Shown here piece after piece: positions 1-64,000 of a DNA stretch of 64,000 nt. Position 1 is the first letter of the stretch; every line of letters begins with the position of its first letter. The DNA is from an uncultured Flavobacteriaceae bacterium (GTDB taxonomy: Bacteria; Bacteroidota; Bacteroidia; Flavobacteriales; Flavobacteriaceae), in NCBI GenBank assembly GCA_947502495.1, contig CANNAC010000003.1, positions 124,001 through 188,000 of the forward strand, given 5' to 3'. The notes under the pieces are model-generated. The model was not told the DNA's origin and searched no databases. It was given only the letters and a program-made list of their open reading frames with translations. The translations under genes were made by a program, and so were the position numbers.

Positions 1-2
1 TT

Positions 3-209
3 AGTTTTATTGGTGTTTTTATGTTGTTTACAACATTTAATGCTAATGCAGTCAATACTAAAGAGATTAACGAACATAATTTATTGAAAGTACAAAGTTG
101 TTTCTCTTTTTATCATGGACTTTTTCATGAGTATTATGGAGGTATTAATCTTGATAATGTTGGTGACTTTAATTATCTTGTAGCACAATGTCAAGATGCT
201 TTCGAATAA
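3..209 (+). CDS. 3' part of a small secreted protein, 5' end outside window
   Basis: The frame is already open at the window edge, so the start probably lies upstream; the first visible ATG is at 21. The visible N-terminus is hydrophobic and ends in a signal-peptidase-like FNANA motif. About 50 residues follow, rich in Asn, Tyr and Phe (HGLFHEYYGG, VGDFNYLV), matching no family I recognise. The stop at 207-209 is one base before the ATG of the next gene, so the two are probably co-transcribed. Probably a small exported protein of unknown role. Confidence 0.5.
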   Translation, partial: SFIGVFMLFTTFNANAVNTKEINEHNLLKVQSCFSFYHGLFHEYYGGINLDNVGDFNYLVAQCQDAFE

Positions 210-210
210 G

Positions 211-969
211 ATGAGTTTCTCATATTTACATTATTTTACTTTAAAGATTGTTTTGTGCATGTTTCTCTTGGTTTCTACACCAAATTTATATGCACAAACA
301 TCTTATAAGGTTACTTATAATATTTCAGAAATTAAACTTCAAGGTTCTATAGATAATCTAGACGAAAAAGGCAAACGTATTACTAAACAAGTTGCTGCTA
401 GAGCAAAAGAAGTACATTATACACTCATATCTAATAATGAAAATTCGTATTTTCAGTTAGAAGAAGTATTAAAAAAAGAAAGCGATTCACCACTTGATAA
501 CATGCTATCAAAAATGGCAATGAGATTTCCTTCTTTTAATAAAGAAGTTTATACCAATAACAATAGTATTGTTTTTGTTAGAAATTTAGCCAATAAAGAT
601 TTTTTAGTTAAAAGGGATTTATACAATTTTAATTGGGCTATTAAGGATGAATCAAAAAACATTCTTGGTTTTGTAGCAAAGAAAGCTGAAGGAAATTATT
701 ATGATCCAATAATTGATGAGGAATTAAAAGTGAAGGCCTGGTTTATTCCATCAATTCCATTAAATTCTGGTCCAGATATTTTTAATGGTCTTCCTGGATT
801 AATTGCAGAAGTTAATTTAAAGGGAGCTGTAGTATCAGTTAAGAGCATTGAACGAAATACAGTTTTGAAAATACAAGAAATTGATACATCTAAATCAATG
901 ACACAAAAGGAATATGAAGACTTAATAATAAATTTAACAAAAAAACATATTGATAATTATAAAGAATGA
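211..969 (+). CDS. GLPGLI family secreted protein
   Basis: The protein carries the family signature NGLPGLIAEV near residue 195 of about 252, which defines the Bacteroidota-specific GLPGLI family. These exported proteins of unknown function are usually encoded beside a TonB-dependent-receptor-like outer-membrane protein, as here. A signal peptide ends near LYAQ. I place the start at 211, directly after the upstream stop (TAAGATG), rather than at 196, which would overlap the upstream gene and add five polar residues before the signal peptide. The next gene starts 44 bp downstream on the same strand. A periplasmic or outer-membrane partner of the barrel protein is the reasonable inference; no enzymatic motif is visible. 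Confidence 0.85.
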   Translation: MSFSYLHYFTLKIVLCMFLLVSTPNLYAQTSYKVTYNISEIKLQGSIDNLDEKGKRITKQVAARAKEVHYTLISNNENSYFQLEEVLKKESDSPLDNMLSKMAMRFPSFNKEVYTNNNSIVFVRNLANKDFLVKRDLYNFNWAIKDESKNILGFVAKKAEGNYYDPIIDEELKVKAWFIPSIPLNSGPDIFNGLPGLIAEVNLKGAVVSVKSIERNTVLKIQEIDTSKSMTQKEYEDLIINLTKKHIDNYKE

Positions 970-1013
970 TGCTTTTAAAGAAAGCAAACGTCGAAAATCC
1001 AAAAAACAATTAA

Positions 1014-3701
1014 TTGATAAAGTTTAAACATACAATTATTTTAATCCTGCTATTTCTAGCAGGATTTTCTCTTCATGCTCAAAATACAATATTACATGGC
1101 AAGGTTACAGACACTATACAAACCTCTTTATTTAATGTAAACATTCTAGCAATACCAGAATCTGAAATCGAAGAGATACGTTTTGCAATTACAAACCAAC
1201 AAGGAGAATACAAACTTAAATTAGAGCAAAACCAAACGTATACTATAACAGTAAGTTATTTAGGTTTTTTACCAGAAAATTTAACAATAAATACAAAAGA
1301 AAAAAACCTAATACATAATTTTACATTACAAGAAAATCCAGATCAATTAGATGAAGTAATTTTAAACTACATACCTCCAGTTGTTATTAAAAAAGATACC
1401 ACTATTTATCGTGTAGATAAATTTACAACAGGAGAAGAACGTAAACTAAAAGATGTACTTAAAAAATTACCAGGAGTAGAAGTAGATAAACAAGGCAATG
1501 TTGCAGTACAAGGTAAAAAAGTAACTAAAGTATTAGTAGAAGGTAAAGTTTTTTTTACAGGCAATAGTAAATTGGCGGTAAATAATATACCTGCAGATGC
1601 TGTAGATGAAGTTGTAGTTTTAGACAATTACAATGAAATTGCGATGCTCAAAGGTTTGCAAGATAGTGAAGATGTGGCATTAAACATTAAGCTTAAAGAA
1701 GATAAGAAAAAGTTTGCCTTTGGTGATGTGGAGTTTGGTGCAGGAATTAAAGAACGTTATGTGGTACATCCAAATCTATTTTATTATAGCCCAGAAACGA
1801 ATGTTAACTTTATAGGAGACCTAAACAATACAGGAGTTAAGAGTTTTTCTTTTAGAGATTATCTAGAATTTGAAGGTGGCTTTGGTAAACTATTAAAAGA
1901 TTCTGGCAGCTATTTTAGTTTGTTTAATAGTGATTTTGCTAAATATTTAAACAATCAAGATTTTATAGCAAACACCAACCAATTTGGTGCAATAAACATT
2001 AGGCAATCTGTAAGTGATGTAACAGATGTTTCTGGATATATTATTACAAGTAAAGCAAAAACAGAAACCCAAGACAATACTATAAATGAATATGTAATTA
2101 GTGATGAACCATTTGTCGAAAATAGAAGTAACAAAAACACACTAAACAACTTTTTTACAATAGGAAAATTAACTATAGATTATGACCCAAGTTATGAAGA
2201 AGATTTTGCTTATAACAGCTTTGTTAAAGTTACCAATAATGATAGTCAAGGTCTAATAAATACCATAAACCCAACACAAAATAATAACATTGCAACAAAA
2301 ACAGATATTAAAAGCTTAAATCTGAAACAGAATATAAACTATAGCAGAAAATTAAGTAAAGATCATACTGCAACTTTAGAAGCAACCTATAATTTTCAAA
2401 ATGATAAACCAATTACTAATTGGTTAACTAATCAAGAGATTTTACTAGGTTTAATACCTTTACAAGACGACGACATCTATAATATCTTACAAACAAAAAA
2501 AGCAAAATCACATACTATAAATGCTATTGTAAAAGACTATTGGGTTTTAAATAACTTTAACCATTTATATACAAGTATTGGTATAAATACTGCCTTTAAT
2601 GATTTTTATAACCAAGATGAGCAATCGTTAACCAATGGGAATAGCAATAATTTTACAAACGCAGGATTTGGAAATGATTTTAAACATCACTTAATAAACA
2701 CCTTTGTTGGTTTAGAATATAAGTTTCAAATTGGTATTGCTACTTTTAAACCAGCATTATATTATCACTTCTATTCTTGGAACACAAAACAAGTAGATGT
2801 TAAAACATCCAATAATAAAGCACTTTTGTTACCTCAATTTACTACAAAAATAGAATTTAACAATAGTGAAAAAATAAATTTCAAGTACAAACTAAATGCC
2901 AGTTTTTCAAGTGTAAACCAACTAGCTAGTAACTTTATGTTGTCTAGTTTTAACACTGTTTATAAAGGAAATGCAACTCTTGAGAATCAACTATATCATT
3001 CGGCTAGTTTTAGCTATTATAAATTTAGCTTATTTAAAAACTTAAATATTAATGCAAGTAGTACATTTAATAAACGCATCAAGTCTTTTAAAAATGTAAC
3101 AGAATTACAAGGGATTGAGCAGTTTAGTTCACCAATATTGTTTCAAAAACCAGAGCACAATTGGAGTTTAAATGGGAGTATTGCTAAAAAGATTCATAAA
3201 ATTAGATACAAATTTAAAAGTAGTTATACGTACAATGATTTTTATCAAATATTAAATGAAACAACTAATAAAAATATTTCTAAAAATATCAATACAACTA
3301 TAAGTGCAGAAACTTTCTTTAAAAACTTCCCAAATATTGAAATAGGTTACTCTAAAGATTTTAATACCTATAAATATTTAACAAATAAAACAAAATTTGA
3401 AAATGATGACTTTTTTGTAAATTTAGAATATGACTTTTTAAGTGACTTTATCTTTAAAGCAGATTATAGTTTAAATAATTACCAGAACAAGAATGTTAAT
3501 GCTAAAAACCGTTTTGAAAACGCGAATGCTTCTTTGTTTTATCAAAAAGAAGATAGTCCTTGGGGTTTTGAGGTTTCAGCCACCAATATTTTTGACACTA
3601 AATTTAAACAACAAAACTCGTTTTCAAATTTTTTAATAAGTGACAGCAAAACTTATATTCTTCCTAGAATTATTCTATTTAAAATAGCCTATAAACTTTA
3701 A
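1014..3701 (+). CDS. TonB-dependent-receptor-like outer-membrane beta-barrel protein with carboxypeptidase-regulatory-like domain
   Basis: An 895-residue outer-membrane protein. A signal peptide (about residues 1-23, ending HAQ) precedes a carboxypeptidase-regulatory-like beta-sandwich (about 25-110). A plug-like domain follows (about 120-225; LKDVLKKLPGVEVD, VLVEGKVFF), then a long barrel region rich in alternating aromatic/polar strands to the C-terminus. It starts at a TTG: an in-frame TAA lies immediately upstream (1011-1013) and no ATG gives a signal peptide. This architecture is the usual partner of GLPGLI proteins and probably handles import or export of an unknown substrate across the outer membrane. 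A terminator-like hairpin follows at 3848-3872. Confidence 0.85.
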   Translation: MIKFKHTIILILLFLAGFSLHAQNTILHGKVTDTIQTSLFNVNILAIPESEIEEIRFAITNQQGEYKLKLEQNQTYTITVSYLGFLPENLTINTKEKNLIHNFTLQENPDQLDEVILNYIPPVVIKKDTTIYRVDKFTTGEERKLKDVLKKLPGVEVDKQGNVAVQGKKVTKVLVEGKVFFTGNSKLAVNNIPADAVDEVVVLDNYNEIAMLKGLQDSEDVALNIKLKEDKKKFAFGDVEFGAGIKERYVVHPNLFYYSPETNVNFIGDLNNTGVKSFSFRDYLEFEGGFGKLLKDSGSYFSLFNSDFAKYLNNQDFIANTNQFGAINIRQSVSDVTDVSGYIITSKAKTETQDNTINEYVISDEPFVENRSNKNTLNNFFTIGKLTIDYDPSYEEDFAYNSFVKVTNNDSQGLINTINPTQNNNIATKTDIKSLNLKQNINYSRKLSKDHTATLEATYNFQNDKPITNWLTNQEILLGLIPLQDDDIYNILQTKKAKSHTINAIVKDYWVLNNFNHLYTSIGINTAFNDFYNQDEQSLTNGNSNNFTNAGFGNDFKHHLINTFVGLEYKFQIGIATFKPALYYHFYSWNTKQVDVKTSNNKALLLPQFTTKIEFNNSEKINFKYKLNASFSSVNQLASNFMLSSFNTVYKGNATLENQLYHSASFSYYKFSLFKNLNINASSTFNKRIKSFKNVTELQGIEQFSSPILFQKPEHNWSLNGSIAKKIHKIRYKFKSSYTYNDFYQILNETTNKNISKNINTTISAETFFKNFPNIEIGYSKDFNTYKYLTNKTKFENDDFFVNLEYDFLSDFIFKADYSLNNYQNKNVNAKNRFENANASLFYQKEDSPWGFEVSATNIFDTKFKQQNSFSNFLISDSKTYILPRIILFKIAYKL

Positions 3702-3847
3702 ATTTAAACAACTCCTTCCATATAGCTAATGGAAAGTGGCTTTCCATAAAATTGCAAGTCAGATGCTTTGAAGAAAAATAAGCAAAGCGAATTTTAATTT
3801 TTTTAACAAATAAATCAGTTCTCTAATAGTCACACATAATTTCAAAG

Positions 3848-3872
3848 CCATTCTATTCCGAATGGTTTTTTT
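3848..3872 (+). terminator. Rho-independent terminator after the TonB-type gene
   Basis: CCATTC (3848-3853), a six-base loop, GAATGG (3860-3865), then seven T. It lies 146 bp after the barrel gene and just before the CoA-transferase operon. It also shows that an upstream in-frame ATG at 3862, inside the hairpin, is not the start of the next gene. Confidence 0.7.
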
Positions 3873-3906
3873 ATTTCGTATTTTTCAGTTCCAAAAAATT
3901 ACAAAA

Positions 3907-4608
3907 ATGATTAATAAAAAAGTAGATTCTGTACAAGAAGCACTGCAAGGAGTTCATGACAACATGACGTTTATGTTTGGTGGATTTGGACTTTCAGGTA
4001 TTGCCGAAAACTCCATAGCAGAGTTAGTAAAGATGAATATAAAAGGGTTAACCTGTATTTCTAACAATGCAGGAGTAGACGATTTTGGTTTAGGTTTATT
4101 ATTACATCAAAATCAAATCAAAAAAATGATTTCTTCTTATGTTGGCGAAAACGCAGAGTTTGAACGTCAGATGCTTTCAGGAGAGTTAGATGTAGAGCTT
4201 ATTCCGCAAGGTACATTAGCTGAACGTTGCAGAGCAGCACAAGCTGGATTTCCTGCAATTTATACACCAGCAGGTTTTGGTACAGAAGTAGCCGAAGGAA
4301 AAGAAACCAGAGAGTTTGATGGAAAAATGTATGTATTAGAACATGCTTTTAAAGCAGATTTTGCTTTTGTAAAAGCATGGAAAGGCGACGCGGCAGGAAA
4401 TTTAATCTTTAAAGGTACTGCTAGAAACTTTAATCCGAATATGTGTGGCGCAGCAAAAATAACTGTTGTTGAGGTAGAAGAATTGGTTCCTGTAGGAACA
4501 TTAGATCCGAATCAAATTCATATTCCAGGTATATTTGTACAACGAATTTTTCAAGGTGCTAAATATGAAAAAAGAATTGAGCAACGTACAGTAAGAAAAA
4601 GGGAATAA
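3907..4608 (+). CDS. scoA: 3-oxoacid (succinyl-type) CoA-transferase subunit A
   Basis: A 233-residue protein matching the usual length and pattern of the alpha subunit of two-subunit 3-oxoacid CoA-transferases ([45 protein letters not shown]). It transfers CoA between an acyl-CoA and a 3-oxoacid, in ketone-body or branched-chain acid use. I choose the ATG at 3907 because the in-frame ATG at 3862 lies in the preceding terminator and would add 15 hydrophobic residues absent from the family. Subunit B follows 122 bp downstream. These genes are normally nearly adjacent, and the gap here is filled by an inverted pair of dispersed palindromic repeats. Confidence 0.93.
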
Positions 4609-4613
4609 AAGCT

Positions 4614-4715
4614 GTCATTCCTGCGAAGGCAGGAATCTACTAGTAAAAATGAAGTTTCAATTTAAGAGATTCCTGCCTTAGTTTATCTTAAGCGAAGACG
4701 AAAGGCAGGAATGAC
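4614..4715. repeat. Inverted pair of dispersed palindromic repeats between scoA and scoB
   Basis: The left copy (4614-4638) reads GTCATTCCTGCGAAGGCAGG and on. The right copy (4666-4715) carries the same palindrome inverted, its two arms separated by about 24 bp, and ends in GGCAGGAATGAC. Relatives occur at 22729-22751, 40374-40400 and 41481-41508, and inside a coding region at 41390-41411. These look like REP-like extragenic palindromes. Folded together in mRNA they would form a long hairpin between the two subunit genes. Confidence 0.8.
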
Positions 4716-4730
4716 AAAAAACAAAAGAAC

Positions 4731-5384
4731 ATGTTAGATAAAACAGGAATAGCAAAACGAATTGCAAAAGAAGTACAAGATGGTTACTACGTAAACCTGG
4801 GTATTGGTATACCAACCTTAGTAGCAAACTATGTTAGAGACGATATAGAAGTAGAATTTCAAAGTGAAAATGGTGTACTAGGAATGGGGCCATTTCCTTT
4901 TGAAGGGGAAGAAGATGCAGATATAATTAACGCCGGAAAACAAACCATTACAACGCTTCCTGGAGCTAGTTTCTTCGATTCTGCAATGAGCTTCTCTATG
5001 ATTAGAGGGAAACATGTAGATCTTACTATTCTTGGTGCTATGGAAGTTTCGCAAAATGGAGATATCGCCAACTGGAAAATTCCAGGAAAAATGGTAAAAG
5101 GAATGGGAGGCGCAATGGACTTAGTTGCTAGTGCAGAAAACATAATTGTTGCTATGATGCATACCAATAGAGCTGGAGAATCTAAACTACTTAAAAATTG
5201 TAGTCTTCCTTTAACAGGAGTTGGTTGTGTAAAAAAGATTGTTACTAATCTTGCGGTTTTAGAAGTAACGGCAAAAGGATTTAAATTGCTGGAACGTGCT
5301 CCAGGAGTTTCGGTTGAAGAGATTCAAAATGCTACAGAGGGTCATTTAATTGTGGAAGGGGACATTCCTGAAATGAGCCTGTAA
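4731..5384 (+). CDS. scoB: 3-oxoacid (succinyl-type) CoA-transferase subunit B
   Basis: A 217-residue protein of normal length for the beta subunit. It has the catalytic-glutamate motif SENGVLGMGPFP; the Glu forms the glutamyl-CoA thioester in this family. Other family stretches are NLGIGIPTLVANY near the N-terminus and TILGAMEVSQNGDIANW in the middle. It forms the heteromeric CoA-transferase with the product of the upstream gene. The start is the ATG at 4731, just after the palindromic repeat, so translation of this subunit may depend on how that repeat folds. Confidence 0.93.
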   Translation: MLDKTGIAKRIAKEVQDGYYVNLGIGIPTLVANYVRDDIEVEFQSENGVLGMGPFPFEGEEDADIINAGKQTITTLPGASFFDSAMSFSMIRGKHVDLTILGAMEVSQNGDIANWKIPGKMVKGMGGAMDLVASAENIIVAMMHTNRAGESKLLKNCSLPLTGVGCVKKIVTNLAVLEVTAKGFKLLERAPGVSVEEIQNATEGHLIVEGDIPEMSL

Positions 5385-5482
5385 AAAGCATGCTGTTATT
5401 CTAAATCACTAATGGCGAATTCCATTTTTCCGATTTAAAGTAATAGTATATTTGAAATTCAAATGCTTTATAATTTGCTGAA

Positions 5483-5699
5483 ATGAAGAAAGTCTCTTCA
5501 AGGACCATTCTTCCAGAAGACGAAAAATAGATCATGATGGTTATGATTTATTTTCTCCTAATGCCGAAGAGGTCTTTGTGATTAAAATGATCATCAATCA
5601 AGTTGCAAAAAGATTAGGAGAAGATAAACGCTCCAATTAGGACAGGAGTTATCAGTAGCACATGTTTTAAGTATTGAAAAGAGGAGAAAAGGACTATGA
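5483..5699 (+). pseudogene. Possible decayed coding fragment in the 5385-5948 gene-poor stretch
   Basis: The 564 bp between scoB and the ABC gene hold no convincing intact gene. Three adjacent frames carry short protein-like pieces. Frame one is a 15-codon ATG frame (5483) ending in a stop. Frame two (from about 5533) reads SPNAEEVFVIKMIINQVAKR before a stop. Frame three (5631-5699) reads LGQELSVAHVLSIEKRRKGL before a stop. The composition (helical, charged, HTH-like spacing) would fit remains of a small regulator broken by frameshifts, but I recognise no family. The rest of the stretch, including a 34-codon frame near 5849-5950, shows nothing I can support. Confidence 0.25.
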
Positions 5700-5948
5700 A
5701 AGGTGCTCAAACGTTAAAATTTTATGTATTTCATCGATTTATTATGCTTTTTAACTGATTATTCTAAAATAAGTTACATCTTTGGAGTCCCCAAATGTAC
5801 CAAGTATAATAACCGAGTCTACCATAGACTTAACCTAAAATTATGAATTATGAATACGGATTTATTTTTTTTAAAACTTTTTAAAAAAGTAAGAAACACA
5901 TTCAAATTTATAGCGAGCTTATTATATTTAACAAAAAAAGTATTCATG

Positions 5949-7640
5949 CTATAACCCTTTAGGTATAGCATGAATTAACTTTTTTGTATATTCTTTTTTC
6001 GGATTGTTGTAAATTTCATCGGCATCGTCTAACTCTTCAATTTTACCAGCATTCATTACCAGTAATTGATCTGCCATATATTTTACAACGGCCAAATCGT
6101 GTGAGATAAATATATAAGTAAAACCAAAATCTGCTTTTAATTCATTTAATAAATTTAATACTTGCGCTTGTACAGAAATGTCTAAAGCCGAAACAGATTC
6201 GTCACAAATAATTAATTTAGGCTGTAAAGCTATCGTTCTAGCAATACCAACACGTTGTCTTTGTCCGCCAGAAAAAGCATGTGGATATCTGTTAAATGCA
6301 TCCGCATCTAATCCAACTCGATGTAAAATCTCTAAAACTTTTTCTTTTCTTTCAGTATATGTATTATAAAGGTTATGGACTTTCATTGGTTCTAAAATTG
6401 CATTTCCAATAGTAAGTCTTGGGTTTAGTGAAGCATAAGGATCTTGAAAAATAATTTGAATGTCTTTTCGAAGTACTCGCATTTCTGGAGCAGATATTTT
6501 AGTAATATCTTCTCCTTTGTATAAAATACTACCAGCTGTAGCTTTATCCAACTGTAAAATGGCCTTACCAAGTGTTGATTTTCCACAACCAGATTCGCCA
6601 ACCAAACCTAAAGTTTCTCCTTCATATAATTTAAAACTTACATCGTTTACAGCTTTAAAACCTTCCGTTTTATTAAACCAACCAGAAGTACTAAAATATT
6701 CCTTTTCTAGATTTATGACCTCTAATAAAGGCGGTTTACTGTAAATAACTTCGTGATGTTTTTGCCTTTCTTCGGCTGTTATTGTTTCTTTTGAAGTGGT
6801 TTCTCGTAAATAATCCTGAATAGTAGGCAGTGTTTTTAGTCTTGTATCTAAAGAAGGTCTAGAGCTTATAAGTGCTTTCGTATAATTGTTTTCTGGATGT
6901 TTAAATATTTGTTCTATGCTGCCTTGTTCTACAATGTTCCCTTGATACATGACTAAAACGCGATGTGCAATTTCAGATATCAAAGACAAATCGTGCGTAA
7001 TAAAAAGAATACTCATTTTGGTTTTTGCTTGCAATTCTTTTAAAAGCAGAATAATATCTTTTTGGACGGTTACATCTAGAGCCGTTGTGGGTTCGTCTGC
7101 AATTAAAACCTCTGGTTCGCAAGCAATTGCCATGGCAATCATAACTCGTTGCATCTGTCCGCCAGATATTTCATGCGGATATTTATTGTAAGTAGTTTCC
7201 GGAATAGGAAGCTTTACTTGTTCAAATAAAGTGAGTACATGCGCTTTAGCTTTGGTTTTAGTTAAGCTTGTATGTTGTAAAACAATTTCAAGAACTTGTT
7301 TGCCGCAAGTCATAGAAGGATTTAAAGAACTCATAGGTTCTTGAAAAATAATAGCTATTTTTTTTCCTCTTATTTTCTGAAACCCCTTTGCATCTAGTTT
7401 TGTTAAATCTTCATCTTTGTATAGAATGCTTCCGTTGGTGATTTTGGATATGCTTTTTGGTAATAGCCCTAATATTGCCAAAGTAGATACCGATTTTCCA
7501 GAACCAGATTCACCAACAATACCTAATATTTCATTTTCATTTAAGTGATACGAAATATTGTGGATGATTTCTTTTTCTTCCTGTTTATTGAAGAAGGAAA
7601 TACTGAGGTTTTCAATAGCAAGGATTTTATTTTTTAACAT
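5949..7640 (-). CDS. Fused oligopeptide/dipeptide-type ABC transporter ATPase (two ATPase domains)
   Basis: A 563-residue protein with two complete ABC cassettes in tandem. The N-terminal one has GESGSGKS, SGGQMQR and VLIADEPTTALD. The C-terminal one has GESGCGKS, SGGQRQR and LIICDESVSALD. This matches the DppD-DppF or YejF arrangement of peptide/nickel-family importers, where fusion replaces two separate ATPases. Each half ends in the Opp/Dpp-type extension. No permease or binding protein lies next to it, so its partners must be encoded elsewhere. Substrate specificity (peptides, microcin-like compounds) cannot be told from the ATPase. Confidence 0.92.
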   Translation of the reverse strand: MLKNKILAIENLSISFFNKQEEKEIIHNISYHLNENEILGIVGESGSGKSVSTLAILGLLPKSISKITNGSILYKDEDLTKLDAKGFQKIRGKKIAIIFQEPMSSLNPSMTCGKQVLEIVLQHTSLTKTKAKAHVLTLFEQVKLPIPETTYNKYPHEISGGQMQRVMIAMAIACEPEVLIADEPTTALDVTVQKDIILLLKELQAKTKMSILFITHDLSLISEIAHRVLVMYQGNIVEQGSIEQIFKHPENNYTKALISSRPSLDTRLKTLPTIQDYLRETTSKETITAEERQKHHEVIYSKPPLLEVINLEKEYFSTSGWFNKTEGFKAVNDVSFKLYEGETLGLVGESGCGKSTLGKAILQLDKATAGSILYKGEDITKISAPEMRVLRKDIQIIFQDPYASLNPRLTIGNAILEPMKVHNLYNTYTERKEKVLEILHRVGLDADAFNRYPHAFSGGQRQRVGIARTIALQPKLIICDESVSALDISVQAQVLNLLNELKADFGFTYIFISHDLAVVKYMADQLLVMNAGKIEELDDADEIYNNPKKEYTKKLIHAIPKGL

Positions 7641-7670
7641 GCTTAAAAATAGGCTTTTTAGTCTTGAAAA

Positions 7671-7687
7671 TTACGGAAAAACCGTAA
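7671..7687. promoter_or_regulatory. Inverted repeat TTACGG-N5-CCGTAA upstream of the metalloprotease
   Basis: A perfect 6-5-6 inverted repeat (7671-7676 and 7682-7687) in the divergent interval between the ABC ATPase and the secreted metalloprotease, about 120 bp upstream of the protease ATG. It is a possible protein-binding site or a small hairpin. No copy was noticed elsewhere in the window. Confidence 0.35.
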
Positions 7688-7806
7688 AATATAGGGGTTT
7701 TTTTACAGATAAAATGTATTTCGTCGAAAAAATGTGATTTAAGTATTTTTTTAAATTGAAAATATTAATTTCAGCAAAATATTAACTAAAAAATAACAGT
7801 ATTCGT

Positions 7807-10677
7807 ATGAAAAAGAACTTTACATTATCAATTATGTGTTTTTTTATGGTTGTATCCATTTTCGCTCAAGATCGAAGATGTGCTGCCATGGAAAACTTGG
7901 AATATAGAAAACAATTGGATCCACAATTGGAACAGCGAATGACGGAAATAGAAAATTTCACGCAAGCAAAAATCCAAGCATTAGAAAATAATAGCAGTGC
8001 ATATCGAGTAGATGGAAGTATAATTACCATACCGGTAGTTGTGCATGTATTGTATAGAAATAGTACAGAAAATATTAGTCTAGCCCAAATACAGTCGCAA
8101 TTAGATGTTTTAAATGAAGATTTTAGACGTACCAATCCGGATGCAGATAATAGTTGGTCGCAGGCGGCAGATACACAAATAGAATTTTGTTTATCTACAG
8201 TAGATCCAAATGGAAATGCTACAACGGGTATTACTAGAAAATCTACTACGCGTCAAGATTGGAATGCGAATGATGATGCAAAACGTTCTTCTAGTGGTGG
8301 AATTGATCCTTGGAACACTGCCGAATATCTTAACATGTGGGTGGTGCCAAAAATGACAACTACTTCTGGCGGACAAACAATTAATCTTTTAGGGTATGCG
8401 CAATTCCCAGGAGGTTCTGCAGCAACCGATGGGATTATTATGATTTATAACGCTTTTGGTAGAACAGGAGCGGTTACTGCTCCTTTTGATGGAGGAAGAA
8501 CTACAACACATGAAATAGGACACTACTTTAATTTACGTCACATTTGGGGAGATTCTAACTGTGGAAATGATTTTGTAAGTGATACACCAACACATCAAAC
8601 CTCTAATAGTGGTTGTCCAATCGGACAAACTTCTTGTTCTTCTACAGATATGCCACAAAATTATATGGATTATACCAATGACTCGTGTATGAACTTATTT
8701 ACACAAGGACAAAAAACAAGAATGCGTGCTGTTTTAGAAGCTGGAGGCGCAAGACGTACTTTAGCATTATCAGATAAATGTGGCGCAGTAGCTGCACCAA
8801 CTTGTACAGATGGTATTCAAAACGGAACCGAAACTGGAGTAGATTGTGGTGGATCATGTACACCATGCCAAACAGGAACTCAATATTGCGATTCGCAAGG
8901 AAACAATGCAAATGATGAGTATATTTCTAGAGTACAAGTAGGTACTATTAACAATGCTTCTGGAGCACAATTATATAGCGATTTCACAAGTGTTTCTACT
9001 AATTTAGATACCGGTGCTAGTTATACATTAACAGTAACGCCAGCATGGACAGGTTCTACATACAGCGAAGGATATGCTGCTTGGATAGATTATAACGACG
9101 ATGGTGATTTTACAGATGCTGGAGAGCAAATATTTTCTTTAGCGGCATCTACAGTAACTTCTGCAAGTGGTTCATTTACAGTGCCAACAGGAACAGCAAG
9201 TGGAGATAAAAGATTGCGTGTTTCTATGAAATATAATGGTGTACCAACATCTTGTGAAGCTTTTTCTTATGGAGAAGTAGAAGATTATACCGTAAATATT
9301 TCTGCAGGAGTAGCAGATACCGTGAAGCCAGTGATTACCTTGACAGGAAGCGCAACTATTAATTTAACTGTGGGCGATACCTACAATGAGTTAGGAGCAA
9401 CGGCTACAGATAATATAGATGGAAACTTAACTTCTAGCATCGTGACTACAGGAACTGTAAATACAAATACCGCAGGTACCTATACCAGAAACTATAATGT
9501 TAGTGATGCTGCAGGTAATGCTGCAAATCAAGTGTCTAGATCTATAGTGGTAAGTCCGGCAAGTACGACTGGATGTTCTGGAGCAATTACCGCTTTCCCG
9601 TATAACGAAGGTTTTGAATCTAGTTTTGGCGCTTGGACACAAGCAAGTGGAGATGATTTTAATTGGACAAGACAATCCGGAGCTACACCTTCAAGTAACA
9701 CTGGACCATCTAGTGCATCTGCAGGTTCTCAATATATTTTTATGGAGTCTTCTTCACCTAACTACTCTGCAAAGAGAGCGATTTTAAATTCTCCTTGTTT
9801 TGATTTAAATGGAGAATCTCAAGCTACATTCGAGTTTGCATACCATATGTACGGTACAACTGCAATGGGAAGCTTAGCTGTAGAAGCAAGTAGTAATAAT
9901 GGAAGTTCTTGGACAAATGTTTGGAGTGTATCTGGAAATCAAGGAAATGCTTGGGCAACGGCATCTGTAGATTTATCTGCGTATGTTGGAGGAACAGTGC
10001 AATTACGTTTTAATGGTATTACAGGAACCACGTGGCAAGGAGATATGGCGGTAGATGCTGTAAGCTTATCTACATCAGGTGGGTCAACAGGTACTAGTAC
10101 AGATGTTACATTATCTATTACTTTTGATAATTATCCAGAAGAAACATCTTGGACAATCACAGATGGTTCTAATAGTGTGGTAGCATCCGGAGGAACGTAC
10201 GGAAATCAAGCAGATGGTTCTACATTAAATATTAGTGAAACACTACCTGCAGGATGTTATTCCTTTACAATTAGTGATGTTTATGGAGACGGTATTTGCT
10301 GTTCTTACGGAAACGGATCCTATTCTTTAACCGATGGAGGAAACGTACTAGTAAGCGGAAGTTCTTTTACTAGCTCAGCTACAACAGCCTTTTGTGTTGG
10401 TGGGGCATCTAGCGCTACTTACAGTTATGCTGCGAGTACCGTAGAGACTTTAGATAATCAATTTAAAGTGTATCCTAACCCAGTGAAACAAACGCTTAAC
10501 ATAAGCCTAATCGGATTAGAAGCACAACGTTTCGAAGTTAAAAATCTATTAGGACAAACCGTACTTCAAGGTAGGTATACCAATAGCATTAATGTTGCTA
10601 AATTACAAGAAGGTATGTATGTTTTACAATTGCATATTGGAGAGAAAACAAAAATTAAAAAGTTTATAAAACATTAA
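7807..10677 (+). CDS. Secreted M43-type zinc metalloprotease with GEVED, DUF5011-like, MAM-like and T9SS sorting domains
   Basis: A 956-residue T9SS cargo. It has a signal peptide (ends IFAQ) and a pappalysin/cytophagalysin-type (M43) catalytic domain. That domain carries HEIGHYFNLRH (HExxHxxGxxH-like zinc site near residue 237) and a Met-turn in QNYMDYTNDSCM. A Cys-rich linker follows, then a GEVED domain (GEVEDYTVNIS), a DUF5011-like Ig repeat (DNIDGNLTSSIV, AGTYTRNYNVSDAAGN) and a MAM-like beta-sandwich (SPNYSAKRAILNSPCFDL). The C-terminal type A sorting domain starts VYPNPVKQTLNISL and ends in a basic KFIKH tail. It probably degrades extracellular protein. A terminator follows at 10707-10735; the gene is monocistronic. 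Confidence 0.9.
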   Translation: MKKNFTLSIMCFFMVVSIFAQDRRCAAMENLEYRKQLDPQLEQRMTEIENFTQAKIQALENNSSAYRVDGSIITIPVVVHVLYRNSTENISLAQIQSQLDVLNEDFRRTNPDADNSWSQAADTQIEFCLSTVDPNGNATTGITRKSTTRQDWNANDDAKRSSSGGIDPWNTAEYLNMWVVPKMTTTSGGQTINLLGYAQFPGGSAATDGIIMIYNAFGRTGAVTAPFDGGRTTTHEIGHYFNLRHIWGDSNCGNDFVSDTPTHQTSNSGCPIGQTSCSSTDMPQNYMDYTNDSCMNLFTQGQKTRMRAVLEAGGARRTLALSDKCGAVAAPTCTDGIQNGTETGVDCGGSCTPCQTGTQYCDSQGNNANDEYISRVQVGTINNASGAQLYSDFTSVSTNLDTGASYTLTVTPAWTGSTYSEGYAAWIDYNDDGDFTDAGEQIFSLAASTVTSASGSFTVPTGTASGDKRLRVSMKYNGVPTSCEAFSYGEVEDYTVNISAGVADTVKPVITLTGSATINLTVGDTYNELGATATDNIDGNLTSSIVTTGTVNTNTAGTYTRNYNVSDAAGNAANQVSRSIVVSPASTTGCSGAITAFPYNEGFESSFGAWTQASGDDFNWTRQSGATPSSNTGPSSASAGSQYIFMESSSPNYSAKRAILNSPCFDLNGESQATFEFAYHMYGTTAMGSLAVEASSNNGSSWTNVWSVSGNQGNAWATASVDLSAYVGGTVQLRFNGITGTTWQGDMAVDAVSLSTSGGSTGTSTDVTLSITFDNYPEETSWTITDGSNSVVASGGTYGNQADGSTLNISETLPAGCYSFTISDVYGDGICCSYGNGSYSLTDGGNVLVSGSSFTSSATTAFCVGGASSATYSYAASTVETLDNQFKVYPNPVKQTLNISLIGLEAQRFEVKNLLGQTVLQGRYTNSINVAKLQEGMYVLQLHIGEKTKIKKFIKH

Positions 10678-10706
10678 TTATTAATCCCCAGAATTAGTTC
10701 TATTTT

Positions 10707-10735
10707 AAAGTCCAGAGTGAAAGCTCTGGGCTTTT
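10707..10735 (+). terminator. Terminator after the metalloprotease gene
   Basis: AAAG-T-CCAGAG (10707-10717) pairs with CTCTGG-G-CTTT (10724-10734) around a six-base loop, followed by a T-run. It is placed 30 bp past the stop codon. Confidence 0.85.
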
Positions 10736-10901
10736 TTATTTCTACTTTTTAAAGAAAAGTATCTTCAAGGAATAGAAGATTTTCTTATTTATAATTTGTG
10801 TTTTTATGTTTTTGGGCAAATTTTTTTGAAGAAAAAAACCAAGCTTTCGGCAGTCGCTCTCTGCGAGGAGCTTCAACAAAGCCTCTATCCTTTTTGCGAT
10901 A

Positions 10902-11615
10902 CTAAATATGAATAATCTCGTTATCCTGAAGCAAATCATCTCCACGAAGTCTTAAGAAGATTTGTGCCACTGCAATGGTATCCTTTTCACAGTAAACAAT
11001 AATTCTATCTATTTCTTTTTCCTGGTAATATACGCGGTATACCTCACTGCCGTCAATATCATCTTTGGGAGAAGGGATTCCCAAAACATTGGTTAATAGT
11101 TTTAACGAAGTATAGGTTTTATAGTCGCCAAATTTCCAGAGTTCTAAGGTGTCTAGATGTGGTACTTCCCATGGTTTTTTACCAAATAAATTTAGTTTGT
11201 ATGGTAGCTCGATATGATGAATAATCATACGTCTAGCGATGTACGGAAAGTCAAACTCCTTCCCATTATGCGCACAAAGCAGATGTTTGTTTTGGCTAAA
11301 ATGGGAAAGTATTAAGTTTTTAAAATCTTTTAAAAGTTTGGGTTCTTCGCCATAAAAAGAGGTAACTCTAAAAGTTCTTACGTCATTTGTTATAGAAAAA
11401 TAGCCCACCGAAATACATATTATTTTACCAAACTCTGCCCAAATTCCTGCACGATCATAAAATGCTTCGGCAGTAAATTCTTCCTTTCTTTGGTAACGTG
11501 ATTTGGCATCCCAAAGTTCTTGTTTCGTTTTGTCTAGCTCTGAAAATTTTTCCGTTTCCGGAACCGTTTCAATATCTAAAAACAATATGTCTTCCAAGTT
11601 TAGTTTGCTAATCAT
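10902..11615 (-). CDS. Predicted 3'-5' exonuclease (PolB-like DEDDy family)
   Basis: A 237-residue RNase H-fold exonuclease. Motif I is LFLDIET near the N-terminus, motif II is HNGKEFDFPYIARRM in the middle, and motif III is YCEKDTIAV (YxxxD) near the C-terminus, so the four acidic metal ligands and the DEDDy tyrosine are all present. This fits the family of stand-alone exonucleases related to the DNA polymerase B proofreading domain, common in Bacteroidota, with a presumed role in DNA repair or maintenance. It lies 28 bp downstream of a serine hydrolase gene on the same strand, with a short GC-richer repeat (TTCCGCGAAAGCGGTA) in the gap. Confidence 0.85.
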   Translation of the reverse strand: MISKLNLEDILFLDIETVPETEKFSELDKTKQELWDAKSRYQRKEEFTAEAFYDRAGIWAEFGKIICISVGYFSITNDVRTFRVTSFYGEEPKLLKDFKNLILSHFSQNKHLLCAHNGKEFDFPYIARRMIIHHIELPYKLNLFGKKPWEVPHLDTLELWKFGDYKTYTSLKLLTNVLGIPSPKDDIDGSEVYRVYYQEKEIDRIIVYCEKDTIAVAQIFLRLRGDDLLQDNEIIHI

Positions 11616-11643
11616 GTTTTCGTTCCGCGAAAGCGGTATTTTT

Positions 11644-12795
11644 TTAATTATTCAACATCTTATAGGCTTCTTCAATATACAGCGAGATATCATTGGTGTA
11701 CGCTCCAATTCCAGCATCTGGAGATTTCTGGTGTCCTAAACGCACAATAATAACATTGTCTTCTGGTTGCACAATTACATATTGTCCAAGGTGCCCACGC
11801 ATCATGAAAAAGTCTTTTCCGTTTTGGTTTTTAAGCCACCAACCATAACCATATTCTGGGCTAGCAGGAAAACGAGGTTTTAAAGATTTTGCTACAAAAG
11901 TAGAATCTAGTATTTGCTTGCCATTCCATTTTCCATGGTCTTTGTATAGTTTTCCAAAACGCGCAAAGTCTTTCGCATTACTTGCAATACAACAATATGC
12001 TTTTACCAAATTATGATCTTCACTGTCTACTTGCCAAAGCGTAGCGTTTTCACTTTCTAAAGGTTTCCAGAAACTTTCGGTTAAGTAATTATATAATTTT
12101 TTTCCAGTAGCTTTTTCTATAACCATGGCAAGCATTTGGGTGTCGCCACTTGCGTATTTAAAAGCTTTTCCTGGAGCAGTAACTACTTTTAAACCATTCA
12201 TTACTTTTGCTAAGTCATCATCAAAATACGCACGTGTTGTAATCGATAATGGCGAATAATAGGCTTCATCCCAATTGGTTCCAGATGCCATACTACTTAA
12301 ATCACCAACGGTCATTTTTGCTGCTTCACCATCGCAAAATTCAGGTAGAAAGTCGCAAACCGGTTGGTCTAAACTTTTAATATAACCGTCTTTAATTGCT
12401 TTTCCCATTAAGCCAGAAACATAGCTTTTTGCCATAGAAAAGGAATTCGATTTAGAGTCTTTATTGTAACCATCATAATAGTTTTCAAACCAAACGCTAT
12501 CGTTTTTAATAATTACGTATGCGATAGTTTCCCAGTCTTTATTGGCTTTTTGTAAAGATTCTGTTTCTGTTACCGTATTATAGTTTTCATGGTTTGGCCA
12601 AGGTTGTGCTGTACCATTTTCTATAACTTGGTTATCAAATCTTTTATAATCATCTAAAAAAGCTGTGGTATAACCGCGCATGTAAATAGTGCGAACCGCT
12701 TTTATTAGATAATCGGTATCTGTGATGTATAAAACAGCAACAGTTAAACCTATTACGATAATTAAGAATTTAAATATTTTTTTTAAAAATTTCAT
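11644..12795 (-). CDS. Serine hydrolase of the beta-lactamase (class C/PBP-like) family, membrane-anchored
   Basis: A 383-residue protein with an N-terminal membrane segment (about residues 5-25) and a periplasmic beta-lactamase-type domain. The SxxK motif is SMAK near residue 120 (nucleophile Ser and general base Lys) and a YAS stretch (KYASGDTQ) stands where the YxN motif is expected. A late H-x-G-like motif (RGHLGQYV) is also present. This is the pattern of class C-like esterases or D-aminopeptidases, not a proven antibiotic-resistance enzyme. It is probably co-transcribed with the downstream exonuclease. Substrate unknown. Confidence 0.85.
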   Translation of the reverse strand: MKFLKKIFKFLIIVIGLTVAVLYITDTDYLIKAVRTIYMRGYTTAFLDDYKRFDNQVIENGTAQPWPNHENYNTVTETESLQKANKDWETIAYVIIKNDSVWFENYYDGYNKDSKSNSFSMAKSYVSGLMGKAIKDGYIKSLDQPVCDFLPEFCDGEAAKMTVGDLSSMASGTNWDEAYYSPLSITTRAYFDDDLAKVMNGLKVVTAPGKAFKYASGDTQMLAMVIEKATGKKLYNYLTESFWKPLESENATLWQVDSEDHNLVKAYCCIASNAKDFARFGKLYKDHGKWNGKQILDSTFVAKSLKPRFPASPEYGYGWWLKNQNGKDFFMMRGHLGQYVIVQPEDNVIIVRLGHQKSPDAGIGAYTNDISLYIEEAYKMLNN

Positions 12796-12855
12796 AATGC
12801 TTTACAGTTTATAAATATAGAATATTTTCTCTAAAAAAAGAAATATAGATTATTA

Positions 12856-13329
12856 TTAAAAAAGGGTGTGTTGTTTATACGGACTTTCGTGTTCTAGTAG
12901 CCATTGTTTTCGTTGTAATCCGCCAGCATATCCGGTGAGACTACCATCACTGCCAATTACACGATGGCATGGCACGATAATCCAAAGTGGATTTTTACCA
13001 TTGGCATTGGCTACCGCGCGAATTGCTTTAACATCGCCAAGCTGTTGGGATAGTTTAAGGTATGACGTGGTTTTGCCATAAGGAATGTTTAGTAATTCTT
13101 GCCAAACACGTTTTTGAAAATCGGTGCCTTCTGCATTTATCTTAAAGTGGAATTGTTTGCGTTCTCCTTTAAAATATTCTTGAAGTTGTATGACGCATTC
13201 TTCCAGTTCTTGCGGAATGATGTCGGTTACTTTTTCTTCAGAATTTAATACCGTTATGGATGCAATACCATCTACATCACCTATTATTTTGGTGAATCCT
13301 AAAGGGGTTTTGATAATGCATTCTTCCAT
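12856..13329 (-). CDS. ogt: Methylated-DNA--[protein]-cysteine S-methyltransferase
   Basis: A 157-residue protein with the active-site motif IVPCHRVIGSDGSLTGYAGGL, whose Cys takes the methyl group from O6-methylguanine in a one-time suicide reaction. The DNA-binding helix region TDFQKRVWQELLNIPYGKT and the RAVANANGKNP arginine-finger segment are present. The length is normal for the single-domain Ogt/MGMT type without an Ada regulatory domain. It is separated by 2 bp from the upstream CNNM-family gene, so the two form an operon. Confidence 0.95.
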   Translation of the reverse strand: MEECIIKTPLGFTKIIGDVDGIASITVLNSEEKVTDIIPQELEECVIQLQEYFKGERKQFHFKINAEGTDFQKRVWQELLNIPYGKTTSYLKLSQQLGDVKAIRAVANANGKNPLWIIVPCHRVIGSDGSLTGYAGGLQRKQWLLEHESPYKQHTLF

Positions 13330-13331
13330 AG

Positions 13332-14405
13332 TTATTCTGGGTTGTTCTCTTCTATGATGCCTAGTTTTTTAGCGCGGGCTTCCCAGCTTTTTCTTGCAAG
13401 ACTTTGTAGATCACTTACGTTATCGCTTTCGTCCATAATTTCCATCCCTAAAAGGGTTTCTATTACGTCTTCCATGGTTACAATTCCGCTTACGCTACCA
13501 TATTCATCCACCACTAAAGCCATGTGATTTCTAGTTTCTACTAGTTTTTCAAATAGCGTCGGTATTGGTAAGTTTCTTTCTACAATGATGATGTCTCTTT
13601 TTAATTCAACCAACTTTTTAGAACCATTACCTAAAGCCATTTCCTTAAATATTTCGTCTTTTAAAACAAGTCCTTTTATGTTGTCTTCTGTTTCCGAATA
13701 TACTGGGATTCTAGAAAAGCGAAGGTTCATGTTTCTATTAAAAAAGTCTTCTACTGTGGTTTCTTCGTTTTCCGATTTCATCACTGTACGAGGAGTCATT
13801 ACGCTTTTTGCAAAAACCTCTTTAAAGGTTAATAGGTTTTTAATGATTTTACTTTCATTACCTTCAAAAACACCTTCTTCATGTGCCATGTCTGCCATGA
13901 CTAGAAAACCTTCTCTACTTAAAACGCTTCCGTGTCCTTTACCTCCAATTAGTTTTGTGGTTAGTTGCATTAACCAAAGTAAACCAGTCCACTTTAAAGG
14001 AAAAATTAATATATTTAATGCTTTCGTTGTAAAATTCGCTAAGCTTTTCCAGTAGGTTGCACCAATGGTTTTTGGGATGATTTCTGAAGCTACTAATATT
14101 AAAATAGTCATTACTGCAGATACTATAAAAACCCCGTAACCATCTTCACTTCCGTAAAGTCCTTCTGCTTCTTTACCTACTAAAATAGCACCAACTGTGT
14201 GCGCAATAGTGTTTAAGGTTAGAATTGCAATTAGCGGTCTGTCTACGTCTTTTTTGAGTTCTTCTAGATTAGAAGCAAATGCTTTTCCTTCTTGTTTTTT
14301 TAGATTAATAAATGTTGGTGTAACACTTAAAAGAACTGCTTCTAGAATAGAGCATAAAAAGGAGAAAAATATAGATATAACTCCGTAAAATAATAGTAAT
14401 CCCAT
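13332..14405 (-). CDS. CNNM/CorC-type membrane protein (DUF21 plus CBS pair), putative divalent-cation transporter
   Basis: A 357-residue protein. The first ~180 residues hold a DUF21 domain with about four hydrophobic segments (FYGVISIFFSFLCSILEAVL, ASEIIPKTIGATYWKS). A CBS pair follows (MTPRTVMKSENEETTVEDFF, LVVDEYGSVSGIVTMEDVIE). The C-terminal CorC_HlyC domain of longer relatives is missing. DUF21-CBS proteins are linked to magnesium or cobalt efflux; older annotations call them haemolysins, which is not supported here. The gene lies first in a short minus-strand operon with ogt. Confidence 0.88.
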   Translation of the reverse strand: MGLLLFYGVISIFFSFLCSILEAVLLSVTPTFINLKKQEGKAFASNLEELKKDVDRPLIAILTLNTIAHTVGAILVGKEAEGLYGSEDGYGVFIVSAVMTILILVASEIIPKTIGATYWKSLANFTTKALNILIFPLKWTGLLWLMQLTTKLIGGKGHGSVLSREGFLVMADMAHEEGVFEGNESKIIKNLLTFKEVFAKSVMTPRTVMKSENEETTVEDFFNRNMNLRFSRIPVYSETEDNIKGLVLKDEIFKEMALGNGSKKLVELKRDIIIVERNLPIPTLFEKLVETRNHMALVVDEYGSVSGIVTMEDVIETLLGMEIMDESDNVSDLQSLARKSWEARAKKLGIIEENNPE

Positions 14406-14435
14406 GGATAGGTTTTTATTTAATGTAATGCGAAT

Positions 14436-15425
14436 TTACGATATTAATTTTACAACATCCTTAGCAAAGTAGCTAGCAATGATATCTGCTCCAGCACGTT
14501 TAATGGCTGTAATTTGCTCCATCATAACGGCATCGTGGTCTAACCATCCTTTTTCTGCAGCTGCTTTAAGCATCGCATATTCTCCAGAAACTTGATATAC
14601 AGCAACAGGAACATCTACTTCATTTTTAATTTCGCGGACAATATCTAAATAGCATAAACCTGGTTTTACCATCACGATATCTGCACCTTCGTCAATATCC
14701 ATTTCGGTTTCACGAATCGCTTCAAAACGATTTGCATAATCCATTTGATACGATTTTTTGTCCTTCGGAATATCTTGTGCATCTACAGGAGCAGAGTCTA
14801 AAGCATCGCGAAAAGGACCATAAAAAGCAGAAGCATATTTAGCAGAATAACTCATGATTCCGGCATCGGTATAACCTTCATCTTCAAAGGCTTCACGAAT
14901 AGATAAAATACGACCATCCATCATATCGCTTGGCGCCACAAAATCGGCTCCAGCTTCTATATGAGAAACGCTCATTTCTGTTAATACATCTACACTTTCG
15001 TCGTTAATTACTTTACCGTCTTCAATAATACCATCGTGACCATAAATAGAATACGGATCAAGGGCTACATCTGTCATTACTAACATCTGCGGACAAGCAT
15101 TCTTAACCGTTTTTATAGCACGTTGCATTAATCCGTTAGGATTTACAGCTTCTGTACCTTTATTGTCTTTTAAATTATCTGGTACTTTTACAAATAGTAA
15201 CACCGATTTTAAACCTAGTTTCCAAAGTTCTTTTACTTCGGCTTGTAGTAAATCTAAACTGTAACGATAGTAATTTGGCATCGATGCAATTTCTTCTTTA
15301 ATACCTTTTCCTTCCACTACAAAAAGTGGTACTAAAAAGTCGTTTGGTGAAATAATGGTTTCTCTAACTAAGCTTCTAATCGCTTCGTTGGTTCTTAATC
15401 TTCTATTTCTTTTAATTGGATACAT
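14436..15425 (-). CDS. hemB: Delta-aminolevulinic acid dehydratase (porphobilinogen synthase)
   Basis: A 329-residue cytosolic enzyme that condenses two 5-aminolevulinate molecules to porphobilinogen. The Schiff-base lysine lies in IVMVKPGLCYLD and the second active-site lysine in SYSAKYASAFYGPFRDA. The metal region reads DVALDPYSIYGHDG, lacking the Cys triad of zinc enzymes, so this is the magnesium-type class. I place the start at 15425 (MYPIKRNRRLR): the frame stays open 19 codons further, but those residues are outside the family. The divergent helicase gene starts 72 bp away. Separated from the rest of the hem cluster by the helicase and ychJ-like genes. Confidence 0.95.
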   Translation of the reverse strand: MYPIKRNRRLRTNEAIRSLVRETIISPNDFLVPLFVVEGKGIKEEIASMPNYYRYSLDLLQAEVKELWKLGLKSVLLFVKVPDNLKDNKGTEAVNPNGLMQRAIKTVKNACPQMLVMTDVALDPYSIYGHDGIIEDGKVINDESVDVLTEMSVSHIEAGADFVAPSDMMDGRILSIREAFEDEGYTDAGIMSYSAKYASAFYGPFRDALDSAPVDAQDIPKDKKSYQMDYANRFEAIRETEMDIDEGADIVMVKPGLCYLDIVREIKNEVDVPVAVYQVSGEYAMLKAAAEKGWLDHDAVMMEQITAIKRAGADIIASYFAKDVVKLIS

Positions 15426-15497
15426 AATTTTTGTGTGAAATTCGAGATAATGTTTACTTTTATCAGATACAAAGTTAATCAATAATCCTTATTTGTA

Positions 15498-18134
15498 TTG
15501 AGCAAAACGTGGTCTAGTTTAGAATTTGTTTTTCCGTGGAGAAGTTATCAAGCAAAACTTTTAGAAAATTTTGACACGCATATTTTAGATCGTCATTTTC
15601 ATGTAATTGCACCTCCAGGTTCCGGAAAAACTATTTTAGGAATAGAAATCATGCGAAGGCTAGGGAAGAAAACACTAGTTCTCGCGCCAACACTTACTAT
15701 TAGGAATCAATGGGAAGATAGACTTCAATCCTTCTTTACAAAAAGTAAAGATTTTAAATCGTTTTCTTTTGATATAAAAGTGCCTAGTGATATCACGTTT
15801 ATAACTTACCAATCCCTACATGCTTTTTATAAATCTTTTGAAGATAAAGAGGACTACCTTAATTTTTTTAAAAAGCATCATATAGAAACGCTTGTGTTAG
15901 ATGAAGCACATCATTTAAAAAATGCATGGTGGAAATGTTTATTTGAATTAAAAAACAGTGCCCCCTTTTTTGTTGTTGCTTTAACAGCAACGCCTCCTTA
16001 TGATAGTGGTAGAAGTGAGGTGTCTAAGTATTTTAGCCTTTGTGGAGAAATAGATGATGAAATTGCAGTTCCCGATTTGGTGAAAGAAACGGATTTATGT
16101 CCGCACCAGGATTTTGTGTATTTCTCAAAACCCGAAGAGTTAGAGATTTATTTGATTTATGAATACCGACAGAAGATAGCTGAGTTTAAAGATGCATTAT
16201 TACTAGACGAAACCTTTATTTCGTTTATTAAAGCGCATCGTTTTTATAAAAATACAGAAAACTGTTTGGATGAAATATACACTAATACCGAATATTTTTC
16301 GGTATTACTAATCTTTTTGAATGCCTGCGGAATTTCTATTGAAGAGTCTAAATTAAGGACTTTAGGGTTTCATAAAAATGAAAAAATTAAGTTTCCAGAA
16401 TTGTATTTAGATTGGTTAGAAATTTTATTTCAAAACCTGCTAGTAAAAGATCGCGAACAATTGGTTGAAAGGGAAACCTATCTTTTAAAACTAGAGAAAA
16501 AACTCAGGATAATAAACGTTTTTGAAAAGAATAAAGTCAATTTTTTAGGTGAAGAATTACTGTATAAATCGTTAACCAATAGTCCGAGTAAACTTAAAAG
16601 TATCATAACTGTTGTGGATGCAGAGCATTCGAGTTTACAATCCGATTTACGGTGTGTTATTCTTACCGATTACATTAGAAAAGAATTTTTAAATACACCA
16701 GAAGATAACCTTAGTACAATTAATAAAATTGGGGTTATCCCTATTTTCCAACACTTGCGATGTCGTTTTTCTCAAAAAGAAGATTTAGCTGTGCTTACAG
16801 GTAATTTGGTGATTATCCATACCTCTGTAGTAGCTGCTTTTGCTGCTATAGAAAATGAAGAACATTTTTCGTTTGTACCATTAGAAGTAGATGATGCGTT
16901 TGTAATTGTTTCTGCTAAAACAAAGACAAAAAATAGCATCGTAAGTATACTAACTAGCCTTTTTGAAAGCGGAAGTATTAAAGTATTAGTTGGTACAAAA
17001 TCATTATTAGGTGAAGGTTGGGATGCGCCTTCTATTAATAGTTTAATTCTTGCTTCATTTATTGGGTCGTTTGTTTCTTCTAATCAAATGCGAGGAAGAG
17101 CTATTCGTAAAAACCCTAAAAAGATAAACAAAACAGGAAATATTTGGCATTTAGCTTGTATAGATGGCACTGCTAAAAATGGAGGAAAAGATGTAGATAC
17201 GTTAAGAAGGCGTTTTGAAGCTTTTGTTGGGGTAACCAATAATGAAATACCCTATATTTCTAATGGAATGGATCGTTTGGATATTCCGGAACATTTTGAA
17301 AATGTGGATATAGATACTCTAAATTCAGAGATCTTAAAACGTGCGACAAATAGAGCTGAAATTGCCGAAAAATGGAAAGTATCTATAGGGAATGGTACCA
17401 AATTAAGTAAAGAAGTTAAGGTTTTTAACCCAAGCGAATTGCCCTTTAAAAAACAGAAACAAATATATTATTTTGATGTCGTTCGGTTTTTTGTAGTGGA
17501 ATTGTTTTTTTCTATTTTACTGTTCTACTTCGAGTTTATTGTTAAAGGATTTAATGTGATTTTACAACGTGGCATCACCTATTTTATATACTCTTTTTTA
17601 GCCTTTTTTGTGCTCTCTTTCGGGCTCAAACTATATAAGGCTATTACGTTATACATTCGTTATGGTTACTTGTATAAAACCATTCAAAAAATGGGAGAAA
17701 CCATATTAGATTCTTTATATGATTTAGGATATATGATAACCAAAAGAGAGGATGTCTTTATAACTTCAGATCGTATTACTAGTGGTGATGTTATTTGTGA
17801 TTTGGTAGGAAGTACAACCTATGAAACGTCTTTGTTTGCTTCCGCTTTAAGCGAATTGTTAGCTACTATAGATTCGCCAAGATATTTAATTATTAAAACT
17901 AGTTTTTTCAGAAAGACATTAAATATTGAAAACTTTTATCCTGTTCCTGAAATTTTTGGAGATAGAAAAGAGAACGCTATCGTTTTTCAGAAAAATTGGA
18001 GCAAGCATGTTGGTCGAAATAAATTGTTTTATACCAGACAAGTCGAAGGTAGAAGACTGCTTTTAAAGGCTAGGTTGTTTCATGTGTATAATGCGTTTAA
18101 AAAAACATCTAAAGAAGTTACTATCTGGAAATAG
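15498..18134 (+). CDS. Membrane-anchored SF2 (DEAD/DEAH-type) helicase/ATPase with novel C-terminal domain
   Basis: An 878-residue protein starting at a TTG (residues SKTWSSLEFVFPWRSYQAK follow). Walker A is APPGSGKT (about 38-45), Walker B/motif II is VLDEAHHLKN (about 133-142), motif III is LTATPPYD, a helicase-C region contains GEGWDAP, and motif VI is NQMRGRAIRKNP. A long linker separates the two RecA lobes. Two hydrophobic segments at about 663-710 (ELFFSILLFYFEFIV, YFIYSFLAFFVLSFGLKLY) are followed by a ~165-residue domain I do not recognise. Membrane anchoring is unusual for an SF2 enzyme. It interrupts the minus-strand haem genes and ends 4 bp from the convergent ychJ-like gene. Function unknown; a role in DNA uptake, restriction or stress is only a guess. 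Confidence 0.8.
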   Translation: MSKTWSSLEFVFPWRSYQAKLLENFDTHILDRHFHVIAPPGSGKTILGIEIMRRLGKKTLVLAPTLTIRNQWEDRLQSFFTKSKDFKSFSFDIKVPSDITFITYQSLHAFYKSFEDKEDYLNFFKKHHIETLVLDEAHHLKNAWWKCLFELKNSAPFFVVALTATPPYDSGRSEVSKYFSLCGEIDDEIAVPDLVKETDLCPHQDFVYFSKPEELEIYLIYEYRQKIAEFKDALLLDETFISFIKAHRFYKNTENCLDEIYTNTEYFSVLLIFLNACGISIEESKLRTLGFHKNEKIKFPELYLDWLEILFQNLLVKDREQLVERETYLLKLEKKLRIINVFEKNKVNFLGEELLYKSLTNSPSKLKSIITVVDAEHSSLQSDLRCVILTDYIRKEFLNTPEDNLSTINKIGVIPIFQHLRCRFSQKEDLAVLTGNLVIIHTSVVAAFAAIENEEHFSFVPLEVDDAFVIVSAKTKTKNSIVSILTSLFESGSIKVLVGTKSLLGEGWDAPSINSLILASFIGSFVSSNQMRGRAIRKNPKKINKTGNIWHLACIDGTAKNGGKDVDTLRRRFEAFVGVTNNEIPYISNGMDRLDIPEHFENVDIDTLNSEILKRATNRAEIAEKWKVSIGNGTKLSKEVKVFNPSELPFKKQKQIYYFDVVRFFVVELFFSILLFYFEFIVKGFNVILQRGITYFIYSFLAFFVLSFGLKLYKAITLYIRYGYLYKTIQKMGETILDSLYDLGYMITKREDVFITSDRITSGDVICDLVGSTTYETSLFASALSELLATIDSPRYLIIKTSFFRKTLNIENFYPVPEIFGDRKENAIVFQKNWSKHVGRNKLFYTRQVEGRRLLLKARLFHVYNAFKKTSKEVTIWK

Positions 18135-18138
18135 CTAT

Positions 18139-18528
18139 TTAATTTTTAGCATAACCAAGGTAATACCATCTATCGTTTTCTTTTACAAAAGCAGATTTTT
18201 CATGAATCACATCTACTTTTCCGTTTTCATAAAAATACGCATTAAAGGTTACCGTTCCTTCTTCGTCCTTTTCTAAACCTTTGGTAGTTTCTTGTACTTC
18301 TAATTTAATCCACTCTACAGATTTTGCCCATTTAACAATCGCTTTTTTTTCAGAGGTTGGTCTTGTAGAGCTATGATGTGTTTCCATTAAATAATCGCCA
18401 TTTGCTAATACAAATGCGCTATATCTGGAGCGCATGAGTTGTTGTGCTGTTTCTGTTTTTCCATTATTTAAATGAAAGACTTCACAGCATGCTTTATAGG
18501 TTTTATTATTTCCGCAGTAGCAATTCAT
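18139..18528 (-). CDS. YchJ-like SEC-C motif protein
   Basis: A 129-residue protein. It begins with a SEC-C-type zinc-binding motif (CYCGNNKTYKACC) and continues with the YchJ (UPF0225) pattern AQQLMRSRYSAFVLANGDYLMETHH and a C-terminal NTF2-like beta-rich part (FNAYFYENGKVDVIHEKSAFV, DRWYYLGY). Biochemical function is not established for the family. The gene starts 1 bp after the stop of the hemF frame, so it is translated from the same transcript. Confidence 0.88.
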   Translation of the reverse strand: MNCYCGNNKTYKACCEVFHLNNGKTETAQQLMRSRYSAFVLANGDYLMETHHSSTRPTSEKKAIVKWAKSVEWIKLEVQETTKGLEKDEEGTVTFNAYFYENGKVDVIHEKSAFVKENDRWYYLGYAKN

Positions 18529-18529
18529 T

Positions 18530-20044
18530 TTATACCCAATCTATAGGATTTTGTAATACTTCAATTAAATGTTCTTCTTCACTACCAGCTTCTGGATGAT
18601 GGTCATAAACCCATTGTACATGAGGCGGAAGACTCATTAAAATACTTTCAATTCTTCCGTTTGTTTTTAAACCGAAAAGGGTTCCCTTATCATGCACTAA
18701 ATTGAATTCTACATAACGACCACGACGAATTTCTTGCCAATCGCGTTGTGCTTTCGTATAGTCTAAATCTTTTCTTTTTTCAGCAATAGGAACATAGGCT
18801 TCAAGGAAACTATCTCCAACTTCGGTAACAAAATCATGCCAGTTTTGCATACTCATTTCTTCGGAAGCTTTGCAATAATCGAAGAATAAACCGCCAATAC
18901 CACGACCTTCATTTCGGTGTGCATTATAGAAATATTCGTCGCAACGTGCTTTATATTTTGGATAAAATTCTGGATTGTGTTTATCGCAAGCTGTTTTGCA
19001 AGTCTGATGAAAGTGTTTCGCATCCTCATCAAACAAGTAGTAAGGCGTTAGATCTTGTCCGCCACCAAACCATTGGTCTACAATATTTCCTTCTTTATCA
19101 TACATTTCAAAGTAACGCCAATTCGCGTGTACTGTTGGGACCATTGGGTTTTTGGGATGTAATACCAAGCTTAATCCGCAAGCAAAGAAATCAGCATCTT
19201 CTACACCAAAATACTTTTGCATAGAATCTGGTAATTTACCGTGAACCCCAGAAATATTAACGCCTCCTTTTTCAAAAACGTTTCCGTTTTCTATTACTCT
19301 GGTTCTTCCGCCACCACCTTCAGGACGTTCCCAGATGTCTTCTTGAAAGGTTGCTTTACCATCCACTTTTTCTAGGCCAGCTGTAATGGAATCTTGTAAT
19401 TGATGTATGTATTTGAAAAATGTATCTTTCATAGTACTATTAAAACCTATGTGGTTATTATTTATAACTGTTGTGTCTTTTGTTTCTTGTGGACCTGCGA
19501 GGTTTTCAAAACCTTGTAGGTCTTTATTATGTGAAATAATAAAGTTTTCTTTACTATCAAACAAGTTTAAAACGTAGTCTTTTTTTATTTGAATTATGTC
19601 TTTTTTTGTTTCGATATAGCTTGAGAACGAAGAATACTCATATGTTGTAAAATCACTAACCAAACCATGAGTTTCTGGATTTTTATGAATATATAATACA
19701 AGGTTCTTTAAATAATCTTCATTTTCAATTCTTTTTCTTTTAAAATGTTTTTCAAAAAGACTGCCAGTTCTAGAGTTTTGCTTATTAAATGCTTTTGCAT
19801 ACGCATTAAAAAGATTTGAAATCGCTTGAGTCGCTATTTTTTCAACAGAAACAACTTGAACTATAAAATGAAAATGATTATCTAATAAGCAATATGAAAC
19901 TAGTTCCAGTTTTGTGTCAAAATGCTTTTTTACCAGTTTTAGAAAATATGCTTTGTTTTCTTTATTATTAAAAATAGTGGTACCATTAACTCCTTTGTTG
20001 TAAATGTGGTAGTAATGATTTATTTCTAATTTTTCTAGATTCAT
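18530..20044 (-). CDS. hemF: In-frame fusion of a REP-associated tyrosine transposase (RAYT) to coproporphyrinogen III oxidase
   Basis: One 504-codon frame holds two unrelated proteins. Residues 1 to about 183 are a Y1/RAYT transposase: HUH motif NHFHFIV, candidate catalytic Tyr in NAYAKAFNK, and the family features GSLFEKHFKRK and IHKNPETHGLVSDF. Residues 205-504 are a complete oxygen-dependent coproporphyrinogen III oxidase starting at an internal ATG (19432, MKDTFFKYIHQ). It has the family blocks EDIWERPEGGGGRTRVIENG, FGGGQDLTPYYLF and YVEFNLVHDKGTLFGL and the normal length of 300 residues. The ~20-residue joint is partly encoded by a palindromic repeat (19492-19522). HemF may be made as a fusion or from its own start at 19432; no strong promoter is visible there. 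Confidence 0.85.
   Translation of the reverse strand: MNLEKLEINHYYHIYNKGVNGTTIFNNKENKAYFLKLVKKHFDTKLELVSYCLLDNHFHFIVQVVSVEKIATQAISNLFNAYAKAFNKQNSRTGSLFEKHFKRKRIENEDYLKNLVLYIHKNPETHGLVSDFTTYEYSSFSSYIETKKDIIQIKKDYVLNLFDSKENFIISHNKDLQGFENLAGPQETKDTTVINNNHIGFNSTMKDTFFKYIHQLQDSITAGLEKVDGKATFQEDIWERPEGGGGRTRVIENGNVFEKGGVNISGVHGKLPDSMQKYFGVEDADFFACGLSLVLHPKNPMVPTVHANWRYFEMYDKEGNIVDQWFGGGQDLTPYYLFDEDAKHFHQTCKTACDKHNPEFYPKYKARCDEYFYNAHRNEGRGIGGLFFDYCKASEEMSMQNWHDFVTEVGDSFLEAYVPIAEKRKDLDYTKAQRDWQEIRRGRYVEFNLVHDKGTLFGLKTNGRIESILMSLPPHVQWVYDHHPEAGSEEEHLIEVLQNPIDWV
19492..19522. repeat. REP-like palindrome inside the RAYT-HemF junction
   Basis: Plus-strand arms GACCTGCGAGGTTTT and AAAACCTTGTAGGTC pair over 15 bp (two G-T wobbles) around one base. 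It is translated on the minus strand as DLQGFENLAG. It contains a GTAG tetranucleotide in one arm, as many RAYT-recognised REPs do. Confidence 0.85.
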
Positions 20045-20062
20045 TTTTAGATTTTTTTAAGA

Positions 20063-20093
20063 GACCTACAAGGTTTTTAAAACCTCGCAGGTC
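20063..20093. repeat. REP-like palindrome upstream of RAYT
   Basis: The same 31-bp palindrome as at 19492-19522 but inverted and with one base changed in the centre. It lies between the stop of the GNAT gene and the ATG of the RAYT frame, so it is likely within the 5' leader of the fused gene. Confidence 0.85.
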
Positions 20094-20118
20094 TAACTTC
20101 ATATTTATTCCATTGAAA

Positions 20119-20147
20119 CCAGTCGGATTTTCAAAACCTGCTAGGTC
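20119..20147. repeat. Degenerate third copy of the REP-like palindrome, supplying the GNAT C-terminus
   Basis: The right half (AAAACCTGCTAGGTC) matches the other copies well and the left half (CCAGTCGGATTTT) is degenerate. The last codons and the stop of the GNAT gene (RPSRF-stop on the minus strand) are read from this copy. Confidence 0.65.
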
Positions 20148-20676
20148 TGTATAATTCGTATAACTCCATATCTAACGGACTTTCATTAGTTGGAGTGAAT
20201 TCGTTCTCTAGTGTTTTTTGCCAAACAAAACCATTGTTTAAAGCCACGTTTACACTCGGTAAATTGTCTTTATGTGCAATGATTTGAAGCGTTTTTATGT
20301 CTAAATGATTAAAAGCGTATTCGGATAATAGTTTTACAGCTGTTGAAATTATTTTTTTCCCTTTAAAAGGATAGCCAATGCAATAGGCAAACTCGCCTTG
20401 TTTTATCGAGTGATCTAGTTCTTTGATATAGATTATTCCTGCTAATTCTCTAGTCTCGGAATGTTTTAAAGTGAATAGATATTCTTCTTTTTTTTCAAAT
20501 TGCTTGACTTTCTTTTCCGTAAACAGTTTGGCTAAAGTTGGTGTTAAGTTCTCTTTTAAGGTTCCTGGGAAATAACGATGAAAGCGATCTTCATTCGAGA
20601 CCATGAAATCGCAAAGTTTCCAAGCGTCTCCACTATGGATAGGATTTATTTCGAAGTCGTCAAAATATAAAGTCAT
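20131..20676 (-). CDS. GNAT-family N-acetyltransferase (RimJ/RimL-like)
   Basis: A 181-residue acetyltransferase of the RimJ/L type. N-terminal strand region LYFDDFEINPIHSGDAWKL; acetyl-CoA-binding part FAYCIGYPFKGKKIISTAVKLL; then LQIIAHKDNLPSVNVALNNGF, the usual beta-5/alpha-4 segment in which a residue lines the pocket. Its substrate (protein N-terminus or small molecule) cannot be told. The start codon overlaps the stop of the upstream EI24-like gene by one base (TAATG). The final residues RPSRF and the TGA are supplied by a REP-like palindrome, so the native C-terminus may have been replaced. Confidence 0.85.
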   Translation of the reverse strand: MTLYFDDFEINPIHSGDAWKLCDFMVSNEDRFHRYFPGTLKENLTPTLAKLFTEKKVKQFEKKEEYLFTLKHSETRELAGIIYIKELDHSIKQGEFAYCIGYPFKGKKIISTAVKLLSEYAFNHLDIKTLQIIAHKDNLPSVNVALNNGFVWQKTLENEFTPTNESPLDMELYELYRPSRF

Positions 20677-21428
20677 TAGTTTAAAGTTTCTGTTTCTGGT
20701 TTTAGTAGTTGTACTGTACTTATAGTAGCAGCAGTAACACTAAGCGGTAAAACCAAAATTACACCAAGTACTGGAATTAATAAAAAGAGCATAAAAACGA
20801 TTCCGTTTCCTATGGCAACGCCTCTATTTTTTCTAATAAATTGTATGCTTTCTCGATAATTAAAATGTCTCTCTAAAGTATAATCCATATTACCAAAACC
20901 TGCGTAATATGCTTGTAGTGAAAATAATAAAATAGTCGAAAATATATTGACTACAGGAATAAACTTAAGTACTAGTAATGGCATGGTGAACAAGAGTTCT
21001 TTTCCTAAGTTTCGAATATTAAGACGAATTCCTCGCCATAACTGTTCTTTAAAAGAAGTTTTACGATGGCTGTGATTTTCTATTCCTGTTAAGTGTGCTT
21101 CAATTTTCTCGGAAACCGGACTCATAAATGGCGCAGAAAGTGCCATGATGATATGCTTATAAACGATTAATCCAATGGCTAGAACGGTAATTCCGCCGAT
21201 GAATGTAGAAATAGAAGTGAAGGTTTCTTTTCCCCATTCCCAAAACCAGATTTTTGCGATGAAATTACCAACATTATCCGATAAACCATAAGCGGTAACA
21301 CCTATTATAGCTGCGGTTACTAAGCTGATAATTATTGGTATGAAAAAGAATTTCCAAAGTTTTAATTTAGAAATTAATGCGAAACTGTTTGCGTATGCTT
21401 TTAAGCCTTTTAGTATGTTTTTAACCAT
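20676..21428 (-). CDS. EI24/CysZ-like multi-pass membrane protein
   Basis: A 250-residue membrane protein with about four to five hydrophobic segments (FFFIPIIISLVTAAIIGVTA, FIGGITVLAIGLIVYKHII, LLVLKFIPVVNIFSTILLFS, GIVFMLFLLIPVLGVILVLP) and the central LSAPFMSPVSEKIE motif typical of EI24 domain proteins. CysZ relatives carry sulfate, but the role in Bacteroidota is unproven. I place the start at 21428 (MVKNILKGLKAY). The frame continues 26 codons upstream through a dispersed repeat, giving residues (ASTNASIANARLGFKTKT) that do not belong to the family. It sits between hemE and the GNAT gene on the same strand. Confidence 0.8.
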   Translation of the reverse strand: MVKNILKGLKAYANSFALISKLKLWKFFFIPIIISLVTAAIIGVTAYGLSDNVGNFIAKIWFWEWGKETFTSISTFIGGITVLAIGLIVYKHIIMALSAPFMSPVSEKIEAHLTGIENHSHRKTSFKEQLWRGIRLNIRNLGKELLFTMPLLVLKFIPVVNIFSTILLFSLQAYYAGFGNMDYTLERHFNYRESIQFIRKNRGVAIGNGIVFMLFLLIPVLGVILVLPLSVTAATISTVQLLKPETETLN

Positions 21429-21531
21429 AGTTTTCGTTTTAAAACCAAGCCTTGCGTTAGCGATTGAAGCATTTGTTGAAGCTCTTTTTTTTGCTATTAA
21501 AAGCAAATAAAAAGCGACTGCGGAAAGCGCG

Positions 21532-21597
21532 ACCTACTTTTTTATAACTATAAGTAGTAATTAGCAACGAGATGTTACTAAAAAAAGTAGGTAACGC
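21532..21597. repeat. Dispersed long hairpin element upstream of the EI24-like gene
   Basis: ACCTACTTTTTTA (21532-21544) pairs with TAAAAAAAGTAGGT (21579-21592), flanked by GCGACTGCGGAAAGCGCG and GGTAACGCCC. The flank GCGACTGC-GAAAGC recurs on the minus strand near 10850-10890, and GGCGTTAC recurs at 36821, so this is one member of a dispersed family. It fills most of the hemE to EI24-like gap. Confidence 0.55.
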
Positions 21598-21687
21598 CCA
21601 AATTATTCTTATTCGTAATCCTTTTTTTTGAAAATATATTACTGTATTTAATCTTTTTAAGGTAACTATTTCTTCCCATTGGGAAGA

Positions 21688-22722
21688 TTAAGATGGGCTT
21701 TTATACTCTTTTACTGCATCAATAAAAGCTTTAGCATTTTCTAACGGAATGTTTGGTAAAATTCCGTGACCTAGATTTACAATGTACTTGTCTTTACCAA
21801 ATTCGTTAATCATTTGGTGTACCATTTTCTTGATTTCTGCAGGAGGTGAAAATAAACGGGTTGGATCAAAATTACCTTGAAGCGTAATGTTTCCGCCAGT
21901 TAAATAACGCGCATTTCTTGCCGAGCATGTCCAGTCTACACCTAAAGCTGCAGCGCCAGATTTTGCCATTTCGTCAAGTGCAAACCAACATCCTTTACCA
22001 AATGCAATCACCGGAGTTTCGTCTTTTAAAGCATCGATAATTTGTTGGATATATTGCCAAGAAAATTCTTGATAATCTACTGGAGAAAGCATGCCTCCCC
22101 AAGAATCGAATACTTGAACCGCATTAACACCTGCTTTTACTTTTTCTTTTAAGTAAGCGATGGTTGTATCTGTAATTTTTTGTAATAATTTATGTGCAGC
22201 AACCGGGTTGGTAAAGCAAAATTCTTTGGCTTTATCAAAGTTTTTTGAACCTTGCCCTTGTACACAATAGCAAAGGATGGTCCAAGGCGAACCAGCAAAA
22301 CCAATTAATGGAATATCATCGTTTAGTTTTTCCTTAGTCATTTTAATGGCATCGTAAACGTAGCTTAAAGCTTCTTTTACGTCTGGAACGATTACGTTAT
22401 CGACATCTTTTTGTGAACGAATAGGATTTGGTAAATATGGACCAAAGTTTGGTTTCATTTGTACCTCAATATTCATTGCTTGTGGAATCACTAAAATATC
22501 ACAGAATAAAATGGCAGCATCCATTCCGAATCTACGAATTGGTTGTACGGTAATTTCACTTGCTAATTCTGGTGTTTGACAACGGGTAAAGAAATCGTAC
22601 TTTGCCTTTATCTCCATGAATTCTGGAAGATAACGACCTGCTTGACGCATCATCCAAACTGGTGGACGTTCTACTATTTCTCCTTTTAATGCTCTTAAAA
22701 ATAAATCGTTTTTTATACTCAT
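21688..22722 (-). CDS. hemE: Uroporphyrinogen decarboxylase
   Basis: A 344-residue cytosolic enzyme that removes four carboxyl groups from uroporphyrinogen III to give coproporphyrinogen III. The N-terminal signature [17 protein letters not shown] includes the substrate-binding Arg residues. Other family blocks are [39 protein letters not shown] and [18 protein letters not shown]. It is downstream of hemCD on the same strand, but the 139-bp gap is filled by dispersed palindromes. Confidence 0.97.
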
Positions 22723-22728
22723 ATTTTT

Positions 22729-22858
22729 GTCATTCCTGCGAAAGCGGAAATATTTTTAATTCAACTTGATTTCAATGGTCATTGCGATACAAATATGTTT
22801 ACTTTGGCAATCTGTTATTGAAGAGATTACCACGTCATAGCGTTCCTCGTAATGACAG
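22729..22858. repeat. Two different dispersed palindromic elements between hemE and hemCD
   Basis: 22729-22751 is a GTCATTCCTGCGAAAGCGG-type element. About 22777-22858 reads TCATTGCGATAC ... GCAATCTG ... GAGATTACCACG ... CTCGTAATGAC, an imperfect long palindrome of a type common in Bacteroidota intergenic DNA. The pair occupies the whole gap. Confidence 0.65.
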
Positions 22859-22861
22859 CTA

Positions 22862-24445
22862 TTAAATATAGTGCTCGTTTACTAATTGGATTACACTTTC
22901 TACTGTGGGAACCTTAGCAATACGTATATCTTTAAAATGTTTTTTAGCCTCTTGCGCAGTAGTTTCTCCAATACAAAAAGCAATCATGTTATCTGTAACA
23001 TTATTTTCTTGCTTAAAACTTTGTACGGTAGATGGGCTATAAAATAGAACTGCTTCTACAGTATCTTCTAGCTTTACCGCATCTAATTTGGTTTGGTATG
23101 CTTCAATTTCGTTTACCGTAATATTATTTTCTTCTAAAATAGTAGGCAAAGCATCTAAGCGTAAGTCGCTACAGAAATAAGTAACTTCGGTTCCTTCTAT
23201 ATAATCTACTAAGTATTCGGCAAGTTTTTTAGCATTAGGTTCTGTATGTTTTACTTCACCAATACGTTTTTCTACTAAACGTTTTGTTCTACGTCCGACA
23301 CAGTAAATGTTTTGGAATTGTAACTCCACAGCAGAAAAGTTTTGAAGTAATGCTTCAACTGCGTTTTTGCTTGTAATCACCACATTTTGGATAGGATTTC
23401 TAACCACTTGTGGTTTTAATCTGTTGGTGCTTATTTTTACAAAATCAGAACTCTCTACACCAAGATTCTCGTTTACTAATAAACGTTGATCTTCGGTAAA
23501 GGACTTTGTAGAATATACGGTAGTTGGTTTACTAGATTCTTGTATAGAATCCATTAAACGTTTTCCTCCTTTTTCTATAACATAGTCTGCACACCATGCT
23601 GCCATATCATGATGTTCTCCTAATTTTTTTACACGTTGTACGGTTATTTTTTTACTTCCGTTAGGGCTTAATAAAATACCATCAAAGTGTATTTCTTCTT
23701 CTTTTATATAACATAGTGCGCCGATTGGAGCAGTACATCCACCTTCTAAACGATTTAAAAACTCACGCTCAATTTGCGTACATGTTTGTGTTTCTTCGTC
23801 GTTAATCTCGTTTAAAATAGCTCTTGTTTCTTCATCTTCTTCCAAGGCAACAACAACGATAGCTCCTTGTCCTGCTGCAGGAATCATCCATTCTAAATTC
23901 ACAGCGGTTTCTGGGCGTAATTCTAAACGACCAATTCCTGCTGCTGCAAAAATTGCTGCATCAAAATGTTCTGTATCGTCTAGTTTTTGCAAACGTGTAT
24001 TTACATTACCACGAATATCTTCAATAGTATGTGTTGGATAACGGTTTAACCATTGTGCTTTTCTACGTAAACTGCTTGTTGCAATTACTGCTTCGCGTGC
24101 ACCTAAAAACTCTTCTGTTGTTTTGTACACCAAAGTATCACGTACGTTACCACGTTTTAAAACAGCGGCTTGTACAATACCTTTTGGTAAAAGCGTTGGT
24201 ACATCTTTTAAAGAATGTACAGCAATATCTATATCGCCATTTAACATAGCAATATCTAGGGTTTTAGTAAAAATTCCAGTTATTCCTAGCTCGTATAATG
24301 GTTTGTTTAGTTGTAAATCTCCTGTAGATTTTACAGGAACTAATACTACGTTGTGACCAAGATGTTCTAATTGGCTTTTTACTATTTTTGCTTGGTATAA
24401 TGCAAGTTCGCTATCGCGAGTACCAATTCTAATTGTTTTAGACAT
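22862..24445 (-). CDS. hemC: Fused hydroxymethylbilane synthase - uroporphyrinogen III synthase
   Basis: A 527-residue bifunctional frame. Residues 1 to about 300 are porphobilinogen deaminase: IGTRDSELALYQA, catalytic Asp in HSLKDVPT, Arg-rich ATSSLRRKAQWL, and the dipyrromethane-cofactor Cys in EGGCTAPIGA. Residues from about 305 to the end match uroporphyrinogen III synthase (VVITSKNAVEALLQNF, IYCVGRRTKRLVEK, VEAVLFYSPSTVQSF, FCIGETTAQEAKKH). Fusion would channel the unstable hydroxymethylbilane to ring closure. It overlaps hemA by 8 bp, so the two are translationally coupled. Similar HemC-HemD fusions are likely in related flavobacteria, so I do not treat this as an assembly error. Confidence 0.95.
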   Translation of the reverse strand: MSKTIRIGTRDSELALYQAKIVKSQLEHLGHNVVLVPVKSTGDLQLNKPLYELGITGIFTKTLDIAMLNGDIDIAVHSLKDVPTLLPKGIVQAAVLKRGNVRDTLVYKTTEEFLGAREAVIATSSLRRKAQWLNRYPTHTIEDIRGNVNTRLQKLDDTEHFDAAIFAAAGIGRLELRPETAVNLEWMIPAAGQGAIVVVALEEDEETRAILNEINDEETQTCTQIEREFLNRLEGGCTAPIGALCYIKEEEIHFDGILLSPNGSKKITVQRVKKLGEHHDMAAWCADYVIEKGGKRLMDSIQESSKPTTVYSTKSFTEDQRLLVNENLGVESSDFVKISTNRLKPQVVRNPIQNVVITSKNAVEALLQNFSAVELQFQNIYCVGRRTKRLVEKRIGEVKHTEPNAKKLAEYLVDYIEGTEVTYFCSDLRLDALPTILEENNITVNEIEAYQTKLDAVKLEDTVEAVLFYSPSTVQSFKQENNVTDNMIAFCIGETTAQEAKKHFKDIRIAKVPTVESVIQLVNEHYI

Positions 24446-25700
24446 TTGTTGTGGATGTTTCTAGTTGAAACACTTTTTTTATTAGTTCTAGACTTTCGTC
24501 TGTAGATATAGCATCATCTTTTAAGTGATGTGCAAAATGATTTGTTATTTTTTGAATAATATTATTGCTAATTAGTTCGGCTTGCTCTTCGTTAAAATTG
24601 CTCATTTTTTTACGTTGCGTATCTAACTCTGCAACTTTAAAATCATTTAATTTTAGCTTTAAAGCTTTAATAGTTGGTGCAAACTTTCTAGTTTCTAACC
24701 AAGCATTAAATTCGGTTCTAACTTCTTCAATAATTATTTCCGCTAGTGGGATATCTAGCTTACGCTTTTCTAAAGTATCGTCCGTTATTTTAGATAAATG
24801 ATCTAGATGCACTAAAGTAATGTTCTCTAGTTCATTTACATTTTCATTTACGTTTTTAGGAATCGATAAATCTAAAATTAAAAGCGGTTTTTTGTTTTGT
24901 ATAATATGTTTGTCAACCGTCGGCATTTGTGCGCCAGTTGCAACAATTAAGATGTCGGAAGCATGAATTTCTTCTTGTAAATTACTGTAATCCTTAACCA
25001 CAAGGTTGAATTTTCCAGCAATAGCTTCGGCTTTATCTTTGGTTCTATTAATTAAAGTGATTTGTTCGTTTTGCGAATGTTTCACTAAGTTTTCACAAGT
25101 ATTTCTTCCAATTTTTCCGGTTCCGAAAAGCAGAATGTTTTTTTGCGAAATGTTTTCCACTTCATTTAAAATATATTGTACCGAAGCATAGGAAACAGAA
25201 GTTGCTCCTGTTGAAATACTTGTTTCGGTTTTAATACGTTTGCTTGCTTGAATAACGGCATTTACTAAACGTTCTGAGAAATGATTTAATAAACCTTCTT
25301 TTTTAGACTGGGAAGCAGCATGTTTTAACTGACCAATAATTTCGAAATCTCCTAAAATCTGACTATCTAATCCAGATCCTACACGAAACATATGCGAAAT
25401 AGCATCTTTGTTTTTTAAGACAAATGCTACTTTTTGAAATTCTTCAACAGTACCTTTTGTATTGTCGCAAAGTAATTTTATAAGTTGAAAAGGGTGTTGT
25501 GCGAAACCGTAAATTTCGGTTCGGTTACATGTAGATGTTACCACAAGGCTTTCTACACCTTCTTGTTTAGCTTGTTCTAGTAGCTTTATTTTAGATGTTG
25601 CGTCTAAACTAAAATGCCCACGAATTTCGGCATCCGCTTTTTTGTAGCTTAGACCAATTGCGTAAAATGAATTGCCTTTAGAAATATTGTATTGCTCCAT
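24438..25700 (-). CDS. hemA: Glutamyl-tRNA reductase
   Basis: A 420-residue enzyme that reduces glutamyl-tRNA to glutamate-1-semialdehyde, the first committed step of C5-pathway haem synthesis. The catalytic Cys lies in TSTCNRTEIYG, a family block in FRVGSGLDSQILGDFEIIGQ, the NADPH-binding motif in LLFGTGKIGRNTCENL, and a C-terminal dimerisation helix region follows. It is first in the minus-strand operon hemA-hemCD. The next enzyme, hemL, is not in the window. The 193-bp divergent interval to the AraC gene carries a palindromic promoter site. Confidence 0.96.
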   Translation of the reverse strand: MEQYNISKGNSFYAIGLSYKKADAEIRGHFSLDATSKIKLLEQAKQEGVESLVVTSTCNRTEIYGFAQHPFQLIKLLCDNTKGTVEEFQKVAFVLKNKDAISHMFRVGSGLDSQILGDFEIIGQLKHAASQSKKEGLLNHFSERLVNAVIQASKRIKTETSISTGATSVSYASVQYILNEVENISQKNILLFGTGKIGRNTCENLVKHSQNEQITLINRTKDKAEAIAGKFNLVVKDYSNLQEEIHASDILIVATGAQMPTVDKHIIQNKKPLLILDLSIPKNVNENVNELENITLVHLDHLSKITDDTLEKRKLDIPLAEIIIEEVRTEFNAWLETRKFAPTIKALKLKLNDFKVAELDTQRKKMSNFNEEQAELISNNIIQKITNHFAHHLKDDAISTDESLELIKKVFQLETSTTNV

Positions 25701-25811
25701 TACCTGATTTGGATGTTACCGGACAAAAATAGAACGCTTATGCGGATAAAAGTAACGCTAAAAGAACTTTTAGTGTCGTTTGTGGTTTTTTAGTACTATT
25801 TTTAAATAATA

Positions 25812-25833
25812 TATGATAAATATCATACTTTTG
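25812..25833 (+). promoter_or_regulatory. Palindromic operator overlapping the promoter of the AraC-hemH-hemJ unit
   Basis: TATGAT-AAAT-ATCATA (25812-25827) is a perfect 6-4-6 inverted repeat. Its right arm overlaps TACTTTTG (25826-25833), an exact match to the Bacteroidota -7 box TAnnTTTG. The core TGAT-N4-ATCA has the spacing of CRP/FNR-type sites, but the regulator is not known. It could also affect the divergent hemA. Confidence 0.5.
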
Positions 25834-25893
25834 CAGTAATAGCAACCCTTTTTGATGCTATTGTTTAGAATTATTCTAAATAAGAATTTTAAA

Positions 25894-26790
25894 ATGAAAG
25901 AGAATACTACTTTAAAAAATGTCGCTAGAGGTACTTTTAATGAAACAAAAGTAGATGATGGTTTTTTTGTGTTAAGCTACCAAAATGAAAGTCAATTAGT
26001 TGAAACGCTAGAGCGAGAGATTGATAGTAGTTTTATCCAGTTTCATTTTTGTATTAAAGGTGCTGCTGCTTTTTTGTTTAATAATGGAAGCTATACTTTA
26101 AATATACAAGACGAAACTTCTTTGCTTTTGTATAACCCGCAACGCGACTTACCCATTCATTTGCAGGTAGATGCAAATACCTGGTTGGTTTCTCTTTTGA
26201 TTTCTATTAAGAAATTTCACGGTTTATTTAGTCAGGAAGCAGATTACATCACGTTTTTAAGTGATGATAATAAGGATAAGAAATATTATAAAGACGGAAG
26301 AATTTCGCCTTCGATGTCTATTGTCTTAAATCAATTAATACATTACAATTTAAACCAATCTATTAAAAATCTTTATTTTAAAGGAAAGGCTTATGAGCTT
26401 TTAAGTTTGTATTTTAATCGAAATGAAGATGCAAATGTAGAACAATGTCCGTTTTTGGTAGATGAAACGAATGTGATTAAAATACGAAAAGCAAAAGATA
26501 TCATTATCTCAAGAATGGCTGAGCCGCCAAGTTTGCAAGAGTTAGCAGATGAAATTGCTTTAAGTTTGAAAAAGCTTAAAGAAGGTTTCAAACAAATTTA
26601 TGGCGATTCTGTATTTAGCTTTTTGTTAGATTATAAAATGGAAGTTGCTAGAAAATTATTAGAATCTGGCGATCATAATGTAAATGAAGTCGGACTTAAA
26701 GTAGGATACAGTACATCCAGTCATTTTATAGCTGCTTTTAAGAAGAAGTACGGAACGACTCCGAAAAAATATATACAATCTGTAAATTAA
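25894..26790 (+). CDS. AraC-family transcriptional regulator linked to haem genes
   Basis: A 298-residue protein with an N-terminal cupin-like sensing region and a C-terminal double HTH (LQELADEIALSLKKLKEGFK, then VNEVGLKVGYSTSSHFIAAFKKKYGTTPKKY). I start at 25894 (MKENTTLKNV) and not at the in-frame ATG 25852, whose 14 extra residues are hydrophobic and unlike the family. It is divergent from hemA and 33 bp upstream of hemH on the same strand, so haem-pathway control is a fair inference. The ligand is unknown. Confidence 0.85.
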   Translation: MKENTTLKNVARGTFNETKVDDGFFVLSYQNESQLVETLEREIDSSFIQFHFCIKGAAAFLFNNGSYTLNIQDETSLLLYNPQRDLPIHLQVDANTWLVSLLISIKKFHGLFSQEADYITFLSDDNKDKKYYKDGRISPSMSIVLNQLIHYNLNQSIKNLYFKGKAYELLSLYFNRNEDANVEQCPFLVDETNVIKIRKAKDIIISRMAEPPSLQELADEIALSLKKLKEGFKQIYGDSVFSFLLDYKMEVARKLLESGDHNVNEVGLKVGYSTSSHFIAAFKKKYGTTPKKYIQSVN

Positions 26791-26823
26791 TAAACTTTCC
26801 ACTGTTGTGGTAATTATAATATA

Positions 26824-27855
26824 ATGAGTAAAGGAATATTATTAGTAAATCTAGGTTCGCCCGAAAGTCCGGAACCTAAAGACGTTAAAAAGTATTTAGG
26901 AGAATTCTTAATGGACGAACGTGTTATCGATATACCTGTTTTAGCAAGAACAGCTTTAGTGAAAGGTATTATTTTAAACACCAGACCAAAAGCTTCTGCA
27001 GCAGCCTATAAAAAGATCTGGTGGGAAGAAGGTTCGCCACTTATTGTGCTTTCCGAAAGACTTCAAAAGAAATTACAAAAGGAGACCGAAATGCCTGTGG
27101 CTTTAGCTATGCGTTATGGAACGATGACCATTAAAAAAGGGATTCAAGAATTGATAGATAAAGGTGTGGATGAAGTTTTGCTTTTTCCGCTATACCCACA
27201 ATTTGCTATGGCAACTACAGAAACCATTACTGTTTTAGCAGAAAAATTGCGTCAAAAGTTTTTTCCGAATATAAAAATTGAATCTGTTCCTGCGTTTTAC
27301 AACAAGCCAGATTATATTGAAGTATTATCGAGCAGTATTGCAGGGCATTTAGAAGATAAAAACTATGATCATGTTTTGTTTTCGTATCATGGTGTTCCAG
27401 AAAGACATATTAGAAAAAGTGATGTTACAAAATCACATTGTAAAATAGACGGTAGTTGTTGCGTAACGCCAAGCAAAGCACACGAGTTTTGTTACAGACA
27501 TCAATGTCTTGAAGTTACCCGTTTGGTAGCGGAGAAATTAAGATTTAAAGAAGGTGCTTTCTCTACATCCTTTCAATCTAGATTAGGATTTGATCCTTGG
27601 TTACAGCCATATACCGATAGAACTATTGAGCGTTTGGGAAAACAAGGGGTGAAAAATATGGCTATTGTTACACCAGCTTTTGTGAGTGATTGCTTAGAGA
27701 CTTTAGAAGAGATTGCGATGGAAGGGCAAGAGATTTTTCGTGAAATGGGAGGAAAAGATTTTACAACCGTTCCTTGTTTAAATGATGATGATGCTTGGGT
27801 TTCATTACTTGCGAAATGGGTAAACGGTTGGTCTGAAAAAGGAGTTTTAGCGTAA
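26824..27855 (+). CDS. hemH: Ferrochelatase
   Basis: A 343-residue protein with the ferrochelatase start GILLVNLGSPESPEPKDVKKYL, LFPLYPQFAMATTETI, the catalytic His in LFSYHGVPERHIRKSD, and the family's SFQSRLGFDPWLQPYTD segment. CCVTPSKAHEFCYRHQC adds Cys residues in the region where some ferrochelatases bind a [2Fe-2S] cluster; this is suggestive only. It inserts iron into protoporphyrin (or coproporphyrin) IX. hemJ follows 7 bp downstream. Confidence 0.96.
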   Translation: MSKGILLVNLGSPESPEPKDVKKYLGEFLMDERVIDIPVLARTALVKGIILNTRPKASAAAYKKIWWEEGSPLIVLSERLQKKLQKETEMPVALAMRYGTMTIKKGIQELIDKGVDEVLLFPLYPQFAMATTETITVLAEKLRQKFFPNIKIESVPAFYNKPDYIEVLSSSIAGHLEDKNYDHVLFSYHGVPERHIRKSDVTKSHCKIDGSCCVTPSKAHEFCYRHQCLEVTRLVAEKLRFKEGAFSTSFQSRLGFDPWLQPYTDRTIERLGKQGVKNMAIVTPAFVSDCLETLEEIAMEGQEIFREMGGKDFTTVPCLNDDDAWVSLLAKWVNGWSEKGVLA

Positions 27856-27862
27856 TATAATT

Positions 27863-28411
27863 ATGGAATATTACAACTATATAAAATCGCTTCACCTTAT
27901 TTTTGTGATTACATGGTTTGCAGGATTATTTTATATTCCGAGATTGTTTGTATATCAAATTGAAGCATTTCATAAACCTTCACCAGACAAAGAAATTCTT
28001 GGGAGGCAGTTGAAGCTCATGGCAAAGCGTTTATGGAATATCATAACCTGGCCATCTGCAATTTTGGCTACGGGATTTGCCATTTGGTTACTCATTTTAC
28101 AACCTGTTTGGTTGCAACAACCTTGGATGCATGTGAAATTAGGTTTTGTAGTTTTGCTGATTATCTATCATTTAAAAACCCATCAGTTTTATAAACAATT
28201 GCAAAAGGATGTGGTTAAAAAAACATCCAATTTTATGCGTTTATGGAATGAAGGAGCGACCTTTATTCTATTTGCTGTAGTGTTTTTAGTCATTTTAAAA
28301 AGTGCTTTTAATTGGATTTTTGGAGTACTCGGTATTTTTATTCTTGGTGTATTACTCATGTTAGGTTTTAAAGTGTATAAAAATATACGTAACAAGAATC
28401 CGGAAGCTTAA
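27863..28411 (+). CDS. hemJ: Protoporphyrinogen IX oxidase, HemJ type
   Basis: A 182-residue membrane protein with four hydrophobic segments. Its N-terminus SLHLIFVITWFAGLFYIPRLF is the HemJ signature, with the conserved His in the first helix. ITWPSAILATGFAIWLL and LGFVVLLIIYHLKTHQFY follow. It oxidises protoporphyrinogen IX, the step before or at metal insertion, and its place directly after hemH supports this over the related CopD family. Confidence 0.88.
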   Translation: MEYYNYIKSLHLIFVITWFAGLFYIPRLFVYQIEAFHKPSPDKEILGRQLKLMAKRLWNIITWPSAILATGFAIWLLILQPVWLQQPWMHVKLGFVVLLIIYHLKTHQFYKQLQKDVVKKTSNFMRLWNEGATFILFAVVFLVILKSAFNWIFGVLGIFILGVLLMLGFKVYKNIRNKNPEA

Positions 28412-28578
28412 ATCTAGATTTTCAATTACAAATCGCTAAAAACGAAATCCCGAAAGCTTTTATTCGAATTTGAAAATTTTTGGTTTTGTGTGTTGCTAGA
28501 AAAGTATTTGGTGTGATTATTGTTATATTTAGACGATTACAATACTAATTTAAGATACCTGTTTATGCAGGCATTTCT

Positions 28579-30030
28579 ATGAGATTAAAAAAACTGTCTT
28601 TACGAGTTCGTATTTTTATAGCCATGATTCTTTTGGTGTTTTTAGCGTCTATTTTAATAACGGCAGTAGCTGTTTATCAAAATAAAGAAGAAACAATTGA
28701 TTACCACACGCAAAGACTAGAGCGTAAAGAAGCTAATATTAAAAGACATATTAACTTTGTAATTCAAGAAACGACTTTTGAGGTGAAAACCGAGAAGATT
28801 CCGTTTATTTTTAAAGAAGAGATTTATAAAATTGCCTCTGTACATGATTTACCAATAAACCTGTATGATTTAGATGGTCAGCTTTTAAAATCTTCCATAG
28901 CAACCCTAACACAAGAATCTCTGCAGACTTGTTTAAATGCAGAAGTATTGAATACGTTGGCGAATACCGTAGAGCATAGACTTGTTCTAAAACGAAAAGT
29001 TAGTGGGGAAACATATCAATCTTCATTCACCTATATAAAAGATCAGAAGTCCAAACCTATTGCTATTTTAAATTTACCATTATTAGAGAATGATGATTTT
29101 TTAGCAAAAGAATTGGATGAATTTTTAGAGCGAATCGCGTTTGCTTATTTGTTTATGTTGCTAATGGCAATTGCTTTGGCTTATGTATTATCGAAATATA
29201 TAACGAAGTCTCTAAATACCATTAGCGATAAAATAAACACCACAAGATTAGAAAGAAGAAATCAGAAAATAGAAATTGATTCTGCAACCGTAGAAATTGC
29301 GGCACTTGTAAAATCGTACAATAGTATGATTGATGAGTTGGAGGAAAGTGCTGTACAATTAGCTACTAGTGAACGAGAACAAGCTTGGCGAGAAATGGCA
29401 AAGCAGGTGGCGCATGAAATTAAAAATCCGTTAACTCCAATGCGATTAACCGTACAGAGTTTTCAGCGTAAGTTTGATCCTTCCGATGAAAACATACATC
29501 AAAAACTAGATGAATATAGTAAAACGTTAATTCAGCAAATAGATACACTGAGTTCGATAGCTTCTGCATTTTCAAATTTTGCTAAAATGCCAGCACAGAA
29601 AAACGAAATGCTTAATGTGGTGGAAATTGTAGATCTTTCTTTAGATATTTTTAATGAGGATTATATCGCGTTTTCTTCTAATAGGGAAGAAATTATTGCT
29701 AAGTTTGATAGAACACAGCTTATTCGCGTGGTTACCAATTTAATTAAAAATGGTATTCAGGCAATTCCTAAGGATAAAAAGCCGGAGATTGTGGTGAAGG
29801 TATTGCAAGAAAATGAGGTGATTAAAATTACTGTTTCCGATAATGGTATAGGAATTACGGACGAGAATAAATTGAAAATATTTGAACCAAAATTTACAAC
29901 TAAAACTAGCGGAATGGGATTAGGTTTAGCGATGGTTAAAAATATTCTGGAAACATATAAAGGAAGTATTACCTTTACCTCTCAATTAGGAATAGGGACC
30001 ACTTTTACGGTAACTTTTCCGAAAGAATAA
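28579..30030 (+). CDS. Membrane sensor histidine kinase (NtrY-like)
   Basis: A 483-residue kinase with two membrane helices (about 11-33 and 186-207) bounding a ~150-residue periplasmic sensor, then a HAMP-like linker. The HisKA phospho-site is HEIKNPLTPMRLTVQSF (His near residue 277). The ATPase boxes are LIKNGIQAIPK, SDNGIGITDENK and GMGLGLAMVKNIL. No response regulator is adjacent, so it is an orphan. A short inverted repeat (CCTGTTTATGCAGG, 28558-28571) lies directly before the ATG. The periplasmic ligand is unknown. Confidence 0.9.
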   Translation: MRLKKLSLRVRIFIAMILLVFLASILITAVAVYQNKEETIDYHTQRLERKEANIKRHINFVIQETTFEVKTEKIPFIFKEEIYKIASVHDLPINLYDLDGQLLKSSIATLTQESLQTCLNAEVLNTLANTVEHRLVLKRKVSGETYQSSFTYIKDQKSKPIAILNLPLLENDDFLAKELDEFLERIAFAYLFMLLMAIALAYVLSKYITKSLNTISDKINTTRLERRNQKIEIDSATVEIAALVKSYNSMIDELEESAVQLATSEREQAWREMAKQVAHEIKNPLTPMRLTVQSFQRKFDPSDENIHQKLDEYSKTLIQQIDTLSSIASAFSNFAKMPAQKNEMLNVVEIVDLSLDIFNEDYIAFSSNREEIIAKFDRTQLIRVVTNLIKNGIQAIPKDKKPEIVVKVLQENEVIKITVSDNGIGITDENKLKIFEPKFTTKTSGMGLGLAMVKNILETYKGSITFTSQLGIGTTFTVTFPKE

Positions 30031-30050
30031 AGTTAAAAATAAATCAGATG

Positions 30051-30080
30051 ATCACTCTGAGCGTGTCGAAGAGTCTTCTT
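30051..30080. repeat. Dispersed repeat (CTGAGCGTGTCGAAGAG type)
   Basis: ATCACTCTGAGCGTGTCGAA and following bases match, on the other strand, the element at 43262-43293 (GCGCAGTCGAAAGACTTCTT). It fills the gap between the kinase and enoyl-CoA hydratase genes. Confidence 0.6.
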
Positions 30081-30093
30081 AAACCAAATAAAA

Positions 30094-30876
30094 ATGTCAT
30101 ACAATAACATCTTATCTGCAACCCAAAACGGAATAACAACCATTACTATTAATAGACCTACAAAGCTTAATGCGCTTAATAAAGAGACTATTCAAGAACT
30201 ACATGAAGGTTTTAAAGCTGCTAATAAAGATAAAAACACGAAAGTGATTATTCTAACAGGAAGTGGTGAAAAAGCTTTTGTTGCAGGAGCAGATATTAGT
30301 GAGTTTGCAAACTTTAATGTCGATAATGGCGGGAAGTTAGCCGCTAAAGGACAAGAATTATTATTCGATTTTGTTGAAAATTTAAAAACTCCAGTTATCG
30401 CTGCTGTTAATGGTTTTGCTCTTGGTGGCGGACTAGAATTAGCCATGGCTTGTCATTTTAGAGTAGCAAGTGATACTGCAAAAATGGGATTGCCAGAAGT
30501 TTCTCTGGGTGTAATTCCTGGTTATGGTGGTACACAGCGTTTGCCGCAATTAGTTGGTAAAGGTCGTGCTATGGAAATGATTATGACTGCGGGAATGATC
30601 GACGCAGAAACTGCAAAAAACTACGGATTAGTAAATCACGTAACTACACAAGAAGAATTAATACCATTGGCTGAAAAAATTGCTGGTAAAATTATGCGTA
30701 ATTCATCTGTTGCAATTGCGAAAGCTATAAAAGCTGTTAATGCAAATTATGCAGCAGATAAAGATGGATATAAAGTAGAAATAAAACAATTTGGAAAATG
30801 CTTTGGAACGGAAGATTTTAAGGAAGGAACAACTGCTTTCTTAGAAAAACGTAAAGCAGCTTTTCCTGGTGAGTAA
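30094..30876 (+). CDS. Enoyl-CoA hydratase/isomerase (crotonase family)
   Basis: A 260-residue crotonase. The oxyanion-hole segments are AFVAGADISEFANF and NGFALGGGLELAMACHFRVA, and the catalytic-Glu region LPEVSLGVIPGYGGTQRL is intact. The C-terminal AFLEKRKAAFPGE is usual for short-chain enoyl-CoA hydratases of fatty-acid or amino-acid breakdown. No other beta-oxidation gene is adjacent, so the exact substrate is open. Confidence 0.92.
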   Translation: MSYNNILSATQNGITTITINRPTKLNALNKETIQELHEGFKAANKDKNTKVIILTGSGEKAFVAGADISEFANFNVDNGGKLAAKGQELLFDFVENLKTPVIAAVNGFALGGGLELAMACHFRVASDTAKMGLPEVSLGVIPGYGGTQRLPQLVGKGRAMEMIMTAGMIDAETAKNYGLVNHVTTQEELIPLAEKIAGKIMRNSSVAIAKAIKAVNANYAADKDGYKVEIKQFGKCFGTEDFKEGTTAFLEKRKAAFPGE

Positions 30877-30897
30877 TCTTTATAATATAGAAAGTAT

Positions 30898-30933
30898 ATA
30901 AAAAAATGCGAGCATTTATGCTCGCATTTTTTT
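30898..30933. terminator. Bidirectional terminator
   Basis: ATGCGAGC (30906-30913), six-base loop, GCTCGCAT (30920-30927), bordered by an A-run and a T-run. It serves the crotonase gene on the plus strand and the secreted-protein gene on the minus strand. Confidence 0.9.
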
Positions 30934-30954
30934 GTTTAAATCATTTAAGTACAG

Positions 30955-31554
30955 TTAGATATGTATAAAGTTAACAAAAGTTCGTCCTTCTGTTTCTGTA
31001 ACAATCTTATATCTTCCTTCTCGTTTTTCATCTAGACTTAAAACTCTACCAATATTCTTAGCATCGTTATTAATGGTTTCCGTGTAAATTAAATGAAAGT
31101 TGTTACCTTCTGTACCTTCATAATAAACCTTAATGTCTAATGGTTTTTGACCTAAAGATAATTTAGAGATATAAACTTTATTATTTTTATTTCTAACATA
31201 AGGTTTAAATATAGTAGTTCCTTTTTCTTTTTTAAATGCAACGATGTTATTAGTAACATGAAAAGGAATTATTACGATTTTAATAGCTTTGTTTAACTCA
31301 AAAAAGTAATCTCCATTTGGTAATTCTGTTAAATCAAATCCTTTAGTGTAATCTCCAGAATTTTGAATGGACTCATTATAGAGAATAATTCCGTGTGTAT
31401 TCTTAATAAGAAGTTCGTCTCCTTTTTTAACATCGTTTAATGTTAAAGTTGTTCTTTTTGCATCCTTTAAATCGTTTAAAGGAGCATTTGCGTTTGCTAG
31501 TAAAGCAGTAAATACTACTACTATTACTACCGTGTTTTTCATTAATTTTTTCAT
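30955..31554 (-). CDS. Secreted protein of unknown function (tandem paralogue 1)
   Basis: A 199-residue protein with a clear signal peptide (hydrophobic core VVIVVVFTALLANANA) and a beta-rich mature part (TLNDVKKGDELLIKNTHGI, FDLTELPNGDYFFEL, NKVYISKLSLGQKPLDIKV). It is very similar to the next gene over the whole length. The fold looks like an Ig-like sandwich followed by a second beta domain, but I recognise no named family. Its promoter has TACCTTTG on the minus strand at 31583-31590. Not a T9SS sorting protein by its C-terminus. Confidence 0.75.
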   Translation of the reverse strand: MKKLMKNTVVIVVVFTALLANANAPLNDLKDAKRTTLTLNDVKKGDELLIKNTHGIILYNESIQNSGDYTKGFDLTELPNGDYFFELNKAIKIVIIPFHVTNNIVAFKKEKGTTIFKPYVRNKNNKVYISKLSLGQKPLDIKVYYEGTEGNNFHLIYTETINNDAKNIGRVLSLDEKREGRYKIVTETEGRTFVNFIHI

Positions 31555-31582
31555 AATCTTATAGGTTTAATGATTATATCGA

Positions 31583-31590
31583 CAAAGGTA
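31583..31590 (-). promoter_or_regulatory. -7 box of secreted paralogue 1
   Basis: TACCTTTG on the minus strand matches TAnnTTTG, about 30 bp upstream of the ATG. The surrounding block (ACAAAGGTATA on the plus strand) is shared with the stub at 32513-32599, showing that promoter and gene were duplicated together. Confidence 0.6.
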
Positions 31591-31794
31591 TATGGAAAGG
31601 CGCGTTTAAAAAACAGCTATTTTTGCTGTTATGTGTATTATTTTAACCTTAACGTATTGAAATACAATGCATTGTTTGTTGTGGTGGTTGCTGATTTAGC
31701 TCCTGCTAGCCTTCTTATGGTTTTACTTGTATACATAATAGGTTAGGAGTGCTGTATGTTTTAAATATAAAAGGGAACAGAAAGTGTATAAAAC

Positions 31795-31827
31795 AAAAAA
31801 GCAAGCATAAATGCTCGCTTTTTTTGT
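31795..31827 (-). terminator. Terminator of secreted paralogue 2
   Basis: GCAAGCAT and ATGCTCGC form a hairpin flanked by A- and T-runs, mirroring the terminator of paralogue 1 (30898-30933), so the terminator is part of the duplicated unit. Confidence 0.75.
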
Positions 31828-31846
31828 TGAAATTATATAAATCTAA

Positions 31847-32446
31847 CTAAAACTGTATATAATCAACAAATGTTCTTCCTTCGGTTTTTGTAACCACTTT
31901 GTAGGTCCCATCTAGTTTTCCGTCTAAGCTTAAAACTCTACCAATATTTTTAGCATCGTTATTAATGGTTTCCGAGTAAATTAAATTAAAGTCGTCACCT
32001 TCGATACTTTCATAATAAACTTTAATATCTAAGGGCTTTTGGTTTAAAGATAATTTAGAGATATATACCTTGTTTTCTATGCTCTTAATAGAAGGCTTAA
32101 AAATGATAGACTCTTTTCCTGTTTTGTATGCTACTGTATTGTTAGAAACATAAAAAGGAATTATTTTAATTTCAGAGTCTTTGTTTAATTCAAAAAAGTA
32201 ATCTCCTTTTGGTAAGTCGGTTAAATCAAATCCTTTAATGTAGCTACCAGAGGTTTTGATTTTTTCCTTGTACATAACAACATCATAAGTATTCTTAATT
32301 AGTAGTATGTCTCCTTGTTTAACATTGTTTAATGTTAAAGTTGTTTTTCTTGCATCCTTTAAATGGGTTAAAGGTGCATTTGCGTTTGCTAATAAAGCTG
32401 TAAATAGTACAACTATTACTAAAGTGTTTTTTATAAATTTTCTCAT
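31847..32446 (-). CDS. Secreted protein of unknown function (tandem paralogue 2)
   Basis: A 199-residue protein with the same signal peptide pattern (VIVVLFTALLANANAPL) and nearly the same mature sequence as the gene at 30955-31554. The most conserved parts are GFDLTDLPKGDYFFELNKD, VYISKLSLNQKPLDIKVYYE and SETINNDAKNIGRVLSLDG. Divergence is spread through the protein, so the duplication is not very recent. Its upstream region lacks the TACCTTTG block that precedes paralogue 1 and the third stub. Function unknown. Confidence 0.75.
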   Translation of the reverse strand: MRKFIKNTLVIVVLFTALLANANAPLTHLKDARKTTLTLNNVKQGDILLIKNTYDVVMYKEKIKTSGSYIKGFDLTDLPKGDYFFELNKDSEIKIIPFYVSNNTVAYKTGKESIIFKPSIKSIENKVYISKLSLNQKPLDIKVYYESIEGDDFNLIYSETINNDAKNIGRVLSLDGKLDGTYKVVTKTEGRTFVDYIQF

Positions 32447-32512
32447 AATCTTTTTTAATTATTTTGTATTCCAAGTTGTTTTAATAAAAACAACGGTGTT
32501 TAAATAGGTTCT

Positions 32513-32599
32513 CTAGGGATTGATTGTTTGATTTGCTGTTACTAGTAAAGTAATAAAATGTATTACTAGAGTTTTTGTGTCTTGCATGAATTTTTTCAT
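32513..32599 (-). pseudogene. Stub of a third tandem paralogue (signal peptide only)
   Basis: A 28-codon frame (MKKFMQDTKTLVIHFITLLV, then TANQTINP and a stop) aligns with the signal peptides of the two genes downstream. Its upstream region, including a TACCTTTG box on the minus strand (32628-32635), matches that of paralogue 1. The mature part is gone: codons after the stop show no similarity. It looks like an old third copy, deleted or recombined with paralogue 2. Confidence 0.6.
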
Positions 32600-32812
32600 A
32601 GCCATTTGGGTTAAATTATTATGGGAACAAAGGTATAGGCAAAGGGAAGATTAAAAAGCATCTATTTTAGCAACTATATATGTTATTTTACCCTGATTAG
32701 TGAGTACGAAAACGTTATATGTTAAAATAGTATATAATAGTGGTAAATTAACACATGCTAAGATTTTTATTATTTGTAAATTTGTTGTCAGATTTAATAC
32801 CCGAAATACGTT

Positions 32813-33682
32813 TTGCAAATAAAACCTACATTTAAAAAGATTACGCCAGATTTTGGTAGTTCTATTACCGCTATTCAAAAAACTAAAAAGCGAAAGAGAA
32901 GCGAAGCATTTTGGCATTTTCATCCCGAATTAGAATTAGTGTATGTAAATAAAGGAAAAGGAAGAAGGCACATTGGTAATCATCTTTCTTACTTTAATAA
33001 CAGTCAATTAATTTTGATAGGATCTAATTTACCGCATAATGGGTTTACAGATCGTTTAACTTCTAAGGGGAAAGAAACAATGGTGCAATTTCATCCGGAG
33101 TTTTTGGGAGATTTATTTAATAAGTTGCCAGAAATGAAAAATATCTTGCAGCTCATAGAGCGTGCTAAAAAAGGAATTTTATTTAAGCCAGAGATAAAGA
33201 GAATTGTTGGCCCTAAAATAGAGAAGTTACCAAAATATGAAGGCATAAAACGGGTAACAAAGCTGTTAGAGATATTAGAACAGTTGGCATTGAGCACAGA
33301 TTATGTTTTGCTTAATGAAAATGGTTACATGTTCGAAACGCAACCACAAGACAGTAGTAAGATCGATAAAATTTTTAAATACGTTAATAAAAACTACCAA
33401 GAGCATATTACTTTAGATGAGATTGCAGCACATGTAAACTTAACGGTTCCTGCTTTTTGTAGGTATTTTAAAAAGGTAACCGGAAAAACATTCACACAGT
33501 TTGTTAATGAGTGTCGTATATTTTATGCTACAAAACTATTGACAGAAAGCCAAAGTAGTATCACCGATATTTGTTTTGAATGTGGTTTCAATAACTTCTC
33601 CCACTTTAATAAAGTGTTTAATGAAGTGATAGGGAAAAGCGCATCCAAATATAGAGGGGAAATGCGATTAATCATTCAGTAA
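32813..33682 (+). CDS. AraC-family regulator with cupin domain
   Basis: A 289-residue regulator. The N-terminal cupin has the usual AFWHFHPELELVYVNKGKGRRHIG pattern (metal-like His pair) and the C-terminal HTH_18 pair reads ITLDEIAAHVNLTVPAFCRYF and ITDICFECGFNNFSHFNKVFN. The frame opens with TTG at 32813; no ATG upstream keeps the cupin intact. Proteins like this often control sugar-related genes. The closest possible targets are the secreted paralogues, whose transcripts diverge from it, but this is only positional. Confidence 0.85.
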   Translation: MQIKPTFKKITPDFGSSITAIQKTKKRKRSEAFWHFHPELELVYVNKGKGRRHIGNHLSYFNNSQLILIGSNLPHNGFTDRLTSKGKETMVQFHPEFLGDLFNKLPEMKNILQLIERAKKGILFKPEIKRIVGPKIEKLPKYEGIKRVTKLLEILEQLALSTDYVLLNENGYMFETQPQDSSKIDKIFKYVNKNYQEHITLDEIAAHVNLTVPAFCRYFKKVTGKTFTQFVNECRIFYATKLLTESQSSITDICFECGFNNFSHFNKVFNEVIGKSASKYRGEMRLIIQ

Positions 33683-33738
33683 AAAGGTAAAGGAATAATA
33701 GGAGTATTGCAATAGAAATAGCAAAAGGAAGCTAGGGT

Positions 33739-34395
33739 TTATTTTTCACCATTCCATTCGGCATAAAACTGTGCTAAAAAACCTTCCATATACTGATGTC
33801 TTTCCTGGGCAATTTGTTGTCCGGTTTTGGTATTCATTTTGTCTTTCAACAAGAGTAGTTTTTCGTAAAAATGATTAATCGTTGGCGCCGTAGATTTCTT
33901 GTATTCATCTTTACTCATATTTAAATTAGGAGCAATTTCAGGATTGTAAAGTGCTCTACCTTTAAATCCGCCATAATTAAAACAGCGAGCAATACCAATA
34001 GCGCCAATGGCATCTAGTCGGTCTGCATCTTGTACTACTTCTAGTTCTTTGGAAGTAAAAGCCAATGCACCTTCTAAAGATTTATTAAAAGACATGTTTG
34101 CAATAATGTTTACCACATGTTCTATAACTTCAGAAGATACATTTTCTTTAAATAAAAATTCACGAGCTACTCTTGGTCCAACAGCGTCATCTCCACCATG
34201 AAATTTACTATCTGCAATATCATGTAAAAGTGCAGCTAATGAAACTACAAAAATATCTACGTTTTCCTTTTTGGCAATAAGTAATGTATTGTTATATACA
34301 CGTTCAATATGAAACCAATCGTGGCCACCTTCGGCATCTTTAAGCGTTTCTTTTACAAATGCTTTTGTGGCTTCAATTAGCGTTTCATCAGGCAT
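33739..34395 (-). CDS. HD-domain phosphohydrolase
   Basis: A 218-residue HD protein. HDWFHIERVYNNTLLIA gives the first His, LAALLHDIADSK the HD pair, and DADRLDAIGAIGIARCFNYGG the later Asp, forming a complete metal site. It resembles the YedJ/YpgQ branch that hydrolyses nucleotides or related phosphates. The true substrate is unknown. It is last of a three-gene minus-strand operon with the desaturase (6-bp gap) and acyltransferase. Confidence 0.88.
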   Translation of the reverse strand: MPDETLIEATKAFVKETLKDAEGGHDWFHIERVYNNTLLIAKKENVDIFVVSLAALLHDIADSKFHGGDDAVGPRVAREFLFKENVSSEVIEHVVNIIANMSFNKSLEGALAFTSKELEVVQDADRLDAIGAIGIARCFNYGGFKGRALYNPEIAPNLNMSKDEYKKSTAPTINHFYEKLLLLKDKMNTKTGQQIAQERHQYMEGFLAQFYAEWNGEK

Positions 34396-34401
34396 GTATT
34401 T

Positions 34402-35388
34402 CTATAATTTAGCAGGTTCTACCCAATTAAACTGGAAGGAATTTTCAGGAACTTTCATACGCTCTGCGATACGACGCATTCTAGAAGGAAGCTTCATTAA
34501 GTAATCTCTAGCTTTTTCGGCTTCATCGGTTAGATTAGAAACCTTATCAATTTCCCAACGGATAATAAGTTTGTCTAAAATATCTACATAATCTGCAGCG
34601 GTGTAGACACCAATACGTTGTGCTGTATTCGAAAACTCTTCAAAAGCAGTACTTATTTTGTTTCCAGATTCTCTTAAAAAATGTGCAGGCATGGTGATTT
34701 TTTGCTTCATCATGTATTGAAAAGCAAGCATCATTTCACTTGGGTCTACAGCAAAAATACGCTCTACAAATTCGCAGTATGCATGATGGTGTCTCATTTC
34801 GTCTCCAGAAATAATTTTACACATTTTTGAAAGCTGCTTATTTCCTTTTTGTTTCGCCATTTTTGCGACTCTATTATGAGAAATATACGTCGCTAGTTCT
34901 TGAAAACTAGTATATAAAAAGTTTTTATATGGATCTCTATCGGTACCAATATCAAAACCATCAGCAATAAGATGTTGCGTGGTTTTTTCAATTTCTTTCA
35001 TGTTTACACGTCCAGAAAGATATAGGTATTTGTTTAGCACATCACCATGTCTGTTTTCTTCTGCAGTCCAGTGTCTTACCCATTTAGACCAACCATTTCT
35101 TCCTACTTGATCTACACCTTCCACATCCATTAACCAGGATTCATAGGTTGGTAAGGCTTCTTCGGTGATCATATCACCAACTAAAACTACCCAAAAATCA
35201 TAAGGCAATTCTTTAGAAAGCTCTCTAATTTCTTTTACTTCTTCAAAAAAGTTATCGCCTTCACTATTTGGTAAAAAATCAGATGGTTGCCAAATGGTAT
35301 CTACAGGAATTAAATATTTTTGAATTAAGGATTCTATGTCTTTTTCTAAAAACGACATTACTTCTAATCTTACATTTTTTATGGACAT
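34402..35388 (-). CDS. Acyl-ACP desaturase (di-iron)
   Basis: A 328-residue soluble desaturase of the stearoyl-ACP delta-9 type. The two di-iron Glu/His motifs are EENRHGDVLNKYLYL and GDEMRHHHAYCEFVERI, with the family stretch PYDFWVVLVGDMITEEALPTY. It would insert a cis double bond into acyl chains bound to acyl carrier protein, an aerobic route to unsaturated lipid. The gene lies between plsC and the HD gene with gaps of 4 and 6 bp, linking desaturation to lipid assembly. Confidence 0.92.
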   Translation of the reverse strand: MSIKNVRLEVMSFLEKDIESLIQKYLIPVDTIWQPSDFLPNSEGDNFFEEVKEIRELSKELPYDFWVVLVGDMITEEALPTYESWLMDVEGVDQVGRNGWSKWVRHWTAEENRHGDVLNKYLYLSGRVNMKEIEKTTQHLIADGFDIGTDRDPYKNFLYTSFQELATYISHNRVAKMAKQKGNKQLSKMCKIISGDEMRHHHAYCEFVERIFAVDPSEMMLAFQYMMKQKITMPAHFLRESGNKISTAFEEFSNTAQRIGVYTAADYVDILDKLIIRWEIDKVSNLTDEAEKARDYLMKLPSRMRRIAERMKVPENSFQFNWVEPAKL

Positions 35389-35392
35389 AATT

Positions 35393-36130
35393 TTATAGTT
35401 TAATACTGTTTTTTATAGTTTTTTCAATGTGTTCTAGCAATAATTCCTGCGTTTCAAAATCACTTTTTTTAACCGGTTTATGTGCTGTAAAAGTTAAGTG
35501 ATTTCCTATCCCTAAGGGAAACTTACCATAACGTAAATTTTTCCAAGAATTATTAATAGTAACCGGCACAATCACTGCGCTTGGTATATATTTTATTAGT
35601 GTTTCTAAGCCTTTTGTTTGAAAAGGTTTTGGCTTCCCATCGCGACTTCTAGTACCTTCCGGGAAAATAACTGCTGCTCTTTTTGTAGATTCTATATAAT
35701 CTCCAAACTTACGAATGGCTACAATAGATTGTCTTGGGTTTTTTCTGTCTATTAAAACAGAACCTCCGTGACGTAAGTTATAAGAAACACTAGCGATTCC
35801 TTTTCCTAATTCCTTTTTACTTACAAATTTAACATGATGCTTTCTGAAATACCACATCAGCGGCGGAATATCTGCCATGCTTTGATGGTTAGAAACGATA
35901 AGTACAGGTTGCGAAGTATCTAAATCGTATGGGTTGTAAAACGAATGTCTAGAACCTAAAATATTTACACATCGCATCAGGCAAAACTGTAAAGCATCTA
36001 CACTATTTTTATGCGCTTTGTATCCAAAAACATTGAAACAAAACCATTGTATCGGATGAAACACTACCAATGCTAATCCGAAAAAAAGATAGTAGATACA
36101 AGATAAAGGATATGCTATAAGTTTTCTCAT
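35393..36130 (-). CDS. plsC: 1-acyl-sn-glycerol-3-phosphate acyltransferase (PlsC family)
   Basis: A 245-residue membrane acyltransferase with the catalytic NHQSMADIPP (HX4D) and the substrate-binding FPEGTRSRDGKPKPF. An N-terminal membrane segment (LSCIYYLFFGLALVVFH) anchors it. The start at 36130 (MRKLIAYPL) is preferred over an in-frame ATG 14 codons upstream, which lies in the terminator of the previous gene. It acylates lysophosphatidate, and here heads an operon with the acyl-ACP desaturase. Confidence 0.92.
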   Translation of the reverse strand: MRKLIAYPLSCIYYLFFGLALVVFHPIQWFCFNVFGYKAHKNSVDALQFCLMRCVNILGSRHSFYNPYDLDTSQPVLIVSNHQSMADIPPLMWYFRKHHVKFVSKKELGKGIASVSYNLRHGGSVLIDRKNPRQSIVAIRKFGDYIESTKRAAVIFPEGTRSRDGKPKPFQTKGLETLIKYIPSAVIVPVTINNSWKNLRYGKFPLGIGNHLTFTAHKPVKKSDFETQELLLEHIEKTIKNSIKL

Positions 36131-36160
36131 TTTTTTTGTTAAAATGTAATACTCCAAAAA

Positions 36161-36190
36161 TAAAAAAACCACGTCTATAAAACGTGGTTT
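36161..36190 (-). terminator. Terminator of the bacilliredoxin gene
   Basis: AAACCACGT (36166-36174) and ACGTGGTTT (36182-36190) form a nine-base stem. On the minus strand it is followed by a T-run (A-run at 36162-36168). Confidence 0.85.
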
Positions 36191-36244
36191 AATTGTAATA
36201 GTTTACTTGTAAATCTAACTTTAACATTTAAAGATAAATGGCTA

Positions 36245-36655
36245 CTAGCAATGCTCATTATAAGCATCCATAAGATTTTCTGCAATCATTTCTGCAGGTC
36301 TACCTTCAATATGATGACGCTCTAACATATGTACTAATTCTCCGTTTTTAAACAAAGCCATACATGGCGAGCTTGGAGGAAAAGGAATCATATAGTCACG
36401 CGCTTTATTAACTGCGTCTTTATCTACACCTGCAAAAACCGTTACAATATGGTCTGGTTTTTTTGCGTTTTGTAAACTGGTTCTAGCTCCTGGTCTTGCA
36501 TTTGCTGCAGCACAACCACAAACCGAATTTACAACCACTAAAGTTGTTCCTTCTTTTGCAATGGCAGCATCCACATCGGCAACTGTATGTAATTCTTCAA
36601 AACCTACGTTGGTTAAATCTTCACGCATTGGTTTTACTAATTCTGCTGGGTACAT
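36245..36655 (-). CDS. BrxA/BrxB-family bacilliredoxin
   Basis: A 136-residue thioredoxin-fold protein with the CGC active site in VVNSVCGCAAANARPGARTS, the pattern of bacilliredoxins that remove low-molecular-weight thiols from proteins. MYPAELVKPMREDLTNVGF is the typical start of the family, so I begin at 36655 and drop 16 codons of the longer frame. Bacteroidota members need not use bacillithiol; the thiol partner is unknown. Monocistronic. Confidence 0.9.
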   Translation of the reverse strand: MYPAELVKPMREDLTNVGFEELHTVADVDAAIAKEGTTLVVVNSVCGCAAANARPGARTSLQNAKKPDHIVTVFAGVDKDAVNKARDYMIPFPPSSPCMALFKNGELVHMLERHHIEGRPAEMIAENLMDAYNEHC

Positions 36656-37055
36656 ATCTTGTAATTTTATATTTATAAATCTATCTCGTGCAAAGATAAT
36701 CAAAAACCGTGCAATTTAATGAGATAGCCATTTTTAAAGACAGAATGACGCATAAAAATGGCGTAAACGAATTAATTCCGTTGTAAAACGGAATCTTATT
36801 AAGTAAATTTTAATTAGTATGGCGTTACACTTCTTCGCTTAAAGCTACAAAGTGTCAGGCTATACACTATATCTTTTTTACAAAAAAGTAAAAAAGGATG
36901 TCGTTTCTATCCTTAACGCGTGCAACTTCATTTTGCAATACTAGTTTTCCTTTCTTTTAAGTAAATAGGTCACAAAGTAACAAAAGCCTTATGTAACAAA
37001 ACCATACATATTATAACTAACAAGTAGTATCTTTGAACTTTAAAAAATAAAAAAC
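36656..37055. other. Gene-free 400-bp stretch with three hairpin-forming blocks
   Basis: No credible frame is seen. GCCATTTTT (36727-36735) pairs with AAAAATGGC (36754-36762), and ATTCCGTT (36775-36782) with AACGGAAT (36787-36794). About 36821-36920 is a dispersed element beginning GGCGTTACAC and ending TATCCTTAACGCG, with GCGTTA/TAACGC at its ends and ACACTT/AAGTGT inside. A TATCTTTG -7 box at 37028-37035 probably serves the DnaJ-domain gene. Confidence 0.55.
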
Positions 37056-37844
37056 ATGAGTTTCGGAAAATGGATTGGAGCATCTTTAGGGTGGTCTTTT
37101 GGAGGGCCAATTGGTGCTATTATAGGTTTGGCGCTTGGTAGTTTTGTAGATACATTATCTTCAGGTAAAGGATTTACTATTGGTGAAGGAGATTTTGAAA
37201 GAGGAAGCACGCAACAAAGACAAAGACCAAATTATAGAAGCCAACAACAACGAAGAGCACAAACTACTTCTGGAGATTTTGAAGTCAGCTTACTTATTTT
37301 AGCTTCTGTAGTTATAAAAGCAGATGGTGTACAAGACCAACGCGAATTAGATTTTGTACGTAATCAATTTGTGAGCATGTACGGAAAAGACAGAGCGAAC
37401 AAAGCCTTTAAATTATTTAAAGGTATTAGTAGTCAAACCGTACCATTGCGTCAAGTTTGTAGCCAAATACAACAAATGATGGATCATGCATCGCGGTTAC
37501 AGTTAATGCATTTTCTTTTCGGAATTGCCAAAGCAGATGAAATGGTTACCGAAGATGAAGAGCGTACCATCTTTACCATTGCAGGATATTTAGGGATAAG
37601 CTCTCGCGATTATAACAGTATTAAAGCGATGTTTTATAACAGTAGTGATAATGCGTATAAGATTTTAGAAATTACCAAATCTGCAACTACAGACCAAATT
37701 AAAAAAGCCTACCGTACTATGGCTAAAAAGTACCATCCAGATAAAGTAGAACATCTAGGTGAAGAACATAAAAAAGGAGCAGAAGAAAAGTTTAAACAAA
37801 TACAAAAAGCCTACGAACAGTTGCAAAAAGAACGCGGTTTTTAA
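37056..37844 (+). CDS. TerB-DnaJ (DjlA-like) protein
   Basis: A 262-residue protein. A glycine-rich hydrophobic N-terminus ([21 protein letters not shown]) may insert in or touch the membrane. A low-complexity Gln/Arg linker follows (about 57-75), then a TerB-like helical domain ([40 protein letters not shown]). The C-terminal J domain has an intact HPD ([19 protein letters not shown]). This is the DjlA order and suggests a DnaK co-chaperone at the membrane. The stop overlaps that of a convergent small gene by three bases. Confidence 0.9.
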
Positions 37845-37987
37845 TTCGTTTTTTTGTTTTTAATTCGTTTTTCAACACTCTTAAAATAACGTTTTTCTTT
37901 CCATTTTCTAAGAATAAATATCACTAAGACAATTAGTCCGAGAATCATCATTCCTTCTTTTCCTGTGAGATATTCAAATATTTTCAT
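37841..37987 (-). CDS. 48-residue single-pass membrane protein
   Basis: A short frame starting [14 protein letters not shown], then a hydrophobic segment ([14 protein letters not shown]) and a basic tail ([19 protein letters not shown]). This inside-positive single-pass layout is typical of small membrane proteins. Its stop overlaps the stop region of the convergent DnaJ-domain gene by four bases. I recognise no family; the balance of composition and position makes it a credible gene. Confidence 0.45.
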
Positions 37988-38091
37988 GATTATTATTTAG
38001 AAGTGTAAAAGTCGTTATTAAATAAAGAAGCTTTCATTAGTAGAACTTATTTTTAAATTTATAATAAATTGGTGCTTCGTTTGGAGTGATA

Positions 38092-39252
38092 TTACCCTCT
38101 AAACAAAAAGAAATCGGCTTTCATGTCTTCAATTTGTGCGTCTTCATTGGTGATGATATAATCGATAGCTTTTGAGGTGAAAGTGTCTCCTTTTTCAGTT
38201 AAAGAAACAATGTTCTTATTTAAAACAATCATGTTGTTTTTAAGCGCTAAATCTAGAACCGTTTTAGCTCTTACTTTTTGCCAATTAATATGTTCTTGCA
38301 AATGGTTTACGTGACGTTCCCGTTCTTCGGTATGATTTTTTAAATGCAATAAAAAGGTTAATAAAGACACTTCTATACGTTGTTGTTTTTCTCTATACAT
38401 CACAGCAATTATTCCTTTGCTTGGCGCAAATAAAAACACGATTAAGAAAATAAAACCTAGCATGGTAGTTATGGATCCCGCAATAGAAGCATCTAACCAG
38501 TGTGCAAACCAATAACCAGAAATAGCACTTAAAACCCCAAAACTAACAGCGAGCCAGAGCATTTTCTTTAAATCTGTAGTCAATAAATATGCGGTTGCAG
38601 CAGGAGCAATCATTAGGGCAACTACTAGAATGGCACCAACAGCATCAAATGCTCCAACGGTTGTTACCGATGCAACAGACATTAAACCATAATGAATAAT
38701 TGCAGGAGAAAAACCTAAAGAGGCAGCAAGGCCTTTATCGAAAGTGCTTAATTTTAGTTCTTTAAAAAAAGCGAGTAGTAAGCCAATAGTTATCGCTAAA
38801 ATAGAACCAATAATCCAAAGGGATTTCGGACCAACATCTGTTCCGCCAATAAATAACCGATCAAAAGGAGCAAAGGCTAATTCGCCAAGTAAAACAGCGT
38901 CGACATCTAAATGTACATCATTCGCATTTTTAGCAATTAATATAACACCAATACTAAACAGCGCAGGAAAAACTAAACCAATTGCAGTGTCTTCTTTTAC
39001 CAATCCTGTTTTTTGAATATATTCTACTAAAACCACAGTAATAATTCCGGTAAACGCAGCTAGTAATATGAGTAACGGAGAGTTTAAATCTTGCGTTATA
39101 AAGAACCCAATTACAATTCCTGGCAAGATGGAATGACTAATAGCATCACTAATCATAGCCATTTTTCTTAATACAAGAAAGGTTCCTGGAATAGCGCAAG
39201 CAATAGCTACTAAGCTTGCAATAAGTTGTATTTCTATTTGCGCACTATTCAT
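38092..39252 (-). CDS. Metal ABC transporter permease (Mn/Zn/Fe type) with C-terminal winged-helix-like domain, second subunit
   Basis: A 386-residue permease of the TroD/MntB family with about eight membrane helices in the first ~290 residues (RKMAMISDAISHSILPGIVIG, VGAFDAVGAILVVALMIAPAATAYLL). A cytosolic extension of ~95 residues follows (WQKVRAKTVLDLALKNNMIVL, NIVSLTEKGDTFTSKAI) that reads like a winged helix. Start at 39252 (MNSAQIEIQLIAS), overlapping the upstream permease gene by eight bases, in preference to the longer frame. It works with the other permease, the ATPase and the lipoprotein of the same operon. Confidence 0.88.
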   Translation of the reverse strand: MNSAQIEIQLIASLVAIACAIPGTFLVLRKMAMISDAISHSILPGIVIGFFITQDLNSPLLILLAAFTGIITVVLVEYIQKTGLVKEDTAIGLVFPALFSIGVILIAKNANDVHLDVDAVLLGELAFAPFDRLFIGGTDVGPKSLWIIGSILAITIGLLLAFFKELKLSTFDKGLAASLGFSPAIIHYGLMSVASVTTVGAFDAVGAILVVALMIAPAATAYLLTTDLKKMLWLAVSFGVLSAISGYWFAHWLDASIAGSITTMLGFIFLIVFLFAPSKGIIAVMYREKQQRIEVSLLTFLLHLKNHTEERERHVNHLQEHINWQKVRAKTVLDLALKNNMIVLNKNIVSLTEKGDTFTSKAIDYIITNEDAQIEDMKADFFLFRG

Positions 39253-40372
39253 CTTCTGTAGATTGTTTAGTGTATAAATTGGCAGCAGTTTCAAAGCCTA
39301 AATCGGTTAAGCTCCACATGGAACCATCAATAGTTGCATAATTTTTCTCCACTAGTTTCTGAAGCGTTTTTTTAGTAAAACCTTGAAAGTTATTTAATAA
39401 TTTAATGGCATGCGGATGTGAAATGTTTTCATGTGTTTCTGCTATATGATGCATGAAAGCTAAGGTTTTGTGTAACTCTAAATCGCGTCTGTTTTTTATA
39501 AATCGAATTTGTTTAAAAAGCAATCCTCTGCTTGGTGAAAAAATAAAAGAGAAAACTACAAATACAGCAGCAACTAATACAATAACTGGTCCTGTAGAAA
39601 GATTGTTTTGACTTGCACTTATTGCGGTTCCAAATACACCAGAAAAAGCACCAAAAATTGCAGCTAAAAAAACCATAGTAGCTAGACTGTTTGTCCATTG
39701 TCTTGCAGCAGCAGCAGGAGCGAGTAGCATAGCACTCATTAAAACGACACCAACGGTTTGTAAACCTAAAACAATAGCCAAAACAATAAAAGTAGTAATA
39801 AGAATGTCTATAAATTTGGTATTAAAGCCTAAGGTTTTTGTGTAGTCTGCATCGAATAATAGGGTTTTAAACTCTTTCCAGAAAAGTAAAAGAACAAAGA
39901 GGCAAATTCCTGTTACTATTGCCATCATCCAAACATCACTTTCTACTAAAGTTGCTGCTTGTCCAAATAAATATTTGTCTAAACCTGCTTGATTGGCGTT
40001 GGGTTGTTTCTGAATAAAAGTTAAAAGCAACATTCCGAAACCAAAAAAAAGCGATAATATTAATCCCAAAGCAGTATCACTTTTTAAATGGGTTTTGGTA
40101 ATAATAGCTCGAATCCAAAAAGTACCGACAAGTCCGCTAACCAAAGCGCCTAATAATAAGATGTTACTATCTTTTGCTCCAGTTATTAAAAAGGCGATTG
40201 CAATTCCTGGTAAAGCAGCATGCGAAATAGCATCGCCTAAAAGACTTTGTTTTCGCAGTACAGCAAAGCTACCAAGCATTCCTGTAACTGCGCCTAAAAG
40301 TGCGGTTCCAAGGGTGATGGTTCTAAGTGTGTAGTCTGTAAAGACTAATGAAAAATATTCTGTTATGTCCAT
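39245..40372 (-). CDS. Metal ABC transporter permease with C-terminal DtxR-like winged helix, first subunit
   Basis: A 375-residue permease. It has eight or so helices (RKQSLLGDAISHAALPGIAI, TVGVVLMSAMLLAPAAAARQW), then a ~90-residue cytosolic tail (LELHKTLAFMHHIAETHENI, GFTKKTLQKLVEKNYATIDG, SLTDLGFETA). The tail pattern matches the DtxR-family winged helix, so a metal sensor module may be attached to the transporter itself. It is in an operon with the SBP and ATPase, but a 287-bp gap of dispersed repeats separates it from the ATPase gene. Confidence 0.88.
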   Translation of the reverse strand: MDITEYFSLVFTDYTLRTITLGTALLGAVTGMLGSFAVLRKQSLLGDAISHAALPGIAIAFLITGAKDSNILLLGALVSGLVGTFWIRAIITKTHLKSDTALGLILSLFFGFGMLLLTFIQKQPNANQAGLDKYLFGQAATLVESDVWMMAIVTGICLFVLLLFWKEFKTLLFDADYTKTLGFNTKFIDILITTFIVLAIVLGLQTVGVVLMSAMLLAPAAAARQWTNSLATMVFLAAIFGAFSGVFGTAISASQNNLSTGPVIVLVAAVFVVFSFIFSPSRGLLFKQIRFIKNRRDLELHKTLAFMHHIAETHENISHPHAIKLLNNFQGFTKKTLQKLVEKNYATIDGSMWSLTDLGFETAANLYTKQSTEDE

Positions 40373-40659
40373 AATCCCTGCGAAGGCAGAAATCTCTTCC
40401 TACTACGCAATTTGTTTTTTTATTGTCAGTGCAAGACTTTTTGAAGTCGTAGCAACCTGTTGGTTTCTAGTTTTGTTTCTAAACCCTTCCGTCTTTAATT
40501 CCTTTTCGGGGAATTAAATCCACCTTCCCTTGAAAAAGGGAAGGAGTTTTTTTGATTTTTTTTGTCACTTCGATTTTTTCTTCGGAATTACTCGAAGTGA
40601 TATCCTTTTATTTATCGAGTAAGAATTGTATACTGCGGCTGTTCACTGCCTACTTTTTT
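40373..40659. repeat. Mosaic of palindromic elements inside the metal ABC operon
   Basis: The gap holds a CCCTGCGAAGGCAG-type element (about 40378-40393). An AATTCCTTTTCGGGGAATT hairpin stands near 40498-40516. CCTTCCCTTGAAAAAGGGAAGG is followed by a T-run (about 40522-40552), which looks like a plus-strand terminator. TCACTTCG and CGAAGTGA flank about 40564-40600. No gene is seen. The permease genes on the far side may be under-expressed or have their own promoter. Confidence 0.6.
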
Positions 40660-41457
40660 CTACTCTTGAATACTTACTTTATAATTAATACCGTAGGTTT
40701 TCGTTAAATTATCATCATTAAAAATGTCTTTAACTGGTCCTGTGGCAATTTTCTTCACATTTAAAAAAGTTACCCAATCAAAATATTCCGGAACGGTTTG
40801 TAAATCGTGATGTACTACAATTACTGTTTTTCCTGCTTTTCGTAATTCTTTTAAAATATTAATGATTGCAATTTCAGTAGTTGCATCTACACCTTGAAAT
40901 GGTTCGTCCATAAAATAAATGGATGCGTTTTGTACTAAGGCTCTTGCTAAGAATATACGTTGTTGTTGTCCGCCAGAAAGCTGACTAATTTGTCTGCTTT
41001 TAAAAGCAAGCATGCCTACTTTTTCTAAAGCTTCCAGAGCTGCTTTCTTTTCTTTTTGTCTCGGACGTTTAATCCAACCTAAGCTACCATAAGTTCCCAT
41101 CATTACCACATCTAAAGCGGTCGTTGGGAAATCCCAATCTACACTTCCTTTTTGCGGAACATAAGCTACCAGTTTTCGTTGTTTGTCATAAGGCTTTCCG
41201 TAAATGGTTACACTTCCTGCAATGGGCTTTAAGATGCTTAAAATAGATTTTATAAGCGTAGATTTTCCTGCGCCATTTGGCCCAACAATAGCCATAAGAA
41301 CACCTTCTGGGATTTCTAAATCAATATCCCAAAGTACCGGTTTGTAGTTGTAGGCTACTGTTAAATCGTCTACTTTTACTGCTAATACTCCTGAATAGGC
41401 AGGAGTCTCTTTATTAGGTTCACTGTCGTTTATATTTTCTTCTGTTTTATTTTTCAT
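40660..41457 (-). CDS. Metal ABC transporter ATP-binding protein (Mn/Zn/Fe type)
   Basis: A 265-residue ATPase with GPNGAGKST (Walker A), [16 protein letters not shown] (signature) and [12 protein letters not shown] (Walker B), the pattern of TroB/MntA-type subunits. The conserved domain begins at [18 protein letters not shown]; the 26 residues before it are an unusual charged extension. Within that extension, ETPAYSGV is encoded by a dispersed palindromic repeat (41390-41411). No ATG lies between the extension and the conserved domain, so the extended form is probably real. Confidence 0.93.
41390..41411. repeat. REP-like palindrome inside the ABC ATPase coding sequence
   Basis: The minus strand reads GAGACTCCTGCCTATTCAGG and on, a variant of the GAGATTCCTGCCTTCGCAGG element that occurs intact at 41481-41508, only 70 bp away. 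It contributes eight codons to the N-terminal extension of the ATPase. Confidence 0.6.
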
Positions 41458-41480
41458 TTCATAATTATCTATAAGATCAT

Positions 41481-41508
41481 GAGATTCCTGCCTTCGCAGG
41501 AATGTGAC
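41481..41508. repeat. REP-like palindrome between the SBP and ATPase genes
   Basis: GAGATTCCTGCCTTCGCAGG followed by AATGTGAC, the same family as 4614-4638 and 4666-4715. It ends at the last base before the stop codon of the substrate-binding lipoprotein. Confidence 0.75.
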
Positions 41509-42420
41509 TTACTTCAAGGCATTCACAATAGTATTCACATTATATTCAAACATACCAATATACGTTCCTTCTACGGTTCCTGCATTTCCTAACGCATCCG
41601 AATATAAAGTGCCACCAATGGTTACGTCATGATTCTTTGAATTTACCGCGGCCTGTAAAGCTTCTATAGTACGTTTAGGCACAGAGCTTTCTACAAAAAT
41701 AGCTTTTACTTTTTTATCTATTATAAATTTAGAAATATTTTGTACATCTTGAACGCCAGCTTCTGTTGCTGTAGATAAACCTTGTAATCCAACAACTTCG
41801 AATCCATAATTTTTTCCAAAATAATTGAAGGCATCATGTGCAGTGACTAGAATTCTTTTTTCTATTGGAAGTGTTTCGATGATGGTTTTTACTTTACTTT
41901 CTAATGCGGTTAGTTTTTCTAGGTATCCTTTTTCGTTTTCTGCGTAATTTGCTGCGTTTGTCGGGTCTTTTTCAGATAAGACCTTAGTTACTTTTTTGGC
42001 AAACAGTTTAAAGTATGCAATATTAAACCAAACATGCGGATCGTAATTGGATGCAAAATAATCGGAACCAATTAGTGTCGTTTTGTCTATTTCTTCCGCT
42101 AAAGCAATTGGTGTTTTTGTTTTGCTTCCCATTTTTTCAAAAACTTCTACTAGTTTTCCTTCTAAATGTAAACCGTTATAAAAAATGATATCTGCATTTA
42201 CCAACTTCGAAACATCGCCTTCGCTTGCTTTGTATAAGTGTGGATCGACACCAGAACCCATTAGCCCTTGAATATTTATATGTTCTCCTCCAATGTTTGT
42301 TACCAAATCTGTAATCATCGATGTGGTGGTAATGATGTTTAGCTTTCCGTTGTCTTGTTTTTTAGATTTACAGCTTATAATTGTTAAAGCGATGCAGAGT
42401 ATGAGTATATTTTTTTTCAT
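41509..42420 (-). CDS. Metal-binding lipoprotein of an ABC importer (ZnuA/TroA family)
   Basis: A 303-residue cluster A-I solute-binding protein with lipobox ISCKS near residue 17. Metal-ligand regions are GVDPHLYKASEGDV (His), YDPHVWFNIAYFKLF (His), RILVTAHDAFNYFGKNYGF (His) and TLYSDALGNAG (Asp). The three-His/one-Asp set fits manganese, zinc or iron binding and lacks the long His-rich loop of zinc specialists. It is lipid-anchored outside the inner membrane. Directly downstream of the outer-membrane protein gene (2-bp gap). Confidence 0.92.
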   Translation of the reverse strand: MKKNILILCIALTIISCKSKKQDNGKLNIITTTSMITDLVTNIGGEHINIQGLMGSGVDPHLYKASEGDVSKLVNADIIFYNGLHLEGKLVEVFEKMGSKTKTPIALAEEIDKTTLIGSDYFASNYDPHVWFNIAYFKLFAKKVTKVLSEKDPTNAANYAENEKGYLEKLTALESKVKTIIETLPIEKRILVTAHDAFNYFGKNYGFEVVGLQGLSTATEAGVQDVQNISKFIIDKKVKAIFVESSVPKRTIEALQAAVNSKNHDVTIGGTLYSDALGNAGTVEGTYIGMFEYNVNTIVNALK

Positions 42421-42422
42421 GT

Positions 42423-43337
42423 TTAAATGTTTTTTGTTTTAGGAATTCTAAAGCTAACACCAGCACTTAATAATAGGTCTTGCCCTTTTGTAATACTTGT
42501 GCCAATAGTTGCATCTAATTGTATGTTATTTGAAATTAAATAGGTAAGTCCAGCATCCCAAAAATGATTGGCTTTATTGTTTTCTGGTAAATCGCCATAT
42601 AATTCTGCGTAAGCGCCAAGTTTTTCTGTTACACCAATTCCGTAAGCTATCGTGTAAACAAAGGATGCTTCTGGTGAATCATTTCCCCAAGCTGCACCAA
42701 GATTATAAGATAAACTAGAGTTTTCATTTAGCGTATGTGCAAAAGCAAATCTAAAATCTACTCCTGTATTTTCAGGTTTGTAATCTGTGCTTGCAGTAAA
42801 AGGTAAGTACAGATGACCAAGTAATCCTATTTCTGGAAACACACCTTTTTCTTTAGCAATACTCGTTTTAATACCTAATAACAAAGGATTAAAACCACTG
42901 GTGATATTGTTTGTTGCATTACCGTTTATTTTAGTTTTTCCTTCTGTGAAATCCCAACCTAAACGAAGTTCTAAATTATCTAATAAGCCGAATCGAACTA
43001 ATGTGGTGTTGTATGTAAAGTTTTCCTTTTTAATATTCTTGTCTTCAAAGGATTCGAAAAAAGAACCAGTTTCTACTTGTAAAAAACCTTTTTGCAAAAC
43101 ATTTGGAGATTCTGTTTGATCTGGTCTATCTGTAATTAAAGGTTCTGAATAGTGAAATACTGTTGCTTTTGGTTGCGCTAAAACAAACTTAATACTGTCG
43201 TGTTGTGCATAAGAAAAGTGGGATGAAATTATTAAAAGTAATAATAAAATCGGAGGACATAAAGAAGTCTTTCGACTGCGCTCAAGATGATATTTGTTTA
43301 TTAGATTATGCTTTGAATTATTTCTTTTCATTAACAT
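42423..43337 (-). CDS. Outer-membrane beta-barrel protein (phenol MetA-pathway transporter-like) with repeat-derived N-terminus
   Basis: A 304-residue protein. A signal-peptide-like core (ILLLLLIISSHFSYAQ) is followed by LITDRPDQTESPNVLQKGF and LVRFGLLDNLELRLGWDFTEG, the pattern of the MetA-pathway/transporter family of outer-membrane barrels. The residues before the signal core (YHLERSRKTSL) are encoded by a dispersed repeat (43262-43293), and no Met stands between that segment and the core. The native start was therefore probably lost or displaced by the repeat. It overlaps the dtxR-like gene by 20 bp and lies in the metal operon, so a role in metal entry is likely. Confidence 0.8.
   Translation of the reverse strand: MLMKRNNSKHNLINKYHLERSRKTSLCPPILLLLLIISSHFSYAQHDSIKFVLAQPKATVFHYSEPLITDRPDQTESPNVLQKGFLQVETGSFFESFEDKNIKKENFTYNTTLVRFGLLDNLELRLGWDFTEGKTKINGNATNNITSGFNPLLLGIKTSIAKEKGVFPEIGLLGHLYLPFTASTDYKPENTGVDFRFAFAHTLNENSSLSYNLGAAWGNDSPEASFVYTIAYGIGVTEKLGAYAELYGDLPENNKANHFWDAGLTYLISNNIQLDATIGTSITKGQDLLLSAGVSFRIPKTKNI
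43262..43293. repeat. Dispersed repeat inside the outer-membrane protein gene
   Basis: AAGAAGTCTTTCGACTGCGC and following bases; the other strand matches the element at 30051-30080. Here it encodes part of the N-terminus of the downstream gene. Confidence 0.65.
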
Positions 43338-43977
43338 AAATTATTTTTGTGAAATCTTCATTTAGAAGAATCGTGTTGTTATTAATGGTGATTTGCGTCA
43401 TTTTATTTTTGACGAATTGCTTTTCAACAATAATCGTATTTCCGTATTTCAAACCGTGAATTGCGCAAAAATCAAAGAATTCTTTGTCGTCACTCATGAG
43501 TCTTGAAATAATGTAAGCATTACCTTCTTTTGTTTTAGACAACGTGATAGAAGTATCTTTTGTGGTTATTTCACCGTTTTCATTAGGAATAGGGTCGCCA
43601 TGCGGATCGAACTTTGGGTTACCTAAATATGCACTTATTTTATTCGCTAAAAAATCGGAAGTTTCGTGTTCTAAAAGCTCCGCTTCTTTATGAATTTCAT
43701 GTAAAGACATATCGAAGGTTTTATGAAGAAACGCTTCCCATAACCTATGTTTTCTAATTACTTTTAAAGCTAGTTTTTCGCCTTCTTCGGTTAATTCTAA
43801 AGCTTTGTATTTTTCGTAATTGATAAGGTTTTTATTTGCTAAACTTTTAGCCATATCTGTTGCAGCTGCATTAGATATACCTAGTTTTTTTGCAATGTTA
43901 CCAGGTTTGGTGTCATTACCATCATTTTTATCATTTTTGTAAATTGCTTTTACAAAGTTTTCTATTGCTACAGACAT
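43318..43977 (-). CDS. DtxR/MntR-family metal-dependent repressor
   Basis: A 219-residue regulator. The N-terminal winged helix (GNIAKKLGISNAAATDMAKS) is followed by a dimerisation/metal domain (HRLWEAFLHKTFDMSLHEIH, EAELLEHETSDFLANKI, DPHGDPIP) and a C-terminal FeoA/SH3-like domain (EFFDFCAIHGLKYGNTIIVE). Bound Mn2+ or Fe2+ activates DNA binding in this family. It heads the metal ABC operon, and a palindrome in its own promoter (43999-44014) suggests autoregulation. Confidence 0.92.
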   Translation of the reverse strand: MSVAIENFVKAIYKNDKNDGNDTKPGNIAKKLGISNAAATDMAKSLANKNLINYEKYKALELTEEGEKLALKVIRKHRLWEAFLHKTFDMSLHEIHKEAELLEHETSDFLANKISAYLGNPKFDPHGDPIPNENGEITTKDTSITLSKTKEGNAYIISRLMSDDKEFFDFCAIHGLKYGNTIIVEKQFVKNKMTQITINNNTILLNEDFTKIIYVNEKK

Positions 43978-43998
43978 TTAAAATCGCTTTAATTAAAG

Positions 43999-44014
43999 TT
44001 TAAGTATCCTTAAA
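43999..44014. promoter_or_regulatory. Candidate DtxR-type operator
   Basis: TTTAAG-TATC-CTTAAA is a perfect 6-4-6 inverted repeat. With AAAg to the left and tTTT to the right, it extends to nine of ten pairs, the size range of DtxR/MntR boxes. It lies 22 bp upstream of the dtxR-like ATG. Confidence 0.5.
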
Positions 44015-44148
44015 TTTTGTTCAAATGTAACTAAAATTTTTTAAATTCATCAAAAGAATTAATATTTTGGCATGATTTAAGATTGAGTTTAGTGTTTCGA
44101 AGACACATTTATTAATTTAAAAGATTACCGCTTCCGCGGAAACTAAAG

Positions 44149-44574
44149 ATGAAACAGATATTATTTATAACAGCACTACTAATAGTTACCTTCGGTTTTG
44201 CGCAAGATTCTACAGATGTAACCAAAGTAACACCTCCAAAAGTTGTAACAAAACTTCATTTTGGTACGAGTGTACAGTTTGAAGATGTCCGATTAAAATT
44301 TGTGGAAGTAGTACAAGATTCCCGATGCCCTAAAGCGGTGCAATGTATTTGGGCTGGAGAAGTAATTGTTTTGGTAGACGTTTTTAAAAACGTAAATAAA
44401 GTAGAGCAAAAAAAATTAACCATTAATCCCTCTTTTTCTTTGCAGGAGCAACTTGGTAATTTGTTTTCTTCGGAAGCATTAAGTATTTCAGGAATTAGCG
44501 TGATGCCATATCCTGTTGTAAATAATAAAACCCCGATGGAAGATTATTATATTCAGTTAGATGTGAGGAAGTAG
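44149..44574 (+). CDS. Small secreted protein of unknown function
   Basis: A 141-residue protein with a signal peptide (ITALLIVTFGFAQ) and a beta-rich mature domain containing VQDSRCPKAVQCIWAGEVIV. The two Cys are in a pattern seen in uncharacterised Bacteroidota exported proteins. It is divergent from dtxR and convergent with the FeoB-associated gene, so a link to metal use is possible but unproven. A short repeat (TACCGCTTCCGCGGAA) precedes its start. Confidence 0.7.
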   Translation: MKQILFITALLIVTFGFAQDSTDVTKVTPPKVVTKLHFGTSVQFEDVRLKFVEVVQDSRCPKAVQCIWAGEVIVLVDVFKNVNKVEQKKLTINPSFSLQEQLGNLFSSEALSISGISVMPYPVVNNKTPMEDYYIQLDVRK

Positions 44575-44606
44575 AAAGTTATTGATTCTAAAATCAGGGC
44601 CCTTTT

Positions 44607-44738
44607 TTAATGACAACCACAGTCGTCTGTTCCACATGCTTTTTTCGATTTCTTCTTATAAAAATACTTTTTCACAATAAAAGCTACTGCTAGTAAAACG
44701 GTAGAAAAAACGAGTATGTCTTGAATGATTGTATTCAT
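44607..44738 (-). CDS. FeoB-associated Cys-rich small membrane protein
   Basis: A 43-residue protein: an N-terminal membrane segment (ILVFSTVLLAVAFIVKKYF), a Lys-rich stretch, then a C-terminal Cys cluster (ACGTDDCGCH). This matches the FeoB-associated Cys-rich membrane protein family. It lies 54 bp downstream of feoB on the same strand. A role in ferrous iron handling or FeoB complex assembly is likely. Confidence 0.85.
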   Translation of the reverse strand: MNTIIQDILVFSTVLLAVAFIVKKYFYKKKSKKACGTDDCGCH

Positions 44739-44792
44739 AATTAATTAGTCGTTTGTTGTTCTATAAATTTACAAAATTTCTAAATAATTAGG

Positions 44793-46892
44793 TCACTTTA
44801 AAAACTGATAGGCTATTAATGCTGCGATATAAGCAATAGCAGTCATGATTATTAATTGCAACGTTGGCCATTTCCAAGAATTGGTTTCCCTTTTAACAAT
44901 CGCTAATGTACTCATACATTGCATGGCAAAAGCATAGAAAAGTAATAGTGAAATACCAGAAGCTAATGTAAATAATGGTCCGCCAGTAATTGGATTTATT
45001 TCTTTGGCCATTTTGTTTTTAATGGTCTCTTCTTCGTCATTACCAACACTATAAATAGTTGCAAGTGTACCAACAAATACTTCACGAGCAGCAAAAGAAC
45101 TAACAATGGCAATACCAATTTTCCAATCGTAACCTAAAGGTCTTATCACAGGTTCTATAGCTCTTCCTGTGATACCAATATAAGAATGTTCTAATTTTTG
45201 CGAAGCTACTTTTTGATTGATTTCGTCTTCCGATAAGCTTTGTGAAGCGTATTCTGTTTTTACAATTTCTTCCGCATTATTAAAGTTTTCTCCCGGTCCG
45301 TAAGAAGCCAAAAACCAAAGTACAATAGAGATAGCAAGGATTATTTTACCTGCTCCAAATACAAAAGATTTCGTTTTTTCTAAAACGGTTAAAGCAACAT
45401 TTTTTATAAGTGGTAATTTGTAGTTTGGCATTTCTACCACAAAGAAGCTTTTGTTCTTAATTTTTAGTACTTTATTTAAAAGGTATGCTGAAAAAATTGC
45501 GGTTCCAAATCCTATTAAATATAATAGCATTAGTGTTAATGCTTGGTAGCTTAATCCTAAGATTCTTCCTTCCGGAATTACCAAAGCAATGATAATTAAA
45601 TATACCGGTAATCTTGCGGCACAAGTAGTAAACGGTGTTACTAAAATGGTGATTAATCGTTCTTTCCAGCTTTCAATATTTCTGGTTGCCATAATTGCAG
45701 GAATAGCACAAGCTGTACCCGAAATTAGCGGCACAACACTTTTTCCGCTTAGACCAAAACGACGCATGATTCTGTCCATTAAAAAGACCACACGACTCAT
45801 GTAACCACTTTCCTCTAAAACAGCGATAAATAAAAATAAGAATGCAATTTGTGGAATAAAAATAACAATTCCACCAAGGCCAGGAATAATACCTTCGGCA
45901 ATTAAATTAGTGAAAGCACCTGCTGGTAATGCGTTTTTGGTCCATTCACTTAAGGATGCGAATGTAGAATCGATAAAATCCATTGGTACGCTAGACCAAT
46001 CGTAAATGGCTTGAAAAATAGTTAGCAAAATGAATGCAAAAATAACGTAACCCCAAACTTTATGGGTTAGTACTCTATCTAAATTTGCACGTAAACCTTT
46101 GGCTTGGGTAGCATCAATAGTTTGCCCTTTTTTAAGTGTGTTATTTATAAACTGGTACCGTTTTATGGTTTCCTTTTGCTGTAGTTTTTTAAGATCTTCT
46201 TTCGATTTTGTTTTAAAACTCGCTATAGCCTCAATTTCTTGTCTGTTTGTTTTACCAAAATTTACATCTTGTGTAATTACTAGCCAAAGTTTGTATAAAA
46301 GTTGATTCGGGAATGCTTGACGTAATCTGTCAAAATAATCTTTATCTATTTCTGAAGCATGTAAACAAGGCGTAACAGATAATTCTTTATAATTAGTGAT
46401 AAGCTGTTTTAGCGTGTCAATACCTTCGTTTTTACGTGTGCTTATTAAAGCAATTTTGGTTTCTAGTTGCTTTTCTAAATAATCTATATCTAACGAAATA
46501 CCTTTGTATCGCATTCTGTCCGACATATTAATTACCAGAATACAAGGGATTTCTAAATCTTTTATTTGTGTAAAAAGAAGTAAGTTTCTTTTTAAGTTTT
46601 CTACATCACTTACTACTATGGCAACGTCTGGATAGTCTTTATCCGTTTTATTTAAAAGTAATTCTATAACTACATTTTCATCTAAAGACGAAGCATTTAA
46701 ACTATAGGTTCCTGGTAAATCGATAATGTGTGCTTTTACACCGCGAGGTAGTTTGCAGATACCTTCTTTTTTCTCGACTGTAATTCCTGGATAGTTCCCC
46801 ACTTTTTGGTGTAAACCAGTAAGTGCGTTAAATACAGATGTTTTTCCTGTATTCGGATTTCCAATAAGCGCAACATTTATTTGTTTACTCAT
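44793..46892 (-). CDS. feoB: Ferrous iron transport protein B
   Basis: A 699-residue inner-membrane Fe2+ transporter. The N-terminal GTPase has GNPNTGKTSVFNALTG (G1), DLPGTYSL (G3) and INMSD (G4), followed by a helical spacer. The membrane domain includes the Cys motifs SGTACAIPAIMATRNI and TTCAARLPVYLI of the Gate regions. It overlaps feoA by eight bases, so translation is coupled. It is in the feoA-feoB-small protein operon. Confidence 0.97.
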   Translation of the reverse strand: MSKQINVALIGNPNTGKTSVFNALTGLHQKVGNYPGITVEKKEGICKLPRGVKAHIIDLPGTYSLNASSLDENVVIELLLNKTDKDYPDVAIVVSDVENLKRNLLLFTQIKDLEIPCILVINMSDRMRYKGISLDIDYLEKQLETKIALISTRKNEGIDTLKQLITNYKELSVTPCLHASEIDKDYFDRLRQAFPNQLLYKLWLVITQDVNFGKTNRQEIEAIASFKTKSKEDLKKLQQKETIKRYQFINNTLKKGQTIDATQAKGLRANLDRVLTHKVWGYVIFAFILLTIFQAIYDWSSVPMDFIDSTFASLSEWTKNALPAGAFTNLIAEGIIPGLGGIVIFIPQIAFLFLFIAVLEESGYMSRVVFLMDRIMRRFGLSGKSVVPLISGTACAIPAIMATRNIESWKERLITILVTPFTTCAARLPVYLIIIALVIPEGRILGLSYQALTLMLLYLIGFGTAIFSAYLLNKVLKIKNKSFFVVEMPNYKLPLIKNVALTVLEKTKSFVFGAGKIILAISIVLWFLASYGPGENFNNAEEIVKTEYASQSLSEDEINQKVASQKLEHSYIGITGRAIEPVIRPLGYDWKIGIAIVSSFAAREVFVGTLATIYSVGNDEEETIKNKMAKEINPITGGPLFTLASGISLLLFYAFAMQCMSTLAIVKRETNSWKWPTLQLIIMTAIAYIAALIAYQFLK

Positions 46893-47121
46893 GGATTATT
46901 TTTTCTATTAATATATGACTTGCAGTTTCTTTTCGAATTGCTAGATGTGTACCATTAATGTTTAAATACATAGGGTCTTGAAAAGGAGCAACCTGTAAAA
47001 GCTCTACAGTATTCCCTGGAAGGCAGCCCATTTCTAACAATTTTAATGGTATATGTGCAGAAGAAACATCAGTGATAATGCCTTGTTCTCCACGTTTAAG
47101 ATGTGCTATAGTTACTTGCAA
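46885..47121 (-). CDS. feoA: Ferrous iron transport protein A
   Basis: A 78-residue SH3-like protein (LKRGEQGIITDVSSAHIPLK, LLEMGCLPGNTVELLQVAPF), typical FeoA that assists FeoB. It overlaps the feoB start and lies 73 bp from the SCO gene upstream. Confidence 0.95.
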   Translation of the reverse strand: MQVTIAHLKRGEQGIITDVSSAHIPLKLLEMGCLPGNTVELLQVAPFQDPMYLNINGTHLAIRKETASHILIEKIIHE

Positions 47122-47194
47122 GCTTATTTAGATTGATTTTAAAGAAGCAAATGTAGTATAAAAGTAGTAGCTAAAAAAATTGTTGCTTAATAAA

Positions 47195-47866
47195 CTATTT
47201 ATATTCTTTTTTTAGCATTTTAATATCTTGAATAAGTTGTTCTATTTCTTCCGGATTCGTGCCATCATAAAAACCTCTAATTTGGCGCTTTTTATCTATA
47301 AGAATAAAGTTTTCTGTGTGAATCATATCATATGCATCACCAGTTCCAGCAGTTTTCACGGCTAAGTAACTTTTTCTTGCTAGTGCATAGATTTGTTTTT
47401 TGTCTCCTGTTACTAAATTCCATTTTGCATCTTGAACTCCTTTTTTTAATGCATAACGTTTTAACTGTGCTACGCTATCTATTTCAGGAGTGACAGAATG
47501 CGAAAGCAGCATAACGTCATCGTCATTTAAAATCGATTTTTGAATTTGATACATATTATCTGTCATTATCGGACAAATGGTTTGACAAGTGGTGAAAAAG
47601 AAATCAGCTACATAAATTTTGTCCTTGTAATCTTCTTGTGTGATTGTTTTTCCGTTTTGATTGGTGAGGCTAAAGTCTGCGATTTTGTGATATTTTTTCA
47701 CGTATTGCATGGTGCTGTCAACCAACTCTGCATTTACCAAAGCAGGTTGATAAATAGGTAGTACTTTTTCTACTTTTAGAATATTGTAGAAAATAGTAAT
47801 GATGATGATAGATAGAATTCCTAAAACAAGAGCGAAATATTTGTAATCTTTAAAAAACGAAAGCAT
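47195..47866 (-). CDS. SCO1/SenC-family copper chaperone
   Basis: A 223-residue membrane-tethered thioredoxin-fold protein. An N-terminal helix is followed by the copper-binding CxxxC (FFTTCQTICPIMTDNM) and the conserved His in MIHTENFILID. These proteins insert copper into cytochrome oxidase CuA or carry out redox repair. It precedes feoA on the same strand. Confidence 0.93.
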   Translation of the reverse strand: MLSFFKDYKYFALVLGILSIIIITIFYNILKVEKVLPIYQPALVNAELVDSTMQYVKKYHKIADFSLTNQNGKTITQEDYKDKIYVADFFFTTCQTICPIMTDNMYQIQKSILNDDDVMLLSHSVTPEIDSVAQLKRYALKKGVQDAKWNLVTGDKKQIYALARKSYLAVKTAGTGDAYDMIHTENFILIDKKRQIRGFYDGTNPEEIEQLIQDIKMLKKEYK

Positions 47867-47978
47867 AAGAAGTGTTTTATGTTACAAAATTACAAATTAT
47901 TTTATGGGGTACTAATAATAATGGTTACATAAGTTAAAACTAAATATTGTAACTTTAATCCTAAAAAAAACTATTGAA

Positions 47979-49919
47979 ATGAAATATTATTTTTTGTTGA
48001 TCACCTTATTGTCTGTAAGTTTTTCTTTTTCACAAACTTTTGATGAAGATTTAGATACACTTGTAGAGGCGGAAGCTAAATCGGCTTCTAGTCGAATATA
48101 TAACCATAGAGTAAACCTTAACACAGGGAATTATGATGTTACTTATCATAAATTAGAGTTTACTATAGATCCAAGTGTTGCGAGTATTTCGGGTGTGGTA
48201 ACCACGCATTTTGTGGCAAAGGAAAACATGAATGAAGTAACTTTTGATTTAGCAGATAATATGCTTGTTTCTCAAGTTTTACAAAACGGAAACGCTTTAA
48301 CCTATGTGCAAAACACAGATGATGAATTGGTAATCACTTTGCAAACAACGGTTAATACAGGGCAAACCGGAATTGTGGAAATAACCTATTCTGGTAACCC
48401 AATAAGTTCTGGGTTTGGTTCTTTTGCGCAAACTACACATAATAATGATCCTATTATTTGGACCTTATCAGAACCTTATGGTGCAAAAGGTTGGTGGCCT
48501 TGTAAACAAGATTTAAATGATAAAATTGAAAATATAGATGTGTATATAACTACGCCACAATTCAATTCGGAAGGCGAAGAATATGTTGCGGTAAGTAATG
48601 GTGTAGAACAAAGTCAAACCGTAAATGGAACTAATAAAACAACACATTATAAACATGAGTTTCCTATTCCAGCGTATTTAATAGCTATTGCGGCAACAAA
48701 TTATGAAGTGTATTCGCATACCGTTCCTAATAACGGCAACCCTTTTGAAATTGTAAACTATGTGTATCCGGAAGACTTCGCTTCTGTGCAAGAAAGTACA
48801 GCGGTAACGGTGGATATTATGGAATTGTTTTCTACCAAGTTTGAAGAATATCCGTATGCATCCGAAAAATATGGGCATGCCCAATTTGGTTGGGGTGGAG
48901 GAATGGAGCATACCACGGTTTCTTTTATGGGAAGTTTTGGACGAAGCTTAATTGCACATGAATTAGCGCACCAATGGTTTGGTGATAAAATCACTTGTGG
49001 TAGTTGGAAGGATATTTGGTTAAACGAAGGTTTTGCTACTTATTTAGCAGGACTAGTAATTGAAGATTTTGATGGAGAAGAAAGTTTTAAAAGCTGGAAA
49101 CAAGGACGAGTGAATTCTATAACCTCACAACTTGATGGTGCGGTATATTTAGCAGACTCAGATACCACAAGTGTTAGTAGAATTTTTAGTAGTAGATTAA
49201 GCTATAATAAAGGAGGAATGGTATTGCACATGCTTAGAAAAAAAGTAGGAGACGCCGATTTTTATCAAGGGATGCAAGATTATTTAAGTGATACGGATTT
49301 AGCTTTTGGTTATGCAAAAACACCAGATTATATAGCTAAAATGGAAGCTGCTACTGGCCAAGATTTAAGCGAGTTTTTTAGCGATTGGATTTATAATGAA
49401 GGATATCCATCGTACAATATAAGTTCGAGCTGGATAAATACAAACCAACTCCAACTTGAAGTAAACCAAACGCAAAGTCATAGTTCTGTAGATTATTTTG
49501 AAGCACCAATTCCGATGCGAATTGTGGGTACAAATGGAGAAATATTAGATGTAATTTTAGAGAACACTTTTCAAGGGGAAACATTTGTAGAAACGGTAAA
49601 CTTCGCTGTAAGCGAAGTATTATTTGATCCAGGTTTTGATTTAATTTCTAGAAACAATGTTGTCACTTTAAGTACAAATACCTTTTCAATAGCAAATAGC
49701 CTAATAATGTATCCTAATCCAACAACAAGCTATCTTAAGTTTGAAAAACCAGAGGCATTAACCATTAATACCATTCAAATATATGATGTTTTAGGTAAGT
49801 TGGTGCTAGAGACAGATTATCAAGAAAGTATCCGTACAGAAGCCCTGTCTTCTGGCATTCACTTTGTGAAATTTTCTACAAATCAAGGCGTTTTTCATAA
49901 AAGGCTGTTAAAGGATTAA
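47979..49919 (+). CDS. Secreted M1-family aminopeptidase with T9SS sorting domain
   Basis: A 646-residue gluzincin. It has a signal peptide, an N-terminal beta domain, and then the active site: GGGMEHTTVSFMG (exopeptidase motif, GxMEN variant), HELAHQWFGDKITCGSWKDI (HEXXH) with the third ligand Glu in WLNEGFATY. A type A sorting domain (MYPNPTTSYLKFEKPEALTI ... FHKRLLKD) exports it through T9SS. The canonical Asn of GxMEN is His here. It probably trims peptides outside the cell. Confidence 0.93.
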   Translation: MKYYFLLITLLSVSFSFSQTFDEDLDTLVEAEAKSASSRIYNHRVNLNTGNYDVTYHKLEFTIDPSVASISGVVTTHFVAKENMNEVTFDLADNMLVSQVLQNGNALTYVQNTDDELVITLQTTVNTGQTGIVEITYSGNPISSGFGSFAQTTHNNDPIIWTLSEPYGAKGWWPCKQDLNDKIENIDVYITTPQFNSEGEEYVAVSNGVEQSQTVNGTNKTTHYKHEFPIPAYLIAIAATNYEVYSHTVPNNGNPFEIVNYVYPEDFASVQESTAVTVDIMELFSTKFEEYPYASEKYGHAQFGWGGGMEHTTVSFMGSFGRSLIAHELAHQWFGDKITCGSWKDIWLNEGFATYLAGLVIEDFDGEESFKSWKQGRVNSITSQLDGAVYLADSDTTSVSRIFSSRLSYNKGGMVLHMLRKKVGDADFYQGMQDYLSDTDLAFGYAKTPDYIAKMEAATGQDLSEFFSDWIYNEGYPSYNISSSWINTNQLQLEVNQTQSHSSVDYFEAPIPMRIVGTNGEILDVILENTFQGETFVETVNFAVSEVLFDPGFDLISRNNVVTLSTNTFSIANSLIMYPNPTTSYLKFEKPEALTINTIQIYDVLGKLVLETDYQESIRTEALSSGIHFVKFSTNQGVFHKRLLKD

Positions 49920-49991
49920 GCAATACACCTTCGTGTTTTTTTTAGTTAGCATAAAAGCTTACTTTTGCACGTTACAAATAAAAACCAATAC

Positions 49992-51332
49992 ATGACTGTA
50001 TTTATAATTAAAGCCGCTCAGTTATTTTTGAGCCTTTCTATATTAGTTGTTTTGCATGAGCTAGGACATTTTGTTCCTGCAAAACTGTTTAAAACCAAAG
50101 TAGAAAAATTCTACTTATTCTTCGATATTAAATTCTCTTTATTCAAGAAAAAAATTGGCGAAACCGTTTATGGTATTGGTTGGTTGCCGCTTGGAGGTTA
50201 TGTAAAAATAGCTGGGATGATTGATGAGAGTATGGATAAAGAACAAATGGCTAAACCACCACAACCTTGGGAGTTTCGTTCTAAGCCAACATGGCAACGT
50301 TTAATCATTATGCTTGGTGGTGTTTTTATGAACTTCTTATTAGCGTTCTTCCTTTACATGGTAATTTTGTTTGTATGGGGAACAATCTATATTGAGAAAG
50401 ACGATGTAAAGTATGGTTACGGCGTTAGTAAAACGATGGAGAACTATGGTTTTCAACAAGGAGATAAAATTGTGTCTGTAGATGGTGAGCCAATAGAAAA
50501 TTTATCGGAAGATGTTGGGAAATACCTAATGTTTAGAAATATTGAAACGATTAAAGTAGAACATCCTAATGGTGCTCTTGAAGATCTTACAATTCCGGAA
50601 GATATAGGGAAACAACTTTTTGCTGCTGGAGATTTACCTGCTTTCGAACCGCGTTCTCCTTTTCAAGTAGAAGGAATAGAGCCAGGTTTACCTGCCGAAA
50701 AAGCCGGACTTATGGCTAAGGATAAAATTGTAGCTGTAAATGGAAACCCGATAGTTTATTTTTCAGACTTTACCTATCAGTTAAAAAATAGCAAGACAAA
50801 GGACATTGTTTTACAAGTAGACCGTAACAATGCATTAATGGAATTTACTTTAACTCCAACCGAAGATAATAAAGTAGGTATCTCTGTAACTAGAACAGAT
50901 CCTGATTTTATAAAAGTGAACCAAAGAGAATATTCTTTAACAGAAAGTGTTTCTGGAGGAATTAGCAAAGGGTATTGGGAGATAAAAGACTATTTAGCAC
51001 AGTTTCAATATATATTCACTAAAAAGGGAGCATCACAAATTGGAGGATTTGCTGCAATTGGACAAATGTTTCCTGCACAATGGAACTGGCAAGTATTTTG
51101 GAAAATGACAGCTTTCTTGTCTATTATGCTAGGTGTTTTAAATTTATTACCAATTCCAGCATTAGATGGAGGGCATGTAATGTTTTTATTATACGAAATT
51201 ATTTCTGGTAGAAAACCAGGAGATAAATTTATGGAATATGCGCAATTAGTTGGTTTTGTACTGCTTATAGGTTTAGTTCTGTTTGCAAATGGTAACGATG
51301 CATTCAAGGCAATACAAGATTGGTTAAATTAA
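49992..51332 (+). CDS. rseP: Site-2 intramembrane protease (RseP family)
   Basis: A 446-residue zinc protease with the active site VVLHELGHFVPAK in the first helix and PIPALDGGHVM in the last, plus PDZ regions between (GDKIVSVDGEPIENL, KAGLMAKDKIVAVNGNPIV). The family performs regulated intramembrane cleavage, usually of anti-sigma factors. I start at the ATG 49992; an earlier TTG lies within the -7 box TACTTTTG (49960-49967). tRNA-Asn follows. Confidence 0.95.
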   Translation: MTVFIIKAAQLFLSLSILVVLHELGHFVPAKLFKTKVEKFYLFFDIKFSLFKKKIGETVYGIGWLPLGGYVKIAGMIDESMDKEQMAKPPQPWEFRSKPTWQRLIIMLGGVFMNFLLAFFLYMVILFVWGTIYIEKDDVKYGYGVSKTMENYGFQQGDKIVSVDGEPIENLSEDVGKYLMFRNIETIKVEHPNGALEDLTIPEDIGKQLFAAGDLPAFEPRSPFQVEGIEPGLPAEKAGLMAKDKIVAVNGNPIVYFSDFTYQLKNSKTKDIVLQVDRNNALMEFTLTPTEDNKVGISVTRTDPDFIKVNQREYSLTESVSGGISKGYWEIKDYLAQFQYIFTKKGASQIGGFAAIGQMFPAQWNWQVFWKMTAFLSIMLGVLNLLPIPALDGGHVMFLLYEIISGRKPGDKFMEYAQLVGFVLLIGLVLFANGNDAFKAIQDWLN

Positions 51333-51377
51333 TTTAAAATTTTTTTAAAAAAGATTTGTTGTAACTAAAAATAAACA

Positions 51378-51385
51378 TATATTTG
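51378..51385 (+). promoter_or_regulatory. Promoter of tRNA-Asn
   Basis: TATATTTG matches TAnnTTTG. A TTG at 51356-51358 lies 19 bp upstream as the -33 element. The box is 22 bp before the tRNA. Confidence 0.7.
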
Positions 51386-51407
51386 CCCTCGCAAAAGCGA
51401 ATAACAC

Positions 51408-51481
51408 TCCTCTTTAGCTCAGTTGGTTAGAGCATCTGACTGTTAATCAGAGGGTCCTAAGTTCGAGTCTTAGAAGAGGAG
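51408..51481 (+). tRNA. tRNA-Asn (GTT)
   Basis: Complete cloverleaf. The acceptor arm TCCTCTT pairs with AAGAGGA, the D arm is GCTC/GAGC, and the anticodon stem TCTGA/TCAGA encloses loop CTGTTAA with anticodon GTT at 51442-51444. The T arm is CTAAG-TTCGAGT-CTTAG, with discriminator G. CA of the CCA end is encoded at 51482-51483. Confidence 0.97.
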
Positions 51482-51493
51482 CAAGTTAGAATA

Positions 51494-51520
51494 AGCCACT
51501 AGAAATAGTGGCTTTTTTTA
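51494..51520 (+). terminator. Terminator after tRNA-Asn
   Basis: AGCCACTA (51494-51501), GAAA tetraloop, TAGTGGCT (51506-51513), then seven T. It isolates the tRNA from the following signalling cluster. Confidence 0.92.
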
Positions 51521-51586
51521 TGGAGTAAACGCAAAGGAATGTTTTATTAATACTCGTTTAGTAACTAGGCTTTTAGGGTCTGTAAA

Positions 51587-51619
51587 ACCATTCGTCTACA
51601 CTTATTTTCCGCTTATCTA
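51587..51619 (+). promoter_or_regulatory. Candidate LytTR-regulator site 1
   Basis: ACCATTCGTCTACACTTA at 51587 and CGCTTATCTA at 51610, 21 bp apart (half-site starts 51589 and 51610). The next gene's -7 box TAGTTTTG is at 51671-51678, 52 bp on, i.e. 30 plus one 22-bp register. It lies 84 bp before the gene at 51703. Confidence 0.6.
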
Positions 51620-51702
51620 TAGTTGTTCTATGTCTTAAAGTTTTTTTTGAAATTTAGATTCTTGTTTATTTAGTTTTGGTCTAGTTAATTCAAACAAATA
51701 CC

Positions 51703-52032
51703 ATGTTCAAGACAAAAACTCCCTCTTGCTTAATTAGAATAAGCAATTTGTTTTTTAAAAAGAAACAAACATTTAGAATAATTAATAAGAATGCGTTTAA
51801 CCAGTATTCCGTTGAAATGAATGGGAAAAAAAATAGTTTGCAAACAATGGGAATAAATGCATTAAATAAAAACATAAAAAACTTAGAATTTATAAATCAT
51901 TTAGAAATGAATTTACAAGACAAGCAATTAAATAATATGCCTCTTGAATTTTTAACAGATTTAAAAACACTAAAGCAGCATTCTCAATGTAATCTTTTAA
52001 AAGCAATTCATACCATGAATACTTTTGAATAA
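51703..52032 (+). CDS. 109-residue protein of unknown function, preceding the NO-sensing cluster
   Basis: A small, polar, Asn- and Lys-rich protein (MFKTKTPSCLIRISNLFFKKK at the start is slightly hydrophobic) with no family I recognise; NLEFINHLEMNLQDKQLNNM suggests helices. It has its own -7 box (TAGTTTTG, 51671) and one of the four recurring regulatory motifs upstream, which supports a real gene under shared control. No homologue or function is proposed. Confidence 0.5.
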   Translation: MFKTKTPSCLIRISNLFFKKKQTFRIINKNAFNQYSVEMNGKKNSLQTMGINALNKNIKNLEFINHLEMNLQDKQLNNMPLEFLTDLKTLKQHSQCNLLKAIHTMNTFE

Positions 52033-52035
52033 GTA

Positions 52036-52108
52036 TATCTAACTATTTCTAAAAACCACTCGTCGACACTTAATTGCTACTCACCTACACTAAAATTGCG
52101 CTAAACGA
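52036..52108 (+). promoter_or_regulatory. Candidate LytTR-regulator site 2 (four phased half-sites) upstream of the NO-sensing operon
   Basis: TATCTAACTA (52036), CACTCGTCGA (52057), TACTCACCTA (52078) and CGCTAAACGA (52099) start exactly 21 bp apart. The last ends at 52108, 30 bp before the -7 box TACCTTTG at 52138-52145. The operon's first ATG is at 52171. Confidence 0.65.
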
Positions 52109-52170
52109 AATTTTAATACGCCGAGATCCCATTAAAGTACCTTTGGGATAATTAAAACTATACCCTCATT

Positions 52171-52584
52171 ATGAATAAAAAACTTAAAATTCTTCTTATT
52201 GAAGATGATATGATCGAAGTAATGAAGCTGAATAGAACTATTTCAACTTTAAAATTAGATCATAAAATCATTGAAGCCAACAATGGAGAAGAAGCTTTAG
52301 AAATATTAGAACAAAAGGATGACTTACCTGATATTATTTTATTAGATTTAAATATGCCTAAAATTAATGGAATTGAATTTTTAAATATCCTAAAAAAGGA
52401 TAGTGTTTTAAAGTACATTCCAACCATAATTTTATCGACATCTAATAATCAAAAAGATTTGCTGGAATGTTACAAAACAGGCGTCGCAGGTTATGTAATT
52501 AAACCCTTAAAATATGAGGATTACGTTAGTAAAATTGAAAAATTATTAGCATATTGGAGTATTAATGAATTAATCGTAGTTTAA
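52171..52584 (+). CDS. CheY-like response regulator, first gene of the NO-sensing operon
   Basis: A 137-residue single receiver domain with acidic pair EDDMIEV, phospho-acceptor Asp in IILLDLNMPKINGIEF, the conserved Thr/Ser (TIILSTSNN) and Lys (GYVIKPLKY). No output domain is present, so it probably acts by protein contact or as a phosphate sink. It is 4 bp upstream of the H-NOX gene and starts the seven-gene operon 52171-58313. Confidence 0.93.
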   Translation: MNKKLKILLIEDDMIEVMKLNRTISTLKLDHKIIEANNGEEALEILEQKDDLPDIILLDLNMPKINGIEFLNILKKDSVLKYIPTIILSTSNNQKDLLECYKTGVAGYVIKPLKYEDYVSKIEKLLAYWSINELIVV

Positions 52585-52588
52585 AATA

Positions 52589-53128
52589 ATGAAAGGTATC
52601 GTTTTTACAGAGTTTTTAGAATTAGTAGAAGATAAGTTTGGTCTAGAAATGGTAGACAATATTATCACGAGTTCTACATTAGAGTCTGAAGGTGTTTACA
52701 CCGCAGTTGGCACCTATAGTTTTTCCGAAATGCTACAATTATTAGGGCATTTAAGTGAAAACACAGGCATTTCTATAGATAACTTACTATTGGTTTACGC
52801 AGAGCACTTTTTTAGCGTTATTGAAAAAAGTTATCCAGGCCTTTTAGCTACCTATAAAGATCCTATTGAAATGATTTCATCTATAGAAAATCATATTCAT
52901 GTAGAGGTTAGAAAAATTTATCCGGATGCAGAATTACCAACCTTTGAAGTCATAGAAAAAACAGAGAACTCATTGGTGATGATATATAAATCTAGTAGGT
53001 CTATGCATCATTTTGGTTTAGGATTAATGAATAAGACATTTGAGCATTTTAATGCAACAGCGACCATAGATTTGCAAAAAATTAAAGAAGATGGAACCGA
53101 AGTTAGATTTGTTATTCATAAAAATTAA
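52589..53128 (+). CDS. H-NOX (haem NO-binding) sensor protein
   Basis: A 179-residue haem-NO/oxygen-binding domain. Start MKGIVFTEFLELVEDKFG; proximal haem His in NHIHVEVRKIYPDA (His 104, by alignment to the T. tengcongensis H-NOX); haem-propionate YxSxR motif in IYKSSRSM (Tyr133-Ser135-Arg137). The distal Tyr of O2-binding H-NOX is replaced by Phe142 (HHFGLGL), so NO selectivity is predicted. Its stop overlaps the start of the next kinase gene (TAATG), which fits the known H-NOX/histidine-kinase pairs. Confidence 0.93.
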   Translation: MKGIVFTEFLELVEDKFGLEMVDNIITSSTLESEGVYTAVGTYSFSEMLQLLGHLSENTGISIDNLLLVYAEHFFSVIEKSYPGLLATYKDPIEMISSIENHIHVEVRKIYPDAELPTFEVIEKTENSLVMIYKSSRSMHHFGLGLMNKTFEHFNATATIDLQKIKEDGTEVRFVIHKN

Positions 53129-55086
53129 TGAGTCAAGATCAAACCGAAATATTACAACGTGCGTTAAAAAGAGAACGAGCTGCCCGAAAAGCAGCCGAAA
53201 AAATTCTGGAAGAGAAATCCAGAGAGTTATACTTTACCACACAAAAGCTAGAACTTCTTCTAGACGAGAAATCGACACAACTAGAAGGTGTTTTTGAAAA
53301 TATTCTAGATGCATACGTCGTTATGGATTTGGAAGGTAACTTCATAAAATTTAACGAAGCAGCAACCAAATTATTTGGGTATGATATAGCTAGAGACCAA
53401 GTAAATGTAATAAACCTTATCTACAAAGAAGATGTTTCTTACGCAATGACCTCTTTCTTAGAATTACAAAACAAAGGTTTTTTTAAAAATTACGAGGCTA
53501 GAGTATATACCAAATCTAAAGAAGTAAAATGGGTGCATATAAATGCAAGTGTAATTTATGATAAAGACAAAATCCCAGTAGCAGCACAAGGTGTCGTTAG
53601 AGATATTACAGAGCAAAAAATATCGGAAGAAAAATTAATAGAATCAGAAAACAGATTAGCTACACTAATCTTAAATTTAGATAGCGGTATAGTTTTAGAA
53701 GACGAAAACCGAGAAATAGTACTCACAAATAATAAATTTTGTGAGCTTTTTAAAATCAATGCAAAACCTACAGATTTGTTAGGTATGGATTGCACAGCCG
53801 CATCCGAACAAAACAAAATATTGTTTAAAGATCCAGAAGGATTTATAGATAGAATGCGCGCTATAGACATCGATAAAAAAACAGTATTGGGTGATGATTT
53901 AGAAATGCTGGATGGTAAAATCCTCGAGCGTAACTATATGCCAATAAAAATAGGAGATAACTATAAAGGCTATTTATGGACCTTTAAAGATGTAACACTA
54001 AATCGTACCTATAGAAAAAGCCTAGAAGCACAAAAGCAAAAATATTATAATATTATTGCAAATATGAATTTAGGAATGGTAGAGCTAAACAACAATGACG
54101 AAATCCTGATGGTAAATCAGAGTTTTGAGAAAATGTCTGGCTATACCGAAGCAGAAGTTATTGGGAAAAATGCAAGAACACTTTTTTCTACAGAAGGCGG
54201 AGAAGAATTGTTAAAAGAAGAAAGAGAGAAACGACAAAAAGGACTATCCAACTCTTACGAAATCAAAGCTGTTTGTAAAACAGGAAAGACGAGACATTGG
54301 TTAGTAAGTGGTGCACCAAACTATAATATAGATGGTGAAATAATTGGGTCTATTGGAATCCATTTAGATATTACAGAAACTAAAAACCTAGAAGTTCAAA
54401 AAGAAAAATTATTAGAAAAACTAGAAAGAAGTAATGACGAATTACAAGAATATGCACACATCGTATCGCATGATCTAAAATCGCCTTTACGTAGTTTACA
54501 TGCTTTAGTCAGTTGGTTAAAAGAAGATAATCAAGGGAAATTGGATACGGTGAGTCTTCAAAATTTCGGACTTATTGAAACCACTTTAGAGAAGATGGAG
54601 CAGCTAATTACAGACGTGTTAAATTACTCTAGTGTAGGTGCTGACAATGCTGTTAAAGTGGATGTAGATTTAAATAGTATGGTTAGCCAATTGATTAGTA
54701 TATTATACATTCCGGAGCATATAGAAATTAAAAGTCTTCATGTATTGCCTAATATACAAGGAGATAAAACAAAGCTGCAACAGCTATTTCAAAACCTAAT
54801 TAGTAATTCTGTTAAGTTTATAGATAAAGAGTGTGGTAGTATTATAATAGATGTAGAAGATTTAAAAAGTCACTACAAGTTTTCAATACAAGATAATGGT
54901 ATTGGTATTGATAAAAAGTATCACGATAAAATATTTAAAATATTCCATTCTTTAAAGAAAAGTAAGGATTCCTCAGGAATTGGATTATCTATCGTTAAGA
55001 AGATTGTCAATTTGCATGACGGAGAAATATGGTTAGATAGCGAACCAAATGTAGGAACTACTTTCTATTTCACATTAAAAAAATAA
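53128..55086 (+). CDS. Multi-PAS cytosolic histidine kinase (H-NOX-associated)
   Basis: A 652-residue soluble kinase. A basic coiled-coil start (RALKRERAARKAAEKILEEK) is followed by three PAS regions (about 50-165, 170-290, 305-425; FNEAATKLFGY, TNNKFCELFKI, VNQSFEKMSGYTEAE). The HisKA box is YAHIVSHDLKSPLRS and the ATPase boxes are LFQNLISNSVKF, QDNGIGIDKKY and SSGIGLSIVKKIV. No membrane segment, so it reads cytosolic signals. The H-NOX gene overlaps it by one base, so H-NOX is its likely partner. Confidence 0.93.
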   Translation: MSQDQTEILQRALKRERAARKAAEKILEEKSRELYFTTQKLELLLDEKSTQLEGVFENILDAYVVMDLEGNFIKFNEAATKLFGYDIARDQVNVINLIYKEDVSYAMTSFLELQNKGFFKNYEARVYTKSKEVKWVHINASVIYDKDKIPVAAQGVVRDITEQKISEEKLIESENRLATLILNLDSGIVLEDENREIVLTNNKFCELFKINAKPTDLLGMDCTAASEQNKILFKDPEGFIDRMRAIDIDKKTVLGDDLEMLDGKILERNYMPIKIGDNYKGYLWTFKDVTLNRTYRKSLEAQKQKYYNIIANMNLGMVELNNNDEILMVNQSFEKMSGYTEAEVIGKNARTLFSTEGGEELLKEEREKRQKGLSNSYEIKAVCKTGKTRHWLVSGAPNYNIDGEIIGSIGIHLDITETKNLEVQKEKLLEKLERSNDELQEYAHIVSHDLKSPLRSLHALVSWLKEDNQGKLDTVSLQNFGLIETTLEKMEQLITDVLNYSSVGADNAVKVDVDLNSMVSQLISILYIPEHIEIKSLHVLPNIQGDKTKLQQLFQNLISNSVKFIDKECGSIIIDVEDLKSHYKFSIQDNGIGIDKKYHDKIFKIFHSLKKSKDSSGIGLSIVKKIVNLHDGEIWLDSEPNVGTTFYFTLKK

Positions 55087-55088
55087 CA

Positions 55089-56222
55089 ATGAAAACAGTA
55101 CAATTAGTAAAACATAAAAATAAAGATTGGGAATACGTAATCGAAAAACAAGAATTAAAAGAACCTTTAGTTATTGTTTTTGGGAATAGATATTTGTTAG
55201 AAGCAGATTCTATTTACGAAGATATTAGATTGTTATTTCCAGATGGACATATTATTTTTGGTTCTGCATGTGCCGAAATTTCATCAGATACCGTAAACGA
55301 AGAAAGTATTACGGTAACCGCGATAGAATTTGAAAAAAGCAACTTCTTAATTAAAACAAGTAATGTTTTAAATGCCGATTTAGACAGTTTTAAAACAGGA
55401 GATAATCTTATTAAGCAATTCCCAAAAGAGGGCTTAAAATACGTCTTTGTAGTGTCAGAAGGCAGCTTTATAAACGGTAGTCAGCTTACCAAAGGGATGA
55501 GTGCTTCTACTGGTGATAATTTAGTAATCACTGGTGGATTATGTGGTGACGATGCACGTTTTGAAAAAACATTAGCGTCTTATAATGAAAACCCTAAAGA
55601 AGGGGAGTTAGTTGCTGTTGGATTTTATGGAGAAACACTAGAAATATCTTTTTCTATTCATGGTGGATGGACACCTTTTGGACCAGAACGTATTGTTACA
55701 AAATCGGAAGGCAACACATTGTATGAATTAGATGGTCAGCCAGCTTTAGATTTATATAAAAAATATTTAGGGGATAAAGCTAAAGATTTACCAGGAGCAG
55801 CCTTATTGTATCCTTTAAATGTAACATCTGCAGATGAAAATCAGTCTATTGTAAGATCTATTTTGAATATTAATGAAGAAGAAAATGCTGTGATTTTAGC
55901 AGGAGATATTAAAGAGAACTCCAAAGTGCAGCTCATGATGACCAATGTAGATAATATTGCAAATGCATCCGAACGCGCTGCAAGACAAGCTTTAGAATAT
56001 AGAACTAACAAACCAGATTTAGCTATACTAGTAAGTTGTATTGGTAGAAAACTAGTACTAGACCAACGTGTAGAAGAAGAAATTGAAGAAGTAATTGATG
56101 TACTAGGAAAAGATACCGTTATCACAGGTTTTTATTCTTACGGAGAAATAGCACCTTTTCATGGAGAAATGGCGTGTCAGTTACATAATCAAACCATGAC
56201 TATAACGCTAATTAGCGAATAA
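55089..56222 (+). CDS. FIST-domain protein (NosP-like)
   Basis: A 377-residue protein with FIST_N (LVIVFGNRYLLEADSIYEDI, IIFGSACAEISSDTVNEESI) and FIST_C (ELDGQPALDLYKKYLGDKAK, AILVSCIGRKLVLDQRVEEE, GFYSYGEIAPFHGEMACQLHN). FIST proteins include NosP, a haem-binding NO sensor acting on a neighbouring kinase. Haem binding by this one is not shown by the sequence. It lies between two histidine kinases, overlapping the second by one base. Confidence 0.9.
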   Translation: MKTVQLVKHKNKDWEYVIEKQELKEPLVIVFGNRYLLEADSIYEDIRLLFPDGHIIFGSACAEISSDTVNEESITVTAIEFEKSNFLIKTSNVLNADLDSFKTGDNLIKQFPKEGLKYVFVVSEGSFINGSQLTKGMSASTGDNLVITGGLCGDDARFEKTLASYNENPKEGELVAVGFYGETLEISFSIHGGWTPFGPERIVTKSEGNTLYELDGQPALDLYKKYLGDKAKDLPGAALLYPLNVTSADENQSIVRSILNINEEENAVILAGDIKENSKVQLMMTNVDNIANASERAARQALEYRTNKPDLAILVSCIGRKLVLDQRVEEEIEEVIDVLGKDTVITGFYSYGEIAPFHGEMACQLHNQTMTITLISE

Positions 56223-57286
56223 TGAATTCATTATTAAAAAGACAAATACGTAAATTTTTAAGTGAAGAATTAAAAAACAATGGAGATTTAACTGCGTTTA
56301 TTAATGCTGTTGACCTTTCCTATAATAATTTTGACGAACAATCTAGCATGATTCAAAGAGCTATGTCTATTAGTTCGGATGAGTTATATAGTGCTAACCG
56401 AAAGCTGCAAAAAGAAGCAGAAGAGCAAAAAGAAGTCATTGATAAATTAAAAGACGTTATCCATACACTAAAGTTTTATAATTTAAAAGAAAACGAAAAT
56501 CTGGAAGAAGTAGAACTAACAGGTTCAGGTTTGGTAGATTTTATTGATAATCAAACCAAAGAGATTATCGAAATGAATAAACAAAGACAATCTCTTTTAA
56601 ATGAATTAGCACATCAAAACCAAGAACTTAGTGATTATGCACATATGGTATCTCACGATTTAAAATCACCATTGCGCAGTATAGATACTTTAACAGCTTG
56701 GTTAACGGAAGATTATAAAGATGCTTTTGATGCTAGTGGTAAAAACACATTACATCTTATTAGAAATAATGTAGAAAAAATGGATACCTTAATTAATGGT
56801 ATTTTAGAGTATTCCACCATTGATAAAAATCAAATGGAGCTTTATGATGTCGATTTAAATAATCTTATAGACAACATCTTGAGTAGTATTAAAATCCCGG
56901 ATCATATTCACATAACAAAAACCAATCTGCCAACAATAAAAGGAGATAAATACAGGCTACAGCAATTGTTTCAAAACCTAATAGGTAATGCTATTAAGTA
57001 TAATGATAAAGCACAAGGAATTATTGAAGTTGGCGTAGAAGATCAAGATAACTATTGGCAATTTTATATAAAAGATAACGGAAAAGGTATAGAAGAAACC
57101 TACTTTGATAAAATTTTCAAAACCTTTGAAAAATTAGAAAACAATCCAGATTCATCAGGAATTGGATTGTCTATTGTAAAAAAAATTGTGGAATTATATG
57201 GTGGGAAAATATGGCTAGAATCACAAGTGCATATTGGAACTACTTTTTATTTCACCTTAAAAAAATCCCCAAATGGAACAACCTAA
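56222..57286 (+). CDS. Cytosolic histidine kinase (FIST-associated)
   Basis: A 354-residue kinase. The first ~140 residues are helical coiled coil (ANRKLQKEAEEQKEVIDKLK) without PAS domains. HisKA YAHMVSHDLKSPLRSIDTLT, then LFQNLIGNAIKYNDK, KDNGKGIEETY and SSGIGLSIVKKIV. Its C-terminal half is very like that of the upstream kinase, so the pair probably arose by duplication. It lacks a sensor of its own, so the FIST protein or the coiled coil likely provides input. It overlaps the Hpt gene by 14 bp. Confidence 0.92.
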   Translation: MNSLLKRQIRKFLSEELKNNGDLTAFINAVDLSYNNFDEQSSMIQRAMSISSDELYSANRKLQKEAEEQKEVIDKLKDVIHTLKFYNLKENENLEEVELTGSGLVDFIDNQTKEIIEMNKQRQSLLNELAHQNQELSDYAHMVSHDLKSPLRSIDTLTAWLTEDYKDAFDASGKNTLHLIRNNVEKMDTLINGILEYSTIDKNQMELYDVDLNNLIDNILSSIKIPDHIHITKTNLPTIKGDKYRLQQLFQNLIGNAIKYNDKAQGIIEVGVEDQDNYWQFYIKDNGKGIEETYFDKIFKTFEKLENNPDSSGIGLSIVKKIVELYGGKIWLESQVHIGTTFYFTLKKSPNGTT

Positions 57287-57590
57287 CCAATCCTACATTA
57301 ATAGCTTGTCTGGAGACGACAAAGCTTTCAAACAAAAATTAATTGACGTTATTAAAAAAGAGTTTCCAGAAGAGAAACAGGTGTATTTGGATAACTACAA
57401 TGCTAAAAATTATAAGTTAGCAGCAGATAATGTGCATAAACTTAAACATAAAATTAGTATTTTAGGCCTTGAAAAAGGGTATGAAGTTGCTGTAGCGTAT
57501 GAAAATAATTTATTAGAAGGTTCTATGGACCAGAAAGATTCATTTGAAGCTATACTAATCAATATAACCAAATATCTAGAAGAAATTTAA
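57273..57590 (+). CDS. Hpt phosphotransfer protein
   Basis: A 105-residue helical protein. The phospho-acceptor His is in ADNVHKLKHKISILGLEKGY, the pattern of Hpt domains (HxLK...lG). It would carry phosphate between the kinases and the receivers encoded at both ends of the operon. It overlaps the upstream kinase gene and is 9 bp from the LytTR gene. Confidence 0.85.
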   Translation: MEQPNQSYINSLSGDDKAFKQKLIDVIKKEFPEEKQVYLDNYNAKNYKLAADNVHKLKHKISILGLEKGYEVAVAYENNLLEGSMDQKDSFEAILINITKYLEEI

Positions 57591-57599
57591 ACACAACGT

Positions 57600-58313
57600 A
57601 TGAATTGTATTGTTATTGATGACGAAGCAACAGCTAGAATGATTATTTCTCAATTGTGCTCAAATGTACCAAGTCTTAATGTTTTAGAGGAGTTTCCTAA
57701 TGCAATGCAAGCCATTAAATATTTAAACCAGAAGGAAGTCGATTTAATTTTCTTAGATATACATATGCCCGATTTTACAGGTTTCGACTTTATTGAAACA
57801 CTTAAAAATCCACCAAAAATTGTACTTACAACATCCGATCCTAATTTTGCTATTCAAGCATTTGAATATGATTGTATAGTAGATTATTTAGTAAAACCAA
57901 TAACACAAGAGCGTTTTCAAAAAGCAATTGATAAAGCAGAAGCAAAACAAAGTAAACCCGCTGTAATTGCATCTAAAGCAGAAAAAGTAGAAAGTACTTC
58001 TGGTAACGATTTATATGTAAATATTGATAGACGCTTAATTAAAATTGATATCCCAAGTATTTATTTAGTAGAAGCAAAAGGAGATTACATTCAAGTGAAA
58101 ACCGAAGATAAAAATTATACCGTACATTCTACTTTAAAGAAAATTGAAGACAAACTACCAGATAGTTTGTTTCTAAAGGTGCATAGATCGTATATTATAA
58201 ACATTCAAAAAATAATCGATATTGAGGATAATAGTGTTTTAATTAAAAAAGATGTTATTCCTGTTAGCAGATCGAACAGACCAGAATTAATGAAAAGATT
58301 AAATTTGTTATAA
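57600..58313 (+). CDS. LytTR-family response regulator
   Basis: A 237-residue two-domain regulator. The receiver has acidic pair IDDEATARM, phospho-Asp in LIFLDIHMPDFTGFDF and conserved Lys in DYLVKPITQERF. The C-terminal LytTR DNA-binding domain has YLVEAKGDYIQVKTED, LKKIEDKLPDSLFLKVHRSY and IPVSRSNRPELMKRL. LytTR domains bind 9-10 bp direct repeats spaced about two helical turns apart, the geometry found at four sites in this region. It is last in the operon and the likely output. Confidence 0.95.
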   Translation: MNCIVIDDEATARMIISQLCSNVPSLNVLEEFPNAMQAIKYLNQKEVDLIFLDIHMPDFTGFDFIETLKNPPKIVLTTSDPNFAIQAFEYDCIVDYLVKPITQERFQKAIDKAEAKQSKPAVIASKAEKVESTSGNDLYVNIDRRLIKIDIPSIYLVEAKGDYIQVKTEDKNYTVHSTLKKIEDKLPDSLFLKVHRSYIINIQKIIDIEDNSVLIKKDVIPVSRSNRPELMKRLNLL

Positions 58314-58447
58314 TACTTGTATTACAACGATTTTTTTAAGGCATTCGTCTTAAAGTATTTTTCAAGTCCTATTTAAAACAGCAATAAAATGAATTCCCAT
58401 TATTTTTGAGATGTAATCAGTAAAGGGATTCATTGGTTAGTAAGTTA

Positions 58448-58482
58448 AAGGACAGGAATTAATTTTTCTGTCCTTTTTTTTA
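58448..58482 (+). terminator. Terminator of the NO-sensing operon
   Basis: AAGGACAG (58448-58455) and CTGTCCTT (58468-58475) with a T-run, 135 bp after the LytTR stop. The 489-bp interval 58314-58802 also holds the possible short RNA at 58568-58650 and regulatory site 3. Confidence 0.88.
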
Positions 58483-58567
58483 TAAAAATAATTAGAGATT
58501 TAAAAGTACTCTTGAAGTGTTTAAGTTTGCTTAACCTTTAGTTACCCTATGCTCCAGCACCGCAAAG

Positions 58568-58650
58568 TAGTTTTGTTTTTATAGTTGTCCCTAACAATTA
58601 TGAATGCATCGTTTGAAAAAAGGCATAAGAGCAATCTTTTGCCTTTTTTT
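58568..58650 (+). ncRNA. Possible short transcript (small RNA or mini-ORF) with own promoter and terminator
   Basis: TAGTTTTG (58568-58575) is a -7 box. A hairpin AAAAGGCA (58618-58625) / TGCCTTTT (58640-58647) with T-run gives a terminator about 65 bp on. Inside is a 21-codon frame beginning ATG at 58601 (MNASFEKRHK ...) that runs through the terminator hairpin, so a short RNA is more likely than a peptide. The -33 element is weak. Confidence 0.3.
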
Positions 58651-58690
58651 AGTATTTCTATTTAAACCTCTAGAAAATAGGTTTATAAAG

Positions 58691-58743
58691 CGTTTAACTA
58701 AATGTTTTTACCATTCATCTATACTTAAAATTGCACTTATCGA
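58691..58743 (+). promoter_or_regulatory. Candidate LytTR-regulator site 3
   Basis: CGTTTAACTA (58691), CATTCATCTA (58712) and CACTTATCGA (58734) start 21 and 22 bp apart. The last ends at 58743, exactly 30 bp before the -7 box TAGTTTTG (58773-58780) of the CAP-domain gene. Confidence 0.65.
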
Positions 58744-58802
58744 AAAGTATAAAACCTAGCGCTCTTTACATATAGTTTTGTCATCAAATTAAACCAAACC
58801 CG

Positions 58803-59297
58803 ATGAAAAAATTAGTAACTACCACAGCAATCGTATTCAGTATCTTTTTAATGTCTTGTTCCGTATCGGAAGAAGGTAACACTGCAACACAGAATGCTTC
58901 CGAAATTATAGACATAGAGTACGCACAACTAGATTATGAAATAGCAGAACTAATTAATGCACATCGAATTTCTATAGGCCTTCAAGCTTTAAATATTTTA
59001 AATCATGCTTCGGCTGAAGCAATTTCACACAACCAGTATATGGTCAATCAAGGCGTGCTAAGTCATGATCATTTTAATGAGCGTTCTCAAAACTTAAAAG
59101 AAGTAGTGCATGCAAAACAAGTATCCGAAAATGTTGGATATGGTTATTCATCGGCACAATCTTTAGTGAATGCTTGGTTAAATAGTGAAGGTCATAGACA
59201 AGCAATAGAAAACCCAATATATACAGATTTTGGTATCTCTTCAAAGAAAGATGCTATAGGAAGTGATTATGTCACTAACATTTTTGTAAAGCTTTAA
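58803..59297 (+). CDS. CAP/SCP-domain secreted lipoprotein
   Basis: A 164-residue protein with a lipobox (FLMSCSVSEE) and a CAP (SCP/PR1-like) domain: AELINAHRISIGLQALNILN, SHDHFNERSQNL, VSENVGYGYS and AWLNSEGHRQAI, which contain the conserved His/Glu residues. Its role is unknown; CAP proteins are secreted and often of adhesive or hydrolytic type. It follows regulatory site 3, so it is a likely target of the LytTR regulator. Monocistronic, with site 4 directly after its stop. Confidence 0.9.
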   Translation: MKKLVTTTAIVFSIFLMSCSVSEEGNTATQNASEIIDIEYAQLDYEIAELINAHRISIGLQALNILNHASAEAISHNQYMVNQGVLSHDHFNERSQNLKEVVHAKQVSENVGYGYSSAQSLVNAWLNSEGHRQAIENPIYTDFGISSKKDAIGSDYVTNIFVKL

Positions 59298-59298
59298 T

Positions 59299-59350
59299 AG
59301 CTTATCTACATATTTTTACCATTCGTCTACACTTAAATCGCACTAAACGA
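59299..59350 (+). promoter_or_regulatory. Candidate LytTR-regulator site 4
   Basis: AGCTTATCTA (59299), CATTCGTCTA (59320) and CACTAAACGA (59341) start exactly 21 bp apart. The last ends at 59350, 30 bp before the -7 box TAATTTTG (59380-59387) of the T9SS gene. The first half-site begins one base after the previous gene's stop. Confidence 0.65.
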
Positions 59351-59413
59351 AAAACATATTTTAAGGCAAGTTATACTCGTAATTTTGTCTTGTAAATAAG
59401 AAATAAACAAATC

Positions 59414-62014
59414 ATGACAACAACATTACACGATATTAAAAATCAAATAGTAGTATTATTCGTATTGCTTTTTAGCTTTTCTAGCCAAGCACAGAATATT
59501 CCTTTTAATTGTGACTATAGCGCATACCTTTTTCAGTATAACGATGTGTATGCAATTGATTTAGCATCTGGTAATTCTTACCTTGCCGCTTCCGATATTA
59601 CAGCAGGAAACATAAACGCAACCGCATACAATCCTGCAGATGGTTATATTTGGGGATATTTAAGCACGCCTTCTCAAACTATTGTTAGAATCGGAAAAGA
59701 TTTTCAAACCACCTCTTTTAACGTTCCAGAATTAACAAACGGTAATAAATATGTTGGAGATGTTAGTCCGGAAGGAATTTATTATTTAAAAGCAGGCGGA
59801 ACAAGCTACTTTAAAATAGATTTAGATCCTAGCTCAACAACCTATACGCAATACTTATCTACAGAATCTTTATCGCAAAATATTAGCATTCATGATTGGG
59901 CTTTTAATGCGGTAGATGGTAATTTGTATGCCGTAGAAAAAAACACTAATATATTATATAGAATTGACCCAATAACAAGTGCTGTAGTAGCCTTAGGAGA
60001 AGTGCCAATTTTATCTGGATTAAATTATACTTACGGTGCCGTTTATTTTGATGGTGACGGACGTTTTTATGTATCTGCCAACCAAACAGGAACCATATAC
60101 ATGATTCAAAGTGTACAAGATTTAAATCCAACATCTACCATGGACGCTAACTTATTTGCATTTGGCCCTTCAAGTGCTAGTAATGATGGAGCGCGTTGCC
60201 CAACAGCACCTGTTGCGCAAGAGATTTGTGATAACGGTATTGATGATGATGGTGATGGTTTAATAGATTGCGAAGATCCTTCCTGTTCTGGTTTTGGTAG
60301 TTGTGACGAAATTGCGGCGCCAACCACTGCTAATGATGGAGGTTTAGAAAGTAATGGAAGATTATCGGAAGCAATCAACAAACGTAACTTTAATCGTGCA
60401 AAAAAGAGCTACAAATTCGATCAAAAGTCTGCAAGACGTATAACGAAAAGTAAAGACGATTTTTCCTACAGAACAGCGAATAGCTTTCAATTGCAAGATT
60501 TTGTACCCCTAACAACTATTAATGAAGATTATGCTATAGATTCTACACCTACAGATCTTTTGAATATTACCAATGCCACAGAAGTGTATGCTGTAGATTA
60601 CATGCGAAATGATGCTTCTATTGCTTCTATTTTAGCTTTAAAAACAGAAAATGGGGTATATGAACACACCAAATATATTTGCGACAGATTATTAGGAGCA
60701 GAATTGATTTCGGTATCTACTATAGATATTAATGACCAAGCATTTATAAAGTCCATTATTAAAAATGCCGATGGTTCTTATGAATATGTATTGAGTTTGT
60801 CTGCTAAAGTAGCTAATAACGACGCTAATTTTGAAGTAGAATCCCACTGGAATTTAGATGTATACGAAGCAGATGTAACCTTTTATAACTTTCAAATCTG
60901 GTCAGACTCTATAGATGATTTATACAGCCTTGCTCAAGAAGTGTTAAATTTATTAGATGTTGTTAAACCAATTTCAAATTATAATTTATCAACGCCTCCA
61001 ACGGTTTTTGTAAGAAAAGGAAAATATAACAATGGCGCTTTAGACCTTCAAATTATTAATACCAATGCAACAGAAAATGTAACCTTCGATTCTGGATTTA
61101 GAGAAACAGAAACTAGTGATTTTAACTACACATCTTCTAACCTAGACTTAAACGAAAACTACATTACAGATATTCAAGTTCCAACGGGAAAATTGTTTGA
61201 CGTAGGATTTAGAATAGGAGATGGAATACACACACCAGACGATTTGTTTATGTCGGATGGTCCTTGGGGAATCGATGATTCGCAAGCAGGTACCGTGGTA
61301 ACGAACTACGCTATCTCTCCTAACAACAATGATTTTGATGTAGCAGATTTTCCTATAGAAAGAAACCTATCGTTAAGCGCAATGACAAGTACTTATTTTG
61401 CGGCTTACAGAGCATTAACGCCACGTTTTAAAGCCGTAGACTTAACAGACTATAATAACTTTAAGTTACACGCAAAAGGAACTGGAAATTTAGAAATTAC
61501 TTTTGTAAAACAAAGTATTACCAATTGGGAAGAGCAATACAAAACAAACATTACGTTAACAGAAAACTTTCAAAACTTTGAAATACCATTTTCAGAATTT
61601 AGATCTTCATTAAACGAAGACTTGGTATTAGATGATATGGTAACTATAGTCTTTACAATGGTTAGTGAAGATGGTAGACGAACATCAAAAGAAATGCAAT
61701 TGCAAGATGTACGTTTCTCTACAGGAAATACTTTATCCGTAACCAATATAGAAACAGAAGCGAGTGTACTTGCAGTATATCCAAATCCGATGCTTTCAAA
61801 AGCAAACATACACTTTACAGCAAACCAAACCGAAACGATTCATTTAACCATCTACAACCAATTAGGTAAAGTAGTATATACAACAACTGCAAAAGCGCAA
61901 CCTGGTAAAAACCAAATAGCAATAAGCAGACAGCATTTAAGTACAGGTTTATATATCTGTAAATTATCAGGCACACAAATCCATTATAATCCCTTGAAGT
62001 TACTTGTTAAGTAA
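59414..62014 (+). CDS. Large T9SS-exported surface protein with beta-propeller-like N-terminal domain
   Basis: An 866-residue protein. A signal peptide (ends SSQAQN) precedes a ~240-residue beta-propeller-like region (DUF6923 type; YAIDLASGNSYLAASDI, YNPADGYIWGYLS, NAVDGNLYAVEKNTNILYRI). A calcium-type linker CDNGIDDDGDGLIDCEDPSC follows, then a long middle part rich in beta strands, a jelly-roll-like domain (LTDYNNFKLHAKGTGNLEIT) and a type A sorting domain (VYPNPMLSKANIHFTANQTE). No catalytic motif is visible. It is controlled from regulatory site 4, hence a likely surface output of the phosphorelay. Confidence 0.88.
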   Translation: MTTTLHDIKNQIVVLFVLLFSFSSQAQNIPFNCDYSAYLFQYNDVYAIDLASGNSYLAASDITAGNINATAYNPADGYIWGYLSTPSQTIVRIGKDFQTTSFNVPELTNGNKYVGDVSPEGIYYLKAGGTSYFKIDLDPSSTTYTQYLSTESLSQNISIHDWAFNAVDGNLYAVEKNTNILYRIDPITSAVVALGEVPILSGLNYTYGAVYFDGDGRFYVSANQTGTIYMIQSVQDLNPTSTMDANLFAFGPSSASNDGARCPTAPVAQEICDNGIDDDGDGLIDCEDPSCSGFGSCDEIAAPTTANDGGLESNGRLSEAINKRNFNRAKKSYKFDQKSARRITKSKDDFSYRTANSFQLQDFVPLTTINEDYAIDSTPTDLLNITNATEVYAVDYMRNDASIASILALKTENGVYEHTKYICDRLLGAELISVSTIDINDQAFIKSIIKNADGSYEYVLSLSAKVANNDANFEVESHWNLDVYEADVTFYNFQIWSDSIDDLYSLAQEVLNLLDVVKPISNYNLSTPPTVFVRKGKYNNGALDLQIINTNATENVTFDSGFRETETSDFNYTSSNLDLNENYITDIQVPTGKLFDVGFRIGDGIHTPDDLFMSDGPWGIDDSQAGTVVTNYAISPNNNDFDVADFPIERNLSLSAMTSTYFAAYRALTPRFKAVDLTDYNNFKLHAKGTGNLEITFVKQSITNWEEQYKTNITLTENFQNFEIPFSEFRSSLNEDLVLDDMVTIVFTMVSEDGRRTSKEMQLQDVRFSTGNTLSVTNIETEASVLAVYPNPMLSKANIHFTANQTETIHLTIYNQLGKVVYTTTAKAQPGKNQIAISRQHLSTGLYICKLSGTQIHYNPLKLLVK

Positions 62015-62043
62015 CACTAATTATTTATTTTTTTGATGTTGGT

Positions 62044-62120
62044 GTAGAAACCTAAAAACTAATAATAGCTTATAAGTTGGTTTCTACTAAAGGCAAGAGT
62101 TTAAACTCTTGCCTTTTTTT
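62044..62120 (+). terminator. Inverted repeat plus terminator after the T9SS gene
   Basis: GTAGAAACC (62044-62052) pairs with GGTTTCTAC (62079-62087), with a 26-bp loop containing CTTATAAG. It is followed at once by AGGCAAGAGTTT (62091-62102) / AAACTCTTGCCT (62103-62114) and a T-run, a strong terminator. Confidence 0.8.
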
Positions 62121-62149
62121 TTGAGTTGTTTTGATGTGTACGGAAGTAT

Positions 62150-62554
62150 CTATTGATTTTGGGTCATATTTTCAACAAGATCAATTACTGTTTTTCTGGT
62201 TACAGGTTTTATAATAAAATCGGTTATAAGTTCGTATTCTTTTGCCTTTTGGAAATCCACAGGGTCAATAGAGGAACTCACTAGATATAATGTGATTTTT
62301 TTTGAAACCGTCATGGTTGTAAATTCATCTAGAAATTGCCATCCATCCATGATTGGCATATTTATATCCAATAAAATAAGCTCAGGAATATGTTTTCCAG
62401 ATGCTATTGTTTGTGTTAAACCTTCAATTGCTTCTTCCCCATTATTGTAAACTGTGAAGTTTTCACAAACATCAGACAGTTTAAAAATTCTTTTAATAGC
62501 AAAAATAAAAACGGGGTCATCGTCAATTAAACAGACGGAATTAATTTGCTTCAT
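62150..62554 (-). CDS. CheY-like response regulator
   Basis: A 134-residue single receiver: DDDPVFIFAIKRI acidic pair, phospho-Asp in LILLDINMPIMDGWQF, Lys in DFIIKPVTRKTV. It overlaps the histidine kinase upstream of it on the minus strand by 14 bp, so they are a cognate pair. It converges on the T9SS gene. Confidence 0.92.
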   Translation of the reverse strand: MKQINSVCLIDDDPVFIFAIKRIFKLSDVCENFTVYNNGEEAIEGLTQTIASGKHIPELILLDINMPIMDGWQFLDEFTTMTVSKKITLYLVSSSIDPVDFQKAKEYELITDFIIKPVTRKTVIDLVENMTQNQ

Positions 62555-64000
62555 ATCTTAAATATATTGAGAATGTTGTACCATCATTAACTTTACTAGC
62601 AACTTCTACTTTACCGTCCATGGCATCAATTTGATTTTTTGTAATGTAAAGACCTAAACCTCTAGCATCTTCATGTTGATGAAATGTTTTATATAAACCG
62701 AAAATTTTATCTTTATGTAAGTCTAAATTAATACCAAGACCATTGTCTTCAATATTAATTTTTACATAATTATTAATTTTCTCTGCATTAATATTTATTA
62801 CAGGAATACTATCTTCTTTTTTATATTTAATAGCATTCGATAAAAAGTTTAATAAAATACTATCTAAATATGCAGGAACAGCTAGTACTTCTATTTTATT
62901 ATTAATATCAATATTTATTTTAGCATTGGTATCTAGTATTTCTGCTCTAAAAGTTCCTAATGCATTATTCGTGAAATCTAATAAATTATTACTTTCTAAT
63001 TCTTGTTTTTCTTTTGTGTTAATATCTGCTACTTCATTTAAATTTTGAATCGTTTCACTTAATTTGTTTACGGCTTCACTTATTAAAGGAAAAAACTCGT
63101 TTTTAGTAGATTCTGGGATCTCTTCTTGCATTAATTCTAATAGCATTTCTAAATTACCAGAATGAGATCTTAAATTATGAGATACTATATGTGCAAAATT
63201 TTGAAGTCTTGTGTTTTGACTTTTTGTGGTTTGCAATAGGTATTCAATTTTTTTATTTATCGCTTTACTTTTCGTTATATCAATAATAGTAGATATAAAA
63301 TGCAGGGGTTTGTTTGCATCATCTCTAACTATAGAAACAGATAGTAAACAGTAAATGATAGACCCATCTTTTTTTAGATACCTTTTTTCACATTCAAAAC
63401 TATCCTTTTCACGATTAATCATTTCCTTAATGTGTATTGGTATAATGTTGATGTCCTGCGGATGAGAGAGTTTATTTACATACGTATGCATTAGCTCCTT
63501 TTTGGTATAACCTAAGTAGCTACAGAAATTTTTATTTAAATCTATAATTTGACCTTCCAATCCTACTAATGCCATGCCATTTGGCGCATTCTCTATGGTT
63601 GTGCGTATTAATTTTTCCTTGTACTCTAGTTCTTTAAAAGTGTTTGTTTTTTCAGTAATATCTTGAAAAACACCAAGTATTTTAACCACTTTATTGTTTT
63701 TTAAAATAGGAAAACCAATAGATCGTACCCATTTTAAATTGTTTTTAGCAGTCCGTATTAATAATTCGGCGTCAAACTCTTCTCCATTATTTACTGCGTT
63801 ATTAAATAGCACAGTTATTAAATCTCTATACTTTCCTTCTTCGTAAAAATGTATAGCTTCTTCCACATTTGGCGAATAATCATCTTCTACCTCATGGATG
63901 GATCTTGTCATAGCACTCCAAGTTATTTCCATGGTTTTTAAATCTACTTCCCAGGATCCAATTGCAAGGGATTGTTGTATGGTATCTAAAAAAGAATTTG
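62541..64000 (-). CDS. PAS-domain histidine kinase, 5' end outside window
   Basis: The frame is open through the window edge; the ATG at 63932 is internal, because the residues before it (SLAIGSWEVDLKT) continue a normal PAS strand. Two PAS domains are visible (the first to about 63640, with WVRSIGFPILKNNKVVKILG; the second ENAPNGMALVGLEGQIIDLN, LGYTKKELMHTYVNKLSHPQ). A HisKA-like box (FAHIVSHNLRSHSGNLEML) follows, then an ATPase (LLNFLSNAIKYKK, IEDNGLGINLDLHK, GLGLYITKNQID). The HisKA resembles the HWE-like SHNLRS variant. It pairs with the receiver at 62150. Confidence 0.9.
   Translation of the reverse strand, partial: NSFLDTIQQSLAIGSWEVDLKTMEITWSAMTRSIHEVEDDYSPNVEEAIHFYEEGKYRDLITVLFNNAVNNGEEFDAELLIRTAKNNLKWVRSIGFPILKNNKVVKILGVFQDITEKTNTFKELEYKEKLIRTTIENAPNGMALVGLEGQIIDLNKNFCSYLGYTKKELMHTYVNKLSHPQDINIIPIHIKEMINREKDSFECEKRYLKKDGSIIYCLLSVSIVRDDANKPLHFISTIIDITKSKAINKKIEYLLQTTKSQNTRLQNFAHIVSHNLRSHSGNLEMLLELMQEEIPESTKNEFFPLISEAVNKLSETIQNLNEVADINTKEKQELESNNLLDFTNNALGTFRAEILDTNAKINIDINNKIEVLAVPAYLDSILLNFLSNAIKYKKEDSIPVININAEKINNYVKINIEDNGLGINLDLHKDKIFGLYKTFHQHEDARGLGLYITKNQIDAMDGKVEVASKVNDGTTFSIYLRYEAN

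Follow-up and report, generated by a model that had tools for sequence, protein, structure and literature searches.

A repeated word ahead of four genes in a 64,000-nucleotide stretch of an uncultured Flavobacteriaceae genome (the window) is the predicted operator of the LytTR response regulator encoded among its copies. The assignment to this gene, made in a preliminary description, is strongly supported, as the sites follow its orthologue through 299 family genomes and into three genomes where it lies away from the H-NOX cluster. We put the probability of the whole proposal, in which sites and regulator form a LytTR direct-repeat regulon with binding, activation, a phosphorelay and a matrix output, at about 0.8. 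The cluster is hosted by a marine-type flavobacterium and encodes a lone receiver, an H-NOX protein, two histidine kinases, a FIST protein, an Hpt protein, the LytTR regulator and exopolysaccharide-type enzymes. The regulator would bind along one face of the DNA, at two or three 10-bp half-sites that recur every 21-22 bp, or two helical turns. The predicted targets are the operon that encodes it (lone receiver, H-NOX, kinase, FIST, kinase, Hpt, LytTR), the secreted or surface proteins CAP and DUF6923, and the adjoining exopolysaccharide-type locus (STAS, flippase, glycosyltransferases), whose surface-polysaccharide genes it probably turns on.

Phased half-sites at predicted promoters of the cluster

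The four motif starts of the preliminary description were recovered in place by matching an 18-mer (promoters A to D, Table 1), with 0, 2, 2 and 0 mismatches, respectively. Dinucleotide shuffles gave an expectation of 0.04 motifs, and none reached four. Each site is built of 10-bp half-sites whose starts lie 21-22 bp apart, leaving an 11-12 nt spacer. Counted from the A of ACC, the first base of the motif, half-sites start at offsets 2 and 23 in site A, 2, 23 and 44 in site B, 2 and 24 in site C, and 2 and 23 in site D. Scoring therefore gives two, three, two and two half-sites, where two, four, three and three had been claimed; the count at A stands, and the fourth half-site at B and the third at C and D were rejected as over-called. 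At promoter A, no third half-site could be recognised in the extra register. The TAnnTTTG box starts at offsets 84, 83, 63 and 62 at promoters A to D, and the last half-site therefore ends 51, 29, 29 and 29 bp before it. The pattern described earlier, a constant gap at three promoters and one more register at the remaining one, is correct; on our count the gap is 29 bp (51 bp at promoter A) and not 30. Published systems are cited here and below from excerpts of the papers named. LytTR regulators use operators with 9-11 nt repeats and 11-13 nt spacers (PMC4847170), and the sites here have the form of such a direct-repeat operator, two 9-11 nt repeats with an 11-13 nt spacer. The -7 box offsets also place them just upstream of the (predicted) core promoters.

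Table 1. Predicted promoters, genes and a hairpin of the cluster; positions are those of the window unless a contig is given
Feature	Position	Strand	Details
Promoter A	51587..51678	+	half-sites 51589-51598, 51610-51619; -7 box TAGTTTTG 51671-51678; before ORF 51703-52032
Small ORF, 109 aa	51703..52032	+	behind promoter A; 49-85% identity in genus loci
Promoter B (operon)	52055..52145	+	half-sites 52057-52066, 52078-52087, 52099-52108; -7 box TACCTTTG 52138-52145
RR1, stand-alone receiver	52171..52584	+	Pfam Response_reg 6.1e-22
H-NOX haem sensor	52589..53128	+	Pfam HNOB 1.2e-38
PAS histidine kinase	53128..55086	+	Pfam domains
FIST protein	55089..56222	+	Pfam FIST and FIST_C
Second histidine kinase	56222..57286	+	Pfam domains
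Hpt phosphotransfer protein	57273..57590	+	Pfam Hpt in orthologue set
LytTR response regulator, proposed binder	57600..58313	+	Pfam LytTR 2.2e-21, Response_reg 1.4e-18
Terminator-like hairpin	58447..58476	+	3' of LytTR gene
Promoter C	58710..58780	+	half-sites 58712-58721, 58734-58743; -7 box TAGTTTTG 58773-58780
CAP-domain protein	58803..59297	+	Pfam CAP 2e-13; N-terminus lipoprotein-like
Promoter D	59318..59387	+	half-sites 59320-59329, 59341-59350; -7 box TAATTTTG 59380-59387
DUF6923 protein with Por_Secre_tail sorting domain	59414..62014	+	Pfam
STAS promoter	contig C3:191817, beyond window		before STAS gene
GT promoter	contig C3:194685, beyond window		before glycosyltransferase gene
RR-GT promoter (F)	contig C3:202074, beyond window		before receiver-glycosyltransferase gene

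The set is larger than the four promoters first reported, with three more of the same kind past the right edge of the window. A profile search of the 4.07-Mb genome returned seven sites at E<=0.01, all inside 26.5 kb at one cluster, and the next-best match had E = 0.38; the genome-wide scatter that the preliminary description named as telling against its claim is absent from this genome. Promoter A ranks second of the seven. Six own-genome sites served to train one position weight matrix, and 13 genus site words another.

The genes behind these promoters encode the parts of a signalling pathway. Promoter B heads the operon that includes the LytTR gene, which suggests autoregulation. The LytTR regulator has both expected domains (LytTR 76.4 bits, cut-off 22.6; Response_reg 67.5 bits, cut-off 30.2), and its phosphoacceptor D53 is kept in 39/39 aligned rows. 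Its FLKVHRS stretch resembles the LytTR motif FhRhHRS (PMC4227749), with F, H and R in 38/38 rows, S in 37/38, and K (30), Q (7) or R (1) at the third position. Among the best 60 of 76 and of 212 matches to solved structures, this protein found receiver domains only. RR1 keeps its phosphoacceptor D59, and H-NOX its proximal His102 and YxSxR within an HNOB domain, in 42/42 rows each (counting RR1 and H-NOX rows of at least 120 bits). YxSxR is an H-NOX motif. The closest solved structure to H-NOX is 6bdd (E 7.6e-95), the Kordia algicida H-NOX (PMC7356049), and the FIST family includes the NO sensor NosP (PMC8738867, section 10). The Hpt protein of the window scores below the curated Pfam cut-off alone (E 0.0021); a match to Pfam Hpt at E<=1 was found for all of its 34 aligned orthologues (best 1.5e-7), His55 is kept in 41/41 rows, and its profile found only weak matches among solved structures. 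The Pfam search found no family for the small ORF behind promoter A. In NCBIfam, none of the matches listed exceeded a curated cut-off. Terminator-like hairpins number eight in the stretch, against 3.0 expected.

Sites follow the LytTR orthologue across genomes

Site presence tracks the LytTR orthologue, and neither H-NOX nor an RR1 left behind. In the genus, six of seven genomes carry the orthologue and 30 of 31 motif matches (at most two mismatches) lie inside their cluster; the seventh genome has none. The orthologue occurs in 113 of the 299 family genomes, and at E<=0.01 a site was found in 69 of 79 held-out carriers versus 5 of 186 non-carriers. An order-wide sample, partly overlapping the family sample, gave 18/20 versus 10/226. 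The Fisher tests of this co-occurrence treat genomes as independent and ignore phylogeny, and the held-out genomes include close relatives. The discordant within-genus pairs agree with this reading at E<=0.01 in five genera (g1, g7, g18, g32 and g51) and disagree in one (g4, where G009 has a site and lacks the orthologue), as counted in printed tables that leave out many genomes. Exceptions occur on both sides. Ten of the 113 carriers have no site at E<=0.01, and three of these (G092, G181 and G284) have none even at 0.1. Three non-carriers have a site at E<=0.003, namely G009 (80% complete), G164 (87% complete) and G055, whose H-NOX gene has an in-frame stop. H-NOX was rejected as the decider of site presence, as sites at E<=0.003 occur in 12 of 14 LytTR-only genomes versus 1 of 6 H-NOX-only genomes. 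Regions were fetched from 13 of those 14 (G175 was left out), and a site of at least 13 bits lies ahead of a gene in eight and not in five.

The sites also move with the gene. In three genomes with LytTR away from the H-NOX cluster (G232, G177 and G017), the RR1 promoter of that cluster scores only 11.5, 6.6 and 3.8 bits, while the site before an RR1-like gene beside LytTR scores 22.7, 22.7 and 19.9 bits. A fourth genome, G184 (L143 and L202), has LytTR elsewhere, and its sites are all weak (13.3 and 11.6 bits). The four loci L143, L157, L160 and L169, which have RR1 and H-NOX while the fetched stretch lacks LytTR, were rejected as natural deletions, because their genomes carry the orthologue elsewhere (63-68%); three of these genomes became the co-movement comparison and the fourth is G184. 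Together, this co-occurrence and co-movement point to the regulator at 57600-58313 as the likely binder of the sites.

Sites stand ahead of predicted transcription units. A site precedes RR1 in 34/34 family loci with the orthologue in the region and in 79/80 named loci (the best 80 of 558), two counts that are not independent samples because their species overlap. In the named loci, a site also precedes GT in 35/40, CAP in 16/17 and DUF6923 in 54/69. Against the proposal, STAS has one in 22/40, FLIP in 7/49 and RRGT, the promoter F gene type, in 0/7 loci with a match. The operon-internal genes of the named loci have no site before them (LytTR, Hpt and HK2 0/80 each; HNOX 0/78; PAS kinase 0/69; FIST 0/54). 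For these comparisons, tblastn matches under 40% query coverage were dropped (30% in LytTR-only regions), and RR62150 rows in the named-locus count were taken as RR1 cross-hits and left unused. One region each was fetched from 40 of the 105 H-NOX genomes, and two of these regions (L131 and L142) were dropped for lacking RR1 and H-NOX of this type. Model R2 omits one site, L170:10048, of the 72 picked in the family.

Proposed signal input and mode of action

The LytTR regulator is probably phosphorylated through a relay in which the kinase hands phosphate to RR1, RR1 to Hpt and Hpt to LytTR. All four elements of such a His-Asp-His-Asp series (kinase, lone receiver, Hpt, output regulator) are encoded here, with conserved phospho-residues. 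H-NOX, and possibly the FIST/NosP protein, would be optional sensory inputs, probably for nitric oxide; by analogy with characterised H-NOX systems (PMC8738867), NO binding to H-NOX may control the adjacent kinase. The fullest form of this proposal, tentative and somewhat short of even odds, is a conserved Flavobacteriaceae gas-to-matrix switch. Two candidate nitric-oxide sensors, H-NOX and a NosP-like FIST protein, would supply a phosphorelay of four steps, the last being a LytTR activator on 21-bp-ruler operators, and operon, secreted proteins and exopolysaccharide locus would be switched jointly. In such a switch, the ruler would tune each promoter, whose strength would depend on the number of half-sites and on shifts by one register. 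Alternatively, the sites could be those of LytTR with H-NOX and FIST outside its input, their co-location reflecting an operon shared with another output. This is unlikely, if still to be reckoned with: LytTR occurs without H-NOX in 14 of 113 carriers, and 6 of the 13 fetched LytTR-only regions keep the exopolysaccharide-type genes of this locus near LytTR, but the orthologue is present in 99 of the 105 H-NOX genomes, 180 of 299 genomes have neither, and the kinases and LytTR are encoded together with RR1 and Hpt, whose phospho-residues are invariant.

The LytTR regulator most likely acts as an activator. Across 357 arrays, taking the first site of each, 143 of 157 perfect TAnnTTTG boxes lie at offsets 62-65 or 83-85. 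These figures replace a count over every site (148/163), in which two strong half-sites at one promoter could be counted separately. A perfect box is present 20-130 bp downstream of only 158/393 sites; promoter E has CAAATTTG and the STAS promoter CATCTTTG in its place. The proximal half-site would typically end 29 bp upstream of a sigma-A -7 box, at about position -42. A TTG is rare at a distance of 19-29 bp before the box (6/74 and 5/69), and among promoters A to D only A has one at the -33 place, 21 bp before its box. Since TTG is missing there in most of these promoters, dependence on an activator is most likely. A sigma-70 scan of the stretch was uninformative (43 found, 40.7 expected). 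Repression with release by the signal would have a precedent in CoxC, which represses through a LytTR domain and whose three direct repeats are spaced by two turns (PMC11347149). We consider it improbable, as the CoxC repeats overlap the -35 box whereas here 29 bp separate the proximal half-site from the -7 box and a TTG in the -33 region is rare, as suits activator-dependent promoters; the one-register steps fit polymerase contact.

Recognition of the sites by a different DNA-binding regulator, encoded elsewhere or RR1 itself, is very unlikely. The genome does contain 11 matches to the LytTR protein at E<=1e-20, yet G002, which retains other LytTR paralogues (best 41%), lacks both orthologue and sites, and LytTR is the sole DNA-binding domain that Pfam recognised in the operon. 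RR1 was rejected as the binder because it consists of a receiver domain only and is left without good sites where LytTR lies elsewhere (G232, G177 and G017). A dispersed repeat or an alternative sigma-factor promoter variant was rejected and is barely credible despite the location of the motif at promoters, given that half-sites end at least 29 bp upstream of a sigma-A-type -7 box, vary in number in 21-bp steps, and occupy only seven sites at one cluster.

Related systems and implications

The closest architectural parallels to the LytTR regulon proposed here are AgrA, YpdB and the streptococcal LRS regulators, which share the LytTR domain and such repeats upstream of the core promoter; LRS operons are also autoregulated, as predicted here (PMC4847170, PMC6193735, PMC4227749). 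The present system differs from these in its consensus (ACCATTCGTCTACA), its frequent third half-site, its one-register shifts between promoters, its Bacteroidota -7 box with TTG mostly absent from the -33 region, its RR1 and Hpt relay and its H-NOX/FIST inputs. The excerpts of LytTR literature at hand contain no description of this consensus, and those of PMC5552118 do not give the motif letters; PMC4603819 does not contain the terms LytTR and heme NO. The resemblance to AlgR, pointed out at the start, holds for the sequence. AlgR, a LytTR regulator that controls alginate genes in Pseudomonas aeruginosa, has a site, CCGTTCGTC, identical at 8/9 positions to CCATTCGTC and one base off at the best window sites (PMC4064291). 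The arrangement does not agree, as the sites of AlgR are widely separated and need not form direct repeats with 12-bp spacing (PMC4064291), whereas those here are phased. Membership in an AlgR-type regulon was rejected on this ground, which also makes AgrA, YpdB and LRS regulators the better parallels. In the same phylum, Bacteroides LRS-like operons have LytTR regulators and predicted repeats upstream of promoters, but there both the repeats and their spacing are 11 bp, and the regulators, which lie next to a membrane protein, are themselves transmembrane (PMC6193735). RcoM and CoxC likewise pair three direct repeats about two helical turns apart with CO-linked control, although CoxC combines sensor and LytTR in one protein, represses, and reads another repeat sequence (PMC11347149). 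On the input side, H-NOX networks of Vibrio and Shewanella also couple H-NOX to a histidine kinase and a phosphorelay, and that of V. fischeri shares an exopolysaccharide output through syp control (PMC8738867). Excerpts of that source give c-di-GMP enzymes, HnoC, quorum sensing or Syp as outputs and name no LytTR output.

To our knowledge, few Flavobacteriaceae regulators have a known binding site. Our analysis gives one with a predicted site, including its consensus, promoter geometry, likely targets and distribution (113/299 genomes), which opens the regulon to testing in genera that include named strains, for example Lacinutrix, Winogradskyella, Olleya, Algibacter and Tamlana. It also provides a candidate output for the flavobacterial H-NOX, whose crystal structure has been solved in Kordia algicida (6bdd) but for which the excerpted literature did not mention a downstream pathway. 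If the gas-to-matrix switch is true, then on the literature found no earlier H-NOX pathway would have a LytTR output, and no LytTR regulon would have been mapped before in Flavobacteriaceae. Nitric-oxide control of matrix production in these bacteria thereby becomes a directly testable question.

Phased sites and promoter geometry

The 18-mer ACCATTCGTCTACACTTA, with at most three mismatches allowed, matches the window four times against an expectation of 0.04 from shuffled sequence, and these matches (sites A-D in the table) lie where the preliminary description had placed them. Its half-site counts for promoters B, C and D were too high, as scoring with its own consensus gives three, two and two. 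The last half-site ends 51 bp before the TAnnTTTG -7 box at promoter A and 29 bp before it at B, C and D, which preserves the proposed geometry of three equal gaps and a fourth one register longer, with a gap of 29 bp rather than 30. Only at promoter A does an empty third register coincide with a TTG, located 21 bp ahead of the -7 box, so this promoter may include a -33 element and depend less strictly on the regulator.

Sites, promoter boxes and flanking features (offsets from the first base of each 18-mer site)
Feature	Position	Strand	Details
Site A	51587	+	half-sites at offsets 2/23; perfect TAnnTTTG starts at offset 84
Site B	52055	+	half-sites at offsets 2/23/44; perfect TAnnTTTG starts at offset 83
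Site C	58710	+	half-sites at offsets 2/24; perfect TAnnTTTG starts at offset 63
Site D	59318	+	half-sites at offsets 2/23; perfect TAnnTTTG starts at offset 62
STAS site	L009:5818		before STAS-domain gene, right of window; second half-site 21 bp on; CATCTTTG at offset 63
GT site	L009:8686		before glycosyltransferase, right of window
RRGT site	L009:16075		before receiver-glycosyltransferase fusion, right of window
G005 18-mer pair	G005:C42:299334 and 299355		clean register example; RR1 starts near 299450
Terminator-like hairpin	58447-58476		3' of the gene run ending in LytTR
Terminator-like hairpin	51493-51514		after tRNA-Asn, upstream of promoter A

The window corresponds to C3:124001-188000. 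Across the 4.07-Mb genome, the 18-mer has 10 matches at up to three mismatches, compared with one for the reversed pattern. Model R2 (profile A3), built from 77 sites (71 from family loci and six from this genome), recovers seven sites at E ≤ 0.01, all on one strand of contig C3 between 175,587 and 202,097, and the eighth-ranked match has E = 0.38. Six of the seven were training sites; the STAS site was not. The genome-wide search proposed earlier thus finds a motif that is not scattered. A lone 19.0-bit copy, ACCATTGGTCTACAAT at window 19069-19084 (+), has no neighbouring site in the scan and looks like chance, because the word ACCATTGGTCTACAATTT is present in genus genomes G001 and G002, the latter without the regulator.

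For promoter geometry, the window and 119 loci supplied 393 unique sites scoring 13 bits or more. The 357 that stand first in their array yield 157 perfect boxes within the stretch scanned: offsets 62-65 account for 74 and offsets 83-85 for 69, and no other offset exceeds two; over all 393 sites, 148 of 163 boxes fall at these offsets. A perfect box lies 20-130 bp downstream of 158/393 sites versus 31/393 on the opposite strand, so many promoters have an imperfect box or none that the TAnnTTTG pattern can find. Half-sites with at least 8/10 matches occur at offset -19 in 47 and at 23/24 in 63 promoters of the 62-65 class, and at 23 in 34 and 44/45 in 28 of the 83-85 class, against 2.5-3.3 at an average offset, so both classes include arrays of three half-sites. 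In either class the proximal half-site, wherever one is seen at 23 or 44, stops 29 bp short of a box at 62 or 83; given a -7 box at -12 to -5, as placed in the available text of PMC9723704, it spans roughly -51 to -42. Only 6/74 and 5/69 promoters, respectively, have a TTG that begins 19-29 bp ahead of the box, and among the window's four only A does. This site position and the usual absence of a TTG in the -33 region suggest that the LytTR regulator activates rather than represses its predicted targets.

Association of the sites with the LytTR regulator

The LytTR orthologue (E ≤ 1e-70) is found in 113/299 family genomes and H-NOX in 105/299. Sites (R2, E ≤ 0.01) are present in 103/113 carriers of the orthologue versus 5/186 non-carriers, and after removal of the 34 model-building genomes in 69/79 versus 5/186 (Fisher 3e-46, phylogeny ignored). 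At E ≤ 0.003, sites occur in 90/99 genomes with both LytTR and H-NOX, 12/14 with LytTR only and 1/6 with H-NOX only; family-wide, site presence tracks LytTR and not H-NOX. The exceptions among carriers number ten; no site passes E ≤ 0.01 in these, and seven of them show a weak one at 0.1. The five exceptional non-carriers have their strongest representatives in G009, G164 and G055, the first two being incomplete assemblies (80% and 87%). In region L297 and in G055, H-NOX contains an in-frame TAG and no LytTR orthologue is found at E ≤ 1e-70, yet sites precede RR1, the lone receiver gene; this is perhaps a copy of the system in decay. An order-wide sample, which partly overlaps the family set and includes G000 and G007 from the training set, has sites in 18/20 carriers versus 10/226 non-carriers, and 19 of those carriers fall in the window's own family.

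Within the genus, six of seven genomes encode the orthologue (93-100% identical); G002 does not, its best match being 41%. At up to two mismatches, 30 of 31 genus matches lie in the cluster of the six carriers and one elsewhere (G001:C22:300523), with none in G002, where three mismatches yield three matches versus two for the reversed control. Profile R1, made from the first six own-genome sites, finds 32 matches at E ≤ 0.01, all in the cluster and six of them training sites; its best match in G002 has E = 0.70. Promoter B of G005 (L175) has two 18-mer copies ahead of RR1, one perfect and one with 2 mismatches, at a spacing of exactly 21 bp.

Locally, RR1 and H-NOX of this type are both present in 38 of 40 fetched H-NOX regions. 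Wherever the orthologue lies in the region (34 cases), a sense-strand site scoring 12.5 bits or more stands at -76 to -126 of RR1 (opposite strand, 1/34); in the four with no orthologue nearby, the RR1 upstream scores 11.6, 11.5, 3.8 and 6.6 bits. The genomes of these four encode LytTR elsewhere. In G232, G177 and G017 the relocated regulator adjoins an RR1-like gene preceded by site pairs 21 bp apart (22.7/16.3, 22.7/19.0 and 19.9/17.3 bits), and two of the three have extra sites ahead of flippase- or glycosyltransferase-like genes; G184 has a 13.3-bit match only. In three of these four genomes the sites therefore go with the regulator. Together with the held-out comparison, this supports the earlier assignment of the sites to the regulator at 57600-58313.

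Among 80 named loci (Lacinutrix, Oceanihabitans, Winogradskyella, Olleya, Algibacter, Psychroserpens, Tamlana, Dokdonia and others), RR1 is preceded within 250 bp by a site scoring 12.5 bits or more in 79/80, GT in 35/40, CAP in 16/17, DUF6923 in 54/69, STAS in 22/40 and the flippase in 7/49. Operon-internal genes have no such site (LytTR, Hpt and HK2, the second histidine kinase, 0/80 each; H-NOX 0/78; PAS kinase 0/69; FIST 0/54). RRGT has an upstream site in 0/7 named loci, although in genus genomes the F site does precede it.

Among the best 150 family sites, 125 share a contig with the LytTR gene and are no more than 35 kb from it, 7 are farther away on that contig, 16 are on a different contig and 2 come from genomes that lack the orthologue; for held-out genomes, 64/82 are within 35 kb. 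Of 16 remote regions fetched, four have a site ahead of a gene belonging to this locus (L303, DUF6923 and STAS; L306, STAS-like and GT; L307, glycosyltransferase and the large membrane protein; L308, STAS), and four more (L305, L309, L314, L315) before a protein whose N-terminus suggests secretion or a lipoprotein; elsewhere the gene is something else or has no assignment. In L300 (G210:C1:2022000-2041000), three sites score 19.9-22.7 bits and have their boxes at offset 62; the LytTR gene is on that contig too, at about 40 kb, a long way off. A receiver-like and a secreted-looking protein, neither from the known cluster, stand behind two of these sites and may be new targets. Sites in L304, L307 and L311 overlap or adjoin on opposite strands, resembling divergent promoters.

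Gene context, probable relay and likely signal

Between promoters B and C lie seven co-directional genes, encoding RR1, H-NOX, a PAS histidine kinase, FIST, a histidine kinase, a 105-aa protein and the LytTR response regulator. The 105-aa protein is an Hpt, as Pfam Hpt matches 34/34 aligned orthologues at E ≤ 1 (best 1.5e-7), with the window copy alone below the curated cut-off. To the right follow a CAP-domain protein, a DUF6923 protein with a Por_Secre_tail domain, a receiver-like and kinase-like ORF pair (62150-63932, -), and then TPR, STAS, flippase, glycosyltransferases, a GH5-like protein and mannose-6-phosphate isomerase; judged by its enzymes, this last stretch is an exopolysaccharide-type locus. 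The ORF pair lies on the opposite side, beyond ORF 51703, in two genus relatives (L172, L173), and therefore seems to have changed sides. The tRNA-Asn and its hairpin (window 51408-51514), placed directly ahead of promoter A and of the small ORF at 51703-52032, may mark a point of insertion.

The regulator's receiver retains D53 in 39/39 rows, and its LytTR domain carries FLKVHRS, fitting the FhRhHRS motif (available text of PMC4227749) save K or Q for R. Also invariant are RR1 D59 (42 rows), Hpt H55 (41), and H-NOX H102 and YxSxR (42 each). Most economically, a phosphorelay would run from kinase to RR1, Hpt and LytTR, with H-NOX and FIST as optional inputs, since H-NOX-less genomes keep LytTR and mostly also the kinase and Hpt genes. 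Exopolysaccharide-type genes of this locus are retained in 6/13 fetched regions with LytTR but no H-NOX, several contigs being short. Among solved structures, the best relative of H-NOX is 6bdd (E 7.6e-95), the Kordia algicida protein, whose pocket prefers NO in simulations (PMC7356049, in part), and FIST is the family of NosP (PMC8738867, in part); nitric oxide is thus the likely signal.

Comparison with known LytTR operators

As far as the available text of these sources goes, a LytTR operator consists of two repeats of 9-11 nt, direct or inverse, separated by 11-13 nt (PMC4847170); LRS operators mostly use 12-bp spacing and often sit 10 bp upstream of -35 (PMC6193735); and three repeats spaced by two turns are described for CoxC, a triplet for RcoM (PMC11347149). 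Our sites are predicted operators of this kind. The noted likeness to the AlgR site holds, with one base separating CCGTTCGTC from CCATTCGTC here; in the same partial text, AlgR sites are not necessarily phased, unlike the present ones (PMC4064291). The system departs from known LytTR operators in its sequence, its frequent third half-site, its Bacteroidota promoter, the relay and the gas sensors. Among the matches listed, titles and abstract openings contained no Flavobacteriaceae LytTR binding site and no LytTR output for H-NOX, which is weak evidence of absence as many subscription papers and all bioRxiv preprints fall outside this scope.

Three genomes (G137, G446, G521) hold two LytTR orthologue copies each, and could show whether sites diverge once the gene is duplicated. 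The motif is real, and its reading as predicted LytTR-linked sites is supported. It extends beyond the four promoters of the preliminary description to a predicted seven-promoter, regulator-linked regulon that is conserved in many genera of one family.
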